A stretch of 64,000 nucleotides of DNA, taken from contig NC_020520.1 of NCBI RefSeq assembly GCF_000348785.1, positions 1,364,001 through 1,428,000 of the forward strand, written 5' to 3'. Position numbers and translations under genes: made by a program. The notes below the pieces were generated by a model that worked only from the letters and a program-made list of their open reading frames with translations, ran no database searches and was not told the DNA's origin. This DNA is from Ilumatobacter coccineus YM16-304 (GTDB lineage Bacteria; Actinomycetota; Acidimicrobiia; Acidimicrobiales; Ilumatobacteraceae). Positions 1 to 64,000 of the stretch are shown here, in pieces. Positions within the stretch are counted from its first letter, which is position 1; each line of letters begins with the position of its first letter.

Positions 1-845
1 CGGCCGTCGGAGCGCTCGATCGAGGGGGTGCGTTGCTGCAAGCGCGTCTGCGCGACGTGCTGGTCGGCTCGGCGATCATTCTTGTCCCGGCGATCGCGCT
101 CAATCTGTGGATGACCGTGGTGGCGTTCGACCGGTTCGATTCCGACGACGCGCTGCTGCCGTCGTTCGCGGGCGGCACGACCGGCTCGGGCGTCGAGGAC
201 GTGTCGGCGTGGATGGCGATCTGGTTCGTGTCGTTCGTGACGACCCTCGTCGGGGCCTTCGCTGCGCAGATCCTCCTCGGGCAGCGATTCGGCACGGTCG
301 TGACGATGCGGCGGGCGATGACCCAGACCCTCAAGCGATTTCCGGCAGTGGCGTGGTTGTGGCTGCTCACGCACTGGTGGGTGCCGGTGTTCACGCTCGT
401 GATCGTCAGCTCGCAGGATGCCGACGTGGGCGGCCTGATCTTCATGTACGCGGTGTTCGCGCTCTTCGCGTCGACGTTCACGCTGCTCGCCGTGCCGGCC
501 ATGGTCGGCGAACGCATCGGCGCGTTCGCCGCAGCGAAACGGGCGTTCCGACTGGCTCGGCTCCGGTTCGGCGCGTGCATGATGTTCGTCGTGTTGGCCA
601 CGCTGTTGGCGTCGGCGTTCCTCGTCGGCCTCGCCACGCTCGCGCCGCTGCTCGAAGTGAGCGGTTTCGTCCGCTTCGGTGGCCTGACCTGGCTCGTCCA
701 GGGTGTGTTGGTGCAGATCGGGGTGCTCGCGGTGGTGCCGCTGGTCGCGCTGGCCACCGCGCAGATGTACGTCGAGGTGCGTCTCGACGCCGAAGGGCTC
801 GACCTGGTGATCGAGGCCGACGCCGCGTTCGGAGCGGTTCGGTGA
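1..845 (+). CDS. Multi-pass membrane protein, 5'-truncated by the window edge
   Basis: The reading frame is open from base 3, with no stop before the first TTG at 33, so the gene begins upstream of the window. The visible 280 residues are very hydrophobic, with about six predicted membrane segments separated by short basic loops. I recognise no family motif. The TGA stop (843-845) overlaps the GTG start of the DUF4129 gene in a GTGA junction, so it is the first visible member of the operon that continues with DUF4129, DUF4350, MoxR and DUF58. A role in that envelope-associated module is inferred from position only. The true start and N-terminus cannot be judged here. Confidence 0.75.
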   Translation, partial: AVGALDRGGALLQARLRDVLVGSAIILVPAIALNLWMTVVAFDRFDSDDALLPSFAGGTTGSGVEDVSAWMAIWFVSFVTTLVGAFAAQILLGQRFGTVVTMRRAMTQTLKRFPAVAWLWLLTHWWVPVFTLVIVSSQDADVGGLIFMYAVFALFASTFTLLAVPAMVGERIGAFAAAKRAFRLARLRFGACMMFVVLATLLASAFLVGLATLAPLLEVSGFVRFGGLTWLVQGVLVQIGVLAVVPLVALATAQMYVEVRLDAEGLDLVIEADAAFGAVR

Positions 846-1474
846 GTCTCGACCCCGACGAGGTGCGTGACGTCGCATGCTCGGTCACCGCGGGGAGCGA
901 CGTGTGCGAAACGGCCGCGCCGCGCGACATCGAGCCGGTCGACTTCGACCCGCCGAGCGTCGGCGGCGGTGGAGGTGGAGGTGGCGGGATCGTGCTCGTC
1001 GTGCTGCTGGTCGCGGTGGTCGTCGCGGGGCTCGTCTGGCTCGTCAGGGCGTGGTTTGCCGGGCGGTCGACGGCGAACGACGACGGTGATTCCGGCCATG
1101 ACGATCTCGACGAGGATCTCGACGAGGAGGTGGCGGAGCGGATCATCGACCACGAGACGCCGCCCGACCGGTGGCGCCGTTCGGCCGCCGAGCATCGGGC
1201 AGCCGGGCGGTTTCGCGACGCCATCCGCTGCGAGTACCGCGGTCTCGTCGGCGATCTGGCCCGCGCCGGGTTCGTCGACGAGATCCCGGGGCGAACCTCG
1301 GGAGAGGAGCGAGCCCAGATCGCCGAGCTCGCACCGCACGTGCTCCACGACTTCGGTACGGCCGCCGACCTGTTCGACCAGGCGTGGTTCAACGACGACG
1401 CCGTGGTCGCCGAGCACGACGAACGCTTCGTGACCGCGTCGACGGCCGTCCTCGGATCGGTGCGCGTCCGATGA
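842..1474 (+). CDS. DUF4129-type membrane protein
   Basis: The protein has 210 residues from a GTG start overlapping the upstream stop. A nine-glycine run (residues 41-49) leads directly into one transmembrane helix (about 49-71), followed by a very acidic patch and a helical C-terminal domain containing W-R, AAEHRAAGRFRDAIRCEYR and the FDQAWF segment typical of DUF4129. In many actinobacteria such proteins sit beside DUF4350, MoxR and DUF58 genes, and often a transglutaminase-like gene, but none is present here. The stop overlaps the next ATG (ATGA). The biochemical function of the family is unknown. The family call rests on the C-terminal pattern and the operon context. Confidence 0.75.
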   Translation: MSLDPDEVRDVACSVTAGSDVCETAAPRDIEPVDFDPPSVGGGGGGGGGIVLVVLLVAVVVAGLVWLVRAWFAGRSTANDDGDSGHDDLDEDLDEEVAERIIDHETPPDRWRRSAAEHRAAGRFRDAIRCEYRGLVGDLARAGFVDEIPGRTSGEERAQIAELAPHVLHDFGTAADLFDQAWFNDDAVVAEHDERFVTASTAVLGSVRVR

Positions 1475-2684
1475 GTCGCACTGCGGTCCGAGCCGAGGGC
1501 ACCTCCTCCGGGGTGAAGGTGGTCGGCTCGATGCTGTTCGTGCTGGTCATGGCGGTGGTGGTGCTGCTCCTCGTGCGTGCTCGCCCGGCGCCGGAGCCGT
1601 TCGATCCGCGCTCGGGTCGACCCGACGGCGCGCGCGGCCTGGTGTTGACCCTCGAGCGTCTCGGCGCAGTGGTCGACGACACGCGTGACGTGCCGGTCGA
1701 CGGATCCGACACGACGGTGATCGTCCTCGACGACCGACTCGACGACGAGCAGCGAGTGCGTCTCGTCGAGTTCGCCGAGGCGGGCGGCGTGGTGGTCGTC
1801 GCCGATCCGATGAGTTCGTTGCACGGCGGCGCCGGACTCGACGGGGGAGCGGTGGAGATCGTCGGGCCCGATCTTCCCGAGCAGCGGTTCGACGCCGCTC
1901 GGGAGGCCAACCTCACGGTCGGTACCTGCACGTATCCGACACTGCTCGGCTCGCGGGGGATCCTGGTGCCCGAGGGCGTGCTCTTCCCGGTCGGACCCAC
2001 CGAGCCGCAGTGCTTCACCCGCGGCAGCAACTCGTTCATCGTCGAACGCTCGATCGGCGAGGGGACGATCATCGGTCTCGGCGACAACGAGGTCTTCGTC
2101 AATCGACACCTCCGGCGGGCCGACAACGCGGCGTTGGCTGCTGCGCTGTTGATCCCCGATCCCGGAGGCTCGGTGACCGTCCTCGTCGGCAACGGCGCGT
2201 CGCCGACCGTGGCCGACCTCGGTTCGGGCGACGACACGTTGTTCGATCTGGTGCCGACATGGGTGTGGATGGCCCTCGCGCTGGGCGCGCTGTCGTTCGT
2301 CGTGTTCGCCATCTCCCGGAGTGCGCGCCTCGGGCGCATCGTCTCGGAGCCGGTCGCGGTGCCGATCGCCGGCAGCGAACTCGTGTCGGCGACCGGCAAT
2401 CTCATGGCGCGGGCCGGTCATGCCCAGCGAGCCGGCTGGCGTGTGCTGAGCCGACTCCACCGCGACCTCAGCCATGCGTTCAACGTCGACCAGTCCGCCC
2501 CGCTCGACGTGCTCGACCACGCCGTCAGCGACGGTGCCGGAACCGCGCCCGGCGAGGTGGCACAGTTGCTCGGTCGGTCTGCGACCGACGACGCGTCGCT
2601 GCTCGACATCTCCCGATCCGCCAACCGTCTCCGCCGACGAGTGCTCGAAGCCGAGCGCGAACCCGAACCAGAAAGCGTGCCGAC

Positions 2685-2688
<4 letters not shown>
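1471..2688 (+). CDS. DUF4350 domain protein, two membrane anchors
   Basis: The protein has 405 residues. One transmembrane helix lies near the N-terminus (about 15-36) and a second near residues 262-283. Between them is a globular, probably extracytoplasmic, domain that begins with FDPRSGRPDGARGLVLTLE and continues with alternating strands, as in DUF4350 (a glutamine-amidotransferase-like fold without an obvious catalytic Cys). The C-terminal ~120 residues are cytoplasmic and helical. It is joined by ATGA overlaps to the genes on both sides, so its translation is probably coupled to DUF4129 and MoxR. DUF4350 proteins regularly accompany MoxR/DUF58 pairs; their role is undefined. Confidence 0.78.
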
Positions 2689-3710
<1,022 letters not shown>

Positions 3711-3732
3711 CACACGCTCGACGACCCGCATC

Positions 3733-5064
3733 ATGGCCACCCGACGCAGCGCTCCCATCCCGACGGGATGGCTCGCGCTCGTCGTCTTGCTCGTCGCTGT
3801 GCCGCTCGCGGTCGTTCGCTCCGACCGGTGGGCGCTCGTCGTGGTGGCGCTCGCGCTGGTCGCCGTGGCCGCGATGATCGACTTCTTCGCGGCGCTGTCG
3901 CCGAACGAGATCGAGGTGGAGCGGGAGTTCCCGTCGCTGCTCACCGTCGGCGAGCAGGCCCGACTCGCGTGGATCGTGAAGAATCGCTCGGAGCGATCGA
4001 CACCGGTGGCGGTCGCCGACGCGATCTGGCCGAGCCTCGCCGCAACACGACGTTCGTCGACGTTCGATCTCCCCGGACGCCGCCAGCACCGCTTCGGTGC
4101 GACCATCGAACCGAGCCGTCGCGGTCGGTTCCCGTTCGGCGCGATCACGATTCGCACCACGGGGCCGTTGCGGATGATGCATCGTCAGCAGACCCGACAC
4201 GTTCCCGGAACGCTTGCCGTGCTCCCGGCGTACCCGTCTCGCGACCTGATGGCGACCCGGATGCGCATTCCGCTCGAGTCGGGACTGCGCAGCGTTCGCC
4301 AGCGCGGGACCGGCACCGACTTCGACCAACTCCGTGAGTACCGGCCGGGTGACGACATCCGCCGCGTCGACTGGGCGGCCACGGCTCGTCAGCAGAAGGC
4401 GATCGTCCGCGAGTACCGGGCCGAACGCAACCAGCACGTCGTGTCGCTGCTCGACAACGGTCGGGTGATGGCCGGCACGGTCGGCGGAGTGCCACGAGTC
4501 GAGCATGCGATGGACGCCGTGCTCGGCCTGACGCAGGTGGCGTCGAAGCTCGGCGACAACGTCGGCCTGGTCACCTTCGATCAGCAGGTGCGCGGCATCG
4601 TGCCCGTCTCCAACAGCAAGGCGCAGTTCAGCCGGATCGCCGAGGCGATGTACCTGCTCGACACGTCGTACGGCGAGAGCGCCTACCGAGTGGCGTTCAC
4701 CACGGCGGCGTCGAGATTCCGGCGACGATCGCTGTTCGTCGTCTACACCGACCTCGTCGAGACCGTCGTGGTCGAGTCGCTGCTCCCCGCCATGGCTGCG
4801 CTGACGAAGACCCACCTGGTGATGATCGCCGCCGTCCGCGACCCCGACGTGGCCGACTGGGCGACCGGGGCAGGGGAGCGGCCCGACGACGGCCCGGCCG
4901 AGGCGTACCGATCGGCCGCGGCGGTCGCATCGCTCACCGCCCGTGACCGGGCCGTGGCGAAACTGTCGGCCGCCGGAGCGATCGTCGTCGACGCCCGACC
5001 CGGTGAACTGGCCACCGCCGTGGTCGACCAGTACCTCGAACTCAAGGCCAAGGGTCGCCTCTGA
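3733..5064 (+). CDS. DUF58 domain protein (MoxR partner)
   Basis: The protein has 443 residues. Two membrane segments near the N-terminus (about 12-30 and 33-52) are followed by a beta-rich domain. The DUF58 signature, G-T-D-F-x-x-L-R-E-Y-x-x-G-D-D-x-R-x-x-D-W, lies at roughly 193-215, and a vWA-like Rossmann domain closes the protein. DUF58 proteins are the expected clients of the MoxR ATPase encoded 22 bp upstream. It is the last gene of the operon and faces the HNH gene tail to tail. Confidence 0.92.
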   Translation: MATRRSAPIPTGWLALVVLLVAVPLAVVRSDRWALVVVALALVAVAAMIDFFAALSPNEIEVEREFPSLLTVGEQARLAWIVKNRSERSTPVAVADAIWPSLAATRRSSTFDLPGRRQHRFGATIEPSRRGRFPFGAITIRTTGPLRMMHRQQTRHVPGTLAVLPAYPSRDLMATRMRIPLESGLRSVRQRGTGTDFDQLREYRPGDDIRRVDWAATARQQKAIVREYRAERNQHVVSLLDNGRVMAGTVGGVPRVEHAMDAVLGLTQVASKLGDNVGLVTFDQQVRGIVPVSNSKAQFSRIAEAMYLLDTSYGESAYRVAFTTAASRFRRRSLFVVYTDLVETVVVESLLPAMAALTKTHLVMIAAVRDPDVADWATGAGERPDDGPAEAYRSAAAVASLTARDRAVAKLSAAGAIVVDARPGELATAVVDQYLELKAKGRL

Positions 5065-5112
5065 TCCAGAGGCCCGGGCCGTTCGGTTGTCAAGGAGCTG
5101 TCGGTTCGGCGG

Positions 5113-5151
5113 CCGGCCGTGAGTGGAACGTCGGGCGTTCGTCGTGGCCGG
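5113..5151. terminator. Candidate hairpin between convergent genes
   Basis: CCGGCC (5113-5118) can pair with GGCCGG (5146-5151), and inside it GAACG (5126-5130) pairs with CGTTC (5136-5140) around a five-base loop. It lies between the ends of the convergent DUF58 and HNH genes, where a bidirectional terminator would be expected. There is no U-tract on either strand, so the call rests on position and structure only. Confidence 0.3.
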
Positions 5152-5168
5152 TCGGGGGAGTTCGTGGG

Positions 5169-6386
5169 TCACGCCACCTGCTGGTGAACGGTGTCGAGCG
5201 ATGAGGGCAGCCGTCGGCCGTCAGGGCCGATGAAGCAGAGGTGTTGTGCCGTTCCGGTCAATCGCCACGATCGGTCGTGGATGTCGTGATGGTGGTGATG
5301 GCAGAGCAAGACCAGTTCGTCGAGATCGGTGAGCCCGCCCCGGGCTGCGAATTCGTTGATGTGATGGCCTTCGCACCACTCCGGTGGCCGATCGCAGCCA
5401 GGGTGTCGGCACCCGCCGTCTCGTGCGACGAGGGCCAGGTATTGCTGCGGTGAGATCGTTCGCCGGCCACGGCCGAAGTTGATCGTGGCGCCGGTCTGAT
5501 CTGCGACGTAGCGGTGGATCACTGCGTCGCAGCAGATCTCATCGACCTCGTCGGACGTGAGCGTTTCTCCGAACGTGCCGGTGGCAACGCCCGAGCGTTG
5601 CTCGAGGTCGGCGATCGTCATCGTGGCGATCACGCGAGGCAGGTTGCGCCCGCCGGTGACCTCGCCGCGCTCGTATGCGGCACACAGGTCGCCCAGAGCA
5701 TCGACCCGGCGCTGCGTGGCGCTGCGCCCGGAGTTGTCGGTTCGTTGTTGTTCGGCCAGGTGGCTGAGCGTGCGTCGAAGACTCTGAGCGATTCGATTCG
5801 GGAGCATCCCGTCGACCTGAGTCATGCCATCGCCCGCCGGCCGGAACGACAGGCACCGAGCAGCGTTGGCGGTCGTCCGGCGCGCTGCGTCGTCGACCGG
5901 ATTGGCGACGGCGCGCCACGTCTTGACCGCCTGTGCGGCCTTGGTCGGCGTGAGCCCGGCCAGTTCGTCGACGAGTTCGCCTTCGACCGCGTCGAAACCG
6001 ACATCGTCCACAGCGACCGCGAGTTGGAGCGCTGCCGCAGGCGACAGGTCGCCGCTGCGGACAGCGCGGTCGATGGCCTCGTGCTGTGCCATGACCTCGC
6101 CGAGCTCGACGGTGGCTCGCGCCTGCCCCCAAGCGACACCGGTTGCGTTCGAGAAGAACGCGGCCATGGACGCGGCTCCCGAGGCGCGCCACGCCTCGGA
6201 GTCGGCGACGACGGCAGCGACCCGCGCGATCTCGCCGCGCAGTCGGTCGGACTGCGTGCTGAGTTCGACCAGCACTGTCGATGCGGTCGCCGGGTCGACC
6301 GCATCCAGGTCGAGCCGATCGAGTGCGTCGATGGCCTCCGCGAGCCTCGCCACGACCTGGCGTGCTTCGACTTCGGTGGCCAACAT
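5169..6386 (-). CDS. DUF222 / HNH endonuclease (13E12-repeat-like family)
   Basis: The protein has 405 residues from an ATG at 6386. The N-terminal ~270 residues are the helical DUF222 domain. The C-terminal domain (about 325-375) is an HNH nuclease: C-R-H-P-G-C-D-R-P-P-x-W-C followed by GHHI and a terminal LCHHHHHDIH segment supplying the metal-binding histidines and cysteines. An in-frame TTG at 6422 would lengthen the protein, but a LexA-type operator lies at 6400-6415 between the two starts, which favours the ATG. The family is abundant in actinobacteria, including the REP13E12 genes of Mycobacterium, several of which are reported to be SOS-controlled. Its biological role is not established. 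Confidence 0.9.
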   Translation of the reverse strand: MLATEVEARQVVARLAEAIDALDRLDLDAVDPATASTVLVELSTQSDRLRGEIARVAAVVADSEAWRASGAASMAAFFSNATGVAWGQARATVELGEVMAQHEAIDRAVRSGDLSPAAALQLAVAVDDVGFDAVEGELVDELAGLTPTKAAQAVKTWRAVANPVDDAARRTTANAARCLSFRPAGDGMTQVDGMLPNRIAQSLRRTLSHLAEQQRTDNSGRSATQRRVDALGDLCAAYERGEVTGGRNLPRVIATMTIADLEQRSGVATGTFGETLTSDEVDEICCDAVIHRYVADQTGATINFGRGRRTISPQQYLALVARDGGCRHPGCDRPPEWCEGHHINEFAARGGLTDLDELVLLCHHHHHDIHDRSWRLTGTAQHLCFIGPDGRRLPSSLDTVHQQVA

Positions 6387-6399
6387 GGGAACCACTGTA

Positions 6400-6415
6400 C
6401 CGAACAAGTGTTCGA
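6400..6415. promoter_or_regulatory. LexA-type SOS box upstream of the HNH gene
   Basis: The sequence CGAAC-AAGT-GTTCG (6401-6414) is a perfect inverted repeat of five bases per arm with a four-base spacer. With one flanking base on each side it differs at a single position from the actinobacterial consensus TCGAAC-N4-GTTCGA. It ends about 14 bp before the HNH start codon, where LexA binding would block transcription. Confidence 0.7.
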
Positions 6416-6422
6416 TACGCAA

Positions 6423-7250
6423 CCTGTTGTCAGCAGGTTATTCAGTGTTCAGCGACGGGCCTGGTCGACGCGGAGCGCAGTGACGGCGTGTTGGCCGTCG
6501 TGGATCTCGCGGTCCAGTCGGTGGGTGCCGCCGAGCACGAACCGCGTCGAACGCGGCGGCCGAGCCGTGGCGTGGCCGCCCTCGTTGGAGGTGGGCGAGA
6601 GCGCGCCGTCGGGTCGAGGCAGCCCGAAGAGCGCGCCGGCGACGCGATGAGCTCAGGGTCGGCGTAGTGGTCGTTAGCGGCTGGTCACTGGCAGGTTCGG
6701 CCGTTCGCTGATTTCGCGGCAACGACCACACGGTTGGCGCTGAGCTCCTCTGCGATGAACGCAACGATCAAAGCGATTGCTGCAAGGATTCGCGTTGTTG
6801 TGGAGTCGGCGACCAGCCCCGAGATGAGGAGTGTCGATTTCAGTGCAGCGAACGACACGAACGACATCCAGCGAACCGTGTCGGCACGATCGGCCCATCG
6901 GAACTCGCGGCCGTCGTCGGTGCTCTTGCAGTCTTGTTCGAGTCGCTCGGCCAAGCCCCCAGAGTGGGTCCGCCCAGGTTTCGATGTGGCCCGGAGGCGT
7001 ATTTCGACATGAACCGGCGAGTTGGGTCTCCGGCAAGACGGTCGCGTTCGCGGTGTGTGCCGCGGACTACAGCAACGAGACGGGTGATGATCTACCCGTC
7101 CAATCGTTGCATCGAGTGTGAGGCGACGCATTCCTGGGTGGCCTCGGCCGATCGTATGTGCCGATCAGGAGCGGCGTGAGGCGGTTGCGGCCCGGGACAT
7201 TCTGGGCGCGCTCTTTGAAGATGTCATGCGACCTGTTGCGTTGAGAGGAG
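6423..7250. other. Low-coding, probably decayed interval
   Basis: Apart from one weak small-protein candidate on the minus strand, this ~830-bp stretch shows no convincing gene. Base composition is less GC-biased than the surrounding genes. Fragments of reading frame on the minus strand between about 6450 and 6660 look like the tail of a lost gene (FVLGGTHRLDREIHDG in one frame) but have no usable start and are interrupted by stops. I see no tRNA, insertion sequence ends or repeats. Confidence 0.4.
6685..6954 (-). CDS. Possible small two-helix membrane protein
   Basis: An 89-residue frame could start at TTG 6954, preceded by a G-rich stretch. It encodes a charged N-terminal region and two hydrophobic segments (around WMSFVSFAALKSTLLISGLV and TTRILAAIALIVAFIAEEL), ending in a basic tail. 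I recognise no family. The frame stays open further upstream, but that extension looks non-coding. It could equally be a gene remnant, given the decayed surroundings. Confidence 0.3.
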   Translation of the reverse strand: MAERLEQDCKSTDDGREFRWADRADTVRWMSFVSFAALKSTLLISGLVADSTTTRILAAIALIVAFIAEELSANRVVVAAKSANGRTCQ

Positions 7251-7264
7251 CGTTACATGTAACG
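7251..7264. promoter_or_regulatory. Palindromic operator candidate of the toxin-antitoxin pair
   Basis: CGTTACATGTAACG is a perfect 14-bp palindrome whose last base is 7 nt before the antitoxin start codon. Toxin-antitoxin operons are usually repressed by the antitoxin or complex binding such a palindrome at the promoter, so this is the likely autoregulatory operator. Its AT-rich core stands out in this high-GC sequence. Confidence 0.6.
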
Positions 7265-7271
7265 TCCTGGT

Positions 7272-7490
7272 ATGGCTCGTCAACGTTCGACTTCGGCAAG
7301 TGCGGTCCGCGTGCGCGCTCATCGCGACCGGCTCCGCGCGCAGGGCTTGCGGCCAGTTCAATTCTGGGTGCCCGACGTCCGATCACCCCAGTTCGCACAG
7401 CAAGCCCACGATCAATCGCTCGCCGTTGCCACGAGCGGCCAGGAGTCTGATGATCAAGCGTTCATCGACGCCCTCGGCGACGAAGAGTGA
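7272..7490 (+). CDS. MazE-like antitoxin (DUF3018-type)
   Basis: The protein has 72 residues. The N-terminal half is basic (VRVRAHRDRLRAQGLRPVQFWVPD) and matches the short DNA-binding proteins annotated as MazE-family antitoxin or DUF3018. The C-terminal half is acidic (SDDQAFIDALGDEE), as expected for the part that neutralises a toxin. The stop overlaps the GTG start of the toxin gene (GTGA), giving translational coupling with antitoxin first. Expression is probably autoregulated through the palindrome just upstream. Confidence 0.8.
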   Translation: MARQRSTSASAVRVRAHRDRLRAQGLRPVQFWVPDVRSPQFAQQAHDQSLAVATSGQESDDQAFIDALGDEE

Positions 7491-7819
7491 GGCGCGGCGA
7501 GATCTGGACCGCTGCCGCCGGGAGCGGGTACGCCGGCAAACCGCGACCGGTCGTCATCATCCAAGACGATCTTTTCGACGCGACTGCGTCGGTCACGGTC
7601 TGCGCGTTCACCACTGACGACACCGATGCTCCACTGTTTCGAATACCTGTCGCCGCCGACGAGGCGACCGGAATCCGCCAACCGAGCCGGCTCATGATCG
7701 ACAAGATCACGACCGTTCCTCGTGCGAAACTTGGCGAACGGATCGGCCGACTATCCGACGACGACATGGCCAGACTCGCACGATCGGTCGTCGTGTTCCT
7801 CGGCCTCGCAACATCTTGA
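7487..7819 (+). CDS. mazF: MazF/PemK-family toxin (endoribonuclease)
   Basis: The protein has 110 residues, the normal size for the family. It opens with the MazF signature RRGEIW, followed by GKPRPVVIIQDD, then the central strand with SRLMIDKITTVPR and the C-terminal helix. MazF toxins are sequence-specific mRNA interferases with an SH3-like barrel; the conserved Arg near the start and the S/T before the MIDKI strand form the active site in the family. The GTG start lies inside the antitoxin stop. The module looks intact despite decayed genes nearby. Confidence 0.9.
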   Translation: MRRGEIWTAAAGSGYAGKPRPVVIIQDDLFDATASVTVCAFTTDDTDAPLFRIPVAADEATGIRQPSRLMIDKITTVPRAKLGERIGRLSDDDMARLARSVVVFLGLATS

Positions 7820-7926
7820 CCAGCGGCGAGCACCCGCACGATCTGGACGGGGTCGTCCGATCGGATGTGCCGTTCTCGCGCAGGTTGGGGTAGTTGCGTG
7901 CGGTGTTGTTCTGAGCGTTCTTCTCG

Positions 7927-8376
7927 TCAGTCGAACCAATTGAAGACCACATCACCGACACGGTCGGGTTGGTGATATCGGACCTGCTCGGCTTCCTCGT
8001 CCTTCAATGGCAGCAGGTGACCTTCGGTGAGCGAAGTAGCCAGATCGAGCGGGTCAGCAATCGCGAACCCGTTGGCCAGAAACACCTCGGCTCCAGCCAC
8101 GGTCACGAATTCAGCAGTCGCGACAAGGGAATGATCGCCACTCACCGCTCCGACAAGCCTGATGGCTGGGTTGAGCATGACCGTGGTCGAATCGCCGCCA
8201 GAACCCCTCACCAGGACCCGAGCAAAACTGCGGCCGACCGTGACCGGAGCAACTGCTCCGACGACCTCGGCAGAACAACAACGGGCTGCGGTGTGGACCG
8301 CTGCGAGCCACTGTCGCTGCATCTCTGGGTCGGGTATTGGAAACACGCACCCCGCAACAATCAACGACGACTCCAT
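7927..8376 (-). CDS. Hypothetical protein
   Basis: The protein has 149 residues from an ATG at 8376. The start was chosen because the sequence becomes protein-like there (MESSLIVAGCVFPIPDP); an upstream GGAGG is about 16 nt away, which is long for a ribosome binding site. The protein has alternating hydrophobic strands and an acidic C-terminus ending in a W-F-D, with no signal peptide or membrane segment. I do not recognise a family. It lies convergent with the toxin gene and upstream of the broken DinB gene on the same strand. Confidence 0.55.
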   Translation of the reverse strand: MESSLIVAGCVFPIPDPEMQRQWLAAVHTAARCCSAEVVGAVAPVTVGRSFARVLVRGSGGDSTTVMLNPAIRLVGAVSGDHSLVATAEFVTVAGAEVFLANGFAIADPLDLATSLTEGHLLPLKDEEAEQVRYHQPDRVGDVVFNWFD

Positions 8377-8537
8377 GACACGGCCAAAACTACCTCCGCG
8401 GCGCGCTGGCGCCCGGCGGAACCCCGTGGCCTCGTCTGCATGATCTGATCGGTTTCCACCGCACTCATGTGCCGTTCCCGGACGCTGCATGCCGCTCGGG
8501 CAGCCCGGTGATATCGAGCGCCTTTGTCGCCAGTGCT

Positions 8538-9061
8538 TCAGCGAACTGGAGGCCGCCCGAGCGCGTCTCGAATCAGGTCGGCGTGCCCGGAGTGCCGTGC
8601 GGTCTCATCGATCATGTCTGCAAGGAGCCAACGGAGATTGACCGGCTTCTTGTCGAACGACAGCAACGCCGCCAGCGTGTCCATCGACGCGCACGCTGCC
8701 GTGGCGGTTCGGCTCAGCTCGCGCGCTGCGACGTACAGGCCGAGGAGTTCCTCGGCGCTGTCGTTGTCGGCTGAGTGGAACGACCACTCGTGCGCATCTC
8801 TGTCGTCGACCGAACGCCTCGGTACGGGGAGCTCGAGACCGAGCAGCTTGTGCTGGAACCATCGATCCTCGGTGAACGAGAGGTGCTTGACCAACCGGCC
8901 GGTCGTAAGGTTCGTTGCCGGGAGCGGCGAGTGTGCAGCTCATCGGGTGTCAGGTCGGACGCTTGGGAGACGACCGCTCGACGTTCTTCGTCCAGACGTT
9001 CGGTCAGACCGAGGCGCTCCGATGACGGCTGAAGATCGGCCAACCGCTGTGGCGGACTCAT
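8538..9061 (-). pseudogene. DinB/DUF664 family protein, frameshifted
   Basis: The N-terminal part is read from ATG 9061 (ERLGLTERLDEERRAVV...DLTPDELH). The family's continuation (SPLPATNLTTGRLVKHLSFTEDRWFQ and, near the end, PVNLRWLLADMIDETARHSGHADLIR) lies in a different minus-strand frame running to 8538. The frame changes near 8930, at the CTGCACACTCGCC segment. The second frame has a stop just upstream and no good start of its own. The concatenated product would be a complete ~170-residue DUF664 protein (putative metal-dependent hydrolase fold). Either the gene is dead or the read has a one-base indel. Confidence 0.8.
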
Positions 9062-9202
9062 GCAACGAGTCTCGCATCATGCGGCCCGCAACGGAGGGGC
9101 ACCAACAAAGGCTGCCTCGCTGGTCAAACCGAACATTCACGAGCAGGTCGGCGATTGGACCCTGCCGCTCGGCGGGGCTCGACCCTCTCGAGTGGTGGCG
9201 AA

Positions 9203-9514
9203 CTACGGGAGTTTGGAAGCGAGGACGTCGGCGGGCAGGATCTCGGGCGCTGCGCCGAGGAGATGCTGGTTCGCCATCAGGGCTTCGACGATTGCGCCGT
9301 TGGCGTGGGCGTCGCGAGCGGCCTCGTCGGGAAACGCGTCGAAGATCCAGAAGGTGTCGGGGTGGGTCCTGACCGCGAACCAGACGATCGTTCCTTCCTC
9401 TTCGTTGGCGAGTTCGACAGCGCTGGCGAGCAGATCGCCGAGCGCGTCGTGCTGTCCATCGGCCGCGACGATCTTGGCGACGAAGGCATACGGGAGTGAC
9501 GCGGGTGTCGACAT
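9203..9514 (-). CDS. Antibiotic-biosynthesis-monooxygenase-like (ABM) protein
   Basis: The protein has 103 residues, typical for a ferredoxin-like ABM/YgiN domain. The pattern is AKIVAADGQHDALGDLLASAV, then EEEGTIVWFAVRTHPDTFWIFDAFPDEAARDAH with the family's W...Y/F...D.F.....AH arrangement, ending in a short helix. An AAGGAG ribosome binding site sits 7 nt before the ATG. Such proteins are small dimeric oxygenases or stress proteins of variable substrate. It is transcribed divergently from a GlxA-type regulator across a 103-bp gap, suggesting that regulator as its controller. Confidence 0.82.
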   Translation of the reverse strand: MSTPASLPYAFVAKIVAADGQHDALGDLLASAVELANEEEGTIVWFAVRTHPDTFWIFDAFPDEAARDAHANGAIVEALMANQHLLGAAPEILPADVLASKLP

Positions 9515-9604
9515 GGTGGTCTCCTTGATTGGGGTTGTTCGTGTGAGAAGTCCAACCTACGACGAGCGAGGGTCGATGACGAGTGGCGCATGCGGCAGCA
9601 TTGC

Positions 9605-9610
9605 TACCGT
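9605..9610 (+). promoter_or_regulatory. -10 hexamer of the GlxA-type regulator
   Basis: TACCGT ends 7 nt before the ATG at 9618, the spacing expected if transcription starts at or next to the A of the start codon (leaderless mRNA). There is no ribosome binding site in the gap. Confidence 0.55.
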
Positions 9611-9617
9611 TCACGCC

Positions 9618-10559
9618 ATGCGTATCGGACTGATCGCGCTCGACGGTTGCTTCGGCTCGGCGGTCGCATCGGTGATCGACATCTTGCGGGTGGCGGACGG
9701 AGCCCGCAGCGATGTCGACCCGCGTATCGACCCGATCGAGCTCGCCATCGTCGGACCAAAGCGGCGGGTGACCACGACGACATCAATGACCCTGTCGGTG
9801 GACCATCCTCTGTCGGAGTCCGGCGACTTCGACGTGGTCGTCGTCCCTGCGCTTGGGACCCTCACTGCCGCCGCCACCAACGACGCGCTGCAGAGCCGAG
9901 GTGCCCGTTTGGTCATCGAGTCACTCGCGCGTCTCGACGACGCGACCACCCAGATCGCAGCAGCGTGCACCGGTGTGTTCACCGTCGCCGAGACCGGACG
10001 GATGCACCACCGGCGGGCAACGACCAGCTGGTTCCTGGGGCCGGAGTTCCGAAAGCGCTATCCGACCGTCGACCTCGATCTCGACACCATGGTCGTGGTC
10101 GACGGAAACCTCGTCACCGCCGGCGCCGCCTTCGCCCACATCGACCTCGCACTCTCAATCGTGCGATCGGTCAGCCCCGACCTGGCCCAGCACGTCGCCA
10201 AGCTGCTCCTCATCGACGAGCGCCCGTCGCAGGCGGCCTTCGTCGCCTACGAACACCTCCGGCACGATGACCCGATCGTCGTCGAGTTCGAACGCTTCGT
10301 GCGCGCCCGCCTCGACGAACCGCTCGACGTCGCGTTCGTCGCGCAGTCGCTCGGCACGAGCCGGCGCACCCTCGAACGACGACTCCGTTCGGCGCTCAAC
10401 CTCACTCCGCTCGGCTTCGTCCAACGTCTACGCATCGAACGGGCTCGGCATCTCTCGGCAACCACCGACCTCAACTCCGCCGAGATCGCCCTGCGGGTCG
10501 GCTACGCAAATGCCGAGACACTCCGCTCCCTCCTGCGCAGACAACGACGCCGTTCCTGA
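9618..10559 (+). CDS. GlxA-family transcriptional regulator (DJ-1/PfpI + AraC HTH)
   Basis: The protein has 313 residues. Residues 1-~180 form a DJ-1/PfpI-like domain starting MRIGLIALDGCFGSAVASVIDIL, with the nucleophile-elbow-like IAAACTGVFTVAETG segment. The last ~100 residues are an AraC-type double helix-turn-helix (VAFVAQSLGTSRRTLERRL ... TPLGFVQRLRIERARHL ... SAEIALRVGYANAETLRSLLRR). Proteins of this architecture are transcriptional activators that sense small molecules through the amidotransferase-like domain. The adjacent divergent ABM gene is the most likely target. Confidence 0.92.
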   Translation: MRIGLIALDGCFGSAVASVIDILRVADGARSDVDPRIDPIELAIVGPKRRVTTTTSMTLSVDHPLSESGDFDVVVVPALGTLTAAATNDALQSRGARLVIESLARLDDATTQIAAACTGVFTVAETGRMHHRRATTSWFLGPEFRKRYPTVDLDLDTMVVVDGNLVTAGAAFAHIDLALSIVRSVSPDLAQHVAKLLLIDERPSQAAFVAYEHLRHDDPIVVEFERFVRARLDEPLDVAFVAQSLGTSRRTLERRLRSALNLTPLGFVQRLRIERARHLSATTDLNSAEIALRVGYANAETLRSLLRRQRRRS

Positions 10560-10715
10560 GTCCAGCACCATGCATGTAGCCGGTGTAGCAACGCGCAGTT
10601 GGATCCGATCGCACGCAGGTAGACGGCGTTCTGCGGGGCGCGTTTCCGAGCGCGTCAGAGCCACATCCGCGTCGGTGTGCTGCGAGGGGTTCGTACGAGC
10701 GGCCAGGATGGATGG

Positions 10716-11250
10716 ATGTCGGATCGTCCGCCACAGTCGTCGTGGGTGAGTGCGAGAGTCGTTGTCGCCGAATCATCGATCGAGGGCCGTGGCTTGTTCG
10801 CCACCACCGACCTCGACATCGGCGACGTCGTTGTTCACTTCGGCGGGAACGTCGTACCGACGACGAACTCCATCATCTGCTCGCTCAGGCCGTCTCAACT
10901 GACGGCTACGTCGACTCCAGTGGAGTGAGCGCCGACCAACACCTTGTGCTCGACGATTCCCTCGCACGTTTCGGCAACCACTCCTGCGACCCAACGGTGT
11001 GGCTCGATGTCTCCTTCTCGCTCGTCGCACGCCGACACCCTGACGGGCGGCGATGAGATCACGGTTGACTACGCAACCTTCTCCACGCTGCACGAGTGGT
11101 CGATGCGATGCCGTTGTGGCACGAAACACTGCCGTGGCGTGGTGACCGGCAACGACTGGCGCCTTCAAGAGCTTCAAGCCAGGTACGGCGACCGGTGGAG
11201 CGAGAACGCGCAGCGCCTGATCGCCTCTCAACGGGCCATGGGCCCGGACG
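10716..11250 (+). pseudogene. SET-domain protein with two frameshifts
   Basis: Pieces of one SET-domain protein occur in order but in two frames. From ATG 10716 the first frame gives ARVVVAESSIEGRGLFATTDLDIGD. Around 10860, in a CGACGACGA stretch, the sequence moves to another frame giving DELHHLLAQAVSTDGYVDSS and NHSCDPTVWLDVSFSLVARR. Near 11030 it returns to the first frame with GGDEITVDYATF and the post-SET-like RCRCGTKHCRG, then LQELQARYGDRWS. These are the GRG, NHSC and DY motifs of SET methyltransferases. No clear stop follows, so the 3' end is approximate. The gene is either inactivated or carries two indel errors. Confidence 0.8.
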
Positions 11251-11359
11251 TGCGTGGCTGGCGACCGCTGATATCGCGCACCCGACCGAGCACCGACGTG
11301 CCGGATTGTGCGGTCGGGGCAGAGCGTGGGTTGGAGTGTTATGGGCGGCTGTCAGGTCG

Positions 11360-13324
11360 TCAGCCGGTCGGTGCTGGGACGGTGTTGAGCGTGGGCTGGC
11401 GGATGCTGAGCGAGATCGCTCGCCCGACCTCGAGCGGCGATGTGGTGGATTCACCCGCGGCTTCGAGTTCGGCGACGGTGAAGCCGTTGAATCCGAGGAG
11501 TTCTACGACCGGGATGTCTTGGGTAGCGGCGATCGACTCCCACGTCTCGCCGGGTTCGATGGGGTGGAGCTTGCCGGGCCGCCAGGCGGCCGTGATCCGC
11601 ACCTCGGCACCACAGGCAACGGTGTCCCCCGGTGTGGTGCCTTGGTCCACGACCGCATAGTCGTTGTCGGTGGCGGTCTCACCCTCGGGCGGTGCCTCGC
11701 GCATGACTTCGAAGCTGAGCCCGCTGGCGAGCAGCTTGTCGACTGCTGCGGGGTATGCCATGCCTGCGACACTCGGGATTGCTGTCTGGTCGCCATCGGC
11801 GCAGGTCGGCTCAGGCACCATGGTCGTCGTCGGACGGATTGTGGTTGGGGGAATCATGACGACGGTGCCGGCGTCGAGGGGGTCGTCTGGTCCGATGCCG
11901 GTCCAGCCGTTGTGGGCGGCGATTGGTGCTGTGTCGTCGGGCGAGAACCCGAACTGCTCGGCAATCGTTGCGAGGGTGTCACCGTCGATCGTGGTGTAGA
12001 GCTGAACGCCGTCGGATGAGTCCGGGGCGGTGAGCTGTGGGGTGTAGCGGTCGAGTTCGGTGCCGGTGCTATCGAGCCAGATGATGGTCTCAACGACGCC
12101 GGCGGGGACGGTGGTGGAGTAGTAGCGGCTGGGGTAGTTGGCGAAGGGGATCGTGTTGATCTCGATCGGGTCGTTGCCGGTGGTGGTGATGCGAATGCTT
12201 GTCGCGTTGGCGGTCGTCGAGCCGGCGATGGTGGCGGTGCCGTCGGAGTGGATTCTGACGATGGTTCGTTGGCTGATGTCGCTGCCGCAGGTGTCGATGT
12301 AGTTGAGGCCGACGCATTCTTGTCCGTCCGAGGTGGCGACGATGAGTCCGTCACCGTCGTTGTCCCATGCGTCCCAGGGTTCGGCGAGGTCGGTGATGAT
12401 GACCCGGTTGGGGATGGTCGCCGGTCCGTCCGTGACGCGTATGGCTTCGGCGATGTCCATCAGATCGTCTTCCCGTGCGGGGGGGACGGCGACCCATACG
12501 AGGACGCCGGGGCGTTCTTGCCAGATGACGGCGGGGTCGGTTTCGTTGAGGTAGTTGATGGCGGGGTGGCCGCGCACGGTGGTGTTGGTTTGTGGGCCGT
12601 CGCCTTGGGTTGGGCCCCAGCGGGTGGCGTAGGTGGCGGGGTCGAGGTCGGTGAAGGTGGTGCCGATGGAGATCTCGGGGCCCGATTGGGCGTCGTCGGT
12701 GGCCGCTGGTTCACCGGTGTCGAGGGGATAGCTGACGAGGTTGACGCCGGCGATGCCTTCGATCTTGTCGCACGACCCGAGATCGGCGGAGAGGGTGACA
12801 CAGCGGGTCAGGGTGTCGAACCAGTCGGTGTGCACGACGGGCTCACCGAGGCTTTCGGGGCCGAGGTAGAAGTCGGTGGCACCGTCGTTGACTGGGAGCG
12901 GGTCGAAGCCGTCGCAGCCGGCGTCGGTGCACAGCGGCAACGACGAGGAGGTCGACGCTGCGCTGTTGTCGGGCGGACGCGAGACGTCTGGCGCTGTCGT
13001 GGCGCCAGCGGGTTGGGCCGCCGGCGCGGGTGCGGCCCCGTCGTCGCGGTTGGCGGCGGCCCAGAGCCCACCGAGCCCGAGCACGGCGACCGCCGCAGCT
13101 GCGCTGGCGACGGTTCGGCTCCTTCGTTGGGGTCGCTGGGACTCGGCGTCGCCGATGGGGAGCGTGCGCACCGTCAGGTCGACTTCCTCCTGCCGGGCGG
13201 CTGCGGGACGCGCATCGGGTTGGGGTTCAAGGTGGGGGAACAACTCGGCGCGGATGTCGGCGAGCTCGGCGTCGGTCATTGCGTCGCTGGGTCGAAGCTC
13301 GGCGAACATGGTGATCTCATCCAT
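11360..13324 (-). CDS. Single-pass membrane sigma-factor partner with LysM-like and PASTA-like domains
   Basis: The protein has 654 residues. A ~70-residue cytoplasmic N-terminus is followed by one transmembrane helix (about 71-91), then a Pro/Thr/Ser-rich linker and a large extracytoplasmic part. Near residues 440-500 a LysM-like stretch occurs (YTTIDGDTLATIAEQFGF). Next comes a PASTA-like repeat (IPSVAGMAYPAAVDKLLASGL) and a second LysM-like end (IEPGETWESIAATQDIPVVELLGFNGF). The ATG overlaps the end of the sigma-factor gene by 8 bp and has an AAGGAG site inside it. By position and topology it is the probable membrane-bound anti-sigma or sensor partner; the cell-wall-binding domains suggest envelope sensing. 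Confidence 0.8.
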   Translation of the reverse strand: MDEITMFAELRPSDAMTDAELADIRAELFPHLEPQPDARPAAARQEEVDLTVRTLPIGDAESQRPQRRSRTVASAAAAVAVLGLGGLWAAANRDDGAAPAPAAQPAGATTAPDVSRPPDNSAASTSSSLPLCTDAGCDGFDPLPVNDGATDFYLGPESLGEPVVHTDWFDTLTRCVTLSADLGSCDKIEGIAGVNLVSYPLDTGEPAATDDAQSGPEISIGTTFTDLDPATYATRWGPTQGDGPQTNTTVRGHPAINYLNETDPAVIWQERPGVLVWVAVPPAREDDLMDIAEAIRVTDGPATIPNRVIITDLAEPWDAWDNDGDGLIVATSDGQECVGLNYIDTCGSDISQRTIVRIHSDGTATIAGSTTANATSIRITTTGNDPIEINTIPFANYPSRYYSTTVPAGVVETIIWLDSTGTELDRYTPQLTAPDSSDGVQLYTTIDGDTLATIAEQFGFSPDDTAPIAAHNGWTGIGPDDPLDAGTVVMIPPTTIRPTTTMVPEPTCADGDQTAIPSVAGMAYPAAVDKLLASGLSFEVMREAPPEGETATDNDYAVVDQGTTPGDTVACGAEVRITAAWRPGKLHPIEPGETWESIAATQDIPVVELLGFNGFTVAELEAAGESTTSPLEVGRAISLSIRQPTLNTVPAPTG

Positions 13325-13871
13325 CGGTCTCTCCTTGTCGGACGATCTGTGCGAGTTGGGCGCGGATCCGCGTCAGGCGGGATCGAACCGTGCCTGGCGG
13401 TATTCCGAGCGCGGCGGCGGCCTCTCGGCTGGTGAACTGTTCCCAGGCGATCAGGATCAGCAGGTCGCGGTCGTCGGGGTCGAGGGTGGCGACGGCGTCG
13501 ACGACGCGTTGGTAGTGGGCGCTGGCGTCGAGGCGTTCGTCGACGCGCAGCAGCGGGTCGACTGGCTGGACGTCGGCGCGTGCGGAGCGTGCTTGGATCC
13601 GGAGCCGTCGTTCCTCGGTGCGCCAGTGCCGACGGATCAGGTTCGAGGCGATCCCGAACAGCCATGCCCGTTCGCCGCCCCGGCCGGGTTCGTAGCCGTC
13701 GAGTTGCTGCAACGCGATGCGGAACGTGTCCGCCACGATGTCGCGGGCCAGGTTCGCGCCGACTCGTCGCGTGGCGTAGCCGGCGAGCGCGCGGGCATGC
13801 TGGTCGAACCAGTCCGCCACCACCTCAGTGGCGGGGTCGGATCGCATGGCGGGCACGTCCACGTCAGGCAT
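13317..13871 (-). CDS. ECF-type RNA polymerase sigma factor (first module)
   Basis: The protein has 184 residues. Region 2 runs from YATRRVGANLARDIVADTF through AWLFGIASNLIRRHWRTEERR, and region 4 from LDPDDRDLLILIAWEQFTSREAAAALG to TVRSRLTRIRAQL. I chose ATG 13871; a GTG lies one codon upstream and another ATG nine codons downstream. It is a close paralogue of the sigma factor at 15632-16183, sharing a nearly identical FGIASNL-RRHWRTEERR block. The downstream gene overlaps it by 8 bp and encodes its likely membrane partner. Confidence 0.92.
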   Translation of the reverse strand: MPDVDVPAMRSDPATEVVADWFDQHARALAGYATRRVGANLARDIVADTFRIALQQLDGYEPGRGGERAWLFGIASNLIRRHWRTEERRLRIQARSARADVQPVDPLLRVDERLDASAHYQRVVDAVATLDPDDRDLLILIAWEQFTSREAAAALGIPPGTVRSRLTRIRAQLAQIVRQGETDG

Positions 13872-13949
13872 CACACCAACACTTGCCCGCCGACGGCCAC
13901 CCTGTTCACACGAACCTGTCGAACAGCTCGAACGGACGGCCCGAGCGGC

Positions 13950-15635
13950 CTACAGCTCGACGAGGTCTGTCTGCTGGTCGAGGTTCGGGGTGAGCTCGAC
14001 GCGGGGGCTCGGCCCATCGTCGGAAATGAACCCGACCGTGGGTGGGCGCTCACCATCGGGGATGGTCACGATGACGAACCTGCCGTGGTCGGTCGTGGTG
14101 TCGGAGATGATCGTGGCGGTGGTTCCGTCTGTGTAGCCGTCGGCCGGGTTGAGATGGTCCGAGGGGCGCAACGTCGGGTCGCCGGTCTGGGCGTCGATGC
14201 TCGTGGAGATCCACACGACCCCGATCCGGCGGTCGCCGAGATCGAAGCCCTTCGCGGCGTGCGCCTCGTCGAAGCCACCGTCGTCGTCGACCAGGATGCA
14301 GTCGAAGACGGGCGCGTCAAGACACAGGGCGTGGCCGTCGTCGTGGTCGGGGCTCGTACGCACCGACGCCTCGATGCCGTCGCTCATGCTCGCCTGGTCG
14401 TAGACCGCCCATCCGGCCACCTCGTTGTTGACTCCCTTGGCGACCGTGGCGGAAACGTCGATGAACTCGGCCGAGTCGGCGAACCGGACCCCGCGGGCGA
14501 CATCCAGCAGCTCCTCGTCTGACAATGCGCTGGCGTCGCTGGCCATGGCGAGCGTGGAGCTCATCGTGACCTGCCTGTCGTCGTCCAGCCAGGAGATGAT
14601 CGCGATTGCGCCGCTGGTGTTGCGGGTGGCGACTGCCGAGCGGCCGTCGATCTGGATCGGTTCCCAGTCGTAGCCGGTGCCGACGAGCTGGTCGAGGTCG
14701 TAGCCGAACCGGTTCGGTTCGCTGTACACGATCAGCCCGGGGCCGGTCCACGACGGCGCCAGGCGGATCGAGGTGGTCACCGCTGCGGGATCGGTCAGGC
14801 CGAGCTCGCCGGTCGGGATGAGCCCAAAGTCGTCGGGGATCGTGACCGTGCGCGCTTGGACGTCGACGACGAGGGACTCCGCTATCGGCCGCACCAACTC
14901 CTGGGCAGCACCGGTGGCGGACACCTGCATCTGATACGAGTTCTCGAACCACGTGATCCCGGCTCGCGGGGTGGGGGAACCGCTGGCCGCCGGATCGTCG
15001 GTCCACTCATCGGCCGGCACCCCACGCACTGTCGAATCGAACTCGTCGTCGGCGAGGTTGGCTTCGTCGGCCGGGACGGGCCGAGGCGGTCGGACGTCCA
15101 CCACACCATTGACCTCTCCAGCCTCGTCGAGCAGCGCCCACTGTTGAGACCCGAACAGCGAACCGCCAGGGCCCGCGTCGACCCCGACGACGTTCCATCC
15201 CTCAGGAACCACGTCGACCACCGCGAACCGGGTCCCATTTGCGATGATGAAAGGACCCGAACCGTCGGTGGCATCGACGTTCTCGTCCGCTGGGACCTGA
15301 AGATCGGGTTCCGTGTTCTGGGTCGTGTTGGTGGGATTGGACTGGGCTGGCGTGTCGGCGGGCGTCTCCGAACCCGGGCGTCCTGCGACGATCGCGATTC
15401 CTGCGAGTCCAACGACCGCTGCGGCTGCTGCGGCCCATGTCGCCGCACGTTGAACACGTCTGGGGTGTTCGCGTTCGGGTGCGGTCGCGAGTTTAAGGTC
15501 CGGACTGGCCGCCAGGTGTGGGTCGGCCATCGGTGGGCCGGCGGGTTCGTTGCTGATCCGTGCCCATACCCGCTGCGCGGTCGCCGGGTCGAGGTGCTCG
15601 TCGGCGGGACGGATTCGGTCGTAGAGATCGTTCAT
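13950..15635 (-). CDS. Single-pass membrane sigma-factor partner (second module)
   Basis: The protein has 561 residues. The cytoplasmic N-terminus (DLYDRIRPADEHLDPATAQRVWARI) resembles the short N-terminal segments of actinobacterial proteins encoded beside ECF sigma factors. One transmembrane helix lies at about 66-85. The remaining ~470 residues are extracytoplasmic, start with an acidic Asn/Thr-rich linker and carry no domain I can name. The ATG overlaps the stop of the sigma-factor gene (ATGA). It is probably the anti-sigma regulator of that sigma factor; no zinc-binding ZAS motif (HxxxCxxC) is visible. Confidence 0.75.
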   Translation of the reverse strand: MNDLYDRIRPADEHLDPATAQRVWARISNEPAGPPMADPHLAASPDLKLATAPEREHPRRVQRAATWAAAAAAVVGLAGIAIVAGRPGSETPADTPAQSNPTNTTQNTEPDLQVPADENVDATDGSGPFIIANGTRFAVVDVVPEGWNVVGVDAGPGGSLFGSQQWALLDEAGEVNGVVDVRPPRPVPADEANLADDEFDSTVRGVPADEWTDDPAASGSPTPRAGITWFENSYQMQVSATGAAQELVRPIAESLVVDVQARTVTIPDDFGLIPTGELGLTDPAAVTTSIRLAPSWTGPGLIVYSEPNRFGYDLDQLVGTGYDWEPIQIDGRSAVATRNTSGAIAIISWLDDDRQVTMSSTLAMASDASALSDEELLDVARGVRFADSAEFIDVSATVAKGVNNEVAGWAVYDQASMSDGIEASVRTSPDHDDGHALCLDAPVFDCILVDDDGGFDEAHAAKGFDLGDRRIGVVWISTSIDAQTGDPTLRPSDHLNPADGYTDGTTATIISDTTTDHGRFVIVTIPDGERPPTVGFISDDGPSPRVELTPNLDQQTDLVEL

Positions 15636-16183
15636 GATGGTCCTCCTCGTTCCTGTTCGGTGGCCGCCCGGAGTCGGGCACGTGCTCGGCGTACCCGCGA
15701 CCTGACCGTGGCTGCGTTCATCCCGATAACGGCGCCCGCCTCGGCGCTACTCATCGATTCCCAACCGGTCAAAGCCAGCAATTCCCGGTCGATCTCCTCG
15801 AGGCGACCCAATTCGTCGATCAACGCTTCGGCCTCGGTCGCTGCGTCGACGCGGTCGACAACTCCGGTCATCGTCAACAGCGGATCGATGCCGGTGACAG
15901 GCGAGGCCGCGTCGCGGGCAAGTGCGCGAATTCTGCGTTCTTCGGTGCGCCAATGGCGCCGAACCAGGTTCGAGGCGATGCCGAACAACCACGTACGCAT
16001 CGAACCGCGCTCGGGATCGAACGAGCTTACGGACGCCATCGCCTCGACGAACGTGTCTGCCAGCAGGTCCTCGGCGAGGTCCCGGCCCACCCGCCGAGCC
16101 AAATAGACGAACAGGCCATCAGCGTGCTCCGAGTACACGACTCGCCACCGGAGCCCGTTCGGCGCGTCACTGATGTTGTTCAC
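15632..16183 (-). CDS. ECF-type RNA polymerase sigma factor (second module)
   Basis: The protein has 183 residues when started at GTG 16183, which has GAGGAG six bases upstream; longer in-frame GTG starts lack a ribosome binding site. Region 2 includes YLARRVGRDLAEDLLADTF and TWLFGIASNLVRRHWRTEERR; region 4 includes REL-LALTGWESMSSAEAGAVIGM and TVRSRVRRARARL. It is divergent from the third module across a 177-bp gap, which must hold both promoters. The overlap with the next gene (ATGA) couples it to the membrane partner. Confidence 0.92.
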   Translation of the reverse strand: MNNISDAPNGLRWRVVYSEHADGLFVYLARRVGRDLAEDLLADTFVEAMASVSSFDPERGSMRTWLFGIASNLVRRHWRTEERRIRALARDAASPVTGIDPLLTMTGVVDRVDAATEAEALIDELGRLEEIDRELLALTGWESMSSAEAGAVIGMNAATVRSRVRRARARLRAATEQERGGPS

Positions 16184-16360
16184 ACGCGGCTCCTCGATGC
16201 CAATCGGCGACCTCACAACAGATACTTGCCCGAACCGCACGCGCCTGTTGCAGCGTCCATGACCGCGGCCGCGTCGGCGGCCTCAACGATCAAGGGTGTG
16301 CCAGCCTTTCTTGGTCCGACAGTCGCGCACACGGGGCCTCGGCGGCGTCTACCTGTCGAG

Positions 16361-16858
16361 ATGGATCTGATGCATCAACACCGAACCCCCGAGCAAGACG
16401 CCGCCGACGAACAACTCGACGTCGCCTGGCGCACCCACGCGCCAGCAGCGATGCGGTTCGCCACCGCGGTCGTCGGACCGATCGACGCCCACGACGTGAC
16501 CACGACCGCGTTCCTGCGCGTCACCCAGCAGCCCGATTGGACCGACATCGAACACTTCGACCGCTACCTGATCCGCGCCGTCCGCAACCAAGCACAAGAC
16601 CTCTACCGGCAACGCCGACGACGCTGGCAACGAGACCTCCTCGCGGTACGACCCGAGGCGACCACCGATCCGCTCCCTGATGTCGATCTGCTCCGAGCGG
16701 TCGCGTCGCTCAGCGTGCAGCAACGATCGGTCGTGTTCCTCGCCTACTGGCACGACATGACCGAAGCCGAGATCGCCGAGACACTCGACATCGCTCGCAG
16801 CACCGTCCACCGAACACTCGCACGAGCCCGCATCGCGCTCCGAAAGGCATTGACATGA
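16361..16858 (+). CDS. ECF-type RNA polymerase sigma factor (third module)
   Basis: The protein has 165 residues from ATG 16361 (an alternative ATG lies at 16370). Region 2 is shorter and more divergent than in the two minus-strand paralogues (FATAVVGPIDAHDVTTTAFLRV ... YLIRAVRNQAQDLYRQRRRR). Region 4 is clear: LSVQQRSVVFLAYWHDMTEAEIAETLD then STVHRTLARARIAL. The stop overlaps the next ATG (ATGA). This is a separate sigma-factor lineage next to the duplicated pair, with the same gene order of sigma factor then membrane partner. Confidence 0.88.
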   Translation: MDLMHQHRTPEQDAADEQLDVAWRTHAPAAMRFATAVVGPIDAHDVTTTAFLRVTQQPDWTDIEHFDRYLIRAVRNQAQDLYRQRRRRWQRDLLAVRPEATTDPLPDVDLLRAVASLSVQQRSVVFLAYWHDMTEAEIAETLDIARSTVHRTLARARIALRKALT

Positions 16859-18348
16859 ACATGCAACTCGATCCCCACGTCAAGGCTGTGTTCGACGACA
16901 TCGTCGCCCACACCCCAGACATCGGACCGACGCCGACCGGCGACGTCGTGCACCTCGACCCCGGTCCTTCCCATCAGGGCCGCCGCTGGCTCGCGGTCGC
17001 CGCCGCGGCGATCGTCGTGGTCGGCGTAGGCGCACTCGTCGCTGTCCAACGCCCGGGACCAGATACCCCCGACGTTGCGCCGGCGACACAACCTCCGGCC
17101 GCGGTCGCCGACCTCGCACCTGGCAGCCCGCTCGTGTTCGACGAGACACCCGCCGCGCTGCAGAACGCCACGTTCTCCGCGGGCAATCGGTTCGAACCGG
17201 CAACAGCGGGGGACCTCGCAGGCACCACCGACGTGCCCGAACTGGTCCGCCGCTGGTACACCGGCGACGCAGCACAGCCCGAGTTGTCCCCGTGGATCGC
17301 CGTCGACTCGTACCCCGCCGATCAGATGTCACCCGACGTCCCGCCTGACGCCGAACAGATCACCGTGCAGGGCGTCGACGGCCACATCTACTCCACACCC
17401 GTCACGACAGGGACGTCTCTCGAGTTCGCGGTCGATGAGGCCACCTACGTCCTCACCGCCGGCCACCTGACCGACGGCGACTTGCTCTTGGCCGCCGAGC
17501 ACGTCCGACTTGCCGACGACGGCTACGGCGCCGTCATCGACCCGGCCGGACTCGCCGACGGACTGACCGAGCGCGGAGCGGGCACGATGATCGAGACGTT
17601 CTTCATCAGCCGCCAAGCATTCGAACACCCCATCCCCCAAACCCACTGGGACACCGCCGACACGAACGTCTGGGTGTCGGCCCTCACCGAAGACCCCGCG
17701 TTGCTGCCGCTCCAGCGGCTCGGCTACGCCACCGTCACCGACACCACCGTGCACGGCCAACCCGCCTATCTCACCTCCCTCGGCGACTACCAACCCGAAT
17801 ACCGAGGTGTCACCTGGTCCGAGAACGGCATCACCTATCTCCTCGGCAGCAACGGCTTCGACGACGACACCATCATCGAGTACGCCAACCTGCTTCGACC
17901 CGCCACCAGCAACGAATGGGAACAGTTCTTCGACGACACTTCTCAGGCTCAGACGACATCGGATCCACCATCAACGGCGCCTGACGAGCTGACGGCGTGG
18001 TTCGAGTATCGCATCGACTTCCTTGCTGGAGAGGGAACGCTCGAGGCGCTTGGGTACGAGATCACCGGCACGGACATGCCCATCGGTGGACCGGCGACCG
18101 TGACGATCGGATCGACGACCGACAACCGAGTGATCACGGTCCGCATGACGCCGGGCGAGCTCATCCAGCCCGAGGACCACTCACGGGTTCCAATCACCCT
18201 CTTGGAGCAGACCGATCAGATGGTCCAGGGACAGATCCTCAGCAATAACGGATGGCTATTCGAAGTCACCGCCGAGCGAGGAGCTGACGACGGACCACTG
18301 CCCACACCCGATCAGCTCCAGAGCATCCTCTTCGACCTCGACCCCTGA
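16855..18348 (+). CDS. Single-pass membrane sigma-factor partner (third module)
   Basis: The protein has 497 residues. A ~43-residue cytoplasmic N-terminus is followed by one transmembrane helix (about 44-65) and a ~430-residue extracytoplasmic part that starts with a Pro/Ala/Thr linker. I recognise no named domain in the outer part; it is rich in Asp, Thr and Tyr and looks globular. It matches the other two partners in topology and gene order but not obviously in sequence. It is probably the regulator of the sigma factor it overlaps. The 216 bp after its stop show no gene, tRNA or clear terminator. Confidence 0.75.
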   Translation: MNMQLDPHVKAVFDDIVAHTPDIGPTPTGDVVHLDPGPSHQGRRWLAVAAAAIVVVGVGALVAVQRPGPDTPDVAPATQPPAAVADLAPGSPLVFDETPAALQNATFSAGNRFEPATAGDLAGTTDVPELVRRWYTGDAAQPELSPWIAVDSYPADQMSPDVPPDAEQITVQGVDGHIYSTPVTTGTSLEFAVDEATYVLTAGHLTDGDLLLAAEHVRLADDGYGAVIDPAGLADGLTERGAGTMIETFFISRQAFEHPIPQTHWDTADTNVWVSALTEDPALLPLQRLGYATVTDTTVHGQPAYLTSLGDYQPEYRGVTWSENGITYLLGSNGFDDDTIIEYANLLRPATSNEWEQFFDDTSQAQTTSDPPSTAPDELTAWFEYRIDFLAGEGTLEALGYEITGTDMPIGGPATVTIGSTTDNRVITVRMTPGELIQPEDHSRVPITLLEQTDQMVQGQILSNNGWLFEVTAERGADDGPLPTPDQLQSILFDLDP

Positions 18349-18564
18349 TCCACGAGAGAGACGTCATCGACCGACACACCGCCCCTGGACTGCCGGGCGA
18401 GAGCGATCAATGAGACGGACCAGACCGACCATGCCGAGGAGAGGACTGGCCACGTCGCCGCTGTGCACCCGGTATTGACATCGCCAGTACGGCGCTCCTG
18501 GCGAGCAGAACCGGCAATCTGATCGCTGCATGTCGTCGCAGAAAGGCGCTCACGACGCCTGAGC

Positions 18565-19263
18565 TCACCAGGGGTGGTCGTGGCCGTCCCAGCGGATGAA
18601 TCGGCCGGTGTCGGCGAAGGTGAGCGACTCGATCGTGGCCACGATCGCCGCGCCTGCCTCGTCGACCGAGAGGTCTGCTGCCGGCCCGCCCATGTCGGTC
18701 GCGACCCAACCGGGATGCATCATCACCACGCCGATGCCATCGGGTTCGAGCGCCGCGGCTGACTTCACGCCGAGCATGTTCAGCGCGGCCTTCGACACGC
18801 AGTAGGCCGTGTCGCGTCCCTTCCGCGCCGCGACCTGCATCGAGCCGAGCTGCGAGCTGACGTTGACGATCATCGGACGCCGACCGCGCCGGAGCAGCGG
18901 CAGCGCCTCGCGCGTCACCACCATCGGTCCGGTCACGTTGGCGTCGAGCACGGCGTTGAACGTCTCGGCGTCGAAGTCGAACGGCCCCCGAGCATCGTCA
19001 CCGGCGCCGAACATCCGAGCGTCGGCGCCGGCACAGTTGACCAGCAGGTCGATGCCGTCGACCGTCGAGCCCAACGTCGCGAGGGCGTCGACGATGCTCG
19101 ACTCGTCGCGCAGGTCGAGGCGCACGCAGCCAGCGAGATCGATCGGTGCCTCACCGCTTCGCGTCGTGCCGTGGACCGTGTGCCCGCGCTCGACGAAGCG
19201 TGTTGCGAGTTCGAGACCGAGCCCGCGGCCCACTCCGGTGATCAGGATGCGACGTTCGCTCAT
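18565..19263 (-). CDS. Short-chain dehydrogenase/reductase
   Basis: The protein has 232 residues from ATG 19263 (MSERRILITGVGRGLGLEL). The nucleotide-binding motif GVGRGLG, the LVNCAGAD motif (NNAG-type), a Ser in VNVSSQLGSM and the catalytic YCVSK (Tyr-x-x-x-Lys) are all present, followed by HPGWVATDMGG. This is a classical SDR, probably an NAD(P)H-dependent carbonyl oxidoreductase of unknown substrate. An earlier ATG at 19272 is possible. There is no ribosome binding site before either. Confidence 0.9.
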   Translation of the reverse strand: MSERRILITGVGRGLGLELATRFVERGHTVHGTTRSGEAPIDLAGCVRLDLRDESSIVDALATLGSTVDGIDLLVNCAGADARMFGAGDDARGPFDFDAETFNAVLDANVTGPMVVTREALPLLRRGRRPMIVNVSSQLGSMQVAARKGRDTAYCVSKAALNMLGVKSAAALEPDGIGVVMMHPGWVATDMGGPAADLSVDEAGAAIVATIESLTFADTGRFIRWDGHDHPW

Positions 19264-19306
19264 GACCCGCATTGTCGCGGATGGCGGGGGAGCGTCAGCG
19301 CGTGGC

Positions 19307-19795
19307 TCAGGCTCGGCGGGTGCGACGCCACCAGCGTCGGCGCGGCGCGGGCTCAGGGGCGGACGCTGGACTGGGAGAGGGAGGTGTCGGCTCGGGTGCC
19401 GGGTGGGCGACTCGCCAGCGTTCGAGGATCGTCTCGACGTCGACGACGACCACCGACGACGGCGGGCCGGCTGTCGCATGACTGTTGACGTAGCGGATCC
19501 GGCGATTGAGATCGTCGATCACGAGACGGACGGTGGTCTCGTCGGGGGCGGCCAGAGCGGCATCGATCGCCGCCTCGCGTTCAGCCCGGATTGCGATGGT
19601 GGGCGGCAGCCAGTCGATCTCTTCGTCTCGAAGTTTGGCCTTCACCCACCACATCTCGTCGTGCACGACGCCGATGTCGGCGATCGGCTTGCCCGCTCCG
19701 ACGAGGTCGTCGAACGCTCCACCCCTCTGACCTTCGGTGATCTGGTGTTCGATCCACGATCGCCAACTCGCGCCGGTCGGCTTGCGCTCGGTCAT
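19307..19795 (-). CDS. DUF1992 (DnaJ-homologue-subfamily-C-28-like) protein
   Basis: The protein has 162 residues. The N-terminal ~110 residues carry the DUF1992 pattern: W-x-x-x-I-E-x-x-I-x-E-G-x-x-x-G-A-F-D-D-L-x-G-x-G-K-P, followed by a helix-rich stretch with LNRRIRYVN. The tail is Pro/Ser-rich and ends in a basic WWRRTRRA segment. The function is unknown; the family is named for a eukaryotic DnaJ-like protein but lacks a J domain here. It starts 7 bp after the SpoIIM-like gene and is probably cotranscribed with it. Confidence 0.85.
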   Translation of the reverse strand: MTERKPTGASWRSWIEHQITEGQRGGAFDDLVGAGKPIADIGVVHDEMWWVKAKLRDEEIDWLPPTIAIRAEREAAIDAALAAPDETTVRLVIDDLNRRIRYVNSHATAGPPSSVVVVDVETILERWRVAHPAPEPTPPSPSPASAPEPAPRRRWWRRTRRA

Positions 19796-19802
19796 CGGTT
19801 CA

Positions 19803-20780
19803 TCATCTCATCTCGGCGTCGAGGACGGCCGCAGCGCGTTTGCCGTAGACGAGGGTCCACCCCCAGAACGCGACGAACGCGATCACACCGATGCCGACCC
19901 GCAGCGACGTCGGCCACGGTCGGCCAGTGACGAAGCCTTCGATGAGTCCGGCGACCGCGAAAGCGATGACGAGTCCGATCACGACGTTGCCGACCGCCCG
20001 GCCCTGCGCGGTGACCGCGTCCCATCGGGTCATGTCGCCGGGCGCGATGACCGACCATCCGAGCCGGAGTCCGGCAGCCCCCGCCACGATCACCGCCGAG
20101 ATCTCGAGCAGCCCGTGCGGCAGGATCAACCCCCAGAACCGCTCCCACTCGCCGACGTGGGTGAACAGGCCGCCCGCCACGCCGACGTTGGCGCCGTTGT
20201 ACGCCAGGATGAACACGGTGAACACGCAGAGCAGGATTCCCGCGGCGAAGGCGAGTACGGCGACGCGCACGTTGTTCAAGAACACCTGACTCGCGAAGTT
20301 CTGAGCCGGCTGACTCGAGTAGTAGCTCTCGAAGTCGTTGTCGATGTACGCCTGTGTGACCGCTTCGTCGCCGGTCAGGTCGAACGCGTCGGGCGACACC
20401 CCGATCCACACCTGGAACACGAGCCACGGGACCAGCGTCAGCAAGGCCGACACGAGGATGAACCGCCGGATCGACCACGTGGCGGCCGGGAACGTCACGA
20501 CCAGGAACCGGGTGACCGCCCGCCGAACGTCGGTCTCGCGCTGCGCGTACAGGATGCCGTGCGCCTCGGCGACGAGGAACGTGAGCCGACCGACGATCGC
20601 CTCGTCGCCGCCGTACGCGACCCGGGCGTGCGCGAGGTGGCTGCCGGTGCGCTGGTACAGCCCGACCAACTCGTCGAGCTCGTGCGGAGACATCTGCTTC
20701 AACTTGCGGGCCCGCTCGGTGAGGTCGCCGAGGCGGGCCCACGAGTACTGGTGCGTCGCAACGAACGCATCGATGTCCAT
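19803..20780 (-). CDS. SpoIIM (stage II sporulation protein M)-like membrane protein
   Basis: The protein has 325 residues. A ~100-residue cytoplasmic helical domain (MDIDAFVATHQYSWARLGDL) is followed by about five membrane helices, including the segments around NVRVAVLAFAAGILLCVFTVF and ILPHGLLEISAVIVAGAAGL, where the HG-x-x-E motif typical of the family lies. A -10-like TACCGT lies 9 nt before the start. It is divergent from an RDD gene 46 bp away; SpoIIM-like and RDD genes are commonly paired in actinobacteria. No sporulation role is implied. Confidence 0.88.
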   Translation of the reverse strand: MDIDAFVATHQYSWARLGDLTERARKLKQMSPHELDELVGLYQRTGSHLAHARVAYGGDEAIVGRLTFLVAEAHGILYAQRETDVRRAVTRFLVVTFPAATWSIRRFILVSALLTLVPWLVFQVWIGVSPDAFDLTGDEAVTQAYIDNDFESYYSSQPAQNFASQVFLNNVRVAVLAFAAGILLCVFTVFILAYNGANVGVAGGLFTHVGEWERFWGLILPHGLLEISAVIVAGAAGLRLGWSVIAPGDMTRWDAVTAQGRAVGNVVIGLVIAFAVAGLIEGFVTGRPWPTSLRVGIGVIAFVAFWGWTLVYGKRAAAVLDAEMR

Positions 20781-20826
20781 CGGTCCTCTACGGTAGACGC
20801 CACATGAGCTCGACATCGGGTGTGCG

Positions 20827-21606
20827 ATGACAACCACCGAACACACCGGGATCATCACGCCCGAGGCGGTGGTCCTCGATGTCGAGACGGCGGGCTTCGC
20901 GTCACGGATCCTCGCCGGGGTGATCGACATGGCGGCGATCGTCATCTCGATGGCACTCGTCGGTGGCATCGTCTCGATCATCCTCGGCGGCGGCGATTCG
21001 ACGTCGCAGACCGTGTTCGCCTTCACCTTCTTCGCGTTGATCTTCGGCTATCCGATCCTGTTCGAGACGTTCATGCGCGGCCGAACCCCCGGCAAGGTGG
21101 CACTCGGGCTGCGCGCCGTCACGATCGACGGGGCACCGATCCGCCTCCGCGAAGCCACGCTGCGGGCGATGGGCGGCATCGTCGACCGACTGCTCCCTCC
21201 CGGCGGGATCACCGGCGCGATCTTCGTCACGATCACCCCGCGCAACCAGCGCGTCGGTGATCTCATCGCCGGCACGATCGTCATCCGCGACCCGGTGAAG
21301 TTCGTGCCGTCACCCGCACTCTGGTTCAGCGCACCCGCCGGCCTGGAGACGTTCGCCGAGTCGATCGACCCGACCGCGATCACCGTCGAGCAGTACACGG
21401 TGATCCGCTCGTTCCTCACTCGGGGAGCGACGCTGTCTCCCGAGATCCGCTACGCGCTCGCCACCGACTTCGCCGACCGGTTGGCCGCCACGATCCGCCA
21501 CCAGAACCATCGCGCCGTCCAGCCCGAGTACTTCCTGATCTGTGCCATGGCTCGTTACCAGCGAAGGTTCGGCCCCGGGCGTGCCAACAGCGTCGCCGTA
21601 TCCTGA
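20827..21606 (+). CDS. RDD-family membrane protein
   Basis: The protein has 259 residues. It opens with a short lead and the RDD signature in the form FASRILAGVIDMAAI, then two or three membrane helices and the family's GRTPGKVALGLR motif near residue 90. The C-terminal ~100 residues are cytoplasmic and helical. RDD proteins are small membrane proteins, some linked to ion transport; the substrate is unknown. The cysteine desulfurase promoter sits within the last bases of this gene. Confidence 0.9.
   Translation: MTTTEHTGIITPEAVVLDVETAGFASRILAGVIDMAAIVISMALVGGIVSIILGGGDSTSQTVFAFTFFALIFGYPILFETFMRGRTPGKVALGLRAVTIDGAPIRLREATLRAMGGIVDRLLPPGGITGAIFVTITPRNQRVGDLIAGTIVIRDPVKFVPSPALWFSAPAGLETFAESIDPTAITVEQYTVIRSFLTRGATLSPEIRYALATDFADRLAATIRHQNHRAVQPEYFLICAMARYQRRFGPGRANSVAVS
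21599..21604 (+). promoter_or_regulatory. -10 hexamer of the cysteine desulfurase gene
   Basis: TATCCT ends 7 nt before the GTG start at 21612 and overlaps the stop codon region of the preceding gene. The spacing fits a leaderless transcript. Confidence 0.55.
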
Positions 21607-21611
21607 GCGCC

Positions 21612-22751
21612 GTGAGCATCACCTACCTCGACCACGCGGCCTCGACGCCGATGCGCCCCGAAGCGATCGAGGCGATGCTGCCGTTCTACTCCGAGGTCTA
21701 CGCCAACCCGTCGGGGTCGCACCGTTTCGCTCGTCAGGCGCGACGAGCGATCGACGAGTCGCGAGACCGTGTCGCCGCCGTGCTCGGCTGCAAGCCCAAC
21801 GAGGTCGTGTTCACCGGCTGCGGAACCGAGAGCGACAACATGGCCATCACCGGCGCCTTGGCCCGCTCGGGTGGCACGGCGGTCTGTTCGGCGGTCGAAC
21901 ACCACGCCGTGCTCGAAGTCGTCGAGCATTCGGGCGGCCGTGTGGTCGGCGTCGACGCGGTGGGGCGGGTCGACCTCGACGAGCTCGCCGCCACCCTCGA
22001 CGAACTCGCGGCCGACAGCACCGGTGTGGCGATCGTGAGCGTCATGACCGTCAACAACGAGGTCGGCTCGGTCAACGATCTCGACGCCGTCGCCCGGATC
22101 GTCCGGCGGCACGCGACGGGCGCGCTGCTCCACACCGACGCGGTGCAGGCAGCCTCGTGGCTCGACCTGCGCACGGTCACCCCGCACGTCGACCTCCTTG
22201 CCCTGTCGGGGCACAAGTTCGGTGGACCGAAAGGTGTCGGTGTGCTCGTCGAACGAGGCGGACCGAAGGTCGACCCACTCATCATCGGCGGCGGGCAAGA
22301 ACGCGAGCGGCGCAGCGGCACCCACAACGTGGCCGGCATCGTGGCGCTCGCCACGGCGCTCGAGGCGACCGACCGCGACCGCGATGGCGAACTCACCCGG
22401 ATCTCGGCGCTGCGCGACCGGCTCCTCGACGGCTTGCTCGCGGGTCTCGACGACATCATCGAGACCGTGCCCCGAGCCGACAAGGTCGCGGGCAGCGCCC
22501 ATGTCTGCATCGGCGGCATCGAGTCCGAGTCGCTGCTGTTCCTCCTCGACGAAGCCGAGCTGTGTGCCTCGGCGGCATCCGCGTGCGCGAGTGGAGCGAT
22601 GGAGCCGTCGCACGTCCTCGCTGCGATGGGCGTCGACCCGCGACTCGCCGTCGGCGCGCTCCGTCTCAGCCTCGGCCACGAGACCACCGACGCCGACGTC
22701 GACCGCGCGCTCGATGTGATCATTGCCTCGGTCACGCGTCTCCGTCGCTGA
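21612..22751 (+). CDS. iscS: Cysteine desulfurase (IscS/NifS class)
   Basis: The protein has 379 residues. It starts with YLDHAASTPMRPEAIEAM, the class-V aminotransferase opening. The PLP-binding lysine is K202 in SGHKFGGPKG, the Asp that pairs with PLP lies in LLHTDAVQA, and the sulfur-accepting cysteine is C325 in ASACASG. It removes sulfur from L-cysteine to give alanine and a persulfide for Fe-S clusters and tRNA thiolation. The next gene, mnmA, uses such persulfide sulfur, so the pair forms a functional unit, as in Mycobacterium. IscS rather than NifS or SufS is the preferred name but not proven. Confidence 0.93.
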   Translation: MSITYLDHAASTPMRPEAIEAMLPFYSEVYANPSGSHRFARQARRAIDESRDRVAAVLGCKPNEVVFTGCGTESDNMAITGALARSGGTAVCSAVEHHAVLEVVEHSGGRVVGVDAVGRVDLDELAATLDELAADSTGVAIVSVMTVNNEVGSVNDLDAVARIVRRHATGALLHTDAVQAASWLDLRTVTPHVDLLALSGHKFGGPKGVGVLVERGGPKVDPLIIGGGQERERRSGTHNVAGIVALATALEATDRDRDGELTRISALRDRLLDGLLAGLDDIIETVPRADKVAGSAHVCIGGIESESLLFLLDEAELCASAASACASGAMEPSHVLAAMGVDPRLAVGALRLSLGHETTDADVDRALDVIIASVTRLRR

Positions 22752-22758
22752 ACTGTCA

Positions 22759-22764
22759 TAGCCT
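22759..22764 (+). promoter_or_regulatory. -10 hexamer of mnmA
   Basis: TAGCCT ends 7 nt before the GTG start at 22772, again the leaderless spacing. This gives mnmA its own promoter besides any read-through from the desulfurase gene. Confidence 0.5.
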
Positions 22765-22771
22765 TGCGGGC

Positions 22772-23818
22772 GTGAAGGTGATGTGCGCGATGTCGGGTGG
22801 AGTCGACTCCTCCGTCGCCGCGCTCCTGCTGAAGGAAGCCGGCCACGAGGTCGTCGGCGTCACGATGAAGCTGTGGGGCGGTGACTCCGACACCGGATGC
22901 TGCTCGGTGTCGGACGTCGACGACGCACGCCGTGTCGCACAGCAACTCGACATCGACCACCTCGTGTTCAACTTCGGTGACGACTTCAACGAGCACGTCG
23001 TCGACCCGTACGTGCAGGCTCACGCGGCAGGGGTCACGCCCAACCCGTGCATCGAGTGCAACCGGTCGGTCAAGTTCGCCCGCCTCGCCGAGCGCGCCGA
23101 CCTGCTCGGGTTCGACGCCGTCGCCACCGGGCACCACGCCAACATCGGTCGCACCGCCGACGGCCGCCTCACGCTCGAGCGCGGACACGACGACAAGAAG
23201 GACCAGAGCTACGTCGTGCACATGCTCGACCAGGCGCAGCTCGCTCGCACCATGTTCCCGGTCGGTGGCATGGACAAGACCGACGTCCGCGCTCGCGCCG
23301 CCGAGATCGACCTGCGCACCGCCGACAAGCCCGACAGCCAAGACGTGTGCTTCATCACCTCCACGGGCGGACGCACGACGTTCCTCGGCGACCGCATCGA
23401 GTTCCGGCCGGCCACGGTCGTCGACACGACCGGTGCCACGGTCGGACGCGTCGAATCGGTCGAGATGGTCACCGTCGGCCAGCGCAAGGGGCTCGGACTC
23501 CCGGGCGGCGGGCCGAAGCGGTACGTCGTCGACGTCAACGTCCCCAACCAGGTGGTCACGGTCGGCGACGACGCCGACCTGCTCCGAGCCGGTGTCGACG
23601 TGGTGGCCACGACCTGGATCGACGCACCGGTCGACGGTGACGTGCTCGTTCAGTGCAGCGCCCACGGCACCCCGATGCCCGCCACCATCGCCACCGCCGG
23701 CACCGACGTGTCGGTGGTGTGGCACGACCCCCAACGCCGCATCGCCCCCGGGCAGAGCGTCGTCTTCTACGACCTCGCCAACCTCCGCGTCTTGGGCGGA
23801 GGCGTCGCAACGGGCTAG
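22772..23818 (+). CDS. mnmA: tRNA-specific 2-thiouridylase
   Basis: The protein has 348 residues from GTG 22772. The PP-loop SGGVDSS (8-14) binds ATP. The first catalytic cysteine lies in NPCIECNRSVKF (C96 by alignment with the E. coli enzyme) and the second in SQDVCFI. The central GHHANI segment and C-terminal beta domain are present. The enzyme thiolates U34 of Lys, Glu and Gln tRNAs, with sulfur supplied by the desulfurase encoded just upstream. Its TAG stop overlaps, in a CTAG, the stop of the convergent membrane-protein gene. Confidence 0.96.
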   Translation: MKVMCAMSGGVDSSVAALLLKEAGHEVVGVTMKLWGGDSDTGCCSVSDVDDARRVAQQLDIDHLVFNFGDDFNEHVVDPYVQAHAAGVTPNPCIECNRSVKFARLAERADLLGFDAVATGHHANIGRTADGRLTLERGHDDKKDQSYVVHMLDQAQLARTMFPVGGMDKTDVRARAAEIDLRTADKPDSQDVCFITSTGGRTTFLGDRIEFRPATVVDTTGATVGRVESVEMVTVGQRKGLGLPGGGPKRYVVDVNVPNQVVTVGDDADLLRAGVDVVATTWIDAPVDGDVLVQCSAHGTPMPATIATAGTDVSVVWHDPQRRIAPGQSVVFYDLANLRVLGGGVATG

Positions 23819-24708
23819 CGGACGGGGAGGCCTCGGGCGTTGGCTCGGAGGAGGGCGGCGCCGGGGCGGCTTGGGGCCACCAGGAACGCCGTCATGTGGA
23901 TCGCCTTGCCGTTGGGTTCCTGCGGTGTGAACGAGAACACCGTCGACACGCTCTCGGTCGTCGAGATCTCGATCGCGTAGCCACTCGCCGGCCCGGTGAG
24001 GTCGGCGGCCTGCGTGTCGGCCGGCGCGAGCCGGATCGAGCCGAGCTGGTTGGTCTTGACCATCAGCGTGTCGGCCAGGACGATCGGGTCGTGCACGACC
24101 AGACCGGCGGGCACCAGGACGAGCCACCGCTGCGCCATCAGCAGCCAGCGAGGGCCGACGTACGCCGTGAGTGCGATCGCGATGACGGTGAGCGGGAGAC
24201 CGACGGCGAGGTTCGACGCACCGAGCGCCAACGGGCCGATCACGATCGCTGCCGCCCAGACCACCCACGTGACGATCGCTGCGGCCCCTGCGGCCACCGG
24301 AGCTCGCAGGAGCAGACGGTCCTCGTCGCCGTAGGCCGACTGCTGCACCATCCAGCGTCCGACGTCGGGGGTCATGAACACCGCGACGGCGACGAGCGAC
24401 GGCACGGCGAGCAACGCCACGTCGGTCGCCGGTGCACCGCCGACGATCGTGGCGACCACGGCCACCAGCGACAGCGGTCCGACCACGCGGATCCAGGCCA
24501 ACGACAGCGTCGACGGGATGAGCAGTGCCGCGACGACCGACCCCCACACCGTCCAGCCGCCGACCGCAGCGACCCAGCTGACGCCGCTCGAGCGGCCGTC
24601 GACCGCTGCGTCGATCGCACCACCACCCGCCGGCACGGCCAGCCAGGCGATGCGAGCGATCCACGGAAACGCCCGGCTCAGCGCGGTTGTCGGGTCGGTG
24701 TCAGCCAT
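23815..24708 (-). CDS. Membrane protein with C-terminal PH-like domain
   Basis: The protein has 297 residues from ATG 24708. About six membrane helices occupy the first ~190 residues; the C-terminal ~100 residues form a soluble beta-rich domain (GLVVHDPIVLADTLMVK... to the end) resembling bacterial PH-like domains. I do not recognise a specific family. The start was chosen at MADTDPTTALSRAFPW because the upstream extension looks non-coding. It lies divergent from the MetE-like gene (66-bp gap) and convergent with mnmA. Confidence 0.75.
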   Translation of the reverse strand: MADTDPTTALSRAFPWIARIAWLAVPAGGGAIDAAVDGRSSGVSWVAAVGGWTVWGSVVAALLIPSTLSLAWIRVVGPLSLVAVVATIVGGAPATDVALLAVPSLVAVAVFMTPDVGRWMVQQSAYGDEDRLLLRAPVAAGAAAIVTWVVWAAAIVIGPLALGASNLAVGLPLTVIAIALTAYVGPRWLLMAQRWLVLVPAGLVVHDPIVLADTLMVKTNQLGSIRLAPADTQAADLTGPASGYAIEISTTESVSTVFSFTPQEPNGKAIHMTAFLVAPSRPGAALLRANARGLPVR

Positions 24709-24774
24709 CGTCGTCCAGTATCGCTGCGTCCGACCGATTTGCCGACGAGGGCGACCACCGACCAACGTACGTCG

Positions 24775-25809
24775 ATGGAGCTCATCACGTCGCCGCCTCC
24801 GGCCGACGACGTGAACGCGCCACGACCCGAGTCACCGTTCTCGAAGGGCCAGCTCATCGGGATCGGCAGCCTGCCGCACCGCGACGAGAAGGCAGCTGCT
24901 GCGTTCTCGATCGGTGAGTTCGACATCGCGACCGTCCCCACCCTGCCCAAGCGGTCGCCCGCCGAGGGGATGGTGGCCCAGGCGATCGTCGGGCTCCCGG
25001 GCGTGTCGCTCGGACAGTACGGCAGCCTCGCGGTCGACCCGACCCGGCTCGCCGACGACGTGCCGATCGAGACCGACCTCTCTGGCGACGCCTACGTCGG
25101 CCTGCGGGCCTTCCTCGACCTCGCCACGGCCATCAAGCTCGACGGTCGCCCGATCAAGTGGCAGTTCGTCGGTCCGGTCACGCTCGGCGTGGCCCTCCAA
25201 CGAGCGGGGCTGCGGACCACGGCGGCGTTCTCGATCGCCGCCGCCGCCGTCCGTCAACACGTCCAGCACATCTCCGAGATGATCACCGACGTGCTCCCGA
25301 CGAGCCCGCAACTGGTGATGCTCGACGAACCGTGGCTCGTCGAGCTGATGTCGCCCGACTTCCCGATTCCGCCCGGCGAGGCCGTCGACCTCATCTCCAC
25401 CGCGATGGCCGCGGTCGAGAGCACGTCGACGGTCGGGCTGCACTGCTGCGGCCCGTGCGACGTGGCGACGATGTTGGCCACGGGGCCGTGTGTGATCTCG
25501 GTCGCGGTCACCGATCAGCTCCTCGACTACGCCGGCTACCTCGCTCGGTTCCTCCGCGACGGCGGCATCATCGCGTGGGGCGTCGTCCCGACCGACGGCC
25601 CGGCGATCACCTCGGCGAGCCGTCAGACGCGCATCCTCGAGGCGCTGTGGACCGAACTGGTCGAGCGCGGCGTCGATGCCGATGCCCTTCGAGAACAGAG
25701 CCTCGTGTCTCCGGTCTGCGGGCTCGTCGGCCATCAGGTGTCGGTGGCGCGCCGCCTCGTGCGCGTCAGCGGCGAAGTCGGCCGCGTGGCGTGTCGAACC
25801 CGGTCGTAG
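24775..25809 (+). CDS. Cobalamin-independent methionine-synthase-like (UROD/MetE superfamily) protein
   Basis: The protein has 344 residues. It starts with a short lead and IGIGSLPHRDEKAA, then VPTLPKRSPAEGMVAQAI, a TIM-barrel pattern with QLVMLDEPWLVEL and a putative metal site GLHCCGPCDV. This matches the short single-barrel MetE/UROD-like proteins found between mnmA and ligA in actinobacteria (Rv3015c in Mycobacterium). It lacks the N-terminal half of true MetE (about 750 residues), so methionine synthesis is not assured; methyl transfer from another donor is possible. Confidence 0.8.
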   Translation: MELITSPPPADDVNAPRPESPFSKGQLIGIGSLPHRDEKAAAAFSIGEFDIATVPTLPKRSPAEGMVAQAIVGLPGVSLGQYGSLAVDPTRLADDVPIETDLSGDAYVGLRAFLDLATAIKLDGRPIKWQFVGPVTLGVALQRAGLRTTAAFSIAAAAVRQHVQHISEMITDVLPTSPQLVMLDEPWLVELMSPDFPIPPGEAVDLISTAMAAVESTSTVGLHCCGPCDVATMLATGPCVISVAVTDQLLDYAGYLARFLRDGGIIAWGVVPTDGPAITSASRQTRILEALWTELVERGVDADALREQSLVSPVCGLVGHQVSVARRLVRVSGEVGRVACRTRS

Positions 25810-25817
25810 GCGACTGA

Positions 25818-28806
<2,989 letters not shown>

Positions 28807-28824
28807 CCGGTCGGAGGTAGCCGG

Positions 28825-29391
28825 TCAGATGACGTCGAACGACCAGCGGTACGAGCGAGCGCCGTTCTCGCGACCGTCTTCGATCCGCCAGTAGATCACC
28901 TGCGCGTTGTGGCGCCCTTCGGTGAACTCTTCGATGGGGGCGCCCTCCGACGGTTGGAAGCTGATCCGTGCGTTGCCCGGATCGAACACCGCCGTGGTCG
29001 GGTCTGTGGTCTGCTGCTGGCCGGGCTCGATGTCGTCGCGCACCTCGCCGAGGCGACTCGTCTCGAGTTCGATCCCGTCGATGACGAGCACGGCCTCGTA
29101 GCCGAACTCGAGGTCGACCATGATGTTCCCCTGCTGGAGCACCTGGATCGCGTTCTCGACCGGTGAGATCTCCTCGATCTCGTCGGGTCGGTCGATGCCG
29201 TCGGTGCCGGTCAGTGCTGACCCGACTCCCCAGGCGATGAGCGCCAGCCCGGCAGCGATGACGAAACATGCTGCGAGCAGGCCCTTGTCGACGCGCTTTC
29301 GGGGCGCGGCGGCACCGGTGTCGCCGTCGTCGGCCGACTCGATCGGCTCGATCTCGGCGGCGACGTCGAGGTCGTCGGGAGCGTCACTCAC
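28825..29391 (-). CDS. Hypothetical single-pass membrane protein
   Basis: The protein has 188 residues from GTG 29391. An acidic cytoplasmic N-terminus and the basic stretch APRKRVDKG are followed by one transmembrane helix (LLAACFVIAAGLALIAWGVG, about residues 39-58) and an extracytoplasmic domain of ~125 residues with a beta-rich pattern (IMVDLEFGYEAVLVIDGIEL ... ARSYRWSFDVI). I recognise no family. The gene is convergent with the selenoprotein gene and divergent from the pseudokinase gene (66-bp gap). Confidence 0.75.
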   Translation of the reverse strand: MSDAPDDLDVAAEIEPIESADDGDTGAAAPRKRVDKGLLAACFVIAAGLALIAWGVGSALTGTDGIDRPDEIEEISPVENAIQVLQQGNIMVDLEFGYEAVLVIDGIELETSRLGEVRDDIEPGQQQTTDPTTAVFDPGNARISFQPSEGAPIEEFTEGRHNAQVIYWRIEDGRENGARSYRWSFDVI

Positions 29392-29457
29392 ACAACCAGT
29401 GTGCCTGGCACCGTCGCCGATCGCGCAGGCGGTAGCGTTTTGCGTCTGGTGGCGAAC

Positions 29458-31782
29458 ATGGGATCTGAACAAGCTGACAATGGCCTCGACGGCCGCGTAC
29501 TGGCCGACCGGTACCAGGTCGTTCGCGCCGGTCGACCCGGTGCGAACTCGGTCATCGCCGATGCCATCGACCTGCAGGCCGATCGCCCGGTCACGGTCAA
29601 GATCGTGCTGCCGGAGTTCGCCGCCGACGACGAGTTCCGCCGCAAGTTCCGACGCCTCGCCGAGCTGTCGAACGCGCTGACGCATCCGAACATCGCCTCA
29701 GTGCTCGACTGGGGCGAAGTCGAGTACGAGGGCGAGTCGACCGTGTTCTGGACCGTCGAGGCCCTCGGTGGAGGAAGCCTCCGCGATCTGCTCGATCGTG
29801 GCCGGCTGCTCGAACCGGGCCAGGCGTTGGTCGTCGGCCTCGAGGCGTGCCGAGCGCTCGACGCCGCCCACCAGAAGGGCATGTTCCACACCGAACTCAC
29901 CCCGTCGAAGATGGTGTTCGGCGCCGACCGCCGCTTGCGCGTGATCGATTTCGGCATGGCCCGACTGCTCGGCGAGACCGTGTGGAGCGACGTGGCCAAC
30001 GTGCCCACCCACGTGGCTCGCTACGCCTCACCCGAGCAGGCGCTCGGCCTCAACATCGACGCGAAGACCGACGTCTACGCCCTGTCGCTGGTGCTCGTCG
30101 AGTCGGTCACGGGAGCTGTGCCGTTCGCCGGCGACTCCACCCAGGCCACGCTCGCCAGCCGGATCGACAAGCTGCTCCCGGTGTCGGCCGACCTCGGTTC
30201 GCTCGCTGCGGTGCTCGAACGCGCCGGTCGCCCCGAATCCGCCGACCGGTTCACGGCTGCGGAGTTCGGTCGTGCACTGGTGCAGGCCGCCGGCAAGCTG
30301 CCCAAGCCCGAACCGATCCCGATCATCGCCACCGGCCTGTTCGACACGACCACGATGCGTCGCCCGTCCGACCCCACCGGCGGCGTCGAACGCCCGCCCG
30401 AGGCGCCCGAGCCCGAGACCGAGTCCGACACGCCGGAGCCCGAGACGCCCGAGCCCGACACCGTGCCCGAGCCGGTCGCGGTGCCCGAGCCGGAATCGCC
30501 CGCCGCCGACGATGCCGCGGACGCGCCCCCGACCGACGATGCCGAAACGCCCGACGATGCCGCACCTGCCGATGATGCCGAGCCGACCGATGATGCCGAG
30601 CCGACCGATGATGCCGCACCTGCCGACGACCTGCGGCTGATCTCCGACACCGGCCCGAACGGCACCGAACAGATGCCCGCCGCGGTCGCCGACTCCGCGC
30701 TGGCCGCCACGTCGCCGACCACAGCGCTTGGCATCACCGAACCCGACGAGATCGTCGAGCCGGCGATTCCGGCACCGGCAGCGTCACCGATCTTCGACGA
30801 TCCCGACTTCGTCGAACCGCGCGACGGCACCGGCGAGATCTACGACGACCGGCCTCGCCGACGACGCAAAGGTCCGATCGTCCTGCTCGTGCTGCTCCTG
30901 CTCGCCGGCCTCGGTGGGCTGGCCTACGCCGGATCGTTGCTGCTCCAGACCAAGTCGTTCGAGGTCCCCGTCCTCGCCGGCACCGCCGAAGGCCCTGCCC
31001 GCAACCAGATCGAAGGCAACGGTTGGGAGATCTCGATCGAACGCGAGCGCAGCGACACGTTCCCCGAGCCCGGCACGGTCATCCGCACCGAGCCCGGTCC
31101 CGGGGTCGACCTCGAAGAAGGCGAGGCGATCACGCTGGTGCTGTCCGACGGGTTCGAGTTCCGGGCGCTTCCCGATGTCACGAACCTCACGGCCGAGGCG
31201 GCGCGAGCGCAGCTCGAAGATCTGCTGCTGGTCGTCACCGAGGCACCCGAACGGGAGTTCTCCGAAGACGTACCCGCCGGGACGGTCATCGCATGGCAGG
31301 TCGTCGGCAACGCCACCCTCGAAGCGGGTGCCAACGTGCTGCCCGGCGACGCGGTGGAGCTCACCGTGTCGAAGGGCCCGGAGCCACGACAAACGCCCGA
31401 TGTGGCGGGGTCGACGCTCGACGAGGCCACCGCGGCACTCGCCGAGCTGCAACTCGAGATCGCCGTCGGCGACGAAGTGTTCAGTGACGAGGTCGAGATC
31501 GGCCGCATCGTGGCGCAGTCACCCGCCGTGGGCGAGCAGATCGAACGGGGCGGCGTCGTCACCGTGCAGGTCTCGAAGGGCCCCGACTTCATCGCGCTGC
31601 CCGACCTCGATGGCCTCGGCTATCGAGAAGCCGAGGAGCTCCTGCTCTCGACCGGCTTCGAGATCGGAACGCTGCTCGGCACCACCGACGGCACGTTCGT
31701 GCAGTTGACGATCGACGGCGAGGAGGTGGCGGTCGGTACCGAGTACCGCCGCGGCCAGGTCGTCGACGTCATCTTCCTGTAA
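29458..31782 (+). CDS. PASTA-domain serine/threonine kinase-like protein, probably a pseudokinase
   Basis: The protein has 774 residues with PknB-like architecture: N-terminal kinase domain (about 15-285), long acidic Pro/Asp linker, transmembrane helix (about 474-496) and four extracellular PASTA repeats. The ATP-binding lysine (K48 in VTVKIVL) and DFG (164-166) are kept, and YASPEQ replaces the APE region normally. However, the catalytic loop reads H-T-E-L-T-P-S-K (144-151) instead of HRDxKPxN, so the catalytic Asp, Lys and Asn are all changed. The glycine-rich loop is also degenerate (RAGRPGANSVIADAID). It probably binds muropeptides or lipid II outside and acts as a scaffold inside. Confidence 0.9.
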   Translation: MGSEQADNGLDGRVLADRYQVVRAGRPGANSVIADAIDLQADRPVTVKIVLPEFAADDEFRRKFRRLAELSNALTHPNIASVLDWGEVEYEGESTVFWTVEALGGGSLRDLLDRGRLLEPGQALVVGLEACRALDAAHQKGMFHTELTPSKMVFGADRRLRVIDFGMARLLGETVWSDVANVPTHVARYASPEQALGLNIDAKTDVYALSLVLVESVTGAVPFAGDSTQATLASRIDKLLPVSADLGSLAAVLERAGRPESADRFTAAEFGRALVQAAGKLPKPEPIPIIATGLFDTTTMRRPSDPTGGVERPPEAPEPETESDTPEPETPEPDTVPEPVAVPEPESPAADDAADAPPTDDAETPDDAAPADDAEPTDDAEPTDDAAPADDLRLISDTGPNGTEQMPAAVADSALAATSPTTALGITEPDEIVEPAIPAPAASPIFDDPDFVEPRDGTGEIYDDRPRRRRKGPIVLLVLLLLAGLGGLAYAGSLLLQTKSFEVPVLAGTAEGPARNQIEGNGWEISIERERSDTFPEPGTVIRTEPGPGVDLEEGEAITLVLSDGFEFRALPDVTNLTAEAARAQLEDLLLVVTEAPEREFSEDVPAGTVIAWQVVGNATLEAGANVLPGDAVELTVSKGPEPRQTPDVAGSTLDEATAALAELQLEIAVGDEVFSDEVEIGRIVAQSPAVGEQIERGGVVTVQVSKGPDFIALPDLDGLGYREAEELLLSTGFEIGTLLGTTDGTFVQLTIDGEEVAVGTEYRRGQVVDVIFL
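30571..30606 (+). repeat. Tandem 18-bp repeat in the pseudokinase linker
   Basis: Two exact copies of an 18-bp unit (GATGATGCCGAGCCGACC) at 30571-30588 and 30589-30606, with partial copies on both sides, encode the DDAEPT repeats of the acidic linker. The repeat is in frame and could vary in copy number by slippage. Confidence 0.8.
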
Positions 31783-31826
31783 CCGTCCTTTCGCCCCGAC
31801 GACTCGTCGTTCACTACGGTTCTGGA

Positions 31827-32720
31827 ATGACGTCACTCGATGGCCGAGTCGCAATCATCACCGGCGCTGGCCGGGGGATCGGACGAGAGCACGCGCTCTA
31901 CTTCGCGTCGCAGGGAGCTCGCGTCGTCGTCAACGACCTCGGTGGCGCCAACGACGGCGCCGGGTCCGACGACACTCCCGCCGAGGAGGTCGCGGCCGAG
32001 ATCCGCGCCGCCGGCGGCGAAGCGATCGCCAACCACGACAACGTCGCCGACTGGACCGGTGCGGAGCAGATGGTGCAGACGGCCATCGACGCGTACGGCG
32101 ACCTCGACATCCTCGTCAACAACGCCGGGATCCTGCGCGATCGCACGATCGTCAACATGACCGAGGCCGAGTGGGACGACGTCGTCGCCGTCCACATGAA
32201 AGGCCACTTCGTTCCGACCCGTCACGCGGCCGTCTACTGGCGCGCCGAGCACAAGGCCGGACGTTCGAAGCGCCGCAACCTCGTCAACACGTCGAGCACG
32301 TCGGGTCTGTTCTCCAACCCGGGCCAGGCCAACTACGGGGCTGCGAAGTCGGGCATCGCCACGTTCAGCCAGATCGCGGCAAAAGAACTCGAGCGCTACG
32401 GCGTGGTGAGCAACTGCATCGCTCCCGGCGCTCGCACCCGGCTCACCCTGGCCACCCCAGGACTCGAAGAGATCATGTCGCCCGACGGTCCCGGCTTCGA
32501 CGTGTGGGACCCGGCCAACATCTCGCCGCTCGTCGCCTACCTGAGCACCGAGCAGTGTGCGTTCAACGGCGAGACGTTCTTCGTCCAGGGTGGCGCCGTC
32601 AAGCGAGTCGAGTCGTGGATGATGTCGGATTCGGTCGAGCAGTCCGAACGATGGACGGTCGAAGGGCTGGCCGAGGCGTTGGCCCCGCTCGCCGATCCCG
32701 ACGCCGCGAATGCCAGCTGA
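31827..32720 (+). CDS. Short-chain dehydrogenase (3-hydroxyacyl-CoA dehydrogenase / MFE-2-like)
   Basis: The protein has 297 residues. It has the cofactor motif GAGRGIGREHALYFA, the acidic VVNDLGGA cofactor-specificity segment, ILVNNAGILRD and the catalytic Y-G-A-A-K. The NDLGG and NNAGILRDR wording is characteristic of the SDR group that includes the dehydrogenase part of peroxisomal multifunctional enzyme 2. An SCP2-domain gene follows 21 bp later; in MFE-2 those two domains are fused, so a lipid or acyl-CoA substrate is likely. TACGGT ends 6 nt before the ATG. Confidence 0.92.
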   Translation: MTSLDGRVAIITGAGRGIGREHALYFASQGARVVVNDLGGANDGAGSDDTPAEEVAAEIRAAGGEAIANHDNVADWTGAEQMVQTAIDAYGDLDILVNNAGILRDRTIVNMTEAEWDDVVAVHMKGHFVPTRHAAVYWRAEHKAGRSKRRNLVNTSSTSGLFSNPGQANYGAAKSGIATFSQIAAKELERYGVVSNCIAPGARTRLTLATPGLEEIMSPDGPGFDVWDPANISPLVAYLSTEQCAFNGETFFVQGGAVKRVESWMMSDSVEQSERWTVEGLAEALAPLADPDAANAS

Positions 32721-32728
32721 GCAGGCAC

Positions 32729-32734
32729 TATCGT
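32729..32734 (+). promoter_or_regulatory. -10 hexamer of the SCP2 gene
   Basis: TATCGT ends 7 nt before the ATG at 32742, the leaderless spacing, in the short gap after the SDR gene. Confidence 0.5.
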
Positions 32735-32741
32735 CATCGCC

Positions 32742-33152
32742 ATGTCCTACCCGTTTCTCTCCGAAGAATGGATGAGCGCAGCACGCGCCATCCGTGAGAA
32801 GTACGCCGACCAGGTGCCCGAGGTCGAGGCCGACCTGCGCATCAACCAGGTGATCCAAGAGGTTCCGTTCGGCGACGGTGAGGTCGAGAGCTACCTCGAC
32901 ACCTCGTCGGGCAAGGTCGTGATGGAACTCGGCTCGCTCGACGAACCCGACGTGACGATCACCACCGACTACGACACCGCTCGAGCGCTCTTCGTCGACC
33001 AGGACCCGGCGATCGCCATGCAAGCGTTCATGAACGGCAAGGTCAAGGTCCAGGGCGACATGATGAAGCTCATGGCCATGCAGACGGCGCTCCCGTCCAA
33101 CGAGTTCTCCGAGAAGATCGCTCAGGAGATCAAGGACATCACCGAAGGGTGA
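32742..33152 (+). CDS. SCP2 sterol-transfer-family protein
   Basis: The protein has 136 residues, a single SCP2 domain. It starts with a short helix (FLSEEWMSAARAIREKY), then strands and the typical C-terminal block DVTITTDYDTARALF ... AFMNGKVKVQGDMMKLM, where the G-K-x-K-V-x-G-D motif marks the family. SCP2 domains bind acyl chains or sterols in a hydrophobic pocket. Together with the upstream SDR it suggests lipid oxidation or transfer. The stop overlaps the lipoprotein gene start (GTGA). Confidence 0.92.
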   Translation: MSYPFLSEEWMSAARAIREKYADQVPEVEADLRINQVIQEVPFGDGEVESYLDTSSGKVVMELGSLDEPDVTITTDYDTARALFVDQDPAIAMQAFMNGKVKVQGDMMKLMAMQTALPSNEFSEKIAQEIKDITEG

Positions 33153-34060
33153 CCGCTGCGCTGCATCGCCGTCTGGCCGTCGGCATCGTGGGAGCACTCG
33201 TGCTCGCATCCTGTGGCTCCGACGACGTCGAACCGCTGGAGTCACCGGTCGGGCTCGACATCGACGAGGTCGACGAGATCCTCGCCGAGCTGACCGACGC
33301 CGGATTCTGCGACCCCGCCGACGTCGACGACCTCGGCCTGGTCACCGCCATGCACTTCGTCGTGCAGGGCCAGATCCAGGCGCCGTGCTATGCCGACGGT
33401 GGGCTCGACGACCAGCGGCTGCTCGCCGCGTGGGACGGGCTCACCTCGATCACCCCGAGCGAACTCGTCTCCGACGTGAGCCTCCTCGCCGGGTTCGAAC
33501 CCTGCAGCGACTGCGACACGCTCGCGTTCGTCTCCGCACTCGACGAGGAGTCGTCGTTCTTCCTCATGGCGGTCGACGTCGTGTCGGGCGACGACGACCC
33601 GAACGAACTCCTGCTCACGATGCAACACGAGCTCACCCACGTGTTCAACCAGAAGCCCGGTTCCCAACTCGATCTCGACGTCGACCCCGACTCGTGCGAC
33701 ACGTACTTCAACGGCACGGGCTGCTTCACCGACGACTCGTACATGGCTGCGTGGATCGAGGAGTTCTGGTCCGACGACCTGCTCGACGAACTCCCGGCCG
33801 ACGGTGCGCCCAACGACGACGACACGGCCGCCGACCTGTGCGACGCCGAACCGACCTTCCTCGGCTCGTATGCGGCAACCCATCCCGAAGAGGACTTCGC
33901 CGAGTCGTTCTCGGCCTACGTGTTCGACATCGACGTTCCCGACAGCCTCGGCGAGAAGATGGCGTTCTTCGACGACTACCCCGAGTTCGTCGAGATCCAG
34001 CGCAACGCCGAGGCGGCGGGTCTGTCGGGTCTGCCGAACAACTTCGACGTCTGCGGCTGA
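33149..34060 (+). CDS. Lipoprotein with HExxH zinc-metallopeptidase motif
   Basis: The protein has 303 residues from a GTG that overlaps the SCP2 stop. A lipoprotein signal peptide ends in LASC with the lipidated Cys at 22. The zinc-binding motif HELTH lies at residues 160-164, and a candidate third ligand occurs in the EDFAESFSAYVFD segment about 110 residues later, as in gluzincin-type peptidases. Several cysteines (CDPAD, CSDC, CDTYFNGTGC) could form disulfides. It is probably exported and anchored to the membrane outer face. The substrate is unknown. Confidence 0.82.
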   Translation: MTAALHRRLAVGIVGALVLASCGSDDVEPLESPVGLDIDEVDEILAELTDAGFCDPADVDDLGLVTAMHFVVQGQIQAPCYADGGLDDQRLLAAWDGLTSITPSELVSDVSLLAGFEPCSDCDTLAFVSALDEESSFFLMAVDVVSGDDDPNELLLTMQHELTHVFNQKPGSQLDLDVDPDSCDTYFNGTGCFTDDSYMAAWIEEFWSDDLLDELPADGAPNDDDTAADLCDAEPTFLGSYAATHPEEDFAESFSAYVFDIDVPDSLGEKMAFFDDYPEFVEIQRNAEAAGLSGLPNNFDVCG

Positions 34061-34067
34061 CGCGAGT

Positions 34068-35213
34068 TCAGTCGCGCGTGATCGTCGCGGTCGATGTGGT
34101 GACCGAGTCGAGGAACGCGTGGTCGATCTCGAACCCGAACCCCGGCGAGCGCGGCACGGTCACGTGGCCGTCGGTGATGGTGATCGGGTCGACGACGATG
34201 TCACGCTCGTAGAATCGGGTCGACGCGCTGATGTCGCCGGGCAACGTGAAGCCGGGAAGCGCCGCGAGCATGGCGTTGGCGGCGCGGCCGATGCCGGTCT
34301 CGAGCATGCCGCCGCACCAGACCGGCACGCCGCGGTCGACGCACAGATCGTGGATGCGAACCGCCTCCAGGTAGCCGCCGACGCGGCCCGGCTTGATGTT
34401 GGCGATCTCGCAGGCGCCGAGCTCGATGGCGTCGGCCGTGCCGCTCGCCGAGACCAGTGACTCGTCGAGGCAGATCGGCGTCTCGACCTCGTCGGCGAGA
34501 CGGGCGTGGCCGATGATGTCGTGTTCGGGCAGTGGCTGCTCGATGAGCAACATGTCGAACTCGTCGAGCCTCGCCAGGTGGCGTCCGTCGGTGCGGGTGT
34601 ACGCCGTGTTGGCGTCGACCTGCAGCGGCATGTCGGGGCCGATCAGCTCGCGCACGGCAGCGACGTGCTCGATGTCGGCTCCCGGTTCGATCTTGAGCTT
34701 GATGCGGACGTAGCCGTCGTCGACGTACCGCTGGACGGTGGCGAGCAGATCGTCGACGTCGTCGTGGATCCCGACGCTCACGCCGCTGGGGATGGTGGTG
34801 GCCGTGGCGCCGATGTGGTCACCGAACGACACGCCGGCCGCCCGGAGCTGTGCGTCGAGCAGCGCCATCTCGAGCGCTCCCTTGGCCATGGGATGGCCGT
34901 GCAGCGTGGCGAGCCGGGTGGCCACGTCGGACGCGTGGAGGTCGTCGCCGGTAAGCAGCCGACCGAGCAGATGCTCGGTGATGACGTGCTGCGCCCCGTC
35001 GACGTACTCGGGGGAGTAGGTCGGTTCGGTCAGCGCCACGCACTCACCCCACCCTTCGGTGGAGCTGCCGTCGGTCGAGCGCCAGTCGACCCGCACCAGC
35101 AGAATGTCGCGCTCGCGCTCGACGCCGAAACTGGTCCGGAACGGCGACACCAGCGGCAGCGCGATCCGGCGCAGTTCGACCCGCTCGACGCGACCCGGCT
35201 CCAAGCCGCTCAC
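34068..35213 (-). CDS. Enolase-superfamily OSBS / N-succinylamino acid racemase-like enzyme (MenC family)
   Basis: The protein has 381 residues. The second catalytic-lysine motif K-L-K lies at 172-174, the metal ligands are D200 (VDAN), E225 (IEQP) and D250 (LDES), and the opposing lysine is K274 (NIKPGRVGG). These are the MenC/NSAR subgroup residues of the enolase superfamily. Menaquinone synthesis (OSBS) or racemisation of N-succinyl amino acids are the two known reactions. No other men genes are nearby, while a GNAT acyltransferase gene overlaps its start (GTGA), which favours the racemase role. Confidence 0.9.
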   Translation of the reverse strand: MSGLEPGRVERVELRRIALPLVSPFRTSFGVERERDILLVRVDWRSTDGSSTEGWGECVALTEPTYSPEYVDGAQHVITEHLLGRLLTGDDLHASDVATRLATLHGHPMAKGALEMALLDAQLRAAGVSFGDHIGATATTIPSGVSVGIHDDVDDLLATVQRYVDDGYVRIKLKIEPGADIEHVAAVRELIGPDMPLQVDANTAYTRTDGRHLARLDEFDMLLIEQPLPEHDIIGHARLADEVETPICLDESLVSASGTADAIELGACEIANIKPGRVGGYLEAVRIHDLCVDRGVPVWCGGMLETGIGRAANAMLAALPGFTLPGDISASTRFYERDIVVDPITITDGHVTVPRSPGFGFEIDHAFLDSVTTSTATITRD

Positions 35214-36004
35214 GAGCCCACCTCGATGACGTACTCGCCGTTGCGGGTGAAGCCGACGATGCGGTCGCCGCGCTCGATCGCCTCGCTCAGCGCGGCGCGC
35301 GATCGCTGACGCCACTGCTTCACGTCGTTCGGGTCGGTGCGGCGCAGCGTGACGATGTCGTCGGGCGTCGGAACCAGCAGGTGGTCGGCGCCCGAGGCGA
35401 TCAGCTCCGAACCGTCGCGGAGCGGCGCGTTCGGGTCGGTCGCGACGCTCCATGCGACGAGCAGTCGGTCGGACTCGTCGCCCTGGTTGATCGCGTCGCT
35501 CATCTCGCCGTAGAACGACGGCAGGTACTCGTGGACCTCGGCGCCGAGCACGGCGATGTTGAACCACGCGTTGCGCCGCACGAGCGGGTCGTACGTCCAC
35601 ACGATCCAGTCGATGCCCTGGTCGGCGGCCCACGCCTGCTGGTGGAGCTTCATCGCCCGCCCGAGCCCGGTCTTGCGGGCGCCCGGCAGCAAGCCGGTGA
35701 TGTGGCTGTGCAGCGCCGGCTGGTCGAGGTGGCGCGCCAGGATCGCGACCGACGCTCCCAGGATGCGCTCTTCGCCTCCGCGGGAGTCGTAGGCGGCGCT
35801 GACGTAGCCGTTCGAGTGCGACACGGCCATCAGCATCTCGATCGTGACGAGCTCGGTGACCGAGCCCCACACCTGGCGGAAGACCTCGACGAGGCCGACC
35901 ATCTCGTCGGCGCGGTGCAGTGTGCGGATCTCGATGCCGTCGGGCGGATGCAGACCGCCGTCGTCGATCGTGTCGTCGGTTCCTGATGTCTCGATGGTGC
36001 TCAT
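35210..36004 (-). CDS. GNAT-family acyltransferase (COG3375-like)
   Basis: The protein has 264 residues. The GNAT core is visible as VWTYDPLVRRNAWFNI, preceded by the CoA-binding-like G-x-R-K-x-G-L-G-R-A region (LPGARKTGLGRAMK). This matches the predicted acetyltransferase family often encoded beside MenC/NSAR genes. In known cases such a partner succinylates D-amino acids before racemisation by NSAR and hydrolysis. It is sandwiched by stop-start overlaps between the racemase and a membrane-protein gene. Confidence 0.85.
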   Translation of the reverse strand: MSTIETSGTDDTIDDGGLHPPDGIEIRTLHRADEMVGLVEVFRQVWGSVTELVTIEMLMAVSHSNGYVSAAYDSRGGEERILGASVAILARHLDQPALHSHITGLLPGARKTGLGRAMKLHQQAWAADQGIDWIVWTYDPLVRRNAWFNIAVLGAEVHEYLPSFYGEMSDAINQGDESDRLLVAWSVATDPNAPLRDGSELIASGADHLLVPTPDDIVTLRRTDPNDVKQWRQRSRAALSEAIERGDRIVGFTRNGEYVIEVGS

Positions 36005-37257
36005 GCAACTCCGTTGTCGCTGGCGGTGGTCGTGTGCTGGTGCGGCGCAGCGTCGAACGTGCCGCGGGCAATACGGTACGCGCTGCGCACCGCCAGCGCC
36101 TCACGAATCTCGGGGCCGACGTCGTCGCTGAACTCGGAGCGATACGTGTCGTCGGTGGTGAGCACGACGGTGAAGTACATGCCGGAGAACGCGCCGAGGA
36201 AGATCGACACCCGCAGGAGTGCTTCGGAGAGGATCAACGTGCGCCCGCCGAGCCCGGTGGAGACGAGCACGTTGATGTCGTCGAGGCGAGTCCAGGCCAG
36301 TGCGGTCGGCTCGGTGACCGAGAAGAAGCCGAAGCCGACGAAGAACACGGTGAGCGCCAACGTGACCAGGGTGATCTGCAGCGCCTGTCCGAACAGCACG
36401 ACGAGGCCGATGTTGAGGCGCTGTCGGATCCGGAGCGGGTCGGTGGGATGTGCGTCGCTGTCGGGGACGGCGAGGTGAGCGGCGGGCGTGTCGTCGAGGT
36501 GAGCCCGAACGTCGTCCCAGCTCGCGAACGTGTTCACGTCTCGGATCACGCTCGGCACCCGGCTCAGCGCGAACGTCGCTCCCAACCCGAAGAACGTGAA
36601 GATCACCACCAGGTACGGCAGCCCGTAGAGGGTGCCGGCCAGCTCCCACACCTCCGCGTTGATGAACAAGAACGTGTTGAACAGCAGCAGCAACGGAAGC
36701 GCCCTGGCGACGAGGGAGCCGAGGCTCGAGAGCTGCTGCGCGCCTCGTCGGGAGGCCCACTTGAGCAGCGGACCGACGCCGTAGGCCGACCAGAGATAGA
36801 TGACGGCGAGCAGGACGAGCGCGACGACGACGTTCTCGATGGCATCTTCGACCTGGCCGAACAGCAACACCGGGAGCGGCGGCCCGAGCACGAACAGCGC
36901 CAGCTCGGGCGGGTCGATGTCGGTCGGTCGGGCGAACGTGGCCACGCCGCGCAGCCGGTTGCTGATCGCCCACGCCGCGGCGAGCATCACCACGACCAGC
37001 GCCGCGGCGGCGAGGTTCTCGGCGAGCGACCATTCGTAGAGGTCGAGCGCGTTGAATCCGAGCAGCAGATAGGCGACCACCAGCAGCGGCAGCGCGCGGG
37101 TCCACGCATCGAGAATCGAGCCGTCGGTCTTGCGCTCGACGAAGTGCGGCACGCCGCGACCGACGAACCATCGCTCGATCTCGATCAGGTCGTGGTCGAC
37201 CGCGTCGGTCGCGCGTTCCGCTGGGTCGGTCACGCTGCTGAACCTACTCGCCATCAT
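36001..37257 (-). CDS. Polytopic membrane protein of unknown function
   Basis: The protein has 418 residues with about eight or nine predicted membrane helices and a cytoplasmic loop around residues 245-290 (VRAHLDDTPAAHLAVPDSDAHPT region). I recognise no transporter signature. It is the first gene of the operon that continues with the GNAT and racemase genes (ATGA overlap at 36001-36004). The promoter should lie in the 64-bp divergent gap before serA. Two consecutive ATG codons begin the frame. Confidence 0.8.
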   Translation of the reverse strand: MMASRFSSVTDPAERATDAVDHDLIEIERWFVGRGVPHFVERKTDGSILDAWTRALPLLVVAYLLLGFNALDLYEWSLAENLAAAALVVVMLAAAWAISNRLRGVATFARPTDIDPPELALFVLGPPLPVLLFGQVEDAIENVVVALVLLAVIYLWSAYGVGPLLKWASRRGAQQLSSLGSLVARALPLLLLFNTFLFINAEVWELAGTLYGLPYLVVIFTFFGLGATFALSRVPSVIRDVNTFASWDDVRAHLDDTPAAHLAVPDSDAHPTDPLRIRQRLNIGLVVLFGQALQITLVTLALTVFFVGFGFFSVTEPTALAWTRLDDINVLVSTGLGGRTLILSEALLRVSIFLGAFSGMYFTVVLTTDDTYRSEFSDDVGPEIREALAVRSAYRIARGTFDAAPHQHTTTASDNGVA

Positions 37258-37321
37258 TCACACTGAACGGTTCGTCAAATTGGGTGCACGGTGGCCGTTG
37301 CGCCGATAGGCATGTCGTCGT

Positions 37322-38884
37322 ATGGCACGCATTCTCGTCACGGAAGAAATCGCAGAAGGCGGCCTCGACCGCCTCCGAGCGATCGGTCACGACGTCGACG
37401 TCCAGGTCGGGCTGTCGCCTGACGAGCTGGTCTCGACCATTCCCGGTGCCTCGGCGCTGATCATTCGCTCGGCGACCCAGGTCACCGACGAGGTGCTCGC
37501 CGCCGCAACCGACCTGATGGTCGTCGGTCGCGCCGGTATCGGGCTCGACAACGTCGACGTCCCGTCGGCGACCGCTCGCGGCGTCATGGTGGTCAACGCC
37601 CCGCAGTCGAACATCGTGTCGGCTGCCGAACACACGATGGCGCTCCTGCTCGCTTCGGCGCGCAACGTGCCCCAGGCCCACGCCGCACTCGTCGAGGGCC
37701 GCTGGGAGCGCAGCAAGTGGGAAGGCGTCGAACTCGTCGACAAGACGCTCGGCGTCGTCGGCCTCGGCCGCATCGGCAAGCTCGTCGCCGACCGAGCCAA
37801 GGGCTTCGGCATGCGCCTCGTCGCCTACGACCCCTTCGTCTCCGAAGACCGCGCCCGTCAGATGGGCGTCGAGCTGCTCGAACTCGATCAGCTCGTTGCG
37901 GAGTCCGATTTCCTCACCGTGCACCTGCCGAAGACCCCCGAGACGTTGGGCCTCATCAACCGTGACCTGCTCGTCAAGGCCAAGCCGTCGCTGCGCATCA
38001 TCAACGTGGCTCGCGGTGGCATCGTCGACGAGGCCGACCTCGCCGAGTGCCTCAACGACGGCATCGTCGCCGGTGCGGCACTCGACGTGTTCTCGACCGA
38101 GCCGATGACCGAGTCGCCGCTCTTCTCGATCCCGTCCGTGGTGGTCACCCCGCACCTCGGTGCCAGCACCCGTGAAGCACAGGACAAGGCCGGCGACACG
38201 ATCGCCACGATGGTCGAGCTGGCGCTCGCCGGAGACTTCGTGCCGTTCGCGGTCAACGTCAACGCCGCCGAGGCCAACGAGACCATCCGGCCGTACCTGC
38301 CGCTCGCCGAGCGTCTCGGCAGCCTGTTCCAGTCGCTCGTCGGTGCCACCCCCGACGTGCTCGAGGTCTGTGTCGAAGGCGAGATCGCCGGATACGACAC
38401 CCGCATCCTCGAGCTCGCCGTGCTGAAGGGCTACTTCGGCTCGATCACCTCCGACCCGGTCACCTACGTCAACGCTCCGCAGCTGGCGAAGGACCGCGGG
38501 CTCGAAGTGCGTGAGGTCAACTGCGCCACGTCGGCCGACTACGTCAACCTGCTCACGATCCAGGGCGGCGGCCACAAGATCAGCGGCACGCTGAGCGGCC
38601 CGAAGGCCGAGCAGCGCGTCGTCAACATCGACGACGTGCCGTTCGACGTGCCGCCGGTCGACAACATGGTCGTCATCACCAACGACGACCGCCCCGGCGT
38701 CATCGGCACCGTGGGAACGTTGCTCGGTTCGGCCGAGGTCAACATCGCCGACATGGACGTGAGCCGCACCGACGACTCGACGGCCGTGATGCTGATCGCA
38801 CCGACCAAGACGGTGCCGGCCGAGGTGCTCGACGACCTGCGTCAGGCCCCCGGCATCATCAGCGTCATCACGCTCTCGACCTGA
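37322..38884 (+). CDS. serA: D-3-phosphoglycerate dehydrogenase
   Basis: The protein has 520 residues, the long form with an intervening domain and C-terminal ACT domain, as in Mycobacterium. The NAD motif GLGRIGKLVADRAKGFGM, the NVARGGIVDEADL catalytic segment and a PHLGAST motif holding the active-site His are present. The ACT domain (about 450-520, MVVITNDDRPGVIGTVG) is the usual site of serine feedback inhibition. It catalyses the first step of serine synthesis. Its last 17 bp overlap the end of convergent pyrF. Confidence 0.96.
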   Translation: MARILVTEEIAEGGLDRLRAIGHDVDVQVGLSPDELVSTIPGASALIIRSATQVTDEVLAAATDLMVVGRAGIGLDNVDVPSATARGVMVVNAPQSNIVSAAEHTMALLLASARNVPQAHAALVEGRWERSKWEGVELVDKTLGVVGLGRIGKLVADRAKGFGMRLVAYDPFVSEDRARQMGVELLELDQLVAESDFLTVHLPKTPETLGLINRDLLVKAKPSLRIINVARGGIVDEADLAECLNDGIVAGAALDVFSTEPMTESPLFSIPSVVVTPHLGASTREAQDKAGDTIATMVELALAGDFVPFAVNVNAAEANETIRPYLPLAERLGSLFQSLVGATPDVLEVCVEGEIAGYDTRILELAVLKGYFGSITSDPVTYVNAPQLAKDRGLEVREVNCATSADYVNLLTIQGGGHKISGTLSGPKAEQRVVNIDDVPFDVPPVDNMVVITNDDRPGVIGTVGTLLGSAEVNIADMDVSRTDDSTAVMLIAPTKTVPAEVLDDLRQAPGIISVITLST

Positions 38885-39704
38885 GGCTGGCGGCGGTCTT
38901 CTCGGCTTCGGCGCGGGCCGCTTCGGCGAAGTCGTCGCCCGCGCTGGCGTAGAGGATCGCTCGCGACGAGCTCACGATCAGGCCGCGTCCCGCAGCGGAC
39001 GCCCCGTGTTCCATCACGGTGGCGGCGTCGCCCCCCTGCGCGCCGACACCGGGGACGAGCAGCGGGAGATCGCCGACGATCGTGCGCACGTCGGCGAGTT
39101 CGGTCGGATACGTCGCGCCCACCACGAGCCCACACTCGCCGAGCTGCGACCACTGGTCGGCGACGCGTTCGGCGACGTGCACGTACAGCGGCTTGCCGCC
39201 GTGCTCGGCCGACGACACGATCGACTGGAAGTCGTCGCCACCCGGGTTGCTGGTACGGCAGAGCAGGATGATGCCCGACCCGTCGCTGTTGTTCTTCTCG
39301 GAGAAGAACGGTTCGATCGAGTCGGTGCCGAGGTACGGGTTGACCGTGACGGCGTGCGCTCCGTATCGGCCGAACGCCTCGTGCGCATAGTGATCGGCGG
39401 TGGAACCGATGTCGCCGCGTTTCGCGTCGAGGATCAGCGTGACATCGGGGTGGTTCTCGCGGATGTACGTGCAGATGTTCTCGAGCGCCTGCTCACCACG
39501 CTGGCTGGCGAAGTAGGCGATCTGCGGTTTGAATGCGCAGGCGATGTCGGCGGTGGCGTCGATGATCGCCCGGCAGAAGCGCTCGGTCGCATCGGGAGCA
39601 CCGTCGAACACCGATGGATAGCGGGCCGGGTCGGGGTCGAGACCGACGCAGAGCATCGATCCGGCAGCGGTCCAGGAACGTTCGAGTTGCGCATGGAATC
39701 CCAC
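38868..39704 (-). CDS. pyrF: Orotidine 5'-phosphate decarboxylase (subfamily 2)
   Basis: The protein has 278 residues from GTG 39704, typical of the longer subfamily 2. The catalytic D-x-K-x-x-D motif appears as LDAKRGDIGSTADHYA. It begins LCVGLDPDPARYP and ends near VSSSRAILYASAG, where the phosphate-binding region lies. It performs the last step of UMP synthesis. A TAGGTT hexamer ends 7 nt before the GTG, which argues for this start. The 3' ends of pyrF and serA overlap by 17 bp. Confidence 0.95.
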   Translation of the reverse strand: MGFHAQLERSWTAAGSMLCVGLDPDPARYPSVFDGAPDATERFCRAIIDATADIACAFKPQIAYFASQRGEQALENICTYIRENHPDVTLILDAKRGDIGSTADHYAHEAFGRYGAHAVTVNPYLGTDSIEPFFSEKNNSDGSGIILLCRTSNPGGDDFQSIVSSAEHGGKPLYVHVAERVADQWSQLGECGLVVGATYPTELADVRTIVGDLPLLVPGVGAQGGDAATVMEHGASAAGRGLIVSSSRAILYASAGDDFAEAARAEAEKTAASLRSRA

Positions 39705-39711
39705 GCCGCCG

Positions 39712-39717
39712 AACCTA
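39712..39717 (-). promoter_or_regulatory. -10 hexamer of pyrF
   Basis: On the minus strand TAGGTT ends exactly 7 nt before the GTG at 39704, overlapping the stop region of the upstream lipoprotein gene. The spacing fits a leaderless mRNA. Confidence 0.5.
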
Positions 39718-42378
39718 CCGGTCGCCGAGCAGGTCGAGCAGATACTGGCGAGGCGTCGTGAGCAGTTCGGAGGCGGCGCAGGCGTCGGCGTCGGCGGGCG
39801 CAGCGCCGTCGGCCCACACGACCAGTGGCCGGTCGCTGTGGCCGAGGTCGACTCGCGCCAACGGATCGGTGGTGACACTCACGCCACGCACGTCGTCCGG
39901 ACAGCTCAGTTCGACGATGCGGACCGCATGGGCCAGCACGTCGCGCGGGATCGGTCGGTCGAGCAGCGACGCCGGCACGTGGCGGATACCGGGGTCGAGC
40001 GAGCGGGCTTGCTTCACCACGAGCCGCGTCGGCTCGACGGTGCCGTCGAGGCGCGCCGGCCAGCCGGCGTCCATCGTCCGGAACTCGAAGTCGAGGGTGA
40101 TCGAGCTGCTCCGCTGCTCGACGGTGAGCGCCTCGTTGGCCCGTGCGAGCCAGGTCGTGGCGACGTCGAGCAACTGATCGAACAGCTCGGTGAGCGCTTT
40201 GTCGTCGAGCACTTCGTCGGAGTCGGCGATCGACGACGTGGCGACGCGCTCGATGGCGAGGTCGCCGCCGGCGGTCTGTCGGACCACGCGGACGATCTCG
40301 GGCGACGCGTCGTCGTCGACCGTCGCGTTGGTCACGCTCACCGCGCCGGCCTGGACGTTGACCTCCATCACCGCAGCGGTGCCCGGCTCGGGGCGGATCG
40401 TGAGCGTCGCGACGCCGTTGTTCAGTTCGAGTTCGTCGTCGAAGCGAGGGTGGACCAACACGGCCATCGCCCCGCTGGCGTGGTCGACGTTCTCGCGGCG
40501 ACGCTCCTCGAAGGCGATCGAGCTCCAGTACGAACTCCAGGTGCGCAGGATCGCTCGTTCGATGGTGCGATGGTGGTCGTCGCTGTCGGCGAGCAGTTCG
40601 GGGTCGACGAAGCCGGTGTTCGAGTCGTAGAGGCCCGCACCGTTGAATCCCTCGATGTCTTCGACGCTGCTCGAAGATCGAAAGCGCAGCCCCTGGGTCG
40701 GGGAGAGGTCGGCGAAGCCGGCCCGGATCTCGGCGGTCAGCAGCGACAGCGTGGTCGGGTCGATCGGGCGGCTTCGAACGAGCCGGACCAAGCCGTCGCC
40801 GGCCAACACGTCCCCGAGCGGTGTGTCGGCGTTGGCGTCGGTGAAGTCGTCGGCGAACGACGCATCGGCATCGGACGGGAAGCGCTCGTCGTACTCGTCG
40901 CGTCCTTCGAGGAGGAGGAACCGGCTGCGCACCGACGAGTCGCCCGCTGCGTGCTGGAGCACGGCGTCGATCTCGTCGGCGAACTGCGCTTCGTGCTCGC
41001 GGTACGAACGAACGGTGATCGCCAGCGCATCGGTGGGCATCGTGACGGTGCCGGGTGTGGCCAACTCGACGAACCCGACCGCCTTTCCGCCGATCAGGGG
41101 GCGGAGCGATCCGAGCGTGGCGGCGTCGAGCGTGGTGTCGATGTCGTCGATGCGTCGCGTGTACGGGGCGGTCGTCAGGTCGACCGCCGGTACCGAGATC
41201 GGAGCGAGGCCCTGAGCGGCCTGCCAGCCGGCGTACTCGTCGTCGGTGAGCGGGATGATCTCGAGGGTGCCGTCGTCGGTCGCGCTGACGAGTACGGGTG
41301 CCCGGACGCGGCCGAGTTGATCGAGGGTCGGGTCGTCGGCGAGCCCGGCGAGGAACGCGTTGGGAATCCCTCGGTTGAGGGCGAGGACGTTGACGTGGGC
41401 GAGTGGGGTCTGCGGTGTGCCGGTGATGAGCCCGTTGCCGGGCGGGAGGTCGTCGGGGGCGACGTCGATCGCGACGATGTCGTCGGGCCCGGCGTCGCCG
41501 AGCGACCATCGGCCGCCGTCGGTCACCACGAGGAGCCGTCCGGCGGCGACGCCTGACGAGTAGACCTGAGTGTCGCCGGGATTCGAGAGCTCGTCGTAGC
41601 CGACGATGCGATCTCGATCGGGGCCGTCGGCGCGTTCGATCGCCGCAGCGGTGATCTCCTGTGGACGCGAACGCGGGACCCATTGGAGCCGTTCGGCGAT
41701 CTCGTCGGGCACCGATGCGCCGATGACGTCGAAGTAGGTCTCCATCTGCTCGAGCGTGACCTCGTCGCTGTACTCGAGTTCGATCACCCAGCGGTCCGTG
41801 CCGGTGTCGGGGTCGGGGGTGCGGATGAGCGCACCGAGACCGATCCGGCGATCGGCTGACGCGTCGAGCGCGCTGGCGTAGAAGGCGGGGGAGTAGAGGC
41901 GATCGAGCGTGGTGAACCGGAGGTCGAGTGGGAGCCGGTCGCGGTGTTCGTCGGCCCACGCGTAGAGCTCGGCGACGGAGTCGAACGACAGGCCGTCGAC
42001 GGGCGCGGTGTCGAAGCCGCGGACGGTCAGGCCGTTGACGAGCTGGAACCAGTACCACTCGTCGTGGAGGGTGTAGAAGCCGCTGTCGAGCCAGACGATC
42101 CCGGGGTCGGTGCTGAACTCGGTGATCGAGAACTTCACGACCGACTGGTCGCCGAGGCCGTCACGGGCGAGCGCGTCGTAGTCGGCGACGGTACGAAGCC
42201 GGTCGGCGGTGCGCGAGGCGGGGTCGACGAGCGGCGCACCGTCGGGCACGGTCGTCGGTGCGGTGGTCGTGCTCGGAGCGAGCGACGTGGTCGTCGACGG
42301 GGCGGTCGACTCGCCAGACCCGGTGCACGCCGCGGCGAGCAGCGCCAGGCCCACGACGATCGAGATGACACGCTTCAT
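39715..42378 (-). CDS. Secreted lipoprotein with phosphohistidine-swivel and PEP-synthase/dikinase-like ATP-binding domains
   Basis: The protein has 887 residues. The lipoprotein signal ends LLAAAC with Cys 18, followed by a Ser/Thr/Pro linker. A phosphohistidine swivel-like domain lies around 300-345 (GLITGTPQTPLAHVNVLALNRGIPN, candidate His 328). The dikinase-type ATP-binding domain begins LIGGKAVGF (428-436) and includes FRSSSSVED (about 566-574) and FNGAGLYDS. This order, swivel then ATP domain, matches glucan water dikinases rather than PEP synthase, and no PEP/pyruvate TIM barrel is present. Placement outside the membrane, where ATP is scarce, is unexpected; it may bind rather than transfer. 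Confidence 0.8.
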   Translation of the reverse strand: MKRVISIVVGLALLAAACTGSGESTAPSTTTSLAPSTTTAPTTVPDGAPLVDPASRTADRLRTVADYDALARDGLGDQSVVKFSITEFSTDPGIVWLDSGFYTLHDEWYWFQLVNGLTVRGFDTAPVDGLSFDSVAELYAWADEHRDRLPLDLRFTTLDRLYSPAFYASALDASADRRIGLGALIRTPDPDTGTDRWVIELEYSDEVTLEQMETYFDVIGASVPDEIAERLQWVPRSRPQEITAAAIERADGPDRDRIVGYDELSNPGDTQVYSSGVAAGRLLVVTDGGRWSLGDAGPDDIVAIDVAPDDLPPGNGLITGTPQTPLAHVNVLALNRGIPNAFLAGLADDPTLDQLGRVRAPVLVSATDDGTLEIIPLTDDEYAGWQAAQGLAPISVPAVDLTTAPYTRRIDDIDTTLDAATLGSLRPLIGGKAVGFVELATPGTVTMPTDALAITVRSYREHEAQFADEIDAVLQHAAGDSSVRSRFLLLEGRDEYDERFPSDADASFADDFTDANADTPLGDVLAGDGLVRLVRSRPIDPTTLSLLTAEIRAGFADLSPTQGLRFRSSSSVEDIEGFNGAGLYDSNTGFVDPELLADSDDHHRTIERAILRTWSSYWSSIAFEERRRENVDHASGAMAVLVHPRFDDELELNNGVATLTIRPEPGTAAVMEVNVQAGAVSVTNATVDDDASPEIVRVVRQTAGGDLAIERVATSSIADSDEVLDDKALTELFDQLLDVATTWLARANEALTVEQRSSSITLDFEFRTMDAGWPARLDGTVEPTRLVVKQARSLDPGIRHVPASLLDRPIPRDVLAHAVRIVELSCPDDVRGVSVTTDPLARVDLGHSDRPLVVWADGAAPADADACAASELLTTPRQYLLDLLGDR

Positions 42379-42424
42379 GTCGGTTCAGACGTTCGAACCG
42401 GGCGCCGGGTTCCCCGGCAGGTGC

Positions 42425-42613
42425 TCAGGTGACCGTGATCGCGGCGGTCGGACACATGTCGGCCGCCTCGTTGACCTTGTCGGCCAACTCGGCACCCGGC
42501 TCCTCCTGGAGCACGTAGAGGTAGCCGTCACTGCGGACCTCGAAGACCTCGGGGCAGACCTGCATGCAGGCGCCGGTGGATGCGCAGAGATCGAAGTCGA
42601 CAGAGACCTTCAT
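42425..42613 (-). CDS. Small ferredoxin
   Basis: The protein has 62 residues. Cysteines lie in LCASTGACMQVCPEVF and later in MCPTAAI, the pattern of short [3Fe-4S] or [4Fe-4S] ferredoxins that serve cytochromes P450 and other oxygenases in actinobacteria. An extra Cys is present in the first group, so the cluster type is uncertain. A GGGGGA ribosome binding site precedes ATG 42613. No P450 is in the window. Confidence 0.88.
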   Translation of the reverse strand: MKVSVDFDLCASTGACMQVCPEVFEVRSDGYLYVLQEEPGAELADKVNEAADMCPTAAITVT

Positions 42614-42653
42614 GATGTTTCCCCCAAGAGGCTGGTGATCGGTGACGGTGTGT

Positions 42654-43016
42654 TCAGTTCTTGGCCTGACGGTAGCCGTCGGCGGTGGCCGCCTCGGCAT
42701 CGGTGTAGCAACGCTCCGGCTTGGTGCGGTCGTAGAAGCGGCCGCCGGGTACGTGGAAGATGCCGGACTTGTCGTTGGCCTTGATCGGATGCGAGATCGG
42801 ACACGATCCGTCGTCGAGCGCGTCGACCCAACCCGTGGGTGCCGGTGCGTCAGCCGTGGGGCTGGCCGGCGTCACCGGCGCGAGTGGCGGCCACTCGGGC
42901 GGGTCGAGCGCATCGACGTCGCGCTGGTCGCGCCACCACGAGTACGCCGCACCGCCCGCTGCGGCGATCAGCACGACCCAGAGCGAGCGGCGGACCATCG
43001 CAACGAGCAGCGTCAT
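42654..43016 (-). CDS. Small membrane protein with a C-terminal 'sunset'-type domain
   Basis: The protein has 120 residues. One N-terminal membrane helix (about 8-24) is followed by a Pro/Ala linker and a C-terminal ~45-residue motif: S-C-P-I-S-H-P-I-K-A-N, then GIFHVPGG, Y, and PERCYTDAEAATADGYR. This pattern, with two cysteines and the SHP-KAN-SGI-H-PGG core, occurs at the ends of many actinobacterial membrane or secreted proteins and is called the sunset domain in some databases. Its function is unknown. It lies 9 bp after leuA on the same strand. Confidence 0.7.
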   Translation of the reverse strand: MTLLVAMVRRSLWVVLIAAAGGAAYSWWRDQRDVDALDPPEWPPLAPVTPASPTADAPAPTGWVDALDDGSCPISHPIKANDKSGIFHVPGGRFYDRTKPERCYTDAEAATADGYRQAKN

Positions 43017-43025
43017 GTGTGCAGG

Positions 43026-44879
<1,854 letters not shown>

Positions 44880-44880
<1 letters not shown>

Positions 44881-44918
44881 TACATAAGGAGAAGCAGCGT
44901 CGGTGCGAGATCGATCAC
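44880..44918 (-). CDS. leuA leader peptide (12 residues, four consecutive Leu)
   Basis: GTG 44918 opens a 13-codon frame ending in TAG (44882-44880): M-I-D-L-A-P-T-L-L-L-L-M. The four consecutive leucine codons (CTG CTT CTC CTT) end two codons before the stop, directly upstream of the leader hairpin. CTT is a codon rarely used in this GC-rich DNA. A TACCCT hexamer 7 nt before the GTG implies a leaderless start. This is the classic arrangement for sensing charged tRNA-Leu by ribosome stalling. Confidence 0.8.
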
Positions 44919-44925
44919 GAGCTCC

Positions 44926-44931
44926 AGGGTA
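44926..44931 (-). promoter_or_regulatory. -10 hexamer of the leuA leader transcript
   Basis: On the minus strand TACCCT ends 7 nt before the leader-peptide GTG. No good -35 sequence is evident. Transcription would begin at or beside the GTG. Confidence 0.55.
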
Positions 44932-45044
44932 GCACCAGGTTCGGTTTCCGCCGCGACCTTTCATGTCACCGGAGCGTCATGTCTGGGTGAAGGAACGCAG
45001 AATGACGACGGATCGGGTCACGGAGCGTGGAATACTCGTCACTG

Positions 45045-48000
45045 ATGATGTCTGAACGTCGCGCCCGTCATCGTCTCGGCCGGGTGGCCGGGGCGTTCCT
45101 GCTCACGTTGACGATGCTGCAGGTGGGGGTCGATGGCGGGTTCAGAGGAAGTGACGCCGACGCGGCGTTGATCCAGAGCTTCACCCCGCCGGCGTACACG
45201 ACCAACACGACGGGTGCGATCGACATCATCGGCAACGGGCTGATGACCTGTGGCACCAGCACCAACTGCATCAACACCCTCAACGGTACGCGCAACAGCG
45301 GCAACGGATCGTTCACCATGATCGACCTCGACGCCGACGACGGTGTGCTCACCGCAGCGCAGTCCGGACAGACCACGAACTCGTCGATGGCCGTCTACGC
45401 GCCCCCGGCCGGCAGCACCGTGCTCTACGCCAGTCTCCACTGGAGTGCGAACTCCAACAGTTCGGCGCGCAACCGGCTCAGTCTGTTGCCACCCGGTGCG
45501 ACGAATTATCAGACGATCACGGGCACCGTGGCCAACCTCGGCAGCCTGTACCAGACCTCGGCCGACATCACCTCGATCGTGCAAGCGGCCGGACCGGGCG
45601 ACTACTGGGCCGGCAACATCCAGCGAACGCAGGGCGGTGGACAGTACGCCGGCTGGTCGATGGTCGTCGTCTACGAGAACGGTGGGTTGCCGGTGCGCAA
45701 CCTCACCGTGTTCGACGGCTTCGGGCGTGTCACCAGTCAGACCAACGACAACGTGCTCGACGTGCCGATCAGCGGGTTCCTCACGCCGCCGCTCGGTGCC
45801 GTCAACGCCGAGATCGGCATCGTCGCGTACGAAGGCGACCGCAACATCACCGGCGACCAGGTGCTCATCGACACCAACCCCGGCCCGGTCACCACGTTCG
45901 CCAACCTGACCGACGCGTCGAACCCGACGACGAACTTCGGCAACGGCACCATCACCGATGCCGGCATTCCCACCGCCACCGGCCTCCCGGTCGACGTCAA
46001 CAACCTCAACGTCGACATCGACGAGTTCGCCACGGTCAACACCCTCGCGAATTCGCAGACCGACACGACCATCCGCTTCCAGACGGTCGGCGACTGGTGG
46101 TACCCCGGTGTGCTCACCACCGCGATCGACCTGTTCGTCCCACAGTTCCCCGAGGTCAACAAGACGGTCGTCGACCTCAACGGCGGCGACGCGGTGCCGG
46201 GCGACGTGCTCGAGTACGACGTCGTGTTCGAGAACACCGGCAACGACTTCGCCGACAACAGCGTCGTCAGCGATGTCATACCGGCCGGCACCACCTACGT
46301 GCCCGGCTCGATCCAGATCGGTGGCGTGGCCAAGTCCGACACGCCGGGCAACGACGAAGCCGAGTTCACCGGCTCCGAGGTCGTCGCCCGCGTCGGAACC
46401 GGCGCCACTCCGCTCTTCGGTGGAACGATCGCTCCGGGCGACTCGGTCGAGGTCTCGTTCCAGGTCACGATCGACGACGCCGCATCGGGGACCACGATCG
46501 AGAACGTGGCGACGCTCGACTATCGGGCTCGCACGATCGGGCAGGACTTCCAGTTCGACAGCAACCAGGTCGACACGCCGGTGCCGCCGCGGGCGCGGCT
46601 CAGCGTGACGAAGTCGGGGTCACCCGACCCCGTCGTCGCCGGTGAGAACGTCACCTGGACGATCGAGGTGGCCAACGCGGGCCCGAACACGGCCACCGGC
46701 GTCACCCTCGACGACGTGCTCGTCGGGAACACGTTCGTCTCGGTCAGCGGCGCGACCTGCGCCGGGGCGAGCGCAGGCGACACCACGCTCGGTTGCACAC
46801 TCGCCGACATCCCGGCGGGCTCGAGCAGCACGGTCACGCTCGTGGCTGCGACCGACCCGGCGCTCGCTCCCGGTTCGAGCGCGTCCGACACCGTCACGGT
46901 CGACGCCGCGCAGGACGACGACGATCTCAGCGACAACTCGGCGTCGGCACAGGTCGCCATCGACACCGAAGCCGACCTCACGATCGTCAAGGCCGACGTC
47001 GCCGACCCGGTCGCAGCTGGTGCAACCGTCGACTACACGTTGACGGTCACGAACGCCGGCCCGTCCGATGCCGCCGACGTCGTGATCTCCGACCAGACCG
47101 ACGGCCAGTTCGCGGTCACCTCGGTGTCGTTGGCCGGGGGCGTTGCCGGCACCTGCTCGGTCGCCACGCGATCGTGTGCACTCGACGACCCGCTCGCTCC
47201 CGGCGACTCGGTCACGATGAACGTGTCGGCCACCGTCGACGGTGACGCCTCCGCCACGATCGAGAACCGCGGCACGGTCACCTCGTCGACCACCGACCCG
47301 ACCCCCGGCGACAACACCGACCTCGAAACGACCACCGTCACCCCGGTCGCCGACGTCTCGGTGGTCAAGACGACCGTCGACGCGCCGGTCGTCGCCGGTG
47401 AACAGGTGACCTACAGCATCGTCGTGTCGAACGCCGGGCCGTCGGCAGCCGCAAACGTCACGTTGTCCGACCCGCTCCCGGCCGGCCTCAGCTTCGTCAG
47501 TGCCGCCACCACCCAGGGGGCGTGTCCCGGTACCGGGCCGGTCACCTGCAACTTCGGGTCGATCGGCGCCGGCGGCTCCGTCACGGTGACCGTCGTCGCC
47601 GACGTGGCCGACACCGCGACCGGTGCAGCACTCGCCAACACCGCAACGGTTGCGAGCCCGACCGACACGACGCCTGGCAACAACGAGAGCACCGCCAACG
47701 ACACCGTGCTCAACTCGGCCGACCTCCGCCTCAACAAGGAGATCGACGAGTCGACGCTGGCGGCAGGCGCGGCGTACACGTACACGCTCACGACCATCAA
47801 CGACGGCCCGTCCGAGACCAGCGGCACGGTCACCGTCACCGACACGATCCCGGTGGTCCTCGGCACACCGACTGCAGCAGCAGGCAGCGGTTGGACGTGC
47901 AACATCTCCGGGCAGGACGTCACCTGCACCCGCACCACGCCGATCCCGGTCGGCGGGACCGCGCCGCTCACGATCTCCGGTACAGCGCCGGCCGGCTCGC

Positions 48001-51000
48001 CTCCCGGACTCGCGGTCAACGATGCGTCGGTCTCGTACCCGACCGACCCCGACCCGGCGAACAACGACGCCGACGCCACCACCGAACTCGCACTCGAAGC
48101 CGACGTGCGCATCGACAAGGAGTGGACCACCGCCACGGCGACAGCCGGCGGCCCAGCGACCTTCACCCTCGTCGTCACCAACTCCGGCCCGTCGATCGCA
48201 CCCGACGTCAGCATCACCGACGTCCTGCCGGGCGGGATGACCGTGACGGACGCATCCGGCACCGGGGTCTCCTGCAACCCACCGGGCACCGGTTCGGTGT
48301 CGTGTTCCGCCGATCTTCCGATGGCCCCCGGCGCCTCGCTCACGATCACCGTCGACGTCGACGTGCCCGCCGATCTCGCTGCGGGGCAACTCAACAACAC
48401 CGCGACCGTGGCGAGCACCGCCAACGACCGCAACCCGTCGAACAACACCGACGTCGATGGCATCGACATCGTCCGTCTCGCCGACCTCGGGGTCACCAAG
48501 GTCGCCACCGACACGTCGCCGGTTGCCGGCGAGAGCGTCGAGTTCACCGTGGTCGTCACCAACGACGGTCCCTCGACCGCCAACGCCACGTTCGTCGGCG
48601 ACGCGCTGCCGGTCGGCATGACGTTGAGCACGTTCCCGAGCCCGCTGTGTTCCGACAACGCCGGGTCGCTCTCGTGCGACCTGGGGGTCGTGCAGCCGGG
48701 CGCCGCGAACGCTGTCACCATCGTCTACACCGCCGTGATCGACCCGAGCGTCGCCGACGGCACTCCGCTGACCAACACGGCGACCGCCTCGTCGCCCGAC
48801 CCCGACCCCACGCCGGCGACCGTCGACGAAGTCGTCACGGTGGCCGCCGAGGCCGACCTGATCGTCACGAAGACGGCGTCGGCCGATCCGGCCACGCCCG
48901 GCGGCACCCTCACCTACACGATCACGGTCGACAACGACGGGCCGTCCGACGCTCAGGGCGTCACGATTGCCGACCCGCCGCCTGTCGGGTTCACCCCGAC
49001 CTCGGCGGCCTCGACGATCGGCTCCTGCGACCTCACCGTCGACTGCACGATCGGCACGCTCGAAGCCGGCGCCACCGCGGTCATCACGATCACCGGCGAC
49101 GTGGCCTCCGGCATCACGGGCAACCTCACCAACACCACCGGCGCCGTCGCGTCGACCACCACGTTGATCAACACTGGCGACGACGTCGGCACGGTCACCG
49201 TCGCCACCGCGCCCGCTGCCGACCTGCAGATCTCGAAGTCGGCGAGCCCCACGACGATCGCCGCAGGTGGCGGCAACGTCACCTTCGTGGTCGCCGTGTC
49301 GAACAACGGGCCCTCCGATGCGATGTCGACGGTGGTCACCGACTCGCTGCCCGCCGGCTTCGTCGTCGACTCGGTCACGCCGAGCCAGGGTTCGTGCTCG
49401 TCCGACACGAGTTGTGAGCTCGGCACCGTCGTGGCGGGTGCCGCCCCGGCCACCATCACCTATGTCGGTTACTTCCCGAGCACCGCCGCGGCGGGCACGG
49501 TCACGAACGAAGCGACCGTGACCTCGCCGACCGATCCGGGCGGGCCGAGTGTCGCCACCGCCGACGTCGCGATCACCACGTCGGCCGACGTGTCGGTGGC
49601 CAAGTCCGGACCCGTCACCGTCAATGCGGGTGACGCGGTGCAGTACAACATCGCCGTCCAGAACGCCGGCCCGTCGGTCGCCGAAGCGGTGACGCTCACC
49701 GACGTGCTCGACGCAGCACAACTCGACGCCGCCAACGCCACGGTCACGCCGTCGCCGGCCTGTGCCAACAACAGCGGCACGATCGACTGCTCCTTCGGCG
49801 ATCTCCCCGTCGGTGCGTTGATCACCGTCGTCGTCCAGGTCGACGCCCTGCCCGACGCGACGGTCGGCGCGGCCGCCTTGTCGAACACCGCCACGATCGA
49901 CTCCGCCACCGCCGACCCGACTCCGGCCAACGACACGTCGTCGGCATCGACCGACGTGACTCGTGAGAGCGACGTCGCAGTGGTCAAATCCGGACCCACC
50001 GGCTTCGTCGCCGGCGAGACCGGCACGTACACCCTCTCGATCACCAACAACGGTCCGTCAGATGCCGTCGCCACCGACGTCGACGACGTCGCCCCCGCCG
50101 GGGTGACGTTCGGAGCGGTCGCAGGCACCGCCGGCTGCGTCGCACTGCCGTGCTCGATCGCGTCGATCGCGGCGGGTGACACCGTCACGGTCACGATCGA
50201 CGCGACCGTCGGCGCCGACAGCGACATCGCGTCGATCGAGAACACCGCAACGGTCTCGAACGCCGACGACAAGACCCCGGGCAACGACTCCTCGACGATC
50301 ACCACGCCGGTCACCCGTGACGCCGACATGCGGATCGTGTCGAAGGACTCGGCTCCCGACCCGGTGTCGGCCGGAGCGACGATCACCTACACGATCGTCG
50401 TGGCCAACGACGGCCCCTCCACCGCCCGCAACGCCGAGTTGACCGACACCGTTCCGGTCAACACCACGCTGGTGCCGAGTTCGCTGCCGCTCGGATGTTC
50501 GTTCACCGGCGTCGCCGCCGGCGAGACCATCACCTGCGATCTCGGACTCATGACCGCGGGACAGAACGAGACGATCTCGTTCGACGTCATCGTCGACCCG
50601 GCCACCCCCGATGGCACCGTCATCGAGAACACGGCGACGGCGGGAAGCGACACGCCCGACGGCACGCCGGGCAACGACAGCAACCCGCCCGAGACGACGC
50701 TGGTCGCCGTGGTCGCCGACGTCGGCATCACCAAGACGGCCGATCTCGCCACCGCCGTGCCCGGTGAGCCGCTGACCTACACGCTCACCGTCGTCAACGC
50801 CGGCCCGTCGTCGGCGTCCACCGTCGTGATCGACGACGACATCTCCTCCATCTTCGAGCCCGGGTCCGTGTCGACCGCGCTCGTGGGTGCACCCGGCGGC
50901 GTGGCCTGTGATGCCACCGTCAACTGCACGCTCGCCGACTTCCCGGTGGGCACCTTCGACGTCGAGATCACCGGCACCGTCCTCGCCGACGCCACCGCCG

Positions 51001-54000
51001 ACCTCGCCAACTCGGCCACCATCAGCACCACGTCGAACCAGGGCGCCGACGTGCTGGGCAACAGCGACGACCTCGACACGCCGGTCGCCCCGTCGGCCGA
51101 CCTCTCGATCGCCAAGTCGGCCAGCCCCGACCCGGTCGAGCCCGGCGAGCCGATCACGTACACGATCACCGTCAGCAACGCCGGACCGTCCGACGCCGTC
51201 AACGTCGAGGTCACCGATCTCGTCCCGGCCGAACTCACGATCGACGAAGTGCGCCCGCTCGCGCAGTGCAACCAGGCGACGGCGGTGTGCCTCGTCCCGG
51301 CCATCGCTGCCGGTGGCAGCGCCACGATCGAGATCGACGGCACGGTTGCCACGTCCGCTGTCGACACGATCGAGAACACGGCGACCATCACCGCCACCGA
51401 CACCCCCGACCCCGTCGCCGGCAACGACTCGACGACGATCGAGACCGACGTCGTCCCCGAAGCCGACATCCAGGTCACCAAGACCACCATCACCGACCCG
51501 GTCGTCGCCGGCACGACCGTGCGCTACGCCGTCGTGATCGTCAACAACGGCCCGGCCCCCGCCGAGAACGTCGACGTCGTCGACCTCCTTCCGGCCAACG
51601 CCACGTTCGTCAACGCGAGCACTCCGGTCGGCACCTGCACCAAGACCGGACCGGCACTCGGCGGCACGCTCACCTGTGAACTGGGCACGCTCGGCGCGAC
51701 CACCAGCATCCAGATCGACGTCGACGTCATCGTCGAGCCCGACGCCTCGGGCACCCTCGACAACTCGGTCACGGCCACGAGCACGACCGATGATCCCGAC
51801 GCCACGAACAACGACGCCACCAATCCGAACGGCGCCACCTCCGACCCGATGGTCACCGCCCCCGACCTGCGCGTGCAGAAGTCGCTCGTCTCGGCCGATC
51901 CGGCCGATCCCGATCTCGTCGCCGGTGAACCGTTCGAGTACCTGATCGAGATCTTCAACGACGGCCCGTCGACGGCAGTCGCCGACATCACACTCGCCGA
52001 CACGCTGCCACCCGAGGTGAGCGATGCCGTGCCCGCCGAAGTCACCCCGCGCGTCGTGACGCTGAGCGGCATCGCGAATCCGGCCGACTGCACCTACGAC
52101 GACGCCACGAACCAGATCGACTGCACCTTCTCCGACGATCTGGCCGTGGGTGACTCGATCCAACTCACGGTGAGCGGGTTCATCCGCACCGATGCGCTGA
52201 TCGGCGTCGCCGACAACACCGCCACGGTCACGACCACCGACGCCGATCCGAACCCGGCCAACAGCTCGGGCACTGCCGAGGCCACGCTCGTCACCAACGC
52301 CGACCTGCAGGTCGCGAAGTCGTTCGCCGACTCCAGCGTCATCGCCGGGCAAGACACCACGTTCACGATCTCGGTCACCAACAACGGCCCGTCCGACGCC
52401 GCCGACGTCGAGTTGACCGACGCACTCCCGGCGGGCTTCACCGTGCTCTCGTTGGCGAACGCCACCGGAGGTCTGTGCTCCAACACCGCAACCACCGTGA
52501 CCTGTTCGAACACCTCGCTGCCGGTGGGCGCCACCATCTCGGTCGACGTCACCGCCCTCGTCGACGCGAGCCAACCGGCGAACCCCGTCAACAACACCGC
52601 CGGCGTCACGTCGACCACCGATGATCGCAACCCGTCGAACAACACCTCCACCGACGGGATCACGGTGACCCGGCTCGCCGACCTCACGATCGCCAAGACC
52701 TCGTCGTCGCCGACGGTCGTCGCCGGCAACCAGATCACCTACACCCTCACCGTCGGCAACACCGGCCCATCGTCGGCCGAAGCCACCGTCGTCGGTGACC
52801 CGCTCGACCCCGCGCTCACCATCGTCGAGCCGTCGATCACCACCACCCAGGGCACCTGTACGGCGCCCGGCAACGTGCTCACGTGCGACCTCGGCGAGAT
52901 CCTGCCCGGCGCCGCTCCGGTGCAGATCGAGTACACGGTCACCTTCGACCCGGCGATCGTCGACGGAACCACGATCAACAACGCAGCGCAGGCCGATTCG
53001 ATCACCCCGCTCACCGGCGGCCCGGCCACCGCCGACACCGACGTCGACGTCGTCCGCACCGCCGACGTCGAGCTGGTGTCGAAGACGGTCACCCCCGACC
53101 CGGTCATTGCCGGTGAAACGGTCGAATACACCATCACCGCACGCAACAACGGCCCGTCGATCTCGACGAACACCACGGTGATCGACGAGCTCCCGGCCGG
53201 GCTGACCCTCGAGGCGCCGTTGCCCGCCGGATGCAGCGACGTGGCCGGTGACCTGTCGTGTGACCTCGGCACGCTGACCGTCGGCCAGGTCGAGACCATC
53301 ACGTTCACCGCGCGAGTCGATGCCGACGAACCCGACGGATCGGCGATCACCAACGATGCGTCGATCAGCGCAACCGAGCCCGACCCGAACGCCGGCAACG
53401 ACACGGCGTCGGTGCCGGTCACCGTCGACACGGTCGCCGCCCTCTCCATCACCAAGGTCGCTGGCCCCGACCCGGCGGTGCCGGGCGAGTCGCTGACGTA
53501 CACGATCACCGTCACCAACGACGGACCATCCGACGCCGCCTCCGTCGTCGTCGACGACACGACGCTCTCGATGTTCCAGGCCGGCACCATCTCGTCCTCG
53601 GCGAGCCAGGGGAACTGCGACCTCACCGTGTCGTGTGCCGTCGGCACGGTCGCACCGGGTGCCGCCAACGCGGTGACCGTCACCATCACCGGCACGGTGG
53701 CCGCCGATCTCACCACCGACATCTCCAACACGGCTGGCGTGACCTCGCCGACCGACCCGACACCCGACGAGGTCACGATCATCACGCCGGTCGCTCCGGT
53801 CACCGACCTCTCGATCACCAAGACGCTCGACACCAGCCCGCTCGTTCCCGGCGGCCCGGTGCAGTACACGATCACCGTCACCAACCCGGGGCCGTCCGAC
53901 GCCCAGTCGGTCGCCGTCGTCGACTCGATCGACCCTGCGGTCACCGGCCTCCTGGTCGATCAGGCGCAGTGTCAGTTCACCGGGCAAGACCTCGCCTGTG

Positions 54001-57000
54001 CCGTCGGCACGTTGCCGCCCGGCGACTTCGTCATCGTCGTCACCGGCGTGCTCGACGAAGGGTTCACCGGCGACCTGGCCAACTCCGCAACGGTCACCAC
54101 GACGACCGATCAGGGTGCGAACACCAGCCCCGACACGGCATCGGTCGACGAGACGGCTGCTCCCGACGCCGACCTCGTCCTGACCAAGACCGCCGCTCCC
54201 GACCCCGTCATCGCCGGTGAACTCGTCACCTACACGATCACCGTGCGCAACGACGGGCCGTCGACCGCGATCGGCGTGCAGGTCGACGACGCATTGCCGG
54301 CCGGGCTCACCGTCGACGACGTCAGCTCGTCGCAGGGCGGTTGCACCAGCCTCCCGTGCGACCTCGGCGACCTGGTCGACGGCGCGTCCGCGACCGTCAC
54401 CGTCGTGGCGCAGGTCGACGCGGACGTGACCGATCTCGCCCCGAACAGTGCGACCACCTCGTCGACCACACCCGACTCCGACCTCTCGAACAACAACGAC
54501 ACCGCAGATCCGGTCGTCGACACGCTCGCCCGCCTGAGCACCACGAAAGAACTCTCCACTCCGACCGCTGTGCCCGGCACCCGAGTGTCGTGGACCATCA
54601 CGGTCGACAACGACGGACCCTCCGACGCGCTCGACGTGTCGGTGGCCGACACCGTGCCGGCAGTACTCACCGGCGTCACCGTCACATCGTCGCAAGGGGC
54701 CTGTTCGGCGTTCGACTGCCTACTCGGCACCGTCGAACCCGGCGGCTCCGCCACCATCACGATCGAGGGCGACCTGCCCGCCGACACGCCGGCCGGAACG
54801 CTCGACAACGTCGCGGTCACCACCTCGACGACGCCCGACGACGACCTCACCAACGACACCGGCACGGCCTCGAACCCGATCGTGCCGTCGGCCGACGTCA
54901 GCATCGAGAAGGTCGGCCCCACCTCTGACCTCGTGCCGGGTCAGCCCGCCACGTTCGTCGTGACCGTCACCAACGACGGACCGTCCGATGCGCAGAACGT
55001 CGAGTTCACCGACACGGTGCCCGCCTCGATCGACCCGGCCACGATCACCACCAACGTCACCAGCGGCGCCGCCACCTGTGATCCGGTGGCCGGCAGCCTC
55101 GTCACCTGCCGGCAAGCGACGCTGCTCGACGGCGACTCCTACGTCGTCGAGATCACCGGCACCGTGCTCGCCGACGTCACCGACGCCTCGGTCGACAACA
55201 CCGCCGTGGTCACCTCCGACACGCCCGACCCGGACGGGTCGGACAACTCCTCGACCTCGACCACCGACGTCACCGCGTCGGCCGACCTCAGCGTGACGAA
55301 GGCGCTCACGACCGGGTTCACCGAACCGATCGACCCGAGCGCTCCGATCAGCTACACGATCACCGTGGCCAACGCCGGCCCGTCCGACGCCCAGAACGTG
55401 GTGGTCGGCGACACGCTGCCCACCGAGATCACGCTCACTGCGATCTCGACCGCCGTGGTCGGCGCCACCTGCGACCAGGGTGCGGTCACCTGCACGTTCC
55501 CGACCGTCGCGGCCGGAACCTCCGTCGAGGTCACCGTCACCGGCACGGTCAGCGACCGGGCGCTCGGCTCGTTCGACAACGTCGCCACGGTTGCGAGCGA
55601 CACCACCGACCCCGACCCATCCGACAACACGGTCACCGAGACCACCGACGTCACCCCGTTCGCCGACCTCGGCGTCGCCAAGACGCTGCTCACGCCGGCC
55701 GCCGACGTGGTCGCCGGACAGCAGGTGCGCTACCAGCTGGTCGTCACCAACGACGGCCCCGCGCCCGCCACGCTCGTCGAGGTGCTCGACACCCTGCCGG
55801 CAGGCACCGTGTTCGTGTCGACCTCCACGCCCGTCGGCGCGTGCGTCCACGACGGCTCGGCCACCGGCGGCGTCGTCGACTGCGACCTCGGCACCCTGCC
55901 CGACCAGGCATCGGTGACGATCACGATCGACATCGACATCGTCGACGACACGTCTGGTCAACTCGCCAACTCGGCCTCGGTCAGCAGCCCGATCACCGAC
56001 CCGGTCGCCGCCAACGACACCAGCTCCACGAGCGACACGATCCGGATCGTCCCCGACCTCCAGATCACCAAGACGCTCGTGCAGAGTGAACTCGTCGCCG
56101 GTGATCCGTTCACGTACCAGATCGTCGTGAAGAACAACGGCCCGTCCGACGCACTCGCACAGATCGACATCGACGACGTGCTGCCGCCACAGGTCGACCA
56201 AGCGCTGCCGATCACGGCCGACTACGTCATCTCGTCGGGTGGCAGCGGGTCGTGCGCGGTCACGCCGGGGGCGCCGAGCGCGACCGTCGACTGTGACATC
56301 ACCGACGACCTCGCCGTGGGCGAGACGATCACCGTCACCGTCGCCGGCACCGTCGACTCGGGAGCCGCTGCATTCGATGACAACACGGCCACCGTCGCCA
56401 CCGGCGACGAAGACCCCGACCTCGCCAACAACAGCGCCACGGCCGAGAGCGACCTCGCGACCAACGCCGACCTGTCGCTCGTCAAGGTGTTCGACGACGA
56501 TTCGGTCGTCGCCGGCGACGACACCGTGTTCGACCTGATCGTCAGCAACGCCGGTCCGTCCGATGCGCTCGCCGTCAGCGTCACCGACGTGCTGCCGGCC
56601 GGATTCGAGATCGTGTCGGCGGTCAGCGCCGACGGCACGTGCGTCACCTCCACCACCAACGCCGCCGACGACACGACCACCTGCACCATGGGCACGATCG
56701 CCAACGGGGCGTCGGTCACCATCACCGTGACCGCAGACGTCGACCCGTCGCTCGGCGCCGGCCCGGTCACCAACACGGCCACGGTCACCTCGTCGACCCC
56801 CGACCGCAACCCGTCGAGCAACACCGCCACCGACCAGATCGCCGTCGAACGCTTCGCCACGCTCGACCTGGACAAGGTCGTCGTGTCGCCCACGCCGCCC
56901 GCCGACGTGGTCGCCGGTGAGGAGATCGACTACGAGATCACCGTCGACAACGCCGGCCCGTCCTCGGCCGAGGGTTCGGTCGTCGGCGACGCCCTCCCGG

Positions 57001-60000
57001 CCGGGGTGACGATCGACGTCGCCTCCATCACGGCGAGCCAGGGTTCGTGCACCACGCCGGGCGGCATCCTCACCTGCTCGTTCGGTGAGATCCTCCCCGG
57101 CGACGACGCCACCGTCACGTACACGGTCACCGTCGACGCCGGCTTCACCGGCACAACGGTCACGAACAACGCGTCGGCCGACTCGCCCACGCCGAACAAC
57201 GGTCCGGTCACCGACAGCGAAACCGTCGGGGTCGACACCGAAGCCGACCTCGAACTGGTGTCGAAGATCGCCGACCCGACCACCGCAGTGGCAGGCTCCG
57301 ACCTCGAGTACTCGATCCTCGTCCGCAACAACGGCCCGTCGGTGGCTCGTGACGTGCTGGTGTCCGACGACATCCCCACCGGCCTCACCGTCTTGGTGGC
57401 CTCCCTGCCCACCGGGTGCACGTTGGCTTCCGGCGACGTCGAGTGCGAACTCGGCGACCTGGCGCCCACCGCCGAGCGGACCATCACGTTCACCGTCACC
57501 GTCGACGCCGATCAACTCGGGCCGATCAACAACACGGCTGAGGTCTCGAGCAACACGCCCGAACCGGCGGTCGACCCGAGTCCGAACACCAACGGCGTCG
57601 TGACCCCGGTCGACACGTCGGCCGACCTCTCGGTCGTCAAGACGGCCGACCCGTCACCCGCCGTGCCCGGCCAACCGATCACCTACACCATCGTCGTCAC
57701 CAACGCCGGCCCGTCGGTCGCCCGTGCCGTCGAACTGACCGACGACGACGCGCCGAGCATCCTCACCGGCGCGTCGGGAACGTGGGTCAACGGCGCGGCC
57801 AGTGGCTCCTGCGACGCCACGATCAACTGCGCCATCGGCGATCTCCCCGTCGGTACGGCGACCATCACCATCACCGGAACCGTGCCCGCCGATCAGACCA
57901 CGACGCTCGTCAACTCGGCGACCGTCAGCACGACCACCGACGACCCCGACGCCACCAACGACACCGGCAGCGCCTTCACGCCGGTTGCCCCCGAGGCCGA
58001 CATCACGGTCACCAAGGTGATCGACACGACCCCGCTCGTCCCCGGTGAGCCGATGCAGTTCACGATCACCGTCACCAACAACGGGCCGTCCGACGCAGCG
58101 AACGTCCTGGTCAGCGACAACATCGACGCGTCGATGACCGGGTTGGCGACCACCGCACCCGACTGCTCGATCAGCGGCCAACTGCTCGGTTGCTCGATCG
58201 ACACACTGGCTCCCGGTGCGGGCAACGCGGTGTCGATCGTGGTCACCGGCGACCTGGCCTCGTCGTACACGGGCTCGTTCAGCAACGTCGTCAACGTGTC
58301 GACGTCGACGTCGCAAGGCCCCGACGCCGCTCCGAACACCGCCACCGCAACCGCCCCGGCCGAGCCCGACGCCGACCTGTCGAGCACCAAGGACGCGACG
58401 CCCGACCCGGTCATCGCCGGCGAGGTGGTCACGTACCTGATCACGGTCTCCAACGCAGGCCCGTCCGACGCGACCGGCGTGGTGGTCACCGACACGCTGC
58501 CCGCCGGCCTCACCGCCGTCAACGTGTTCTCGTCGCAGGGCGCGTGTTCGTCGCTTCCGTGCTCGCTGAACACGATCCCCGACGGCGGGTCGGCCACGGT
58601 CACCGTCGAGGCGCTCGTCGGCTCCGACCTGCTCGCCGTCGGCACCAACACCGCCGACGTCACCGCCGACACGCCCGACAGCACGCCCGGCAACAACGAA
58701 TCGACGGAGGACGTCGCGCTCGACACGCTCGCCCGTCTGACCACCGTGAAGGAACTCTCGACGCCGACCGCGGTGCCCGGTGGGCCGCTGCGCTGGACGA
58801 TCACCGTCACCAACGCCGGCCCGTCCGACGCCCGAGACGTGTCGGTCGCCGACACGGTCCCGGCAGCCGTCACCAACACCACGATCTCGTCGAGCCAGGG
58901 TGGTTGCACCGCCTTCTCCTGTCTCCTCGGGACGATCCCGGCAGGCGGGTCGGCCACGATCACGATCGACGCCGACCTCCCGGCCGACGTGACCGCCACG
59001 TCGATCTCGAACACGGCCACGACGACCTCGTCGACGCCCGACGACGACAACACCGACGACTCGTCCACCGCGACGAACCCGATCGCCCCGGCGGCCGATG
59101 TGCGCATCACCAAGGTCGGGCCGACCAGTGACGTCGTGGCCGGCACCGCCGTGTCGTGGACGCTCATCGTGGTCAACGACGGGCCGTCCGATGCTGCCGA
59201 CGTCATCGTCACCGACGACCTCCCGGCGGCGCTCGATCCGGCGTCGATCGTCATCGGCGACGGGGGAGCGACGTGCACCCTCACCGGGCTGTCGCTCTCG
59301 TGCGACCTGAGCACCATGGCCGACGGCGCCACCGCGACGATCACGATCGACGGCACGCTGCGCACCGACTTCACCGGTGCGTCCCTCGACAACGTCGCCA
59401 CCGTCGCCTCGAGCACGGCCGACCCCGACACCTCGAACAACTCCGACTCGGCCACCAACGACAACGCCCCGCTCGCCGACATCGTCGTCACCGGAACGGT
59501 CACCCCGACGAGCGTTCCGGCCGGGACCACGACCGGGTACGAGTTCGAGATCGTCAACAACGGTCCGTCCGACGCCGCCGACACCGTCGTCACCATCCCG
59601 ATCCCGGCGTCGATGACCATCGTCGGCACCCCGACCGTGGTCGGGTTCCCGGGGGCGACCGTCACGGTCGTCGACGGCGTCATCACCGTCGACATCGGTG
59701 ACCTTCCGCCGGGCACGCCGGTCACGATCACCTTCGACGGCGACGTCTCGATCGACCAGCCGGCCGGGCCGCTCCCGATCACCGCCACGGGCTCCACGGC
59801 CACCACGCAGAACGACACGAGCAACGACGCCGCAACGCTGTCGATCGACGTGATCAACGACGTCGACCTCTCGATCGTCAAGGAGGCGAGCGCCCAGGTC
59901 GTCGCATTCGGCGACGAGGTCACCTTCACGATCACGGTCACCAACGACGGTCGCACCCCGGCGATCGGCGCCACCGTCACCGACGACCTGCCCGCCGGCC

Positions 60001-60725
60001 TCGAAGCCACCGCGGCGTCGAGCACCGACGGTTCGTGCACAGTGTCGGCCGATGGATCGCAGGTGGTGTGTGAACCGCTGACGGTCGCGGCCGACGGCGG
60101 CACCGTCACGATCACGATCGTCGCCGACGCCACCGGCGACGGAACGGTCACGAACACGGCGACGCTCGAGTGCGAGTGCATCGTCGCCACCATCACCAGC
60201 GACCCTGCCGTGGTCGACGTCGACCGTCACGCCGACCTGGGCGTGACCAAGACCGTGTTCCGGGCCATCACCAAGCCGGGCTTCGCCGTGACCTACACGA
60301 TCACCGTCACCAACGACGGCCCCGACACGGCGATCGGAACCGTGTTGCGAGAGCAACTGCCCAACGGGCTCCGCTACGTCTCGTCGTCGCCGTCGGTCGG
60401 CACCTACGACCCGGGCACCGGTGTGTGGAACATCGGTGACCTCGCCGACGGTGCCACCGCCACGATGGATCTCCGGGTCGTCGTGCTGGTCGAGGGCAAC
60501 TTCATCAACGAGGTCACGGTGAGCTCCGACATCGAAGACCGCAGCCCCGACAACAACTCGGCCGAGGCAGTGCTGCTCGCGATCTCACCCGATCTGCCCC
60601 TCACGGGCACCTCCACCATCGAGCGGATCGTCCCGATCTCGATCGGAGCGCTCGTCGTCGGACTCGCTCTGCTGCTGGGTTCCCGTCGTCGCAGCCGTGG
60701 TGACGGTACGCTTGGCGCCACATGA
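45045..60725 (+). CDS. Giant LPXTG-anchored surface protein with ~38 DUF11 repeats
   Basis: One uninterrupted frame encodes 5226 residues from ATG 45045 (a GTG at 45027 is also possible). A basic n-region and hydrophobic core (VAGAFLLTLTMLQVGV) form a signal peptide, cleaved probably near ADAA. Residues ~30-369 form a distinct N-terminal domain. About 38 DUF11 repeats of ~110-140 residues follow (370 to ~5160), each with a D-L-x-x-x-K start, a central N-x-G-P-S and usually a close Cys pair. The end carries the sortase motif LPLTG (5184-5188), a membrane helix and an RRRSR tail. It is presumably a fibrous adhesin or stalk. No sortase gene is in the window. Confidence 0.93.
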   Translation: MMSERRARHRLGRVAGAFLLTLTMLQVGVDGGFRGSDADAALIQSFTPPAYTTNTTGAIDIIGNGLMTCGTSTNCINTLNGTRNSGNGSFTMIDLDADDGVLTAAQSGQTTNSSMAVYAPPAGSTVLYASLHWSANSNSSARNRLSLLPPGATNYQTITGTVANLGSLYQTSADITSIVQAAGPGDYWAGNIQRTQGGGQYAGWSMVVVYENGGLPVRNLTVFDGFGRVTSQTNDNVLDVPISGFLTPPLGAVNAEIGIVAYEGDRNITGDQVLIDTNPGPVTTFANLTDASNPTTNFGNGTITDAGIPTATGLPVDVNNLNVDIDEFATVNTLANSQTDTTIRFQTVGDWWYPGVLTTAIDLFVPQFPEVNKTVVDLNGGDAVPGDVLEYDVVFENTGNDFADNSVVSDVIPAGTTYVPGSIQIGGVAKSDTPGNDEAEFTGSEVVARVGTGATPLFGGTIAPGDSVEVSFQVTIDDAASGTTIENVATLDYRARTIGQDFQFDSNQVDTPVPPRARLSVTKSGSPDPVVAGENVTWTIEVANAGPNTATGVTLDDVLVGNTFVSVSGATCAGASAGDTTLGCTLADIPAGSSSTVTLVAATDPALAPGSSASDTVTVDAAQDDDDLSDNSASAQVAIDTEADLTIVKADVADPVAAGATVDYTLTVTNAGPSDAADVVISDQTDGQFAVTSVSLAGGVAGTCSVATRSCALDDPLAPGDSVTMNVSATVDGDASATIENRGTVTSSTTDPTPGDNTDLETTTVTPVADVSVVKTTVDAPVVAGEQVTYSIVVSNAGPSAAANVTLSDPLPAGLSFVSAATTQGACPGTGPVTCNFGSIGAGGSVTVTVVADVADTATGAALANTATVASPTDTTPGNNESTANDTVLNSADLRLNKEIDESTLAAGAAYTYTLTTINDGPSETSGTVTVTDTIPVVLGTPTAAAGSGWTCNISGQDVTCTRTTPIPVGGTAPLTISGTAPAGSPPGLAVNDASVSYPTDPDPANNDADATTELALEADVRIDKEWTTATATAGGPATFTLVVTNSGPSIAPDVSITDVLPGGMTVTDASGTGVSCNPPGTGSVSCSADLPMAPGASLTITVDVDVPADLAAGQLNNTATVASTANDRNPSNNTDVDGIDIVRLADLGVTKVATDTSPVAGESVEFTVVVTNDGPSTANATFVGDALPVGMTLSTFPSPLCSDNAGSLSCDLGVVQPGAANAVTIVYTAVIDPSVADGTPLTNTATASSPDPDPTPATVDEVVTVAAEADLIVTKTASADPATPGGTLTYTITVDNDGPSDAQGVTIADPPPVGFTPTSAASTIGSCDLTVDCTIGTLEAGATAVITITGDVASGITGNLTNTTGAVASTTTLINTGDDVGTVTVATAPAADLQISKSASPTTIAAGGGNVTFVVAVSNNGPSDAMSTVVTDSLPAGFVVDSVTPSQGSCSSDTSCELGTVVAGAAPATITYVGYFPSTAAAGTVTNEATVTSPTDPGGPSVATADVAITTSADVSVAKSGPVTVNAGDAVQYNIAVQNAGPSVAEAVTLTDVLDAAQLDAANATVTPSPACANNSGTIDCSFGDLPVGALITVVVQVDALPDATVGAAALSNTATIDSATADPTPANDTSSASTDVTRESDVAVVKSGPTGFVAGETGTYTLSITNNGPSDAVATDVDDVAPAGVTFGAVAGTAGCVALPCSIASIAAGDTVTVTIDATVGADSDIASIENTATVSNADDKTPGNDSSTITTPVTRDADMRIVSKDSAPDPVSAGATITYTIVVANDGPSTARNAELTDTVPVNTTLVPSSLPLGCSFTGVAAGETITCDLGLMTAGQNETISFDVIVDPATPDGTVIENTATAGSDTPDGTPGNDSNPPETTLVAVVADVGITKTADLATAVPGEPLTYTLTVVNAGPSSASTVVIDDDISSIFEPGSVSTALVGAPGGVACDATVNCTLADFPVGTFDVEITGTVLADATADLANSATISTTSNQGADVLGNSDDLDTPVAPSADLSIAKSASPDPVEPGEPITYTITVSNAGPSDAVNVEVTDLVPAELTIDEVRPLAQCNQATAVCLVPAIAAGGSATIEIDGTVATSAVDTIENTATITATDTPDPVAGNDSTTIETDVVPEADIQVTKTTITDPVVAGTTVRYAVVIVNNGPAPAENVDVVDLLPANATFVNASTPVGTCTKTGPALGGTLTCELGTLGATTSIQIDVDVIVEPDASGTLDNSVTATSTTDDPDATNNDATNPNGATSDPMVTAPDLRVQKSLVSADPADPDLVAGEPFEYLIEIFNDGPSTAVADITLADTLPPEVSDAVPAEVTPRVVTLSGIANPADCTYDDATNQIDCTFSDDLAVGDSIQLTVSGFIRTDALIGVADNTATVTTTDADPNPANSSGTAEATLVTNADLQVAKSFADSSVIAGQDTTFTISVTNNGPSDAADVELTDALPAGFTVLSLANATGGLCSNTATTVTCSNTSLPVGATISVDVTALVDASQPANPVNNTAGVTSTTDDRNPSNNTSTDGITVTRLADLTIAKTSSSPTVVAGNQITYTLTVGNTGPSSAEATVVGDPLDPALTIVEPSITTTQGTCTAPGNVLTCDLGEILPGAAPVQIEYTVTFDPAIVDGTTINNAAQADSITPLTGGPATADTDVDVVRTADVELVSKTVTPDPVIAGETVEYTITARNNGPSISTNTTVIDELPAGLTLEAPLPAGCSDVAGDLSCDLGTLTVGQVETITFTARVDADEPDGSAITNDASISATEPDPNAGNDTASVPVTVDTVAALSITKVAGPDPAVPGESLTYTITVTNDGPSDAASVVVDDTTLSMFQAGTISSSASQGNCDLTVSCAVGTVAPGAANAVTVTITGTVAADLTTDISNTAGVTSPTDPTPDEVTIITPVAPVTDLSITKTLDTSPLVPGGPVQYTITVTNPGPSDAQSVAVVDSIDPAVTGLLVDQAQCQFTGQDLACAVGTLPPGDFVIVVTGVLDEGFTGDLANSATVTTTTDQGANTSPDTASVDETAAPDADLVLTKTAAPDPVIAGELVTYTITVRNDGPSTAIGVQVDDALPAGLTVDDVSSSQGGCTSLPCDLGDLVDGASATVTVVAQVDADVTDLAPNSATTSSTTPDSDLSNNNDTADPVVDTLARLSTTKELSTPTAVPGTRVSWTITVDNDGPSDALDVSVADTVPAVLTGVTVTSSQGACSAFDCLLGTVEPGGSATITIEGDLPADTPAGTLDNVAVTTSTTPDDDLTNDTGTASNPIVPSADVSIEKVGPTSDLVPGQPATFVVTVTNDGPSDAQNVEFTDTVPASIDPATITTNVTSGAATCDPVAGSLVTCRQATLLDGDSYVVEITGTVLADVTDASVDNTAVVTSDTPDPDGSDNSSTSTTDVTASADLSVTKALTTGFTEPIDPSAPISYTITVANAGPSDAQNVVVGDTLPTEITLTAISTAVVGATCDQGAVTCTFPTVAAGTSVEVTVTGTVSDRALGSFDNVATVASDTTDPDPSDNTVTETTDVTPFADLGVAKTLLTPAADVVAGQQVRYQLVVTNDGPAPATLVEVLDTLPAGTVFVSTSTPVGACVHDGSATGGVVDCDLGTLPDQASVTITIDIDIVDDTSGQLANSASVSSPITDPVAANDTSSTSDTIRIVPDLQITKTLVQSELVAGDPFTYQIVVKNNGPSDALAQIDIDDVLPPQVDQALPITADYVISSGGSGSCAVTPGAPSATVDCDITDDLAVGETITVTVAGTVDSGAAAFDDNTATVATGDEDPDLANNSATAESDLATNADLSLVKVFDDDSVVAGDDTVFDLIVSNAGPSDALAVSVTDVLPAGFEIVSAVSADGTCVTSTTNAADDTTTCTMGTIANGASVTITVTADVDPSLGAGPVTNTATVTSSTPDRNPSSNTATDQIAVERFATLDLDKVVVSPTPPADVVAGEEIDYEITVDNAGPSSAEGSVVGDALPAGVTIDVASITASQGSCTTPGGILTCSFGEILPGDDATVTYTVTVDAGFTGTTVTNNASADSPTPNNGPVTDSETVGVDTEADLELVSKIADPTTAVAGSDLEYSILVRNNGPSVARDVLVSDDIPTGLTVLVASLPTGCTLASGDVECELGDLAPTAERTITFTVTVDADQLGPINNTAEVSSNTPEPAVDPSPNTNGVVTPVDTSADLSVVKTADPSPAVPGQPITYTIVVTNAGPSVARAVELTDDDAPSILTGASGTWVNGAASGSCDATINCAIGDLPVGTATITITGTVPADQTTTLVNSATVSTTTDDPDATNDTGSAFTPVAPEADITVTKVIDTTPLVPGEPMQFTITVTNNGPSDAANVLVSDNIDASMTGLATTAPDCSISGQLLGCSIDTLAPGAGNAVSIVVTGDLASSYTGSFSNVVNVSTSTSQGPDAAPNTATATAPAEPDADLSSTKDATPDPVIAGEVVTYLITVSNAGPSDATGVVVTDTLPAGLTAVNVFSSQGACSSLPCSLNTIPDGGSATVTVEALVGSDLLAVGTNTADVTADTPDSTPGNNESTEDVALDTLARLTTVKELSTPTAVPGGPLRWTITVTNAGPSDARDVSVADTVPAAVTNTTISSSQGGCTAFSCLLGTIPAGGSATITIDADLPADVTATSISNTATTTSSTPDDDNTDDSSTATNPIAPAADVRITKVGPTSDVVAGTAVSWTLIVVNDGPSDAADVIVTDDLPAALDPASIVIGDGGATCTLTGLSLSCDLSTMADGATATITIDGTLRTDFTGASLDNVATVASSTADPDTSNNSDSATNDNAPLADIVVTGTVTPTSVPAGTTTGYEFEIVNNGPSDAADTVVTIPIPASMTIVGTPTVVGFPGATVTVVDGVITVDIGDLPPGTPVTITFDGDVSIDQPAGPLPITATGSTATTQNDTSNDAATLSIDVINDVDLSIVKEASAQVVAFGDEVTFTITVTNDGRTPAIGATVTDDLPAGLEATAASSTDGSCTVSADGSQVVCEPLTVAADGGTVTITIVADATGDGTVTNTATLECECIVATITSDPAVVDVDRHADLGVTKTVFRAITKPGFAVTYTITVTNDGPDTAIGTVLREQLPNGLRYVSSSPSVGTYDPGTGVWNIGDLADGATATMDLRVVVLVEGNFINEVTVSSDIEDRSPDNNSAEAVLLAISPDLPLTGTSTIERIVPISIGALVVGLALLLGSRRRSRGDGTLGAT
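46152..60590 (+). repeat. Tandem DUF11 repeat array (about 38 units)
   Basis: I count 38 successive units by their opening (A-D-L/V-x-x-x-K) and central (N-x-G-P-S-x-A) signatures, starting near 46152 and ending before the LPXTG sequence. Unit length is about 330-430 bp. The units are divergent at the DNA level, so this is an old protein-level array rather than a fresh tandem expansion. Confidence 0.85.
51459..59858 (+). repeat. Two consecutive 11-unit super-repeats of 4200 bp each
   Basis: Units 15-25 (51459-55658) and 26-36 (55659-59858) match in order: for example 15/26 share STPVG-C, 17/28 share the D-R-N-P-S-N/S-N-T ending, 18/29 share G-x-I/V-L-T-C-x-x-G-E-I-L-P-G, and 23/34 share T-K/V-K-E-L-S-T-P-T-A-V-P-G. 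Both blocks are 1400 codons by my boundaries. Units 4-7 match 15-18 too, so a third, partly eroded block (47346-51458, 1371 codons) may precede them. Confidence 0.7.
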
Positions 60726-62047
60726 CACATGACAATTCCCGACGGGGAGCGCCCCGCCGTCGACGTACGCGACCTTCGGAGGCCAACGATCGCGACCACG
60801 TGAACACGTCGAACCTCACTTCCATCAACGCGCTTCCGGCAGTCGAAGCGCCGACGGGGTTCTTCGACCTCGGCGTTCCGGCCCGCATCGACGACGGGCT
60901 CGCCGCATGCGGCTTCGCACAACCGTTCAACATCCAGACCGAGGCGATTCCGGTCGCCATGCAGGGCAAAGACGTCTGCGGCCGCGCCAAGACCGGCTCG
61001 GGCAAGACGCTTGCGTTCGGCGTGCCGATGCTCGCCCGCATCACCGACGAAGCCAAGCCGATGCGCCCGCTCGGGCTCGTGCTCGTGCCGACGCGTGAGC
61101 TGGCCGTGCAGGTCGCCGAAGTGCTGCAACCCGTTGCCAACCATGCCGGCATGAAGGTGCTGCCCGTCTACGGCGGCGCCTCGCGTCACCATCAGGTCGA
61201 CGAGATGGCCAAGGGCGTCGAGATCGTCGTGGCCACCCCGCTGCGCCTCATCGACCTCATCAAGTCCGACGAGATCAACCTCGACGACATCCAGATCGTC
61301 ACCCTCGACGAGGCCGACCGCATGGCCGACGACGGCTTCACGCCCCAGGTCGAGTGGATCCTGCGCCACACCGGCAACCGCAACCAGACGATGCTGTTCT
61401 CGGCAACGCTCGACGGCGATGTCGGCCACCTCATCCGGGCGTATCAGACCGACCCCGAGACCGTGGCGATCGACGAAGCGACCGACACGGTCGGCAACAT
61501 GAGCCACCTGTTCCTCGGCATCCACCACATGGACCGTGACAAGGTCATCGGCTCGATCGCCAAGGGCATCCCGAAGATCATCGTGTTCTGCCAGACGAAA
61601 CGGCAGTGCGACCGGGCCACCGAGAAGCTGCAAGACCTCGGTCTCGACGCCATGGCCATCCACGGCGACCTCCAGCAGAAGACGCGTGAGCGTGTGATGC
61701 GGATGTTCGCCGAGAGCAAGCTGCAGATCCTGGTGGCCACCGACGTGGCCGCCCGCGGGATCGACATCGACGACATCGGTGCGGTCATCCACTACGAGCC
61801 GGCCAAGGACGTCAAGGACTACCTGCACCGCTCGGGCCGCACGGCTCGCGCCGGGCGCGACGGCTGGGCGATCACGTTCGCCGAGTACAACCAGACCACG
61901 CAGGTCCGCATCCTGCAGCGCATGCTCAGCATGGAGCCGAGCAAGCCGGTCGAAGTGTTCTCCAACGACCAACGCCTGCTCCGCCTCGAGGAGTTCGGCG
62001 ACGACGTCAAGACGTCGGCGCAGCACCCCAGCAACATGAAGGTCTGA
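60722..62047 (+). CDS. DEAD-box RNA helicase
   Basis: The protein has 441 residues. After a basic lead of ~30 residues come the Q motif (GFAQPFNIQTEAIP), Walker A AKTGSGKT, PTRELA, LDEADRM (DEAD), LFSATL (SAT), ATDVAARGIDI and HRSGRTARAG. It unwinds RNA duplexes, probably in ribosome assembly or mRNA turnover. ATG 60722 overlaps the stop of the giant surface-protein gene (ATGA); a GTG at codon 27 (NTSNLTSINA) is an alternative start that would avoid the overlap. Confidence 0.94.
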   Translation: MTHDNSRRGAPRRRRTRPSEANDRDHVNTSNLTSINALPAVEAPTGFFDLGVPARIDDGLAACGFAQPFNIQTEAIPVAMQGKDVCGRAKTGSGKTLAFGVPMLARITDEAKPMRPLGLVLVPTRELAVQVAEVLQPVANHAGMKVLPVYGGASRHHQVDEMAKGVEIVVATPLRLIDLIKSDEINLDDIQIVTLDEADRMADDGFTPQVEWILRHTGNRNQTMLFSATLDGDVGHLIRAYQTDPETVAIDEATDTVGNMSHLFLGIHHMDRDKVIGSIAKGIPKIIVFCQTKRQCDRATEKLQDLGLDAMAIHGDLQQKTRERVMRMFAESKLQILVATDVAARGIDIDDIGAVIHYEPAKDVKDYLHRSGRTARAGRDGWAITFAEYNQTTQVRILQRMLSMEPSKPVEVFSNDQRLLRLEEFGDDVKTSAQHPSNMKV

Positions 62048-62070
62048 CTCGTCGCTGACAGACTCGGACG

Positions 62071-62952
62071 ATGACGTCCAACATGCCAGCAGCGGAGGTC
62101 GACACGTCGGCGTCGCTCGTGCGGGCGCTACTCGAATCCCAACATCCCGATCTCGCCTCGCTGCCGCTGCGCGAGGCGGCGAACGGTTGGGACAATGTGA
62201 TCTTCCGGCTCGGCGACGCGCTGAGCATCCGGCTGCCGCGCCGCGCGATGGCGGCGCGTCTGGTCGAACACGAGCAGGCGGTGCTGCCCGCACTCGGTGC
62301 ACGACTACCGATCGCGATCCCGGTGCCGGTGCGCATCGGCCGGCCCGAGTTCGACTACCCATGGTCGTGGAGCATCAATCCGTGGATCCCCGGCACCATC
62401 GCGGCGGTCACCCCGTTCGCCGACCCGAGTCGAGAGGCGCAACGCCTCGGTGCGTTCATGGCGGCGCTGCATACCACCGCACCCGTCGACGCGCCGTCGA
62501 ATCCCCACCGGGGCCACTTCGTCGGGCGGAACACCGACATCAACGTCGAACGCGCCGCGCAGCTCGACTGGGGCGACTCGATGCTGGAGCGATGGGGCGA
62601 ACTCGTCGACGTGGAGCCGTGGCCGCACGAGCCGACGTGGATCCACGGAGACCTGCACGGGGCGAACCTGCTGGTCGACGACGGTGAGATCAGCGGTGTG
62701 ATCGACTTCGGTGACGTGTGCGCCGGCGACCCGGCCACCGACCTGTCGATCGCCTGGTCGCTGTTCGGTGAGCGCGATCGCGACGTGTTCAGGGAGGCGG
62801 CGAGCCGGGGCGAACACGCCGTCGACGACGCCACCTGGCAGCGGGCCGAGGCGTGGGCACTGCACTTCGCGGTGATCTACACGCTGCACTCAGCCGACAA
62901 TCCCACCATGGGCGCCATCGGCGACCACCTCCGCCGCACACTGCTCGGCTGA
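62071..62952 (+). CDS. APH-family phosphotransferase (aminoglycoside/choline-kinase-like)
   Basis: The protein has 293 residues. The catalytic loop IHGDLHGANLLV and the metal-binding VIDFGDVCAGDPATDLS are intact, with the N-lobe IFRLGDALSIRLPRR before them. This matches the APH/macrolide-kinase-like family. The substrate could be a small metabolite; antibiotic resistance cannot be claimed from sequence. It lies 23 bp after the helicase gene. Confidence 0.9.
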   Translation: MTSNMPAAEVDTSASLVRALLESQHPDLASLPLREAANGWDNVIFRLGDALSIRLPRRAMAARLVEHEQAVLPALGARLPIAIPVPVRIGRPEFDYPWSWSINPWIPGTIAAVTPFADPSREAQRLGAFMAALHTTAPVDAPSNPHRGHFVGRNTDINVERAAQLDWGDSMLERWGELVDVEPWPHEPTWIHGDLHGANLLVDDGEISGVIDFGDVCAGDPATDLSIAWSLFGERDRDVFREAASRGEHAVDDATWQRAEAWALHFAVIYTLHSADNPTMGAIGDHLRRTLLG

Positions 62953-63031
62953 CGAGCGGAGTCGGCGACCGATCGCATTGACGCCGAAATCGAACCGTCG
63001 TCGGGCGGTCGTGCTGTGTGAAACTGCGACG

Positions 63032-63973
63032 ATGTCCGGTGCACCCCTCATCTCGGCGCGTTCGCTCGTCAAACGGTTCGGTTCGGGCCCCGAGGCGTTC
63101 ACGGCGGTCAACGGCATCGACATCGAGGTCGCACCGGGGGAGGCGTTCGGCTTCCTCGGCCCCAACGGCGCCGGCAAAACCTCCACGATGCGGATGATCG
63201 GGTGCGTGTCCCCGGTGAGCGACGGCGAGCTGCGGATCTTCGGCCTCGACGCCGCCACCGAGGGTCGCAAGATCCGTGCCCGCATGGGCGTCGTCCCGCA
63301 ACTCGACCAGCTCGACAACGAACTGACCGTGCTCGAGAACCTCGTCATCTACGGCCGGTACTTCGACCTGTCGCGCAAGGCAGCGGCGGCGAAGGCCCGC
63401 GACCTGCTCGAGTTCGTGCAGCTCACCGAGAAGTCCGACAGCAAGGTCGAGCCGCTCTCGGGCGGCCAGAAGCGGCGCGTGTCGATCGCCCGGTCGCTCA
63501 TCAACGATCCCGACCTGCTCCTGCTCGACGAGCCGACGACCGGGCTCGACCCGCAGGCCCGTCACGTCCTCTGGGACCGGCTCTATCAGCTCAAGGAACT
63601 CGGAGCCACGCAGGTCATCACCACGCACTTCATGGACGAGGCCGAGCAGTTGTGCGATCGCCTCGTGGTGATGGACGGCGGGGTGATCGTCGCCGAAGGA
63701 TCGCCGCAAGGGCTCATCGCCGAACACGTTCGACGCGAAGTGCTCGAAGTTCGTTTCGGGTACGGCCGCAACGAGGAGCAACTCCCTCGTCTCGACGGCG
63801 TCGGGGCCCGCATCGAGGTGCTGCCCGACCGCCTGCTGATCTACGACGACGACGGCGACGGTGCGCTCAACGAACTGCACCGTCGAGAAGTGGTGCCCGA
63901 GAGCGCACTCGTCCGGCGCAGCAGCCTCGAGGACGTGTTCCTGAAGCTCACGGGAAGGACGCTCGTCGAGTGA
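63032..63973 (+). CDS. ABC transporter ATP-binding protein (export type, NodI/DrrA-like)
   Basis: The protein has 313 residues from ATG 63032. Walker A is GPNGAGKT, the ABC signature LSGGQKRRV, Walker B LLLLDEPTTGLDP and the switch His lies in ITTHFMDEAEQLC. The C-terminal ~90 residues are the accessory domain found in exporters of the NodI/DrrA group. The stop overlaps the GTG of the next gene, which should encode the permease. Confidence 0.94.
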   Translation: MSGAPLISARSLVKRFGSGPEAFTAVNGIDIEVAPGEAFGFLGPNGAGKTSTMRMIGCVSPVSDGELRIFGLDAATEGRKIRARMGVVPQLDQLDNELTVLENLVIYGRYFDLSRKAAAAKARDLLEFVQLTEKSDSKVEPLSGGQKRRVSIARSLINDPDLLLLDEPTTGLDPQARHVLWDRLYQLKELGATQVITTHFMDEAEQLCDRLVVMDGGVIVAEGSPQGLIAEHVRREVLEVRFGYGRNEEQLPRLDGVGARIEVLPDRLLIYDDDGDGALNELHRREVVPESALVRRSSLEDVFLKLTGRTLVE

Positions 63974-64000
63974 GCACGCCCGCGGCGATTCGCGTGTTCG
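63970..64000 (+). CDS. Start of the following gene, probably the ABC permease (3'-truncated)
   Basis: GTG 63970 overlaps the ATPase stop (GTGA) and opens a frame, M-S-T-P-A-A-I-R-V-F, that runs off the window. The identity as permease is inferred from the usual gene order only. Confidence 0.55.
   Translation, partial: MSTPAAIRVF

Follow-up and report, generated by a model that had tools for sequence, protein, structure and literature searches.

A 38-domain DUF11 surface protein of 5226 residues in Ilumatobacter coccineus, a probable sortase-anchored adhesin with predicted self-locked stalk domains

The genome of Ilumatobacter coccineus YM16-304 is a single contig of 4,830,181 bp, of which positions 1364001–1428000 form the window, i.e., the whole 64,000-nucleotide stretch of DNA analyzed here. 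An open frame on the forward strand of the window (45045–60725) translates into 5226 residues with no internal stop, as a sequence-only reading of the same DNA had claimed, and its third-position GC of 0.915 marks it as the coding frame. The ORF as listed begins at a GTG (45027); the ATG starts at 45045 and 45048 are favored over it because the N-terminus of a congener, MSRLRARTS, aligns with MSERRARH of the giant. On the opposite strand, a 1545-residue antisense frame (50058–54695) is probably a by-product of the high third-position GC. We confirm that the gene is intact and codes for an exported-type surface protein with a head, a stalk, and an anchor.

All parts of the protein are encoded on the forward strand. 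The translation begins with a predicted signal peptide, read by eye (residues 1–40, 45045–45164), with cleavage after ADA (SDADA, followed by A). A head of ~330 residues comes next (residues 41–366, 45165–46142), with two cysteines and no lysine, and is continued by a stalk of 38 tandem DUF11 (CLIPPER) domains, delineated by Pfam and alignment, with a mean spacing of 127 residues (46143–60584). Stalk domain 1 (46137–46577) is the longest and has no cysteine. Behind the stalk lie a sorting motif, LPLTG (residues 5184–5188, 60594–60608), and a hydrophobic segment with an Arg-rich tail (60609–60722; SRRRSR by eye), whose last residues are DGTLGAT. The TGA stop overlaps the ATG of a DEAD-box helicase (60722–62047, forward strand); the other neighbor, on the reverse strand, is leuA (isopropylmalate synthase; 43026–44849, with a conserved start near 44765).

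The number of stalk domains is the same by three routes: Pfam PF01345 gave 38 matches in the frame in a genome-wide search, all above the curated cut-off, and both a segmentation and a separate profile of our own likewise count 38, bearing out the earlier figure of about 38 repeats. Repeats are a general risk in assembly and long antisense ORFs lie opposite the giant, either of which might point to an artefact of assembly or annotation, with the array length wrong or the frame untranslated. However, Tandem Repeats Finder returned no rows for the array, its direct-repeat families are mostly 60–75% identical in DNA (for the 20 of 43 families listed), and no exact direct repeat exceeds 26 nt, from which we conclude that the stalk domains are old. 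According to the accessible text of the strain’s genome paper (PMC3910706), the genome was finished from Sanger reads at 8.1x, assembled with Phrap from libraries of 1.5, 6, and 38 kb, the last in fosmids. Given these divergent repeats and long inserts, a collapsed array is very unlikely and was rejected; neither collapse nor expansion, which the sequence-only reading had named as fatal to its claim, is indicated. The third-position GC of the frame and the existence of relatives with 24 and 32 domains also speak against an artefact, to which we give almost no credence.

The array does retain a trace of how it grew. Domain pairs eleven apart have a mean amino acid identity of 0.436, against 0.384 for the next best lag (domain 1 left out) and 0.37 for adjacent domains, and 0.436 was not attained in any of 5000 permutations of the domain order, with lags of 1 to 19 considered. 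The lag-11 identity delimits two blocks, domains 14–24 (51081–55274) and 25–35 (55275–59459), whose corresponding domains are 0.45–0.69 identical. From the lag-11 signal and the permutations, we infer that the array was enlarged at least once, long ago, by joint copying of eleven domains.

Although the mean column identity of the 38-domain alignment is only 32%, a few columns are almost invariant. Lys occurs at one column in 35 of 38 domains, Asp and Asn at one column each in 36, and Cys at each of two columns in 35. The strict Lys-Asp-Asn triad is complete in 33 domains, and in 35 when Glu may replace Asp, or Asp may replace Asn; three domains lack the aligned Lys, two of which have a Lys a few residues away. 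The best PDB match of the stalk profile is 9ifr (E = 1.3e-4), the crystal structure through which the DUF11 domain was solved and renamed CLIPPER by Costa et al. 2025 (PMC12617251), and the K, D, and N of the stalk align to its K, D, and N. Against the published residues, i.e., an isopeptide bond between Lys-715 and Asn-806 with Asp-748 as the putative catalytic residue, the stalk Lys and Asn coincide by our numbering, and the Asp is shifted by one residue. The accessible text of that study adds that the bond confers resistance to heat and protease, and that the bond residues are missing from some DUF11 domains. The NCBIfam model TIGR04226, an RrgB-D2-like isopeptide model, matches stalk domain 1 and two stretches in the C-terminal half.

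The giant thus shares with the CLIPPER adhesin of Acinetobacter silvestris (B9T28_05395, 9IFR) its domain family, the triad, and a tandem stalk, but differs in several ways from what the accessible text of PMC12617251 describes. It has 38 domains in 5226 residues, its Cys pair is nearly universal whereas disulfides were counted in 29.7% of CLIPPER domains, and it carries a wall anchor while the crystallized protein is Gram-negative. Since the survey database, as given there, ends at 1280 residues, giants of this length fall outside it. Periscope proteins such as SasG and Sgo0707 are likewise single-chain surface rods with a head, but they are defined by highly identical repeats (PMC9704523, accessible text). 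The low identity of adjacent domains and the blank Tandem Repeats Finder result led us to reject that assignment.

The lysines of the giant are concentrated at the predicted cross-link. Only 42 occur in the whole protein, 37 of them 20–26 residues N-terminal of an N-x-G motif and five elsewhere, while the other ORFs of the window, an uncurated set picked by a GC filter, hold 183 lysines in 11436 residues (1.6%). Three large relatives have Lys at the site in nearly every domain, namely 27 of 27 (G112), 31 of 32 (G439), and 24 of 24 (G394), and these account for 27 of 28 (in 3652 residues), 31 of 46, and 24 of 42 of their lysines, respectively. The fraction is 10 of 17 in a Leifsonia homolog (L074) and merely 3–4 of 11–18 in three short-stalked proteins (L112–L114); other DUF11 domains of the same genome hold the Lys less often (four of six in L047, two of six in L053). 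Composition by itself does not account for the retention of Lys in the DUF11 stalk, since a second giant of the genome, built from SdrD_B repeats, has only nine lysines in 5235 residues.

That second giant (L046 3174–18878, reverse strand; ~3808–3824 kb of the genome) is an open frame with 23 + 15 matched SdrD_B stretches and ends in IPRAGA, a membrane segment, and RRRR. Two further long SdrD_B frames, of 3682 and 2574 residues, lie within ~90 kb of it.

The sequence-only reading called the C-terminus a sortase anchor, and motif, hydrophobic segment, and basic tail all agree; the score of the NCBIfam anchor model TIGR01167 on this tail, a detection aid rather than a defining property of LPXTG proteins, falls short (11.3 bits vs a cut-off of 15.9). 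At E <= 10, this model finds 22 places in the whole genome, 13 of them over the cut-off; LPxTG is present in 12 of the 13, and takes the form LPATG in eight. Lack of a sortase gene, the other finding that was to overturn the reading, is not what the genome shows: three PF04203 matches exceed the cut-off. One (L001, at 1071352 of the genome) scores 166.9 bits with the class E model, over its cut-off of 160, a second (L002) is class E-like at 101.1 bits, below that cut-off, and the third (L003) is weak (34.1). A sortase over the PF04203 cut-off is also present in all ten head-bearing genomes tested besides this one.

The suggested search for a class-matched sortase gave a divided answer. A class E gene exists, but the class E members studied prefer LAXTG and the giant has LPLTG, i.e., Pro rather than Ala at the second position. 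According to the accessible text of PMC5148588, the preference of Streptomyces class E sortases for LAXTG is attributed to Tyr229 of SrtE1, and SrtE1 can accept Ala or Pro at that position. Alignment to SrtE1 puts Tyr229 at the Y of GHY, with a fitting spacing to Ala249; at this site L001 has Phe and L002 has Trp. Head-bearing relatives differ in their anchors: LPATG in L070, LAFTG in L110 and L111, LVSTG in L074, and none in L076 and L112–L114, so that the anchor tail is missing from four of the eight with a complete C-terminus. In G394 and G439, the genomes of the LAFTG giants, one sortase apiece has Tyr at the site, and G131, whose protein has LPATG, has Phe; G050 has Phe and Trp, G112 Trp, and G420 and G280, with anchorless head proteins, Phe, while G354 has Tyr with the protein’s tail unseen. 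A counter-case is G019, where the site is Tyr in one sortase and a 2310-residue protein ends in LPFTG. In this comparison, which leaves out G258 and in which most genomes hold further sortases besides those compared, the residue at the Tyr229 site may track LAXTG versus LPXTG anchors, a suggestive pattern only. As a separate observation, the head-bearing proteins L112, L113, and L114, which come from three genomes in two families, have PNFTG or PSFTG as their very last residues, and no membrane segment follows in the three frames read.

The same data bear on whether the giant could be a subunit of a sortase-polymerized pilus. Such a role is hinted at by the NCBIfam name ‘isopeptide-forming domain-containing fimbrial protein’ and by the TIGR04226 matches described above. 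However, the two best sortases score 81.7 and 65.9 bits with the class C (pilus) sortase model, whose cut-off is 160, and the third is not listed; a scan of eight flanking ORFs found no pilin or sortase family, and a single chain already carries 38 domains. The pilus was rejected on the class C scores, and we regard it as highly improbable.

The giant occupies the slot between leuA and the helicase, which was compared across the genus. We sought the helicase in ten genomes, the present one included, and eight have it at E <= 1e-100; at this threshold, a match is absent from G121 and G050. In six congeners (G012, G034, G064, G076, G099, G110), leuA and the helicase are divergent neighbors with no gene between them, separated by 219–265 nt in the four in which both starts are readable. 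The G050 contig has leuA beside a head 76% identical to that of the giant. The G088 contig begins inside a different protein (L129 1–455), with IPRTG, a membrane segment, an Arg run, and DGTLAAT, and the stop of this protein overlaps the helicase ATG as the giant’s does. Hence, a giant gene sits between the two housekeeping genes in certain congeners, and others have a clean empty site; as the comparison was made without a genus tree, gain and loss both fit.

The right flank resembles the G034 and G012 empty sites from ~60700–60703 onward, and the segment GGTACGCT...AC (60703–60721, forward strand), kept in congeners upstream of the helicase, is probably its old promoter, judging by this flank conservation. 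Because the empty sites and G088 share it, the last residues of the giant, DGTLGAT, appear to be read from pre-helicase sequence, and the overlap of the two genes therefore need not mean an operon. Elsewhere on the reverse strand, the region upstream of leuA (~44815–44900) holds a conserved leader with a run of leucine codons (LLLLM, then a stop) followed by G+C-rich inverted repeats; read by eye, it looks like a leucine attenuator, and Rfam at gathering scores matched nothing in the window, this leader included. Farther away, 39718–42378 (reverse strand) encodes a likely lipoprotein of 887 residues with a match to the pyruvate phosphate dikinase N-domain that barely exceeds the cut-off (31.2 vs 27 bits).

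Against Pfam and NCBIfam, the head of the giant matches no family at E <= 1, although DUF3344 (PF11824) matches 10 of the 21 aligned heads at this threshold (best 1.4e-8). Its cysteines, 69 and 75, are invariant in all 21. An AlphaFold2 model of residues 41–372 from the 21-row alignment reached a mean pLDDT of 91.1 and a pTM of 0.91, whereas an earlier run of the head with domain 1 from four rows was poor (pLDDT 55.1). One PDB profile search with the head gave no hits and another only hits at E 1.1–1.5; similarly, the best 50 Foldseek matches of the model in the PDB all have TM <= 0.25 by query length. Matches in BFVD, to phage minor tail proteins, have TM scores of at most 0.32 by query length and 0.43 by target length. 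VIA-align placed jelly-roll matches mostly on the C-terminal half of the model, with Z of 8.2 for GH86 and Kex2, 7.9 for the furin P domain, and 7.2 for PNGase F, scores that its own note describes as usual when a model has no clear match. At that level, the C-terminal half of the modeled head looks like a jelly roll.

The head family extends well beyond the genus. Ten of 150 family genomes, this one included, have head matches; these comprise stalked relatives in G050, G112, and G131, and at least some of the others are sigma fusions. In the class, 65 of 395 genomes match a head-plus-first-domain model, many solely at its stalk-like end, and six besides the present one match nearly its full length. 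A plasmid search with the head gave matches only below 60% identity, and a DUF11 protein on the Thermus thermophilus HB8 plasmid NC_006462.1, in another phylum, shows 38.4% identity in the head, with 99% of the query covered. Among the proteins examined, the stalks that carry this head family range from 3 to 38 domains: three in L070, four in L076, five in L112–L114, 11 in L074, 24 in L111, 32 in L110, and 38 in the giant, with 13 (L109), 27 (L068), and one (L072) counted in proteins that run off a contig edge.

Long proteins with a zinc-finger anti-sigma domain also bear a head-like fold, at 25–32% identity, as their outer portion; in part of the genomes, the chain includes an ECF sigma factor as well. 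The own-genome example (L140 1606–4149; genome 552105–554648) has the zinc finger and only a sub-threshold DUF3344 match; G198 (L141 1657–4203) and Demequina (L078 7913–10924) have the chain with the sigma factor, and in the head-like protein of G064 (L142 673–3321), no family was recognized. The head might accordingly be a module for ligand recognition with two uses, one on surface stalks and the other on the outside of membrane-bound ECF sigma factors made as a single chain, an idea that we consider a long shot.

A long stalk of repeated domains and a wall anchor, as in fibrillar adhesins, are both present in the giant; an N-terminal adhesive domain of a known family was not found by family and fold searches. 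The protein could instead be a passive structural or steric layer of the wall, i.e., a spacer, shield, or cell-to-cell matrix, with a head that is no adhesin. In favor of such a layer are a head family of no known function and a strongly acidic stalk (net charge −528); furthermore, the genome encodes another giant with a different type of fold, suggestive of a dense coat. Among the N-terminal clusters in a survey of fibrillar adhesins from 2022 (PMC9210967, accessible text), one that overlaps DUF3344 is classed as of ambiguous function. Retention of the head across stalks of 3 to 38 domains is not what one expects of a spacer, however, and we judge a passive layer unlikely, though worth keeping in mind.

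We consider it likely that the giant is a sortase-anchored fibrillar adhesin with a rod of self-locked domains, in agreement with the earlier view of a DUF11-stalked surface protein of the sortase-anchored type. The protein would be exported, and a sortase would join its C-terminus to the cell wall at LPLTG. An Ig-like domain measures ~4–5 nm, and 38 of them would form a rod of very roughly 150–190 nm that holds the head off the cell. Most rod domains would lock themselves through an Asp-assisted Lys-Asn isopeptide bond and a disulfide, because of which the rod should resist pulling and proteolysis, and the head would bind a surface or another cell. Bond formation, rod shape, wall anchoring, and head binding are all predictions from sequence.

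Much of this has precedents. The domain, its isopeptide bond, and the anchor type are already known, and DUF11-containing clusters were reported among bacterial proteins of >5000 residues (PMC11573180, accessible text). Among the papers searched, none joins Ilumatobacter with DUF11. The earlier remark that sortase-anchored giants are not described in this lineage is weakened by the genome paper, whose accessible text (PMC3910706) reports 13 ORFs with LPXTG in the strain and proposes that it may adhere to hosts, sponges among them, but does not mention giants. The present analysis adds the triad of the predicted cross-link, the distribution of lysines, the duplicated block of domains, one head borne on stalks of varied length, and the comparison of the locus across the genus.

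Lysine placement might serve to tell from sequence alone which stalk domains are cross-linked; in the purest cases, Lys is almost absent save at the cross-link. This marine actinobacterium has two frames of >5000 residues, of which one would be covalently locked and the other is nearly Lys-free, and two modes of rod construction could be compared directly in them. If the head does serve both stalks and sigma factors, a cell could hold and, more speculatively, sense the same ligand with one fold, coupling contact to transcription. Finally, related heads on rods of 3, 4, 5, 11, 24, 32, and 38 domains offer a natural series for asking why bacteria vary their reach.
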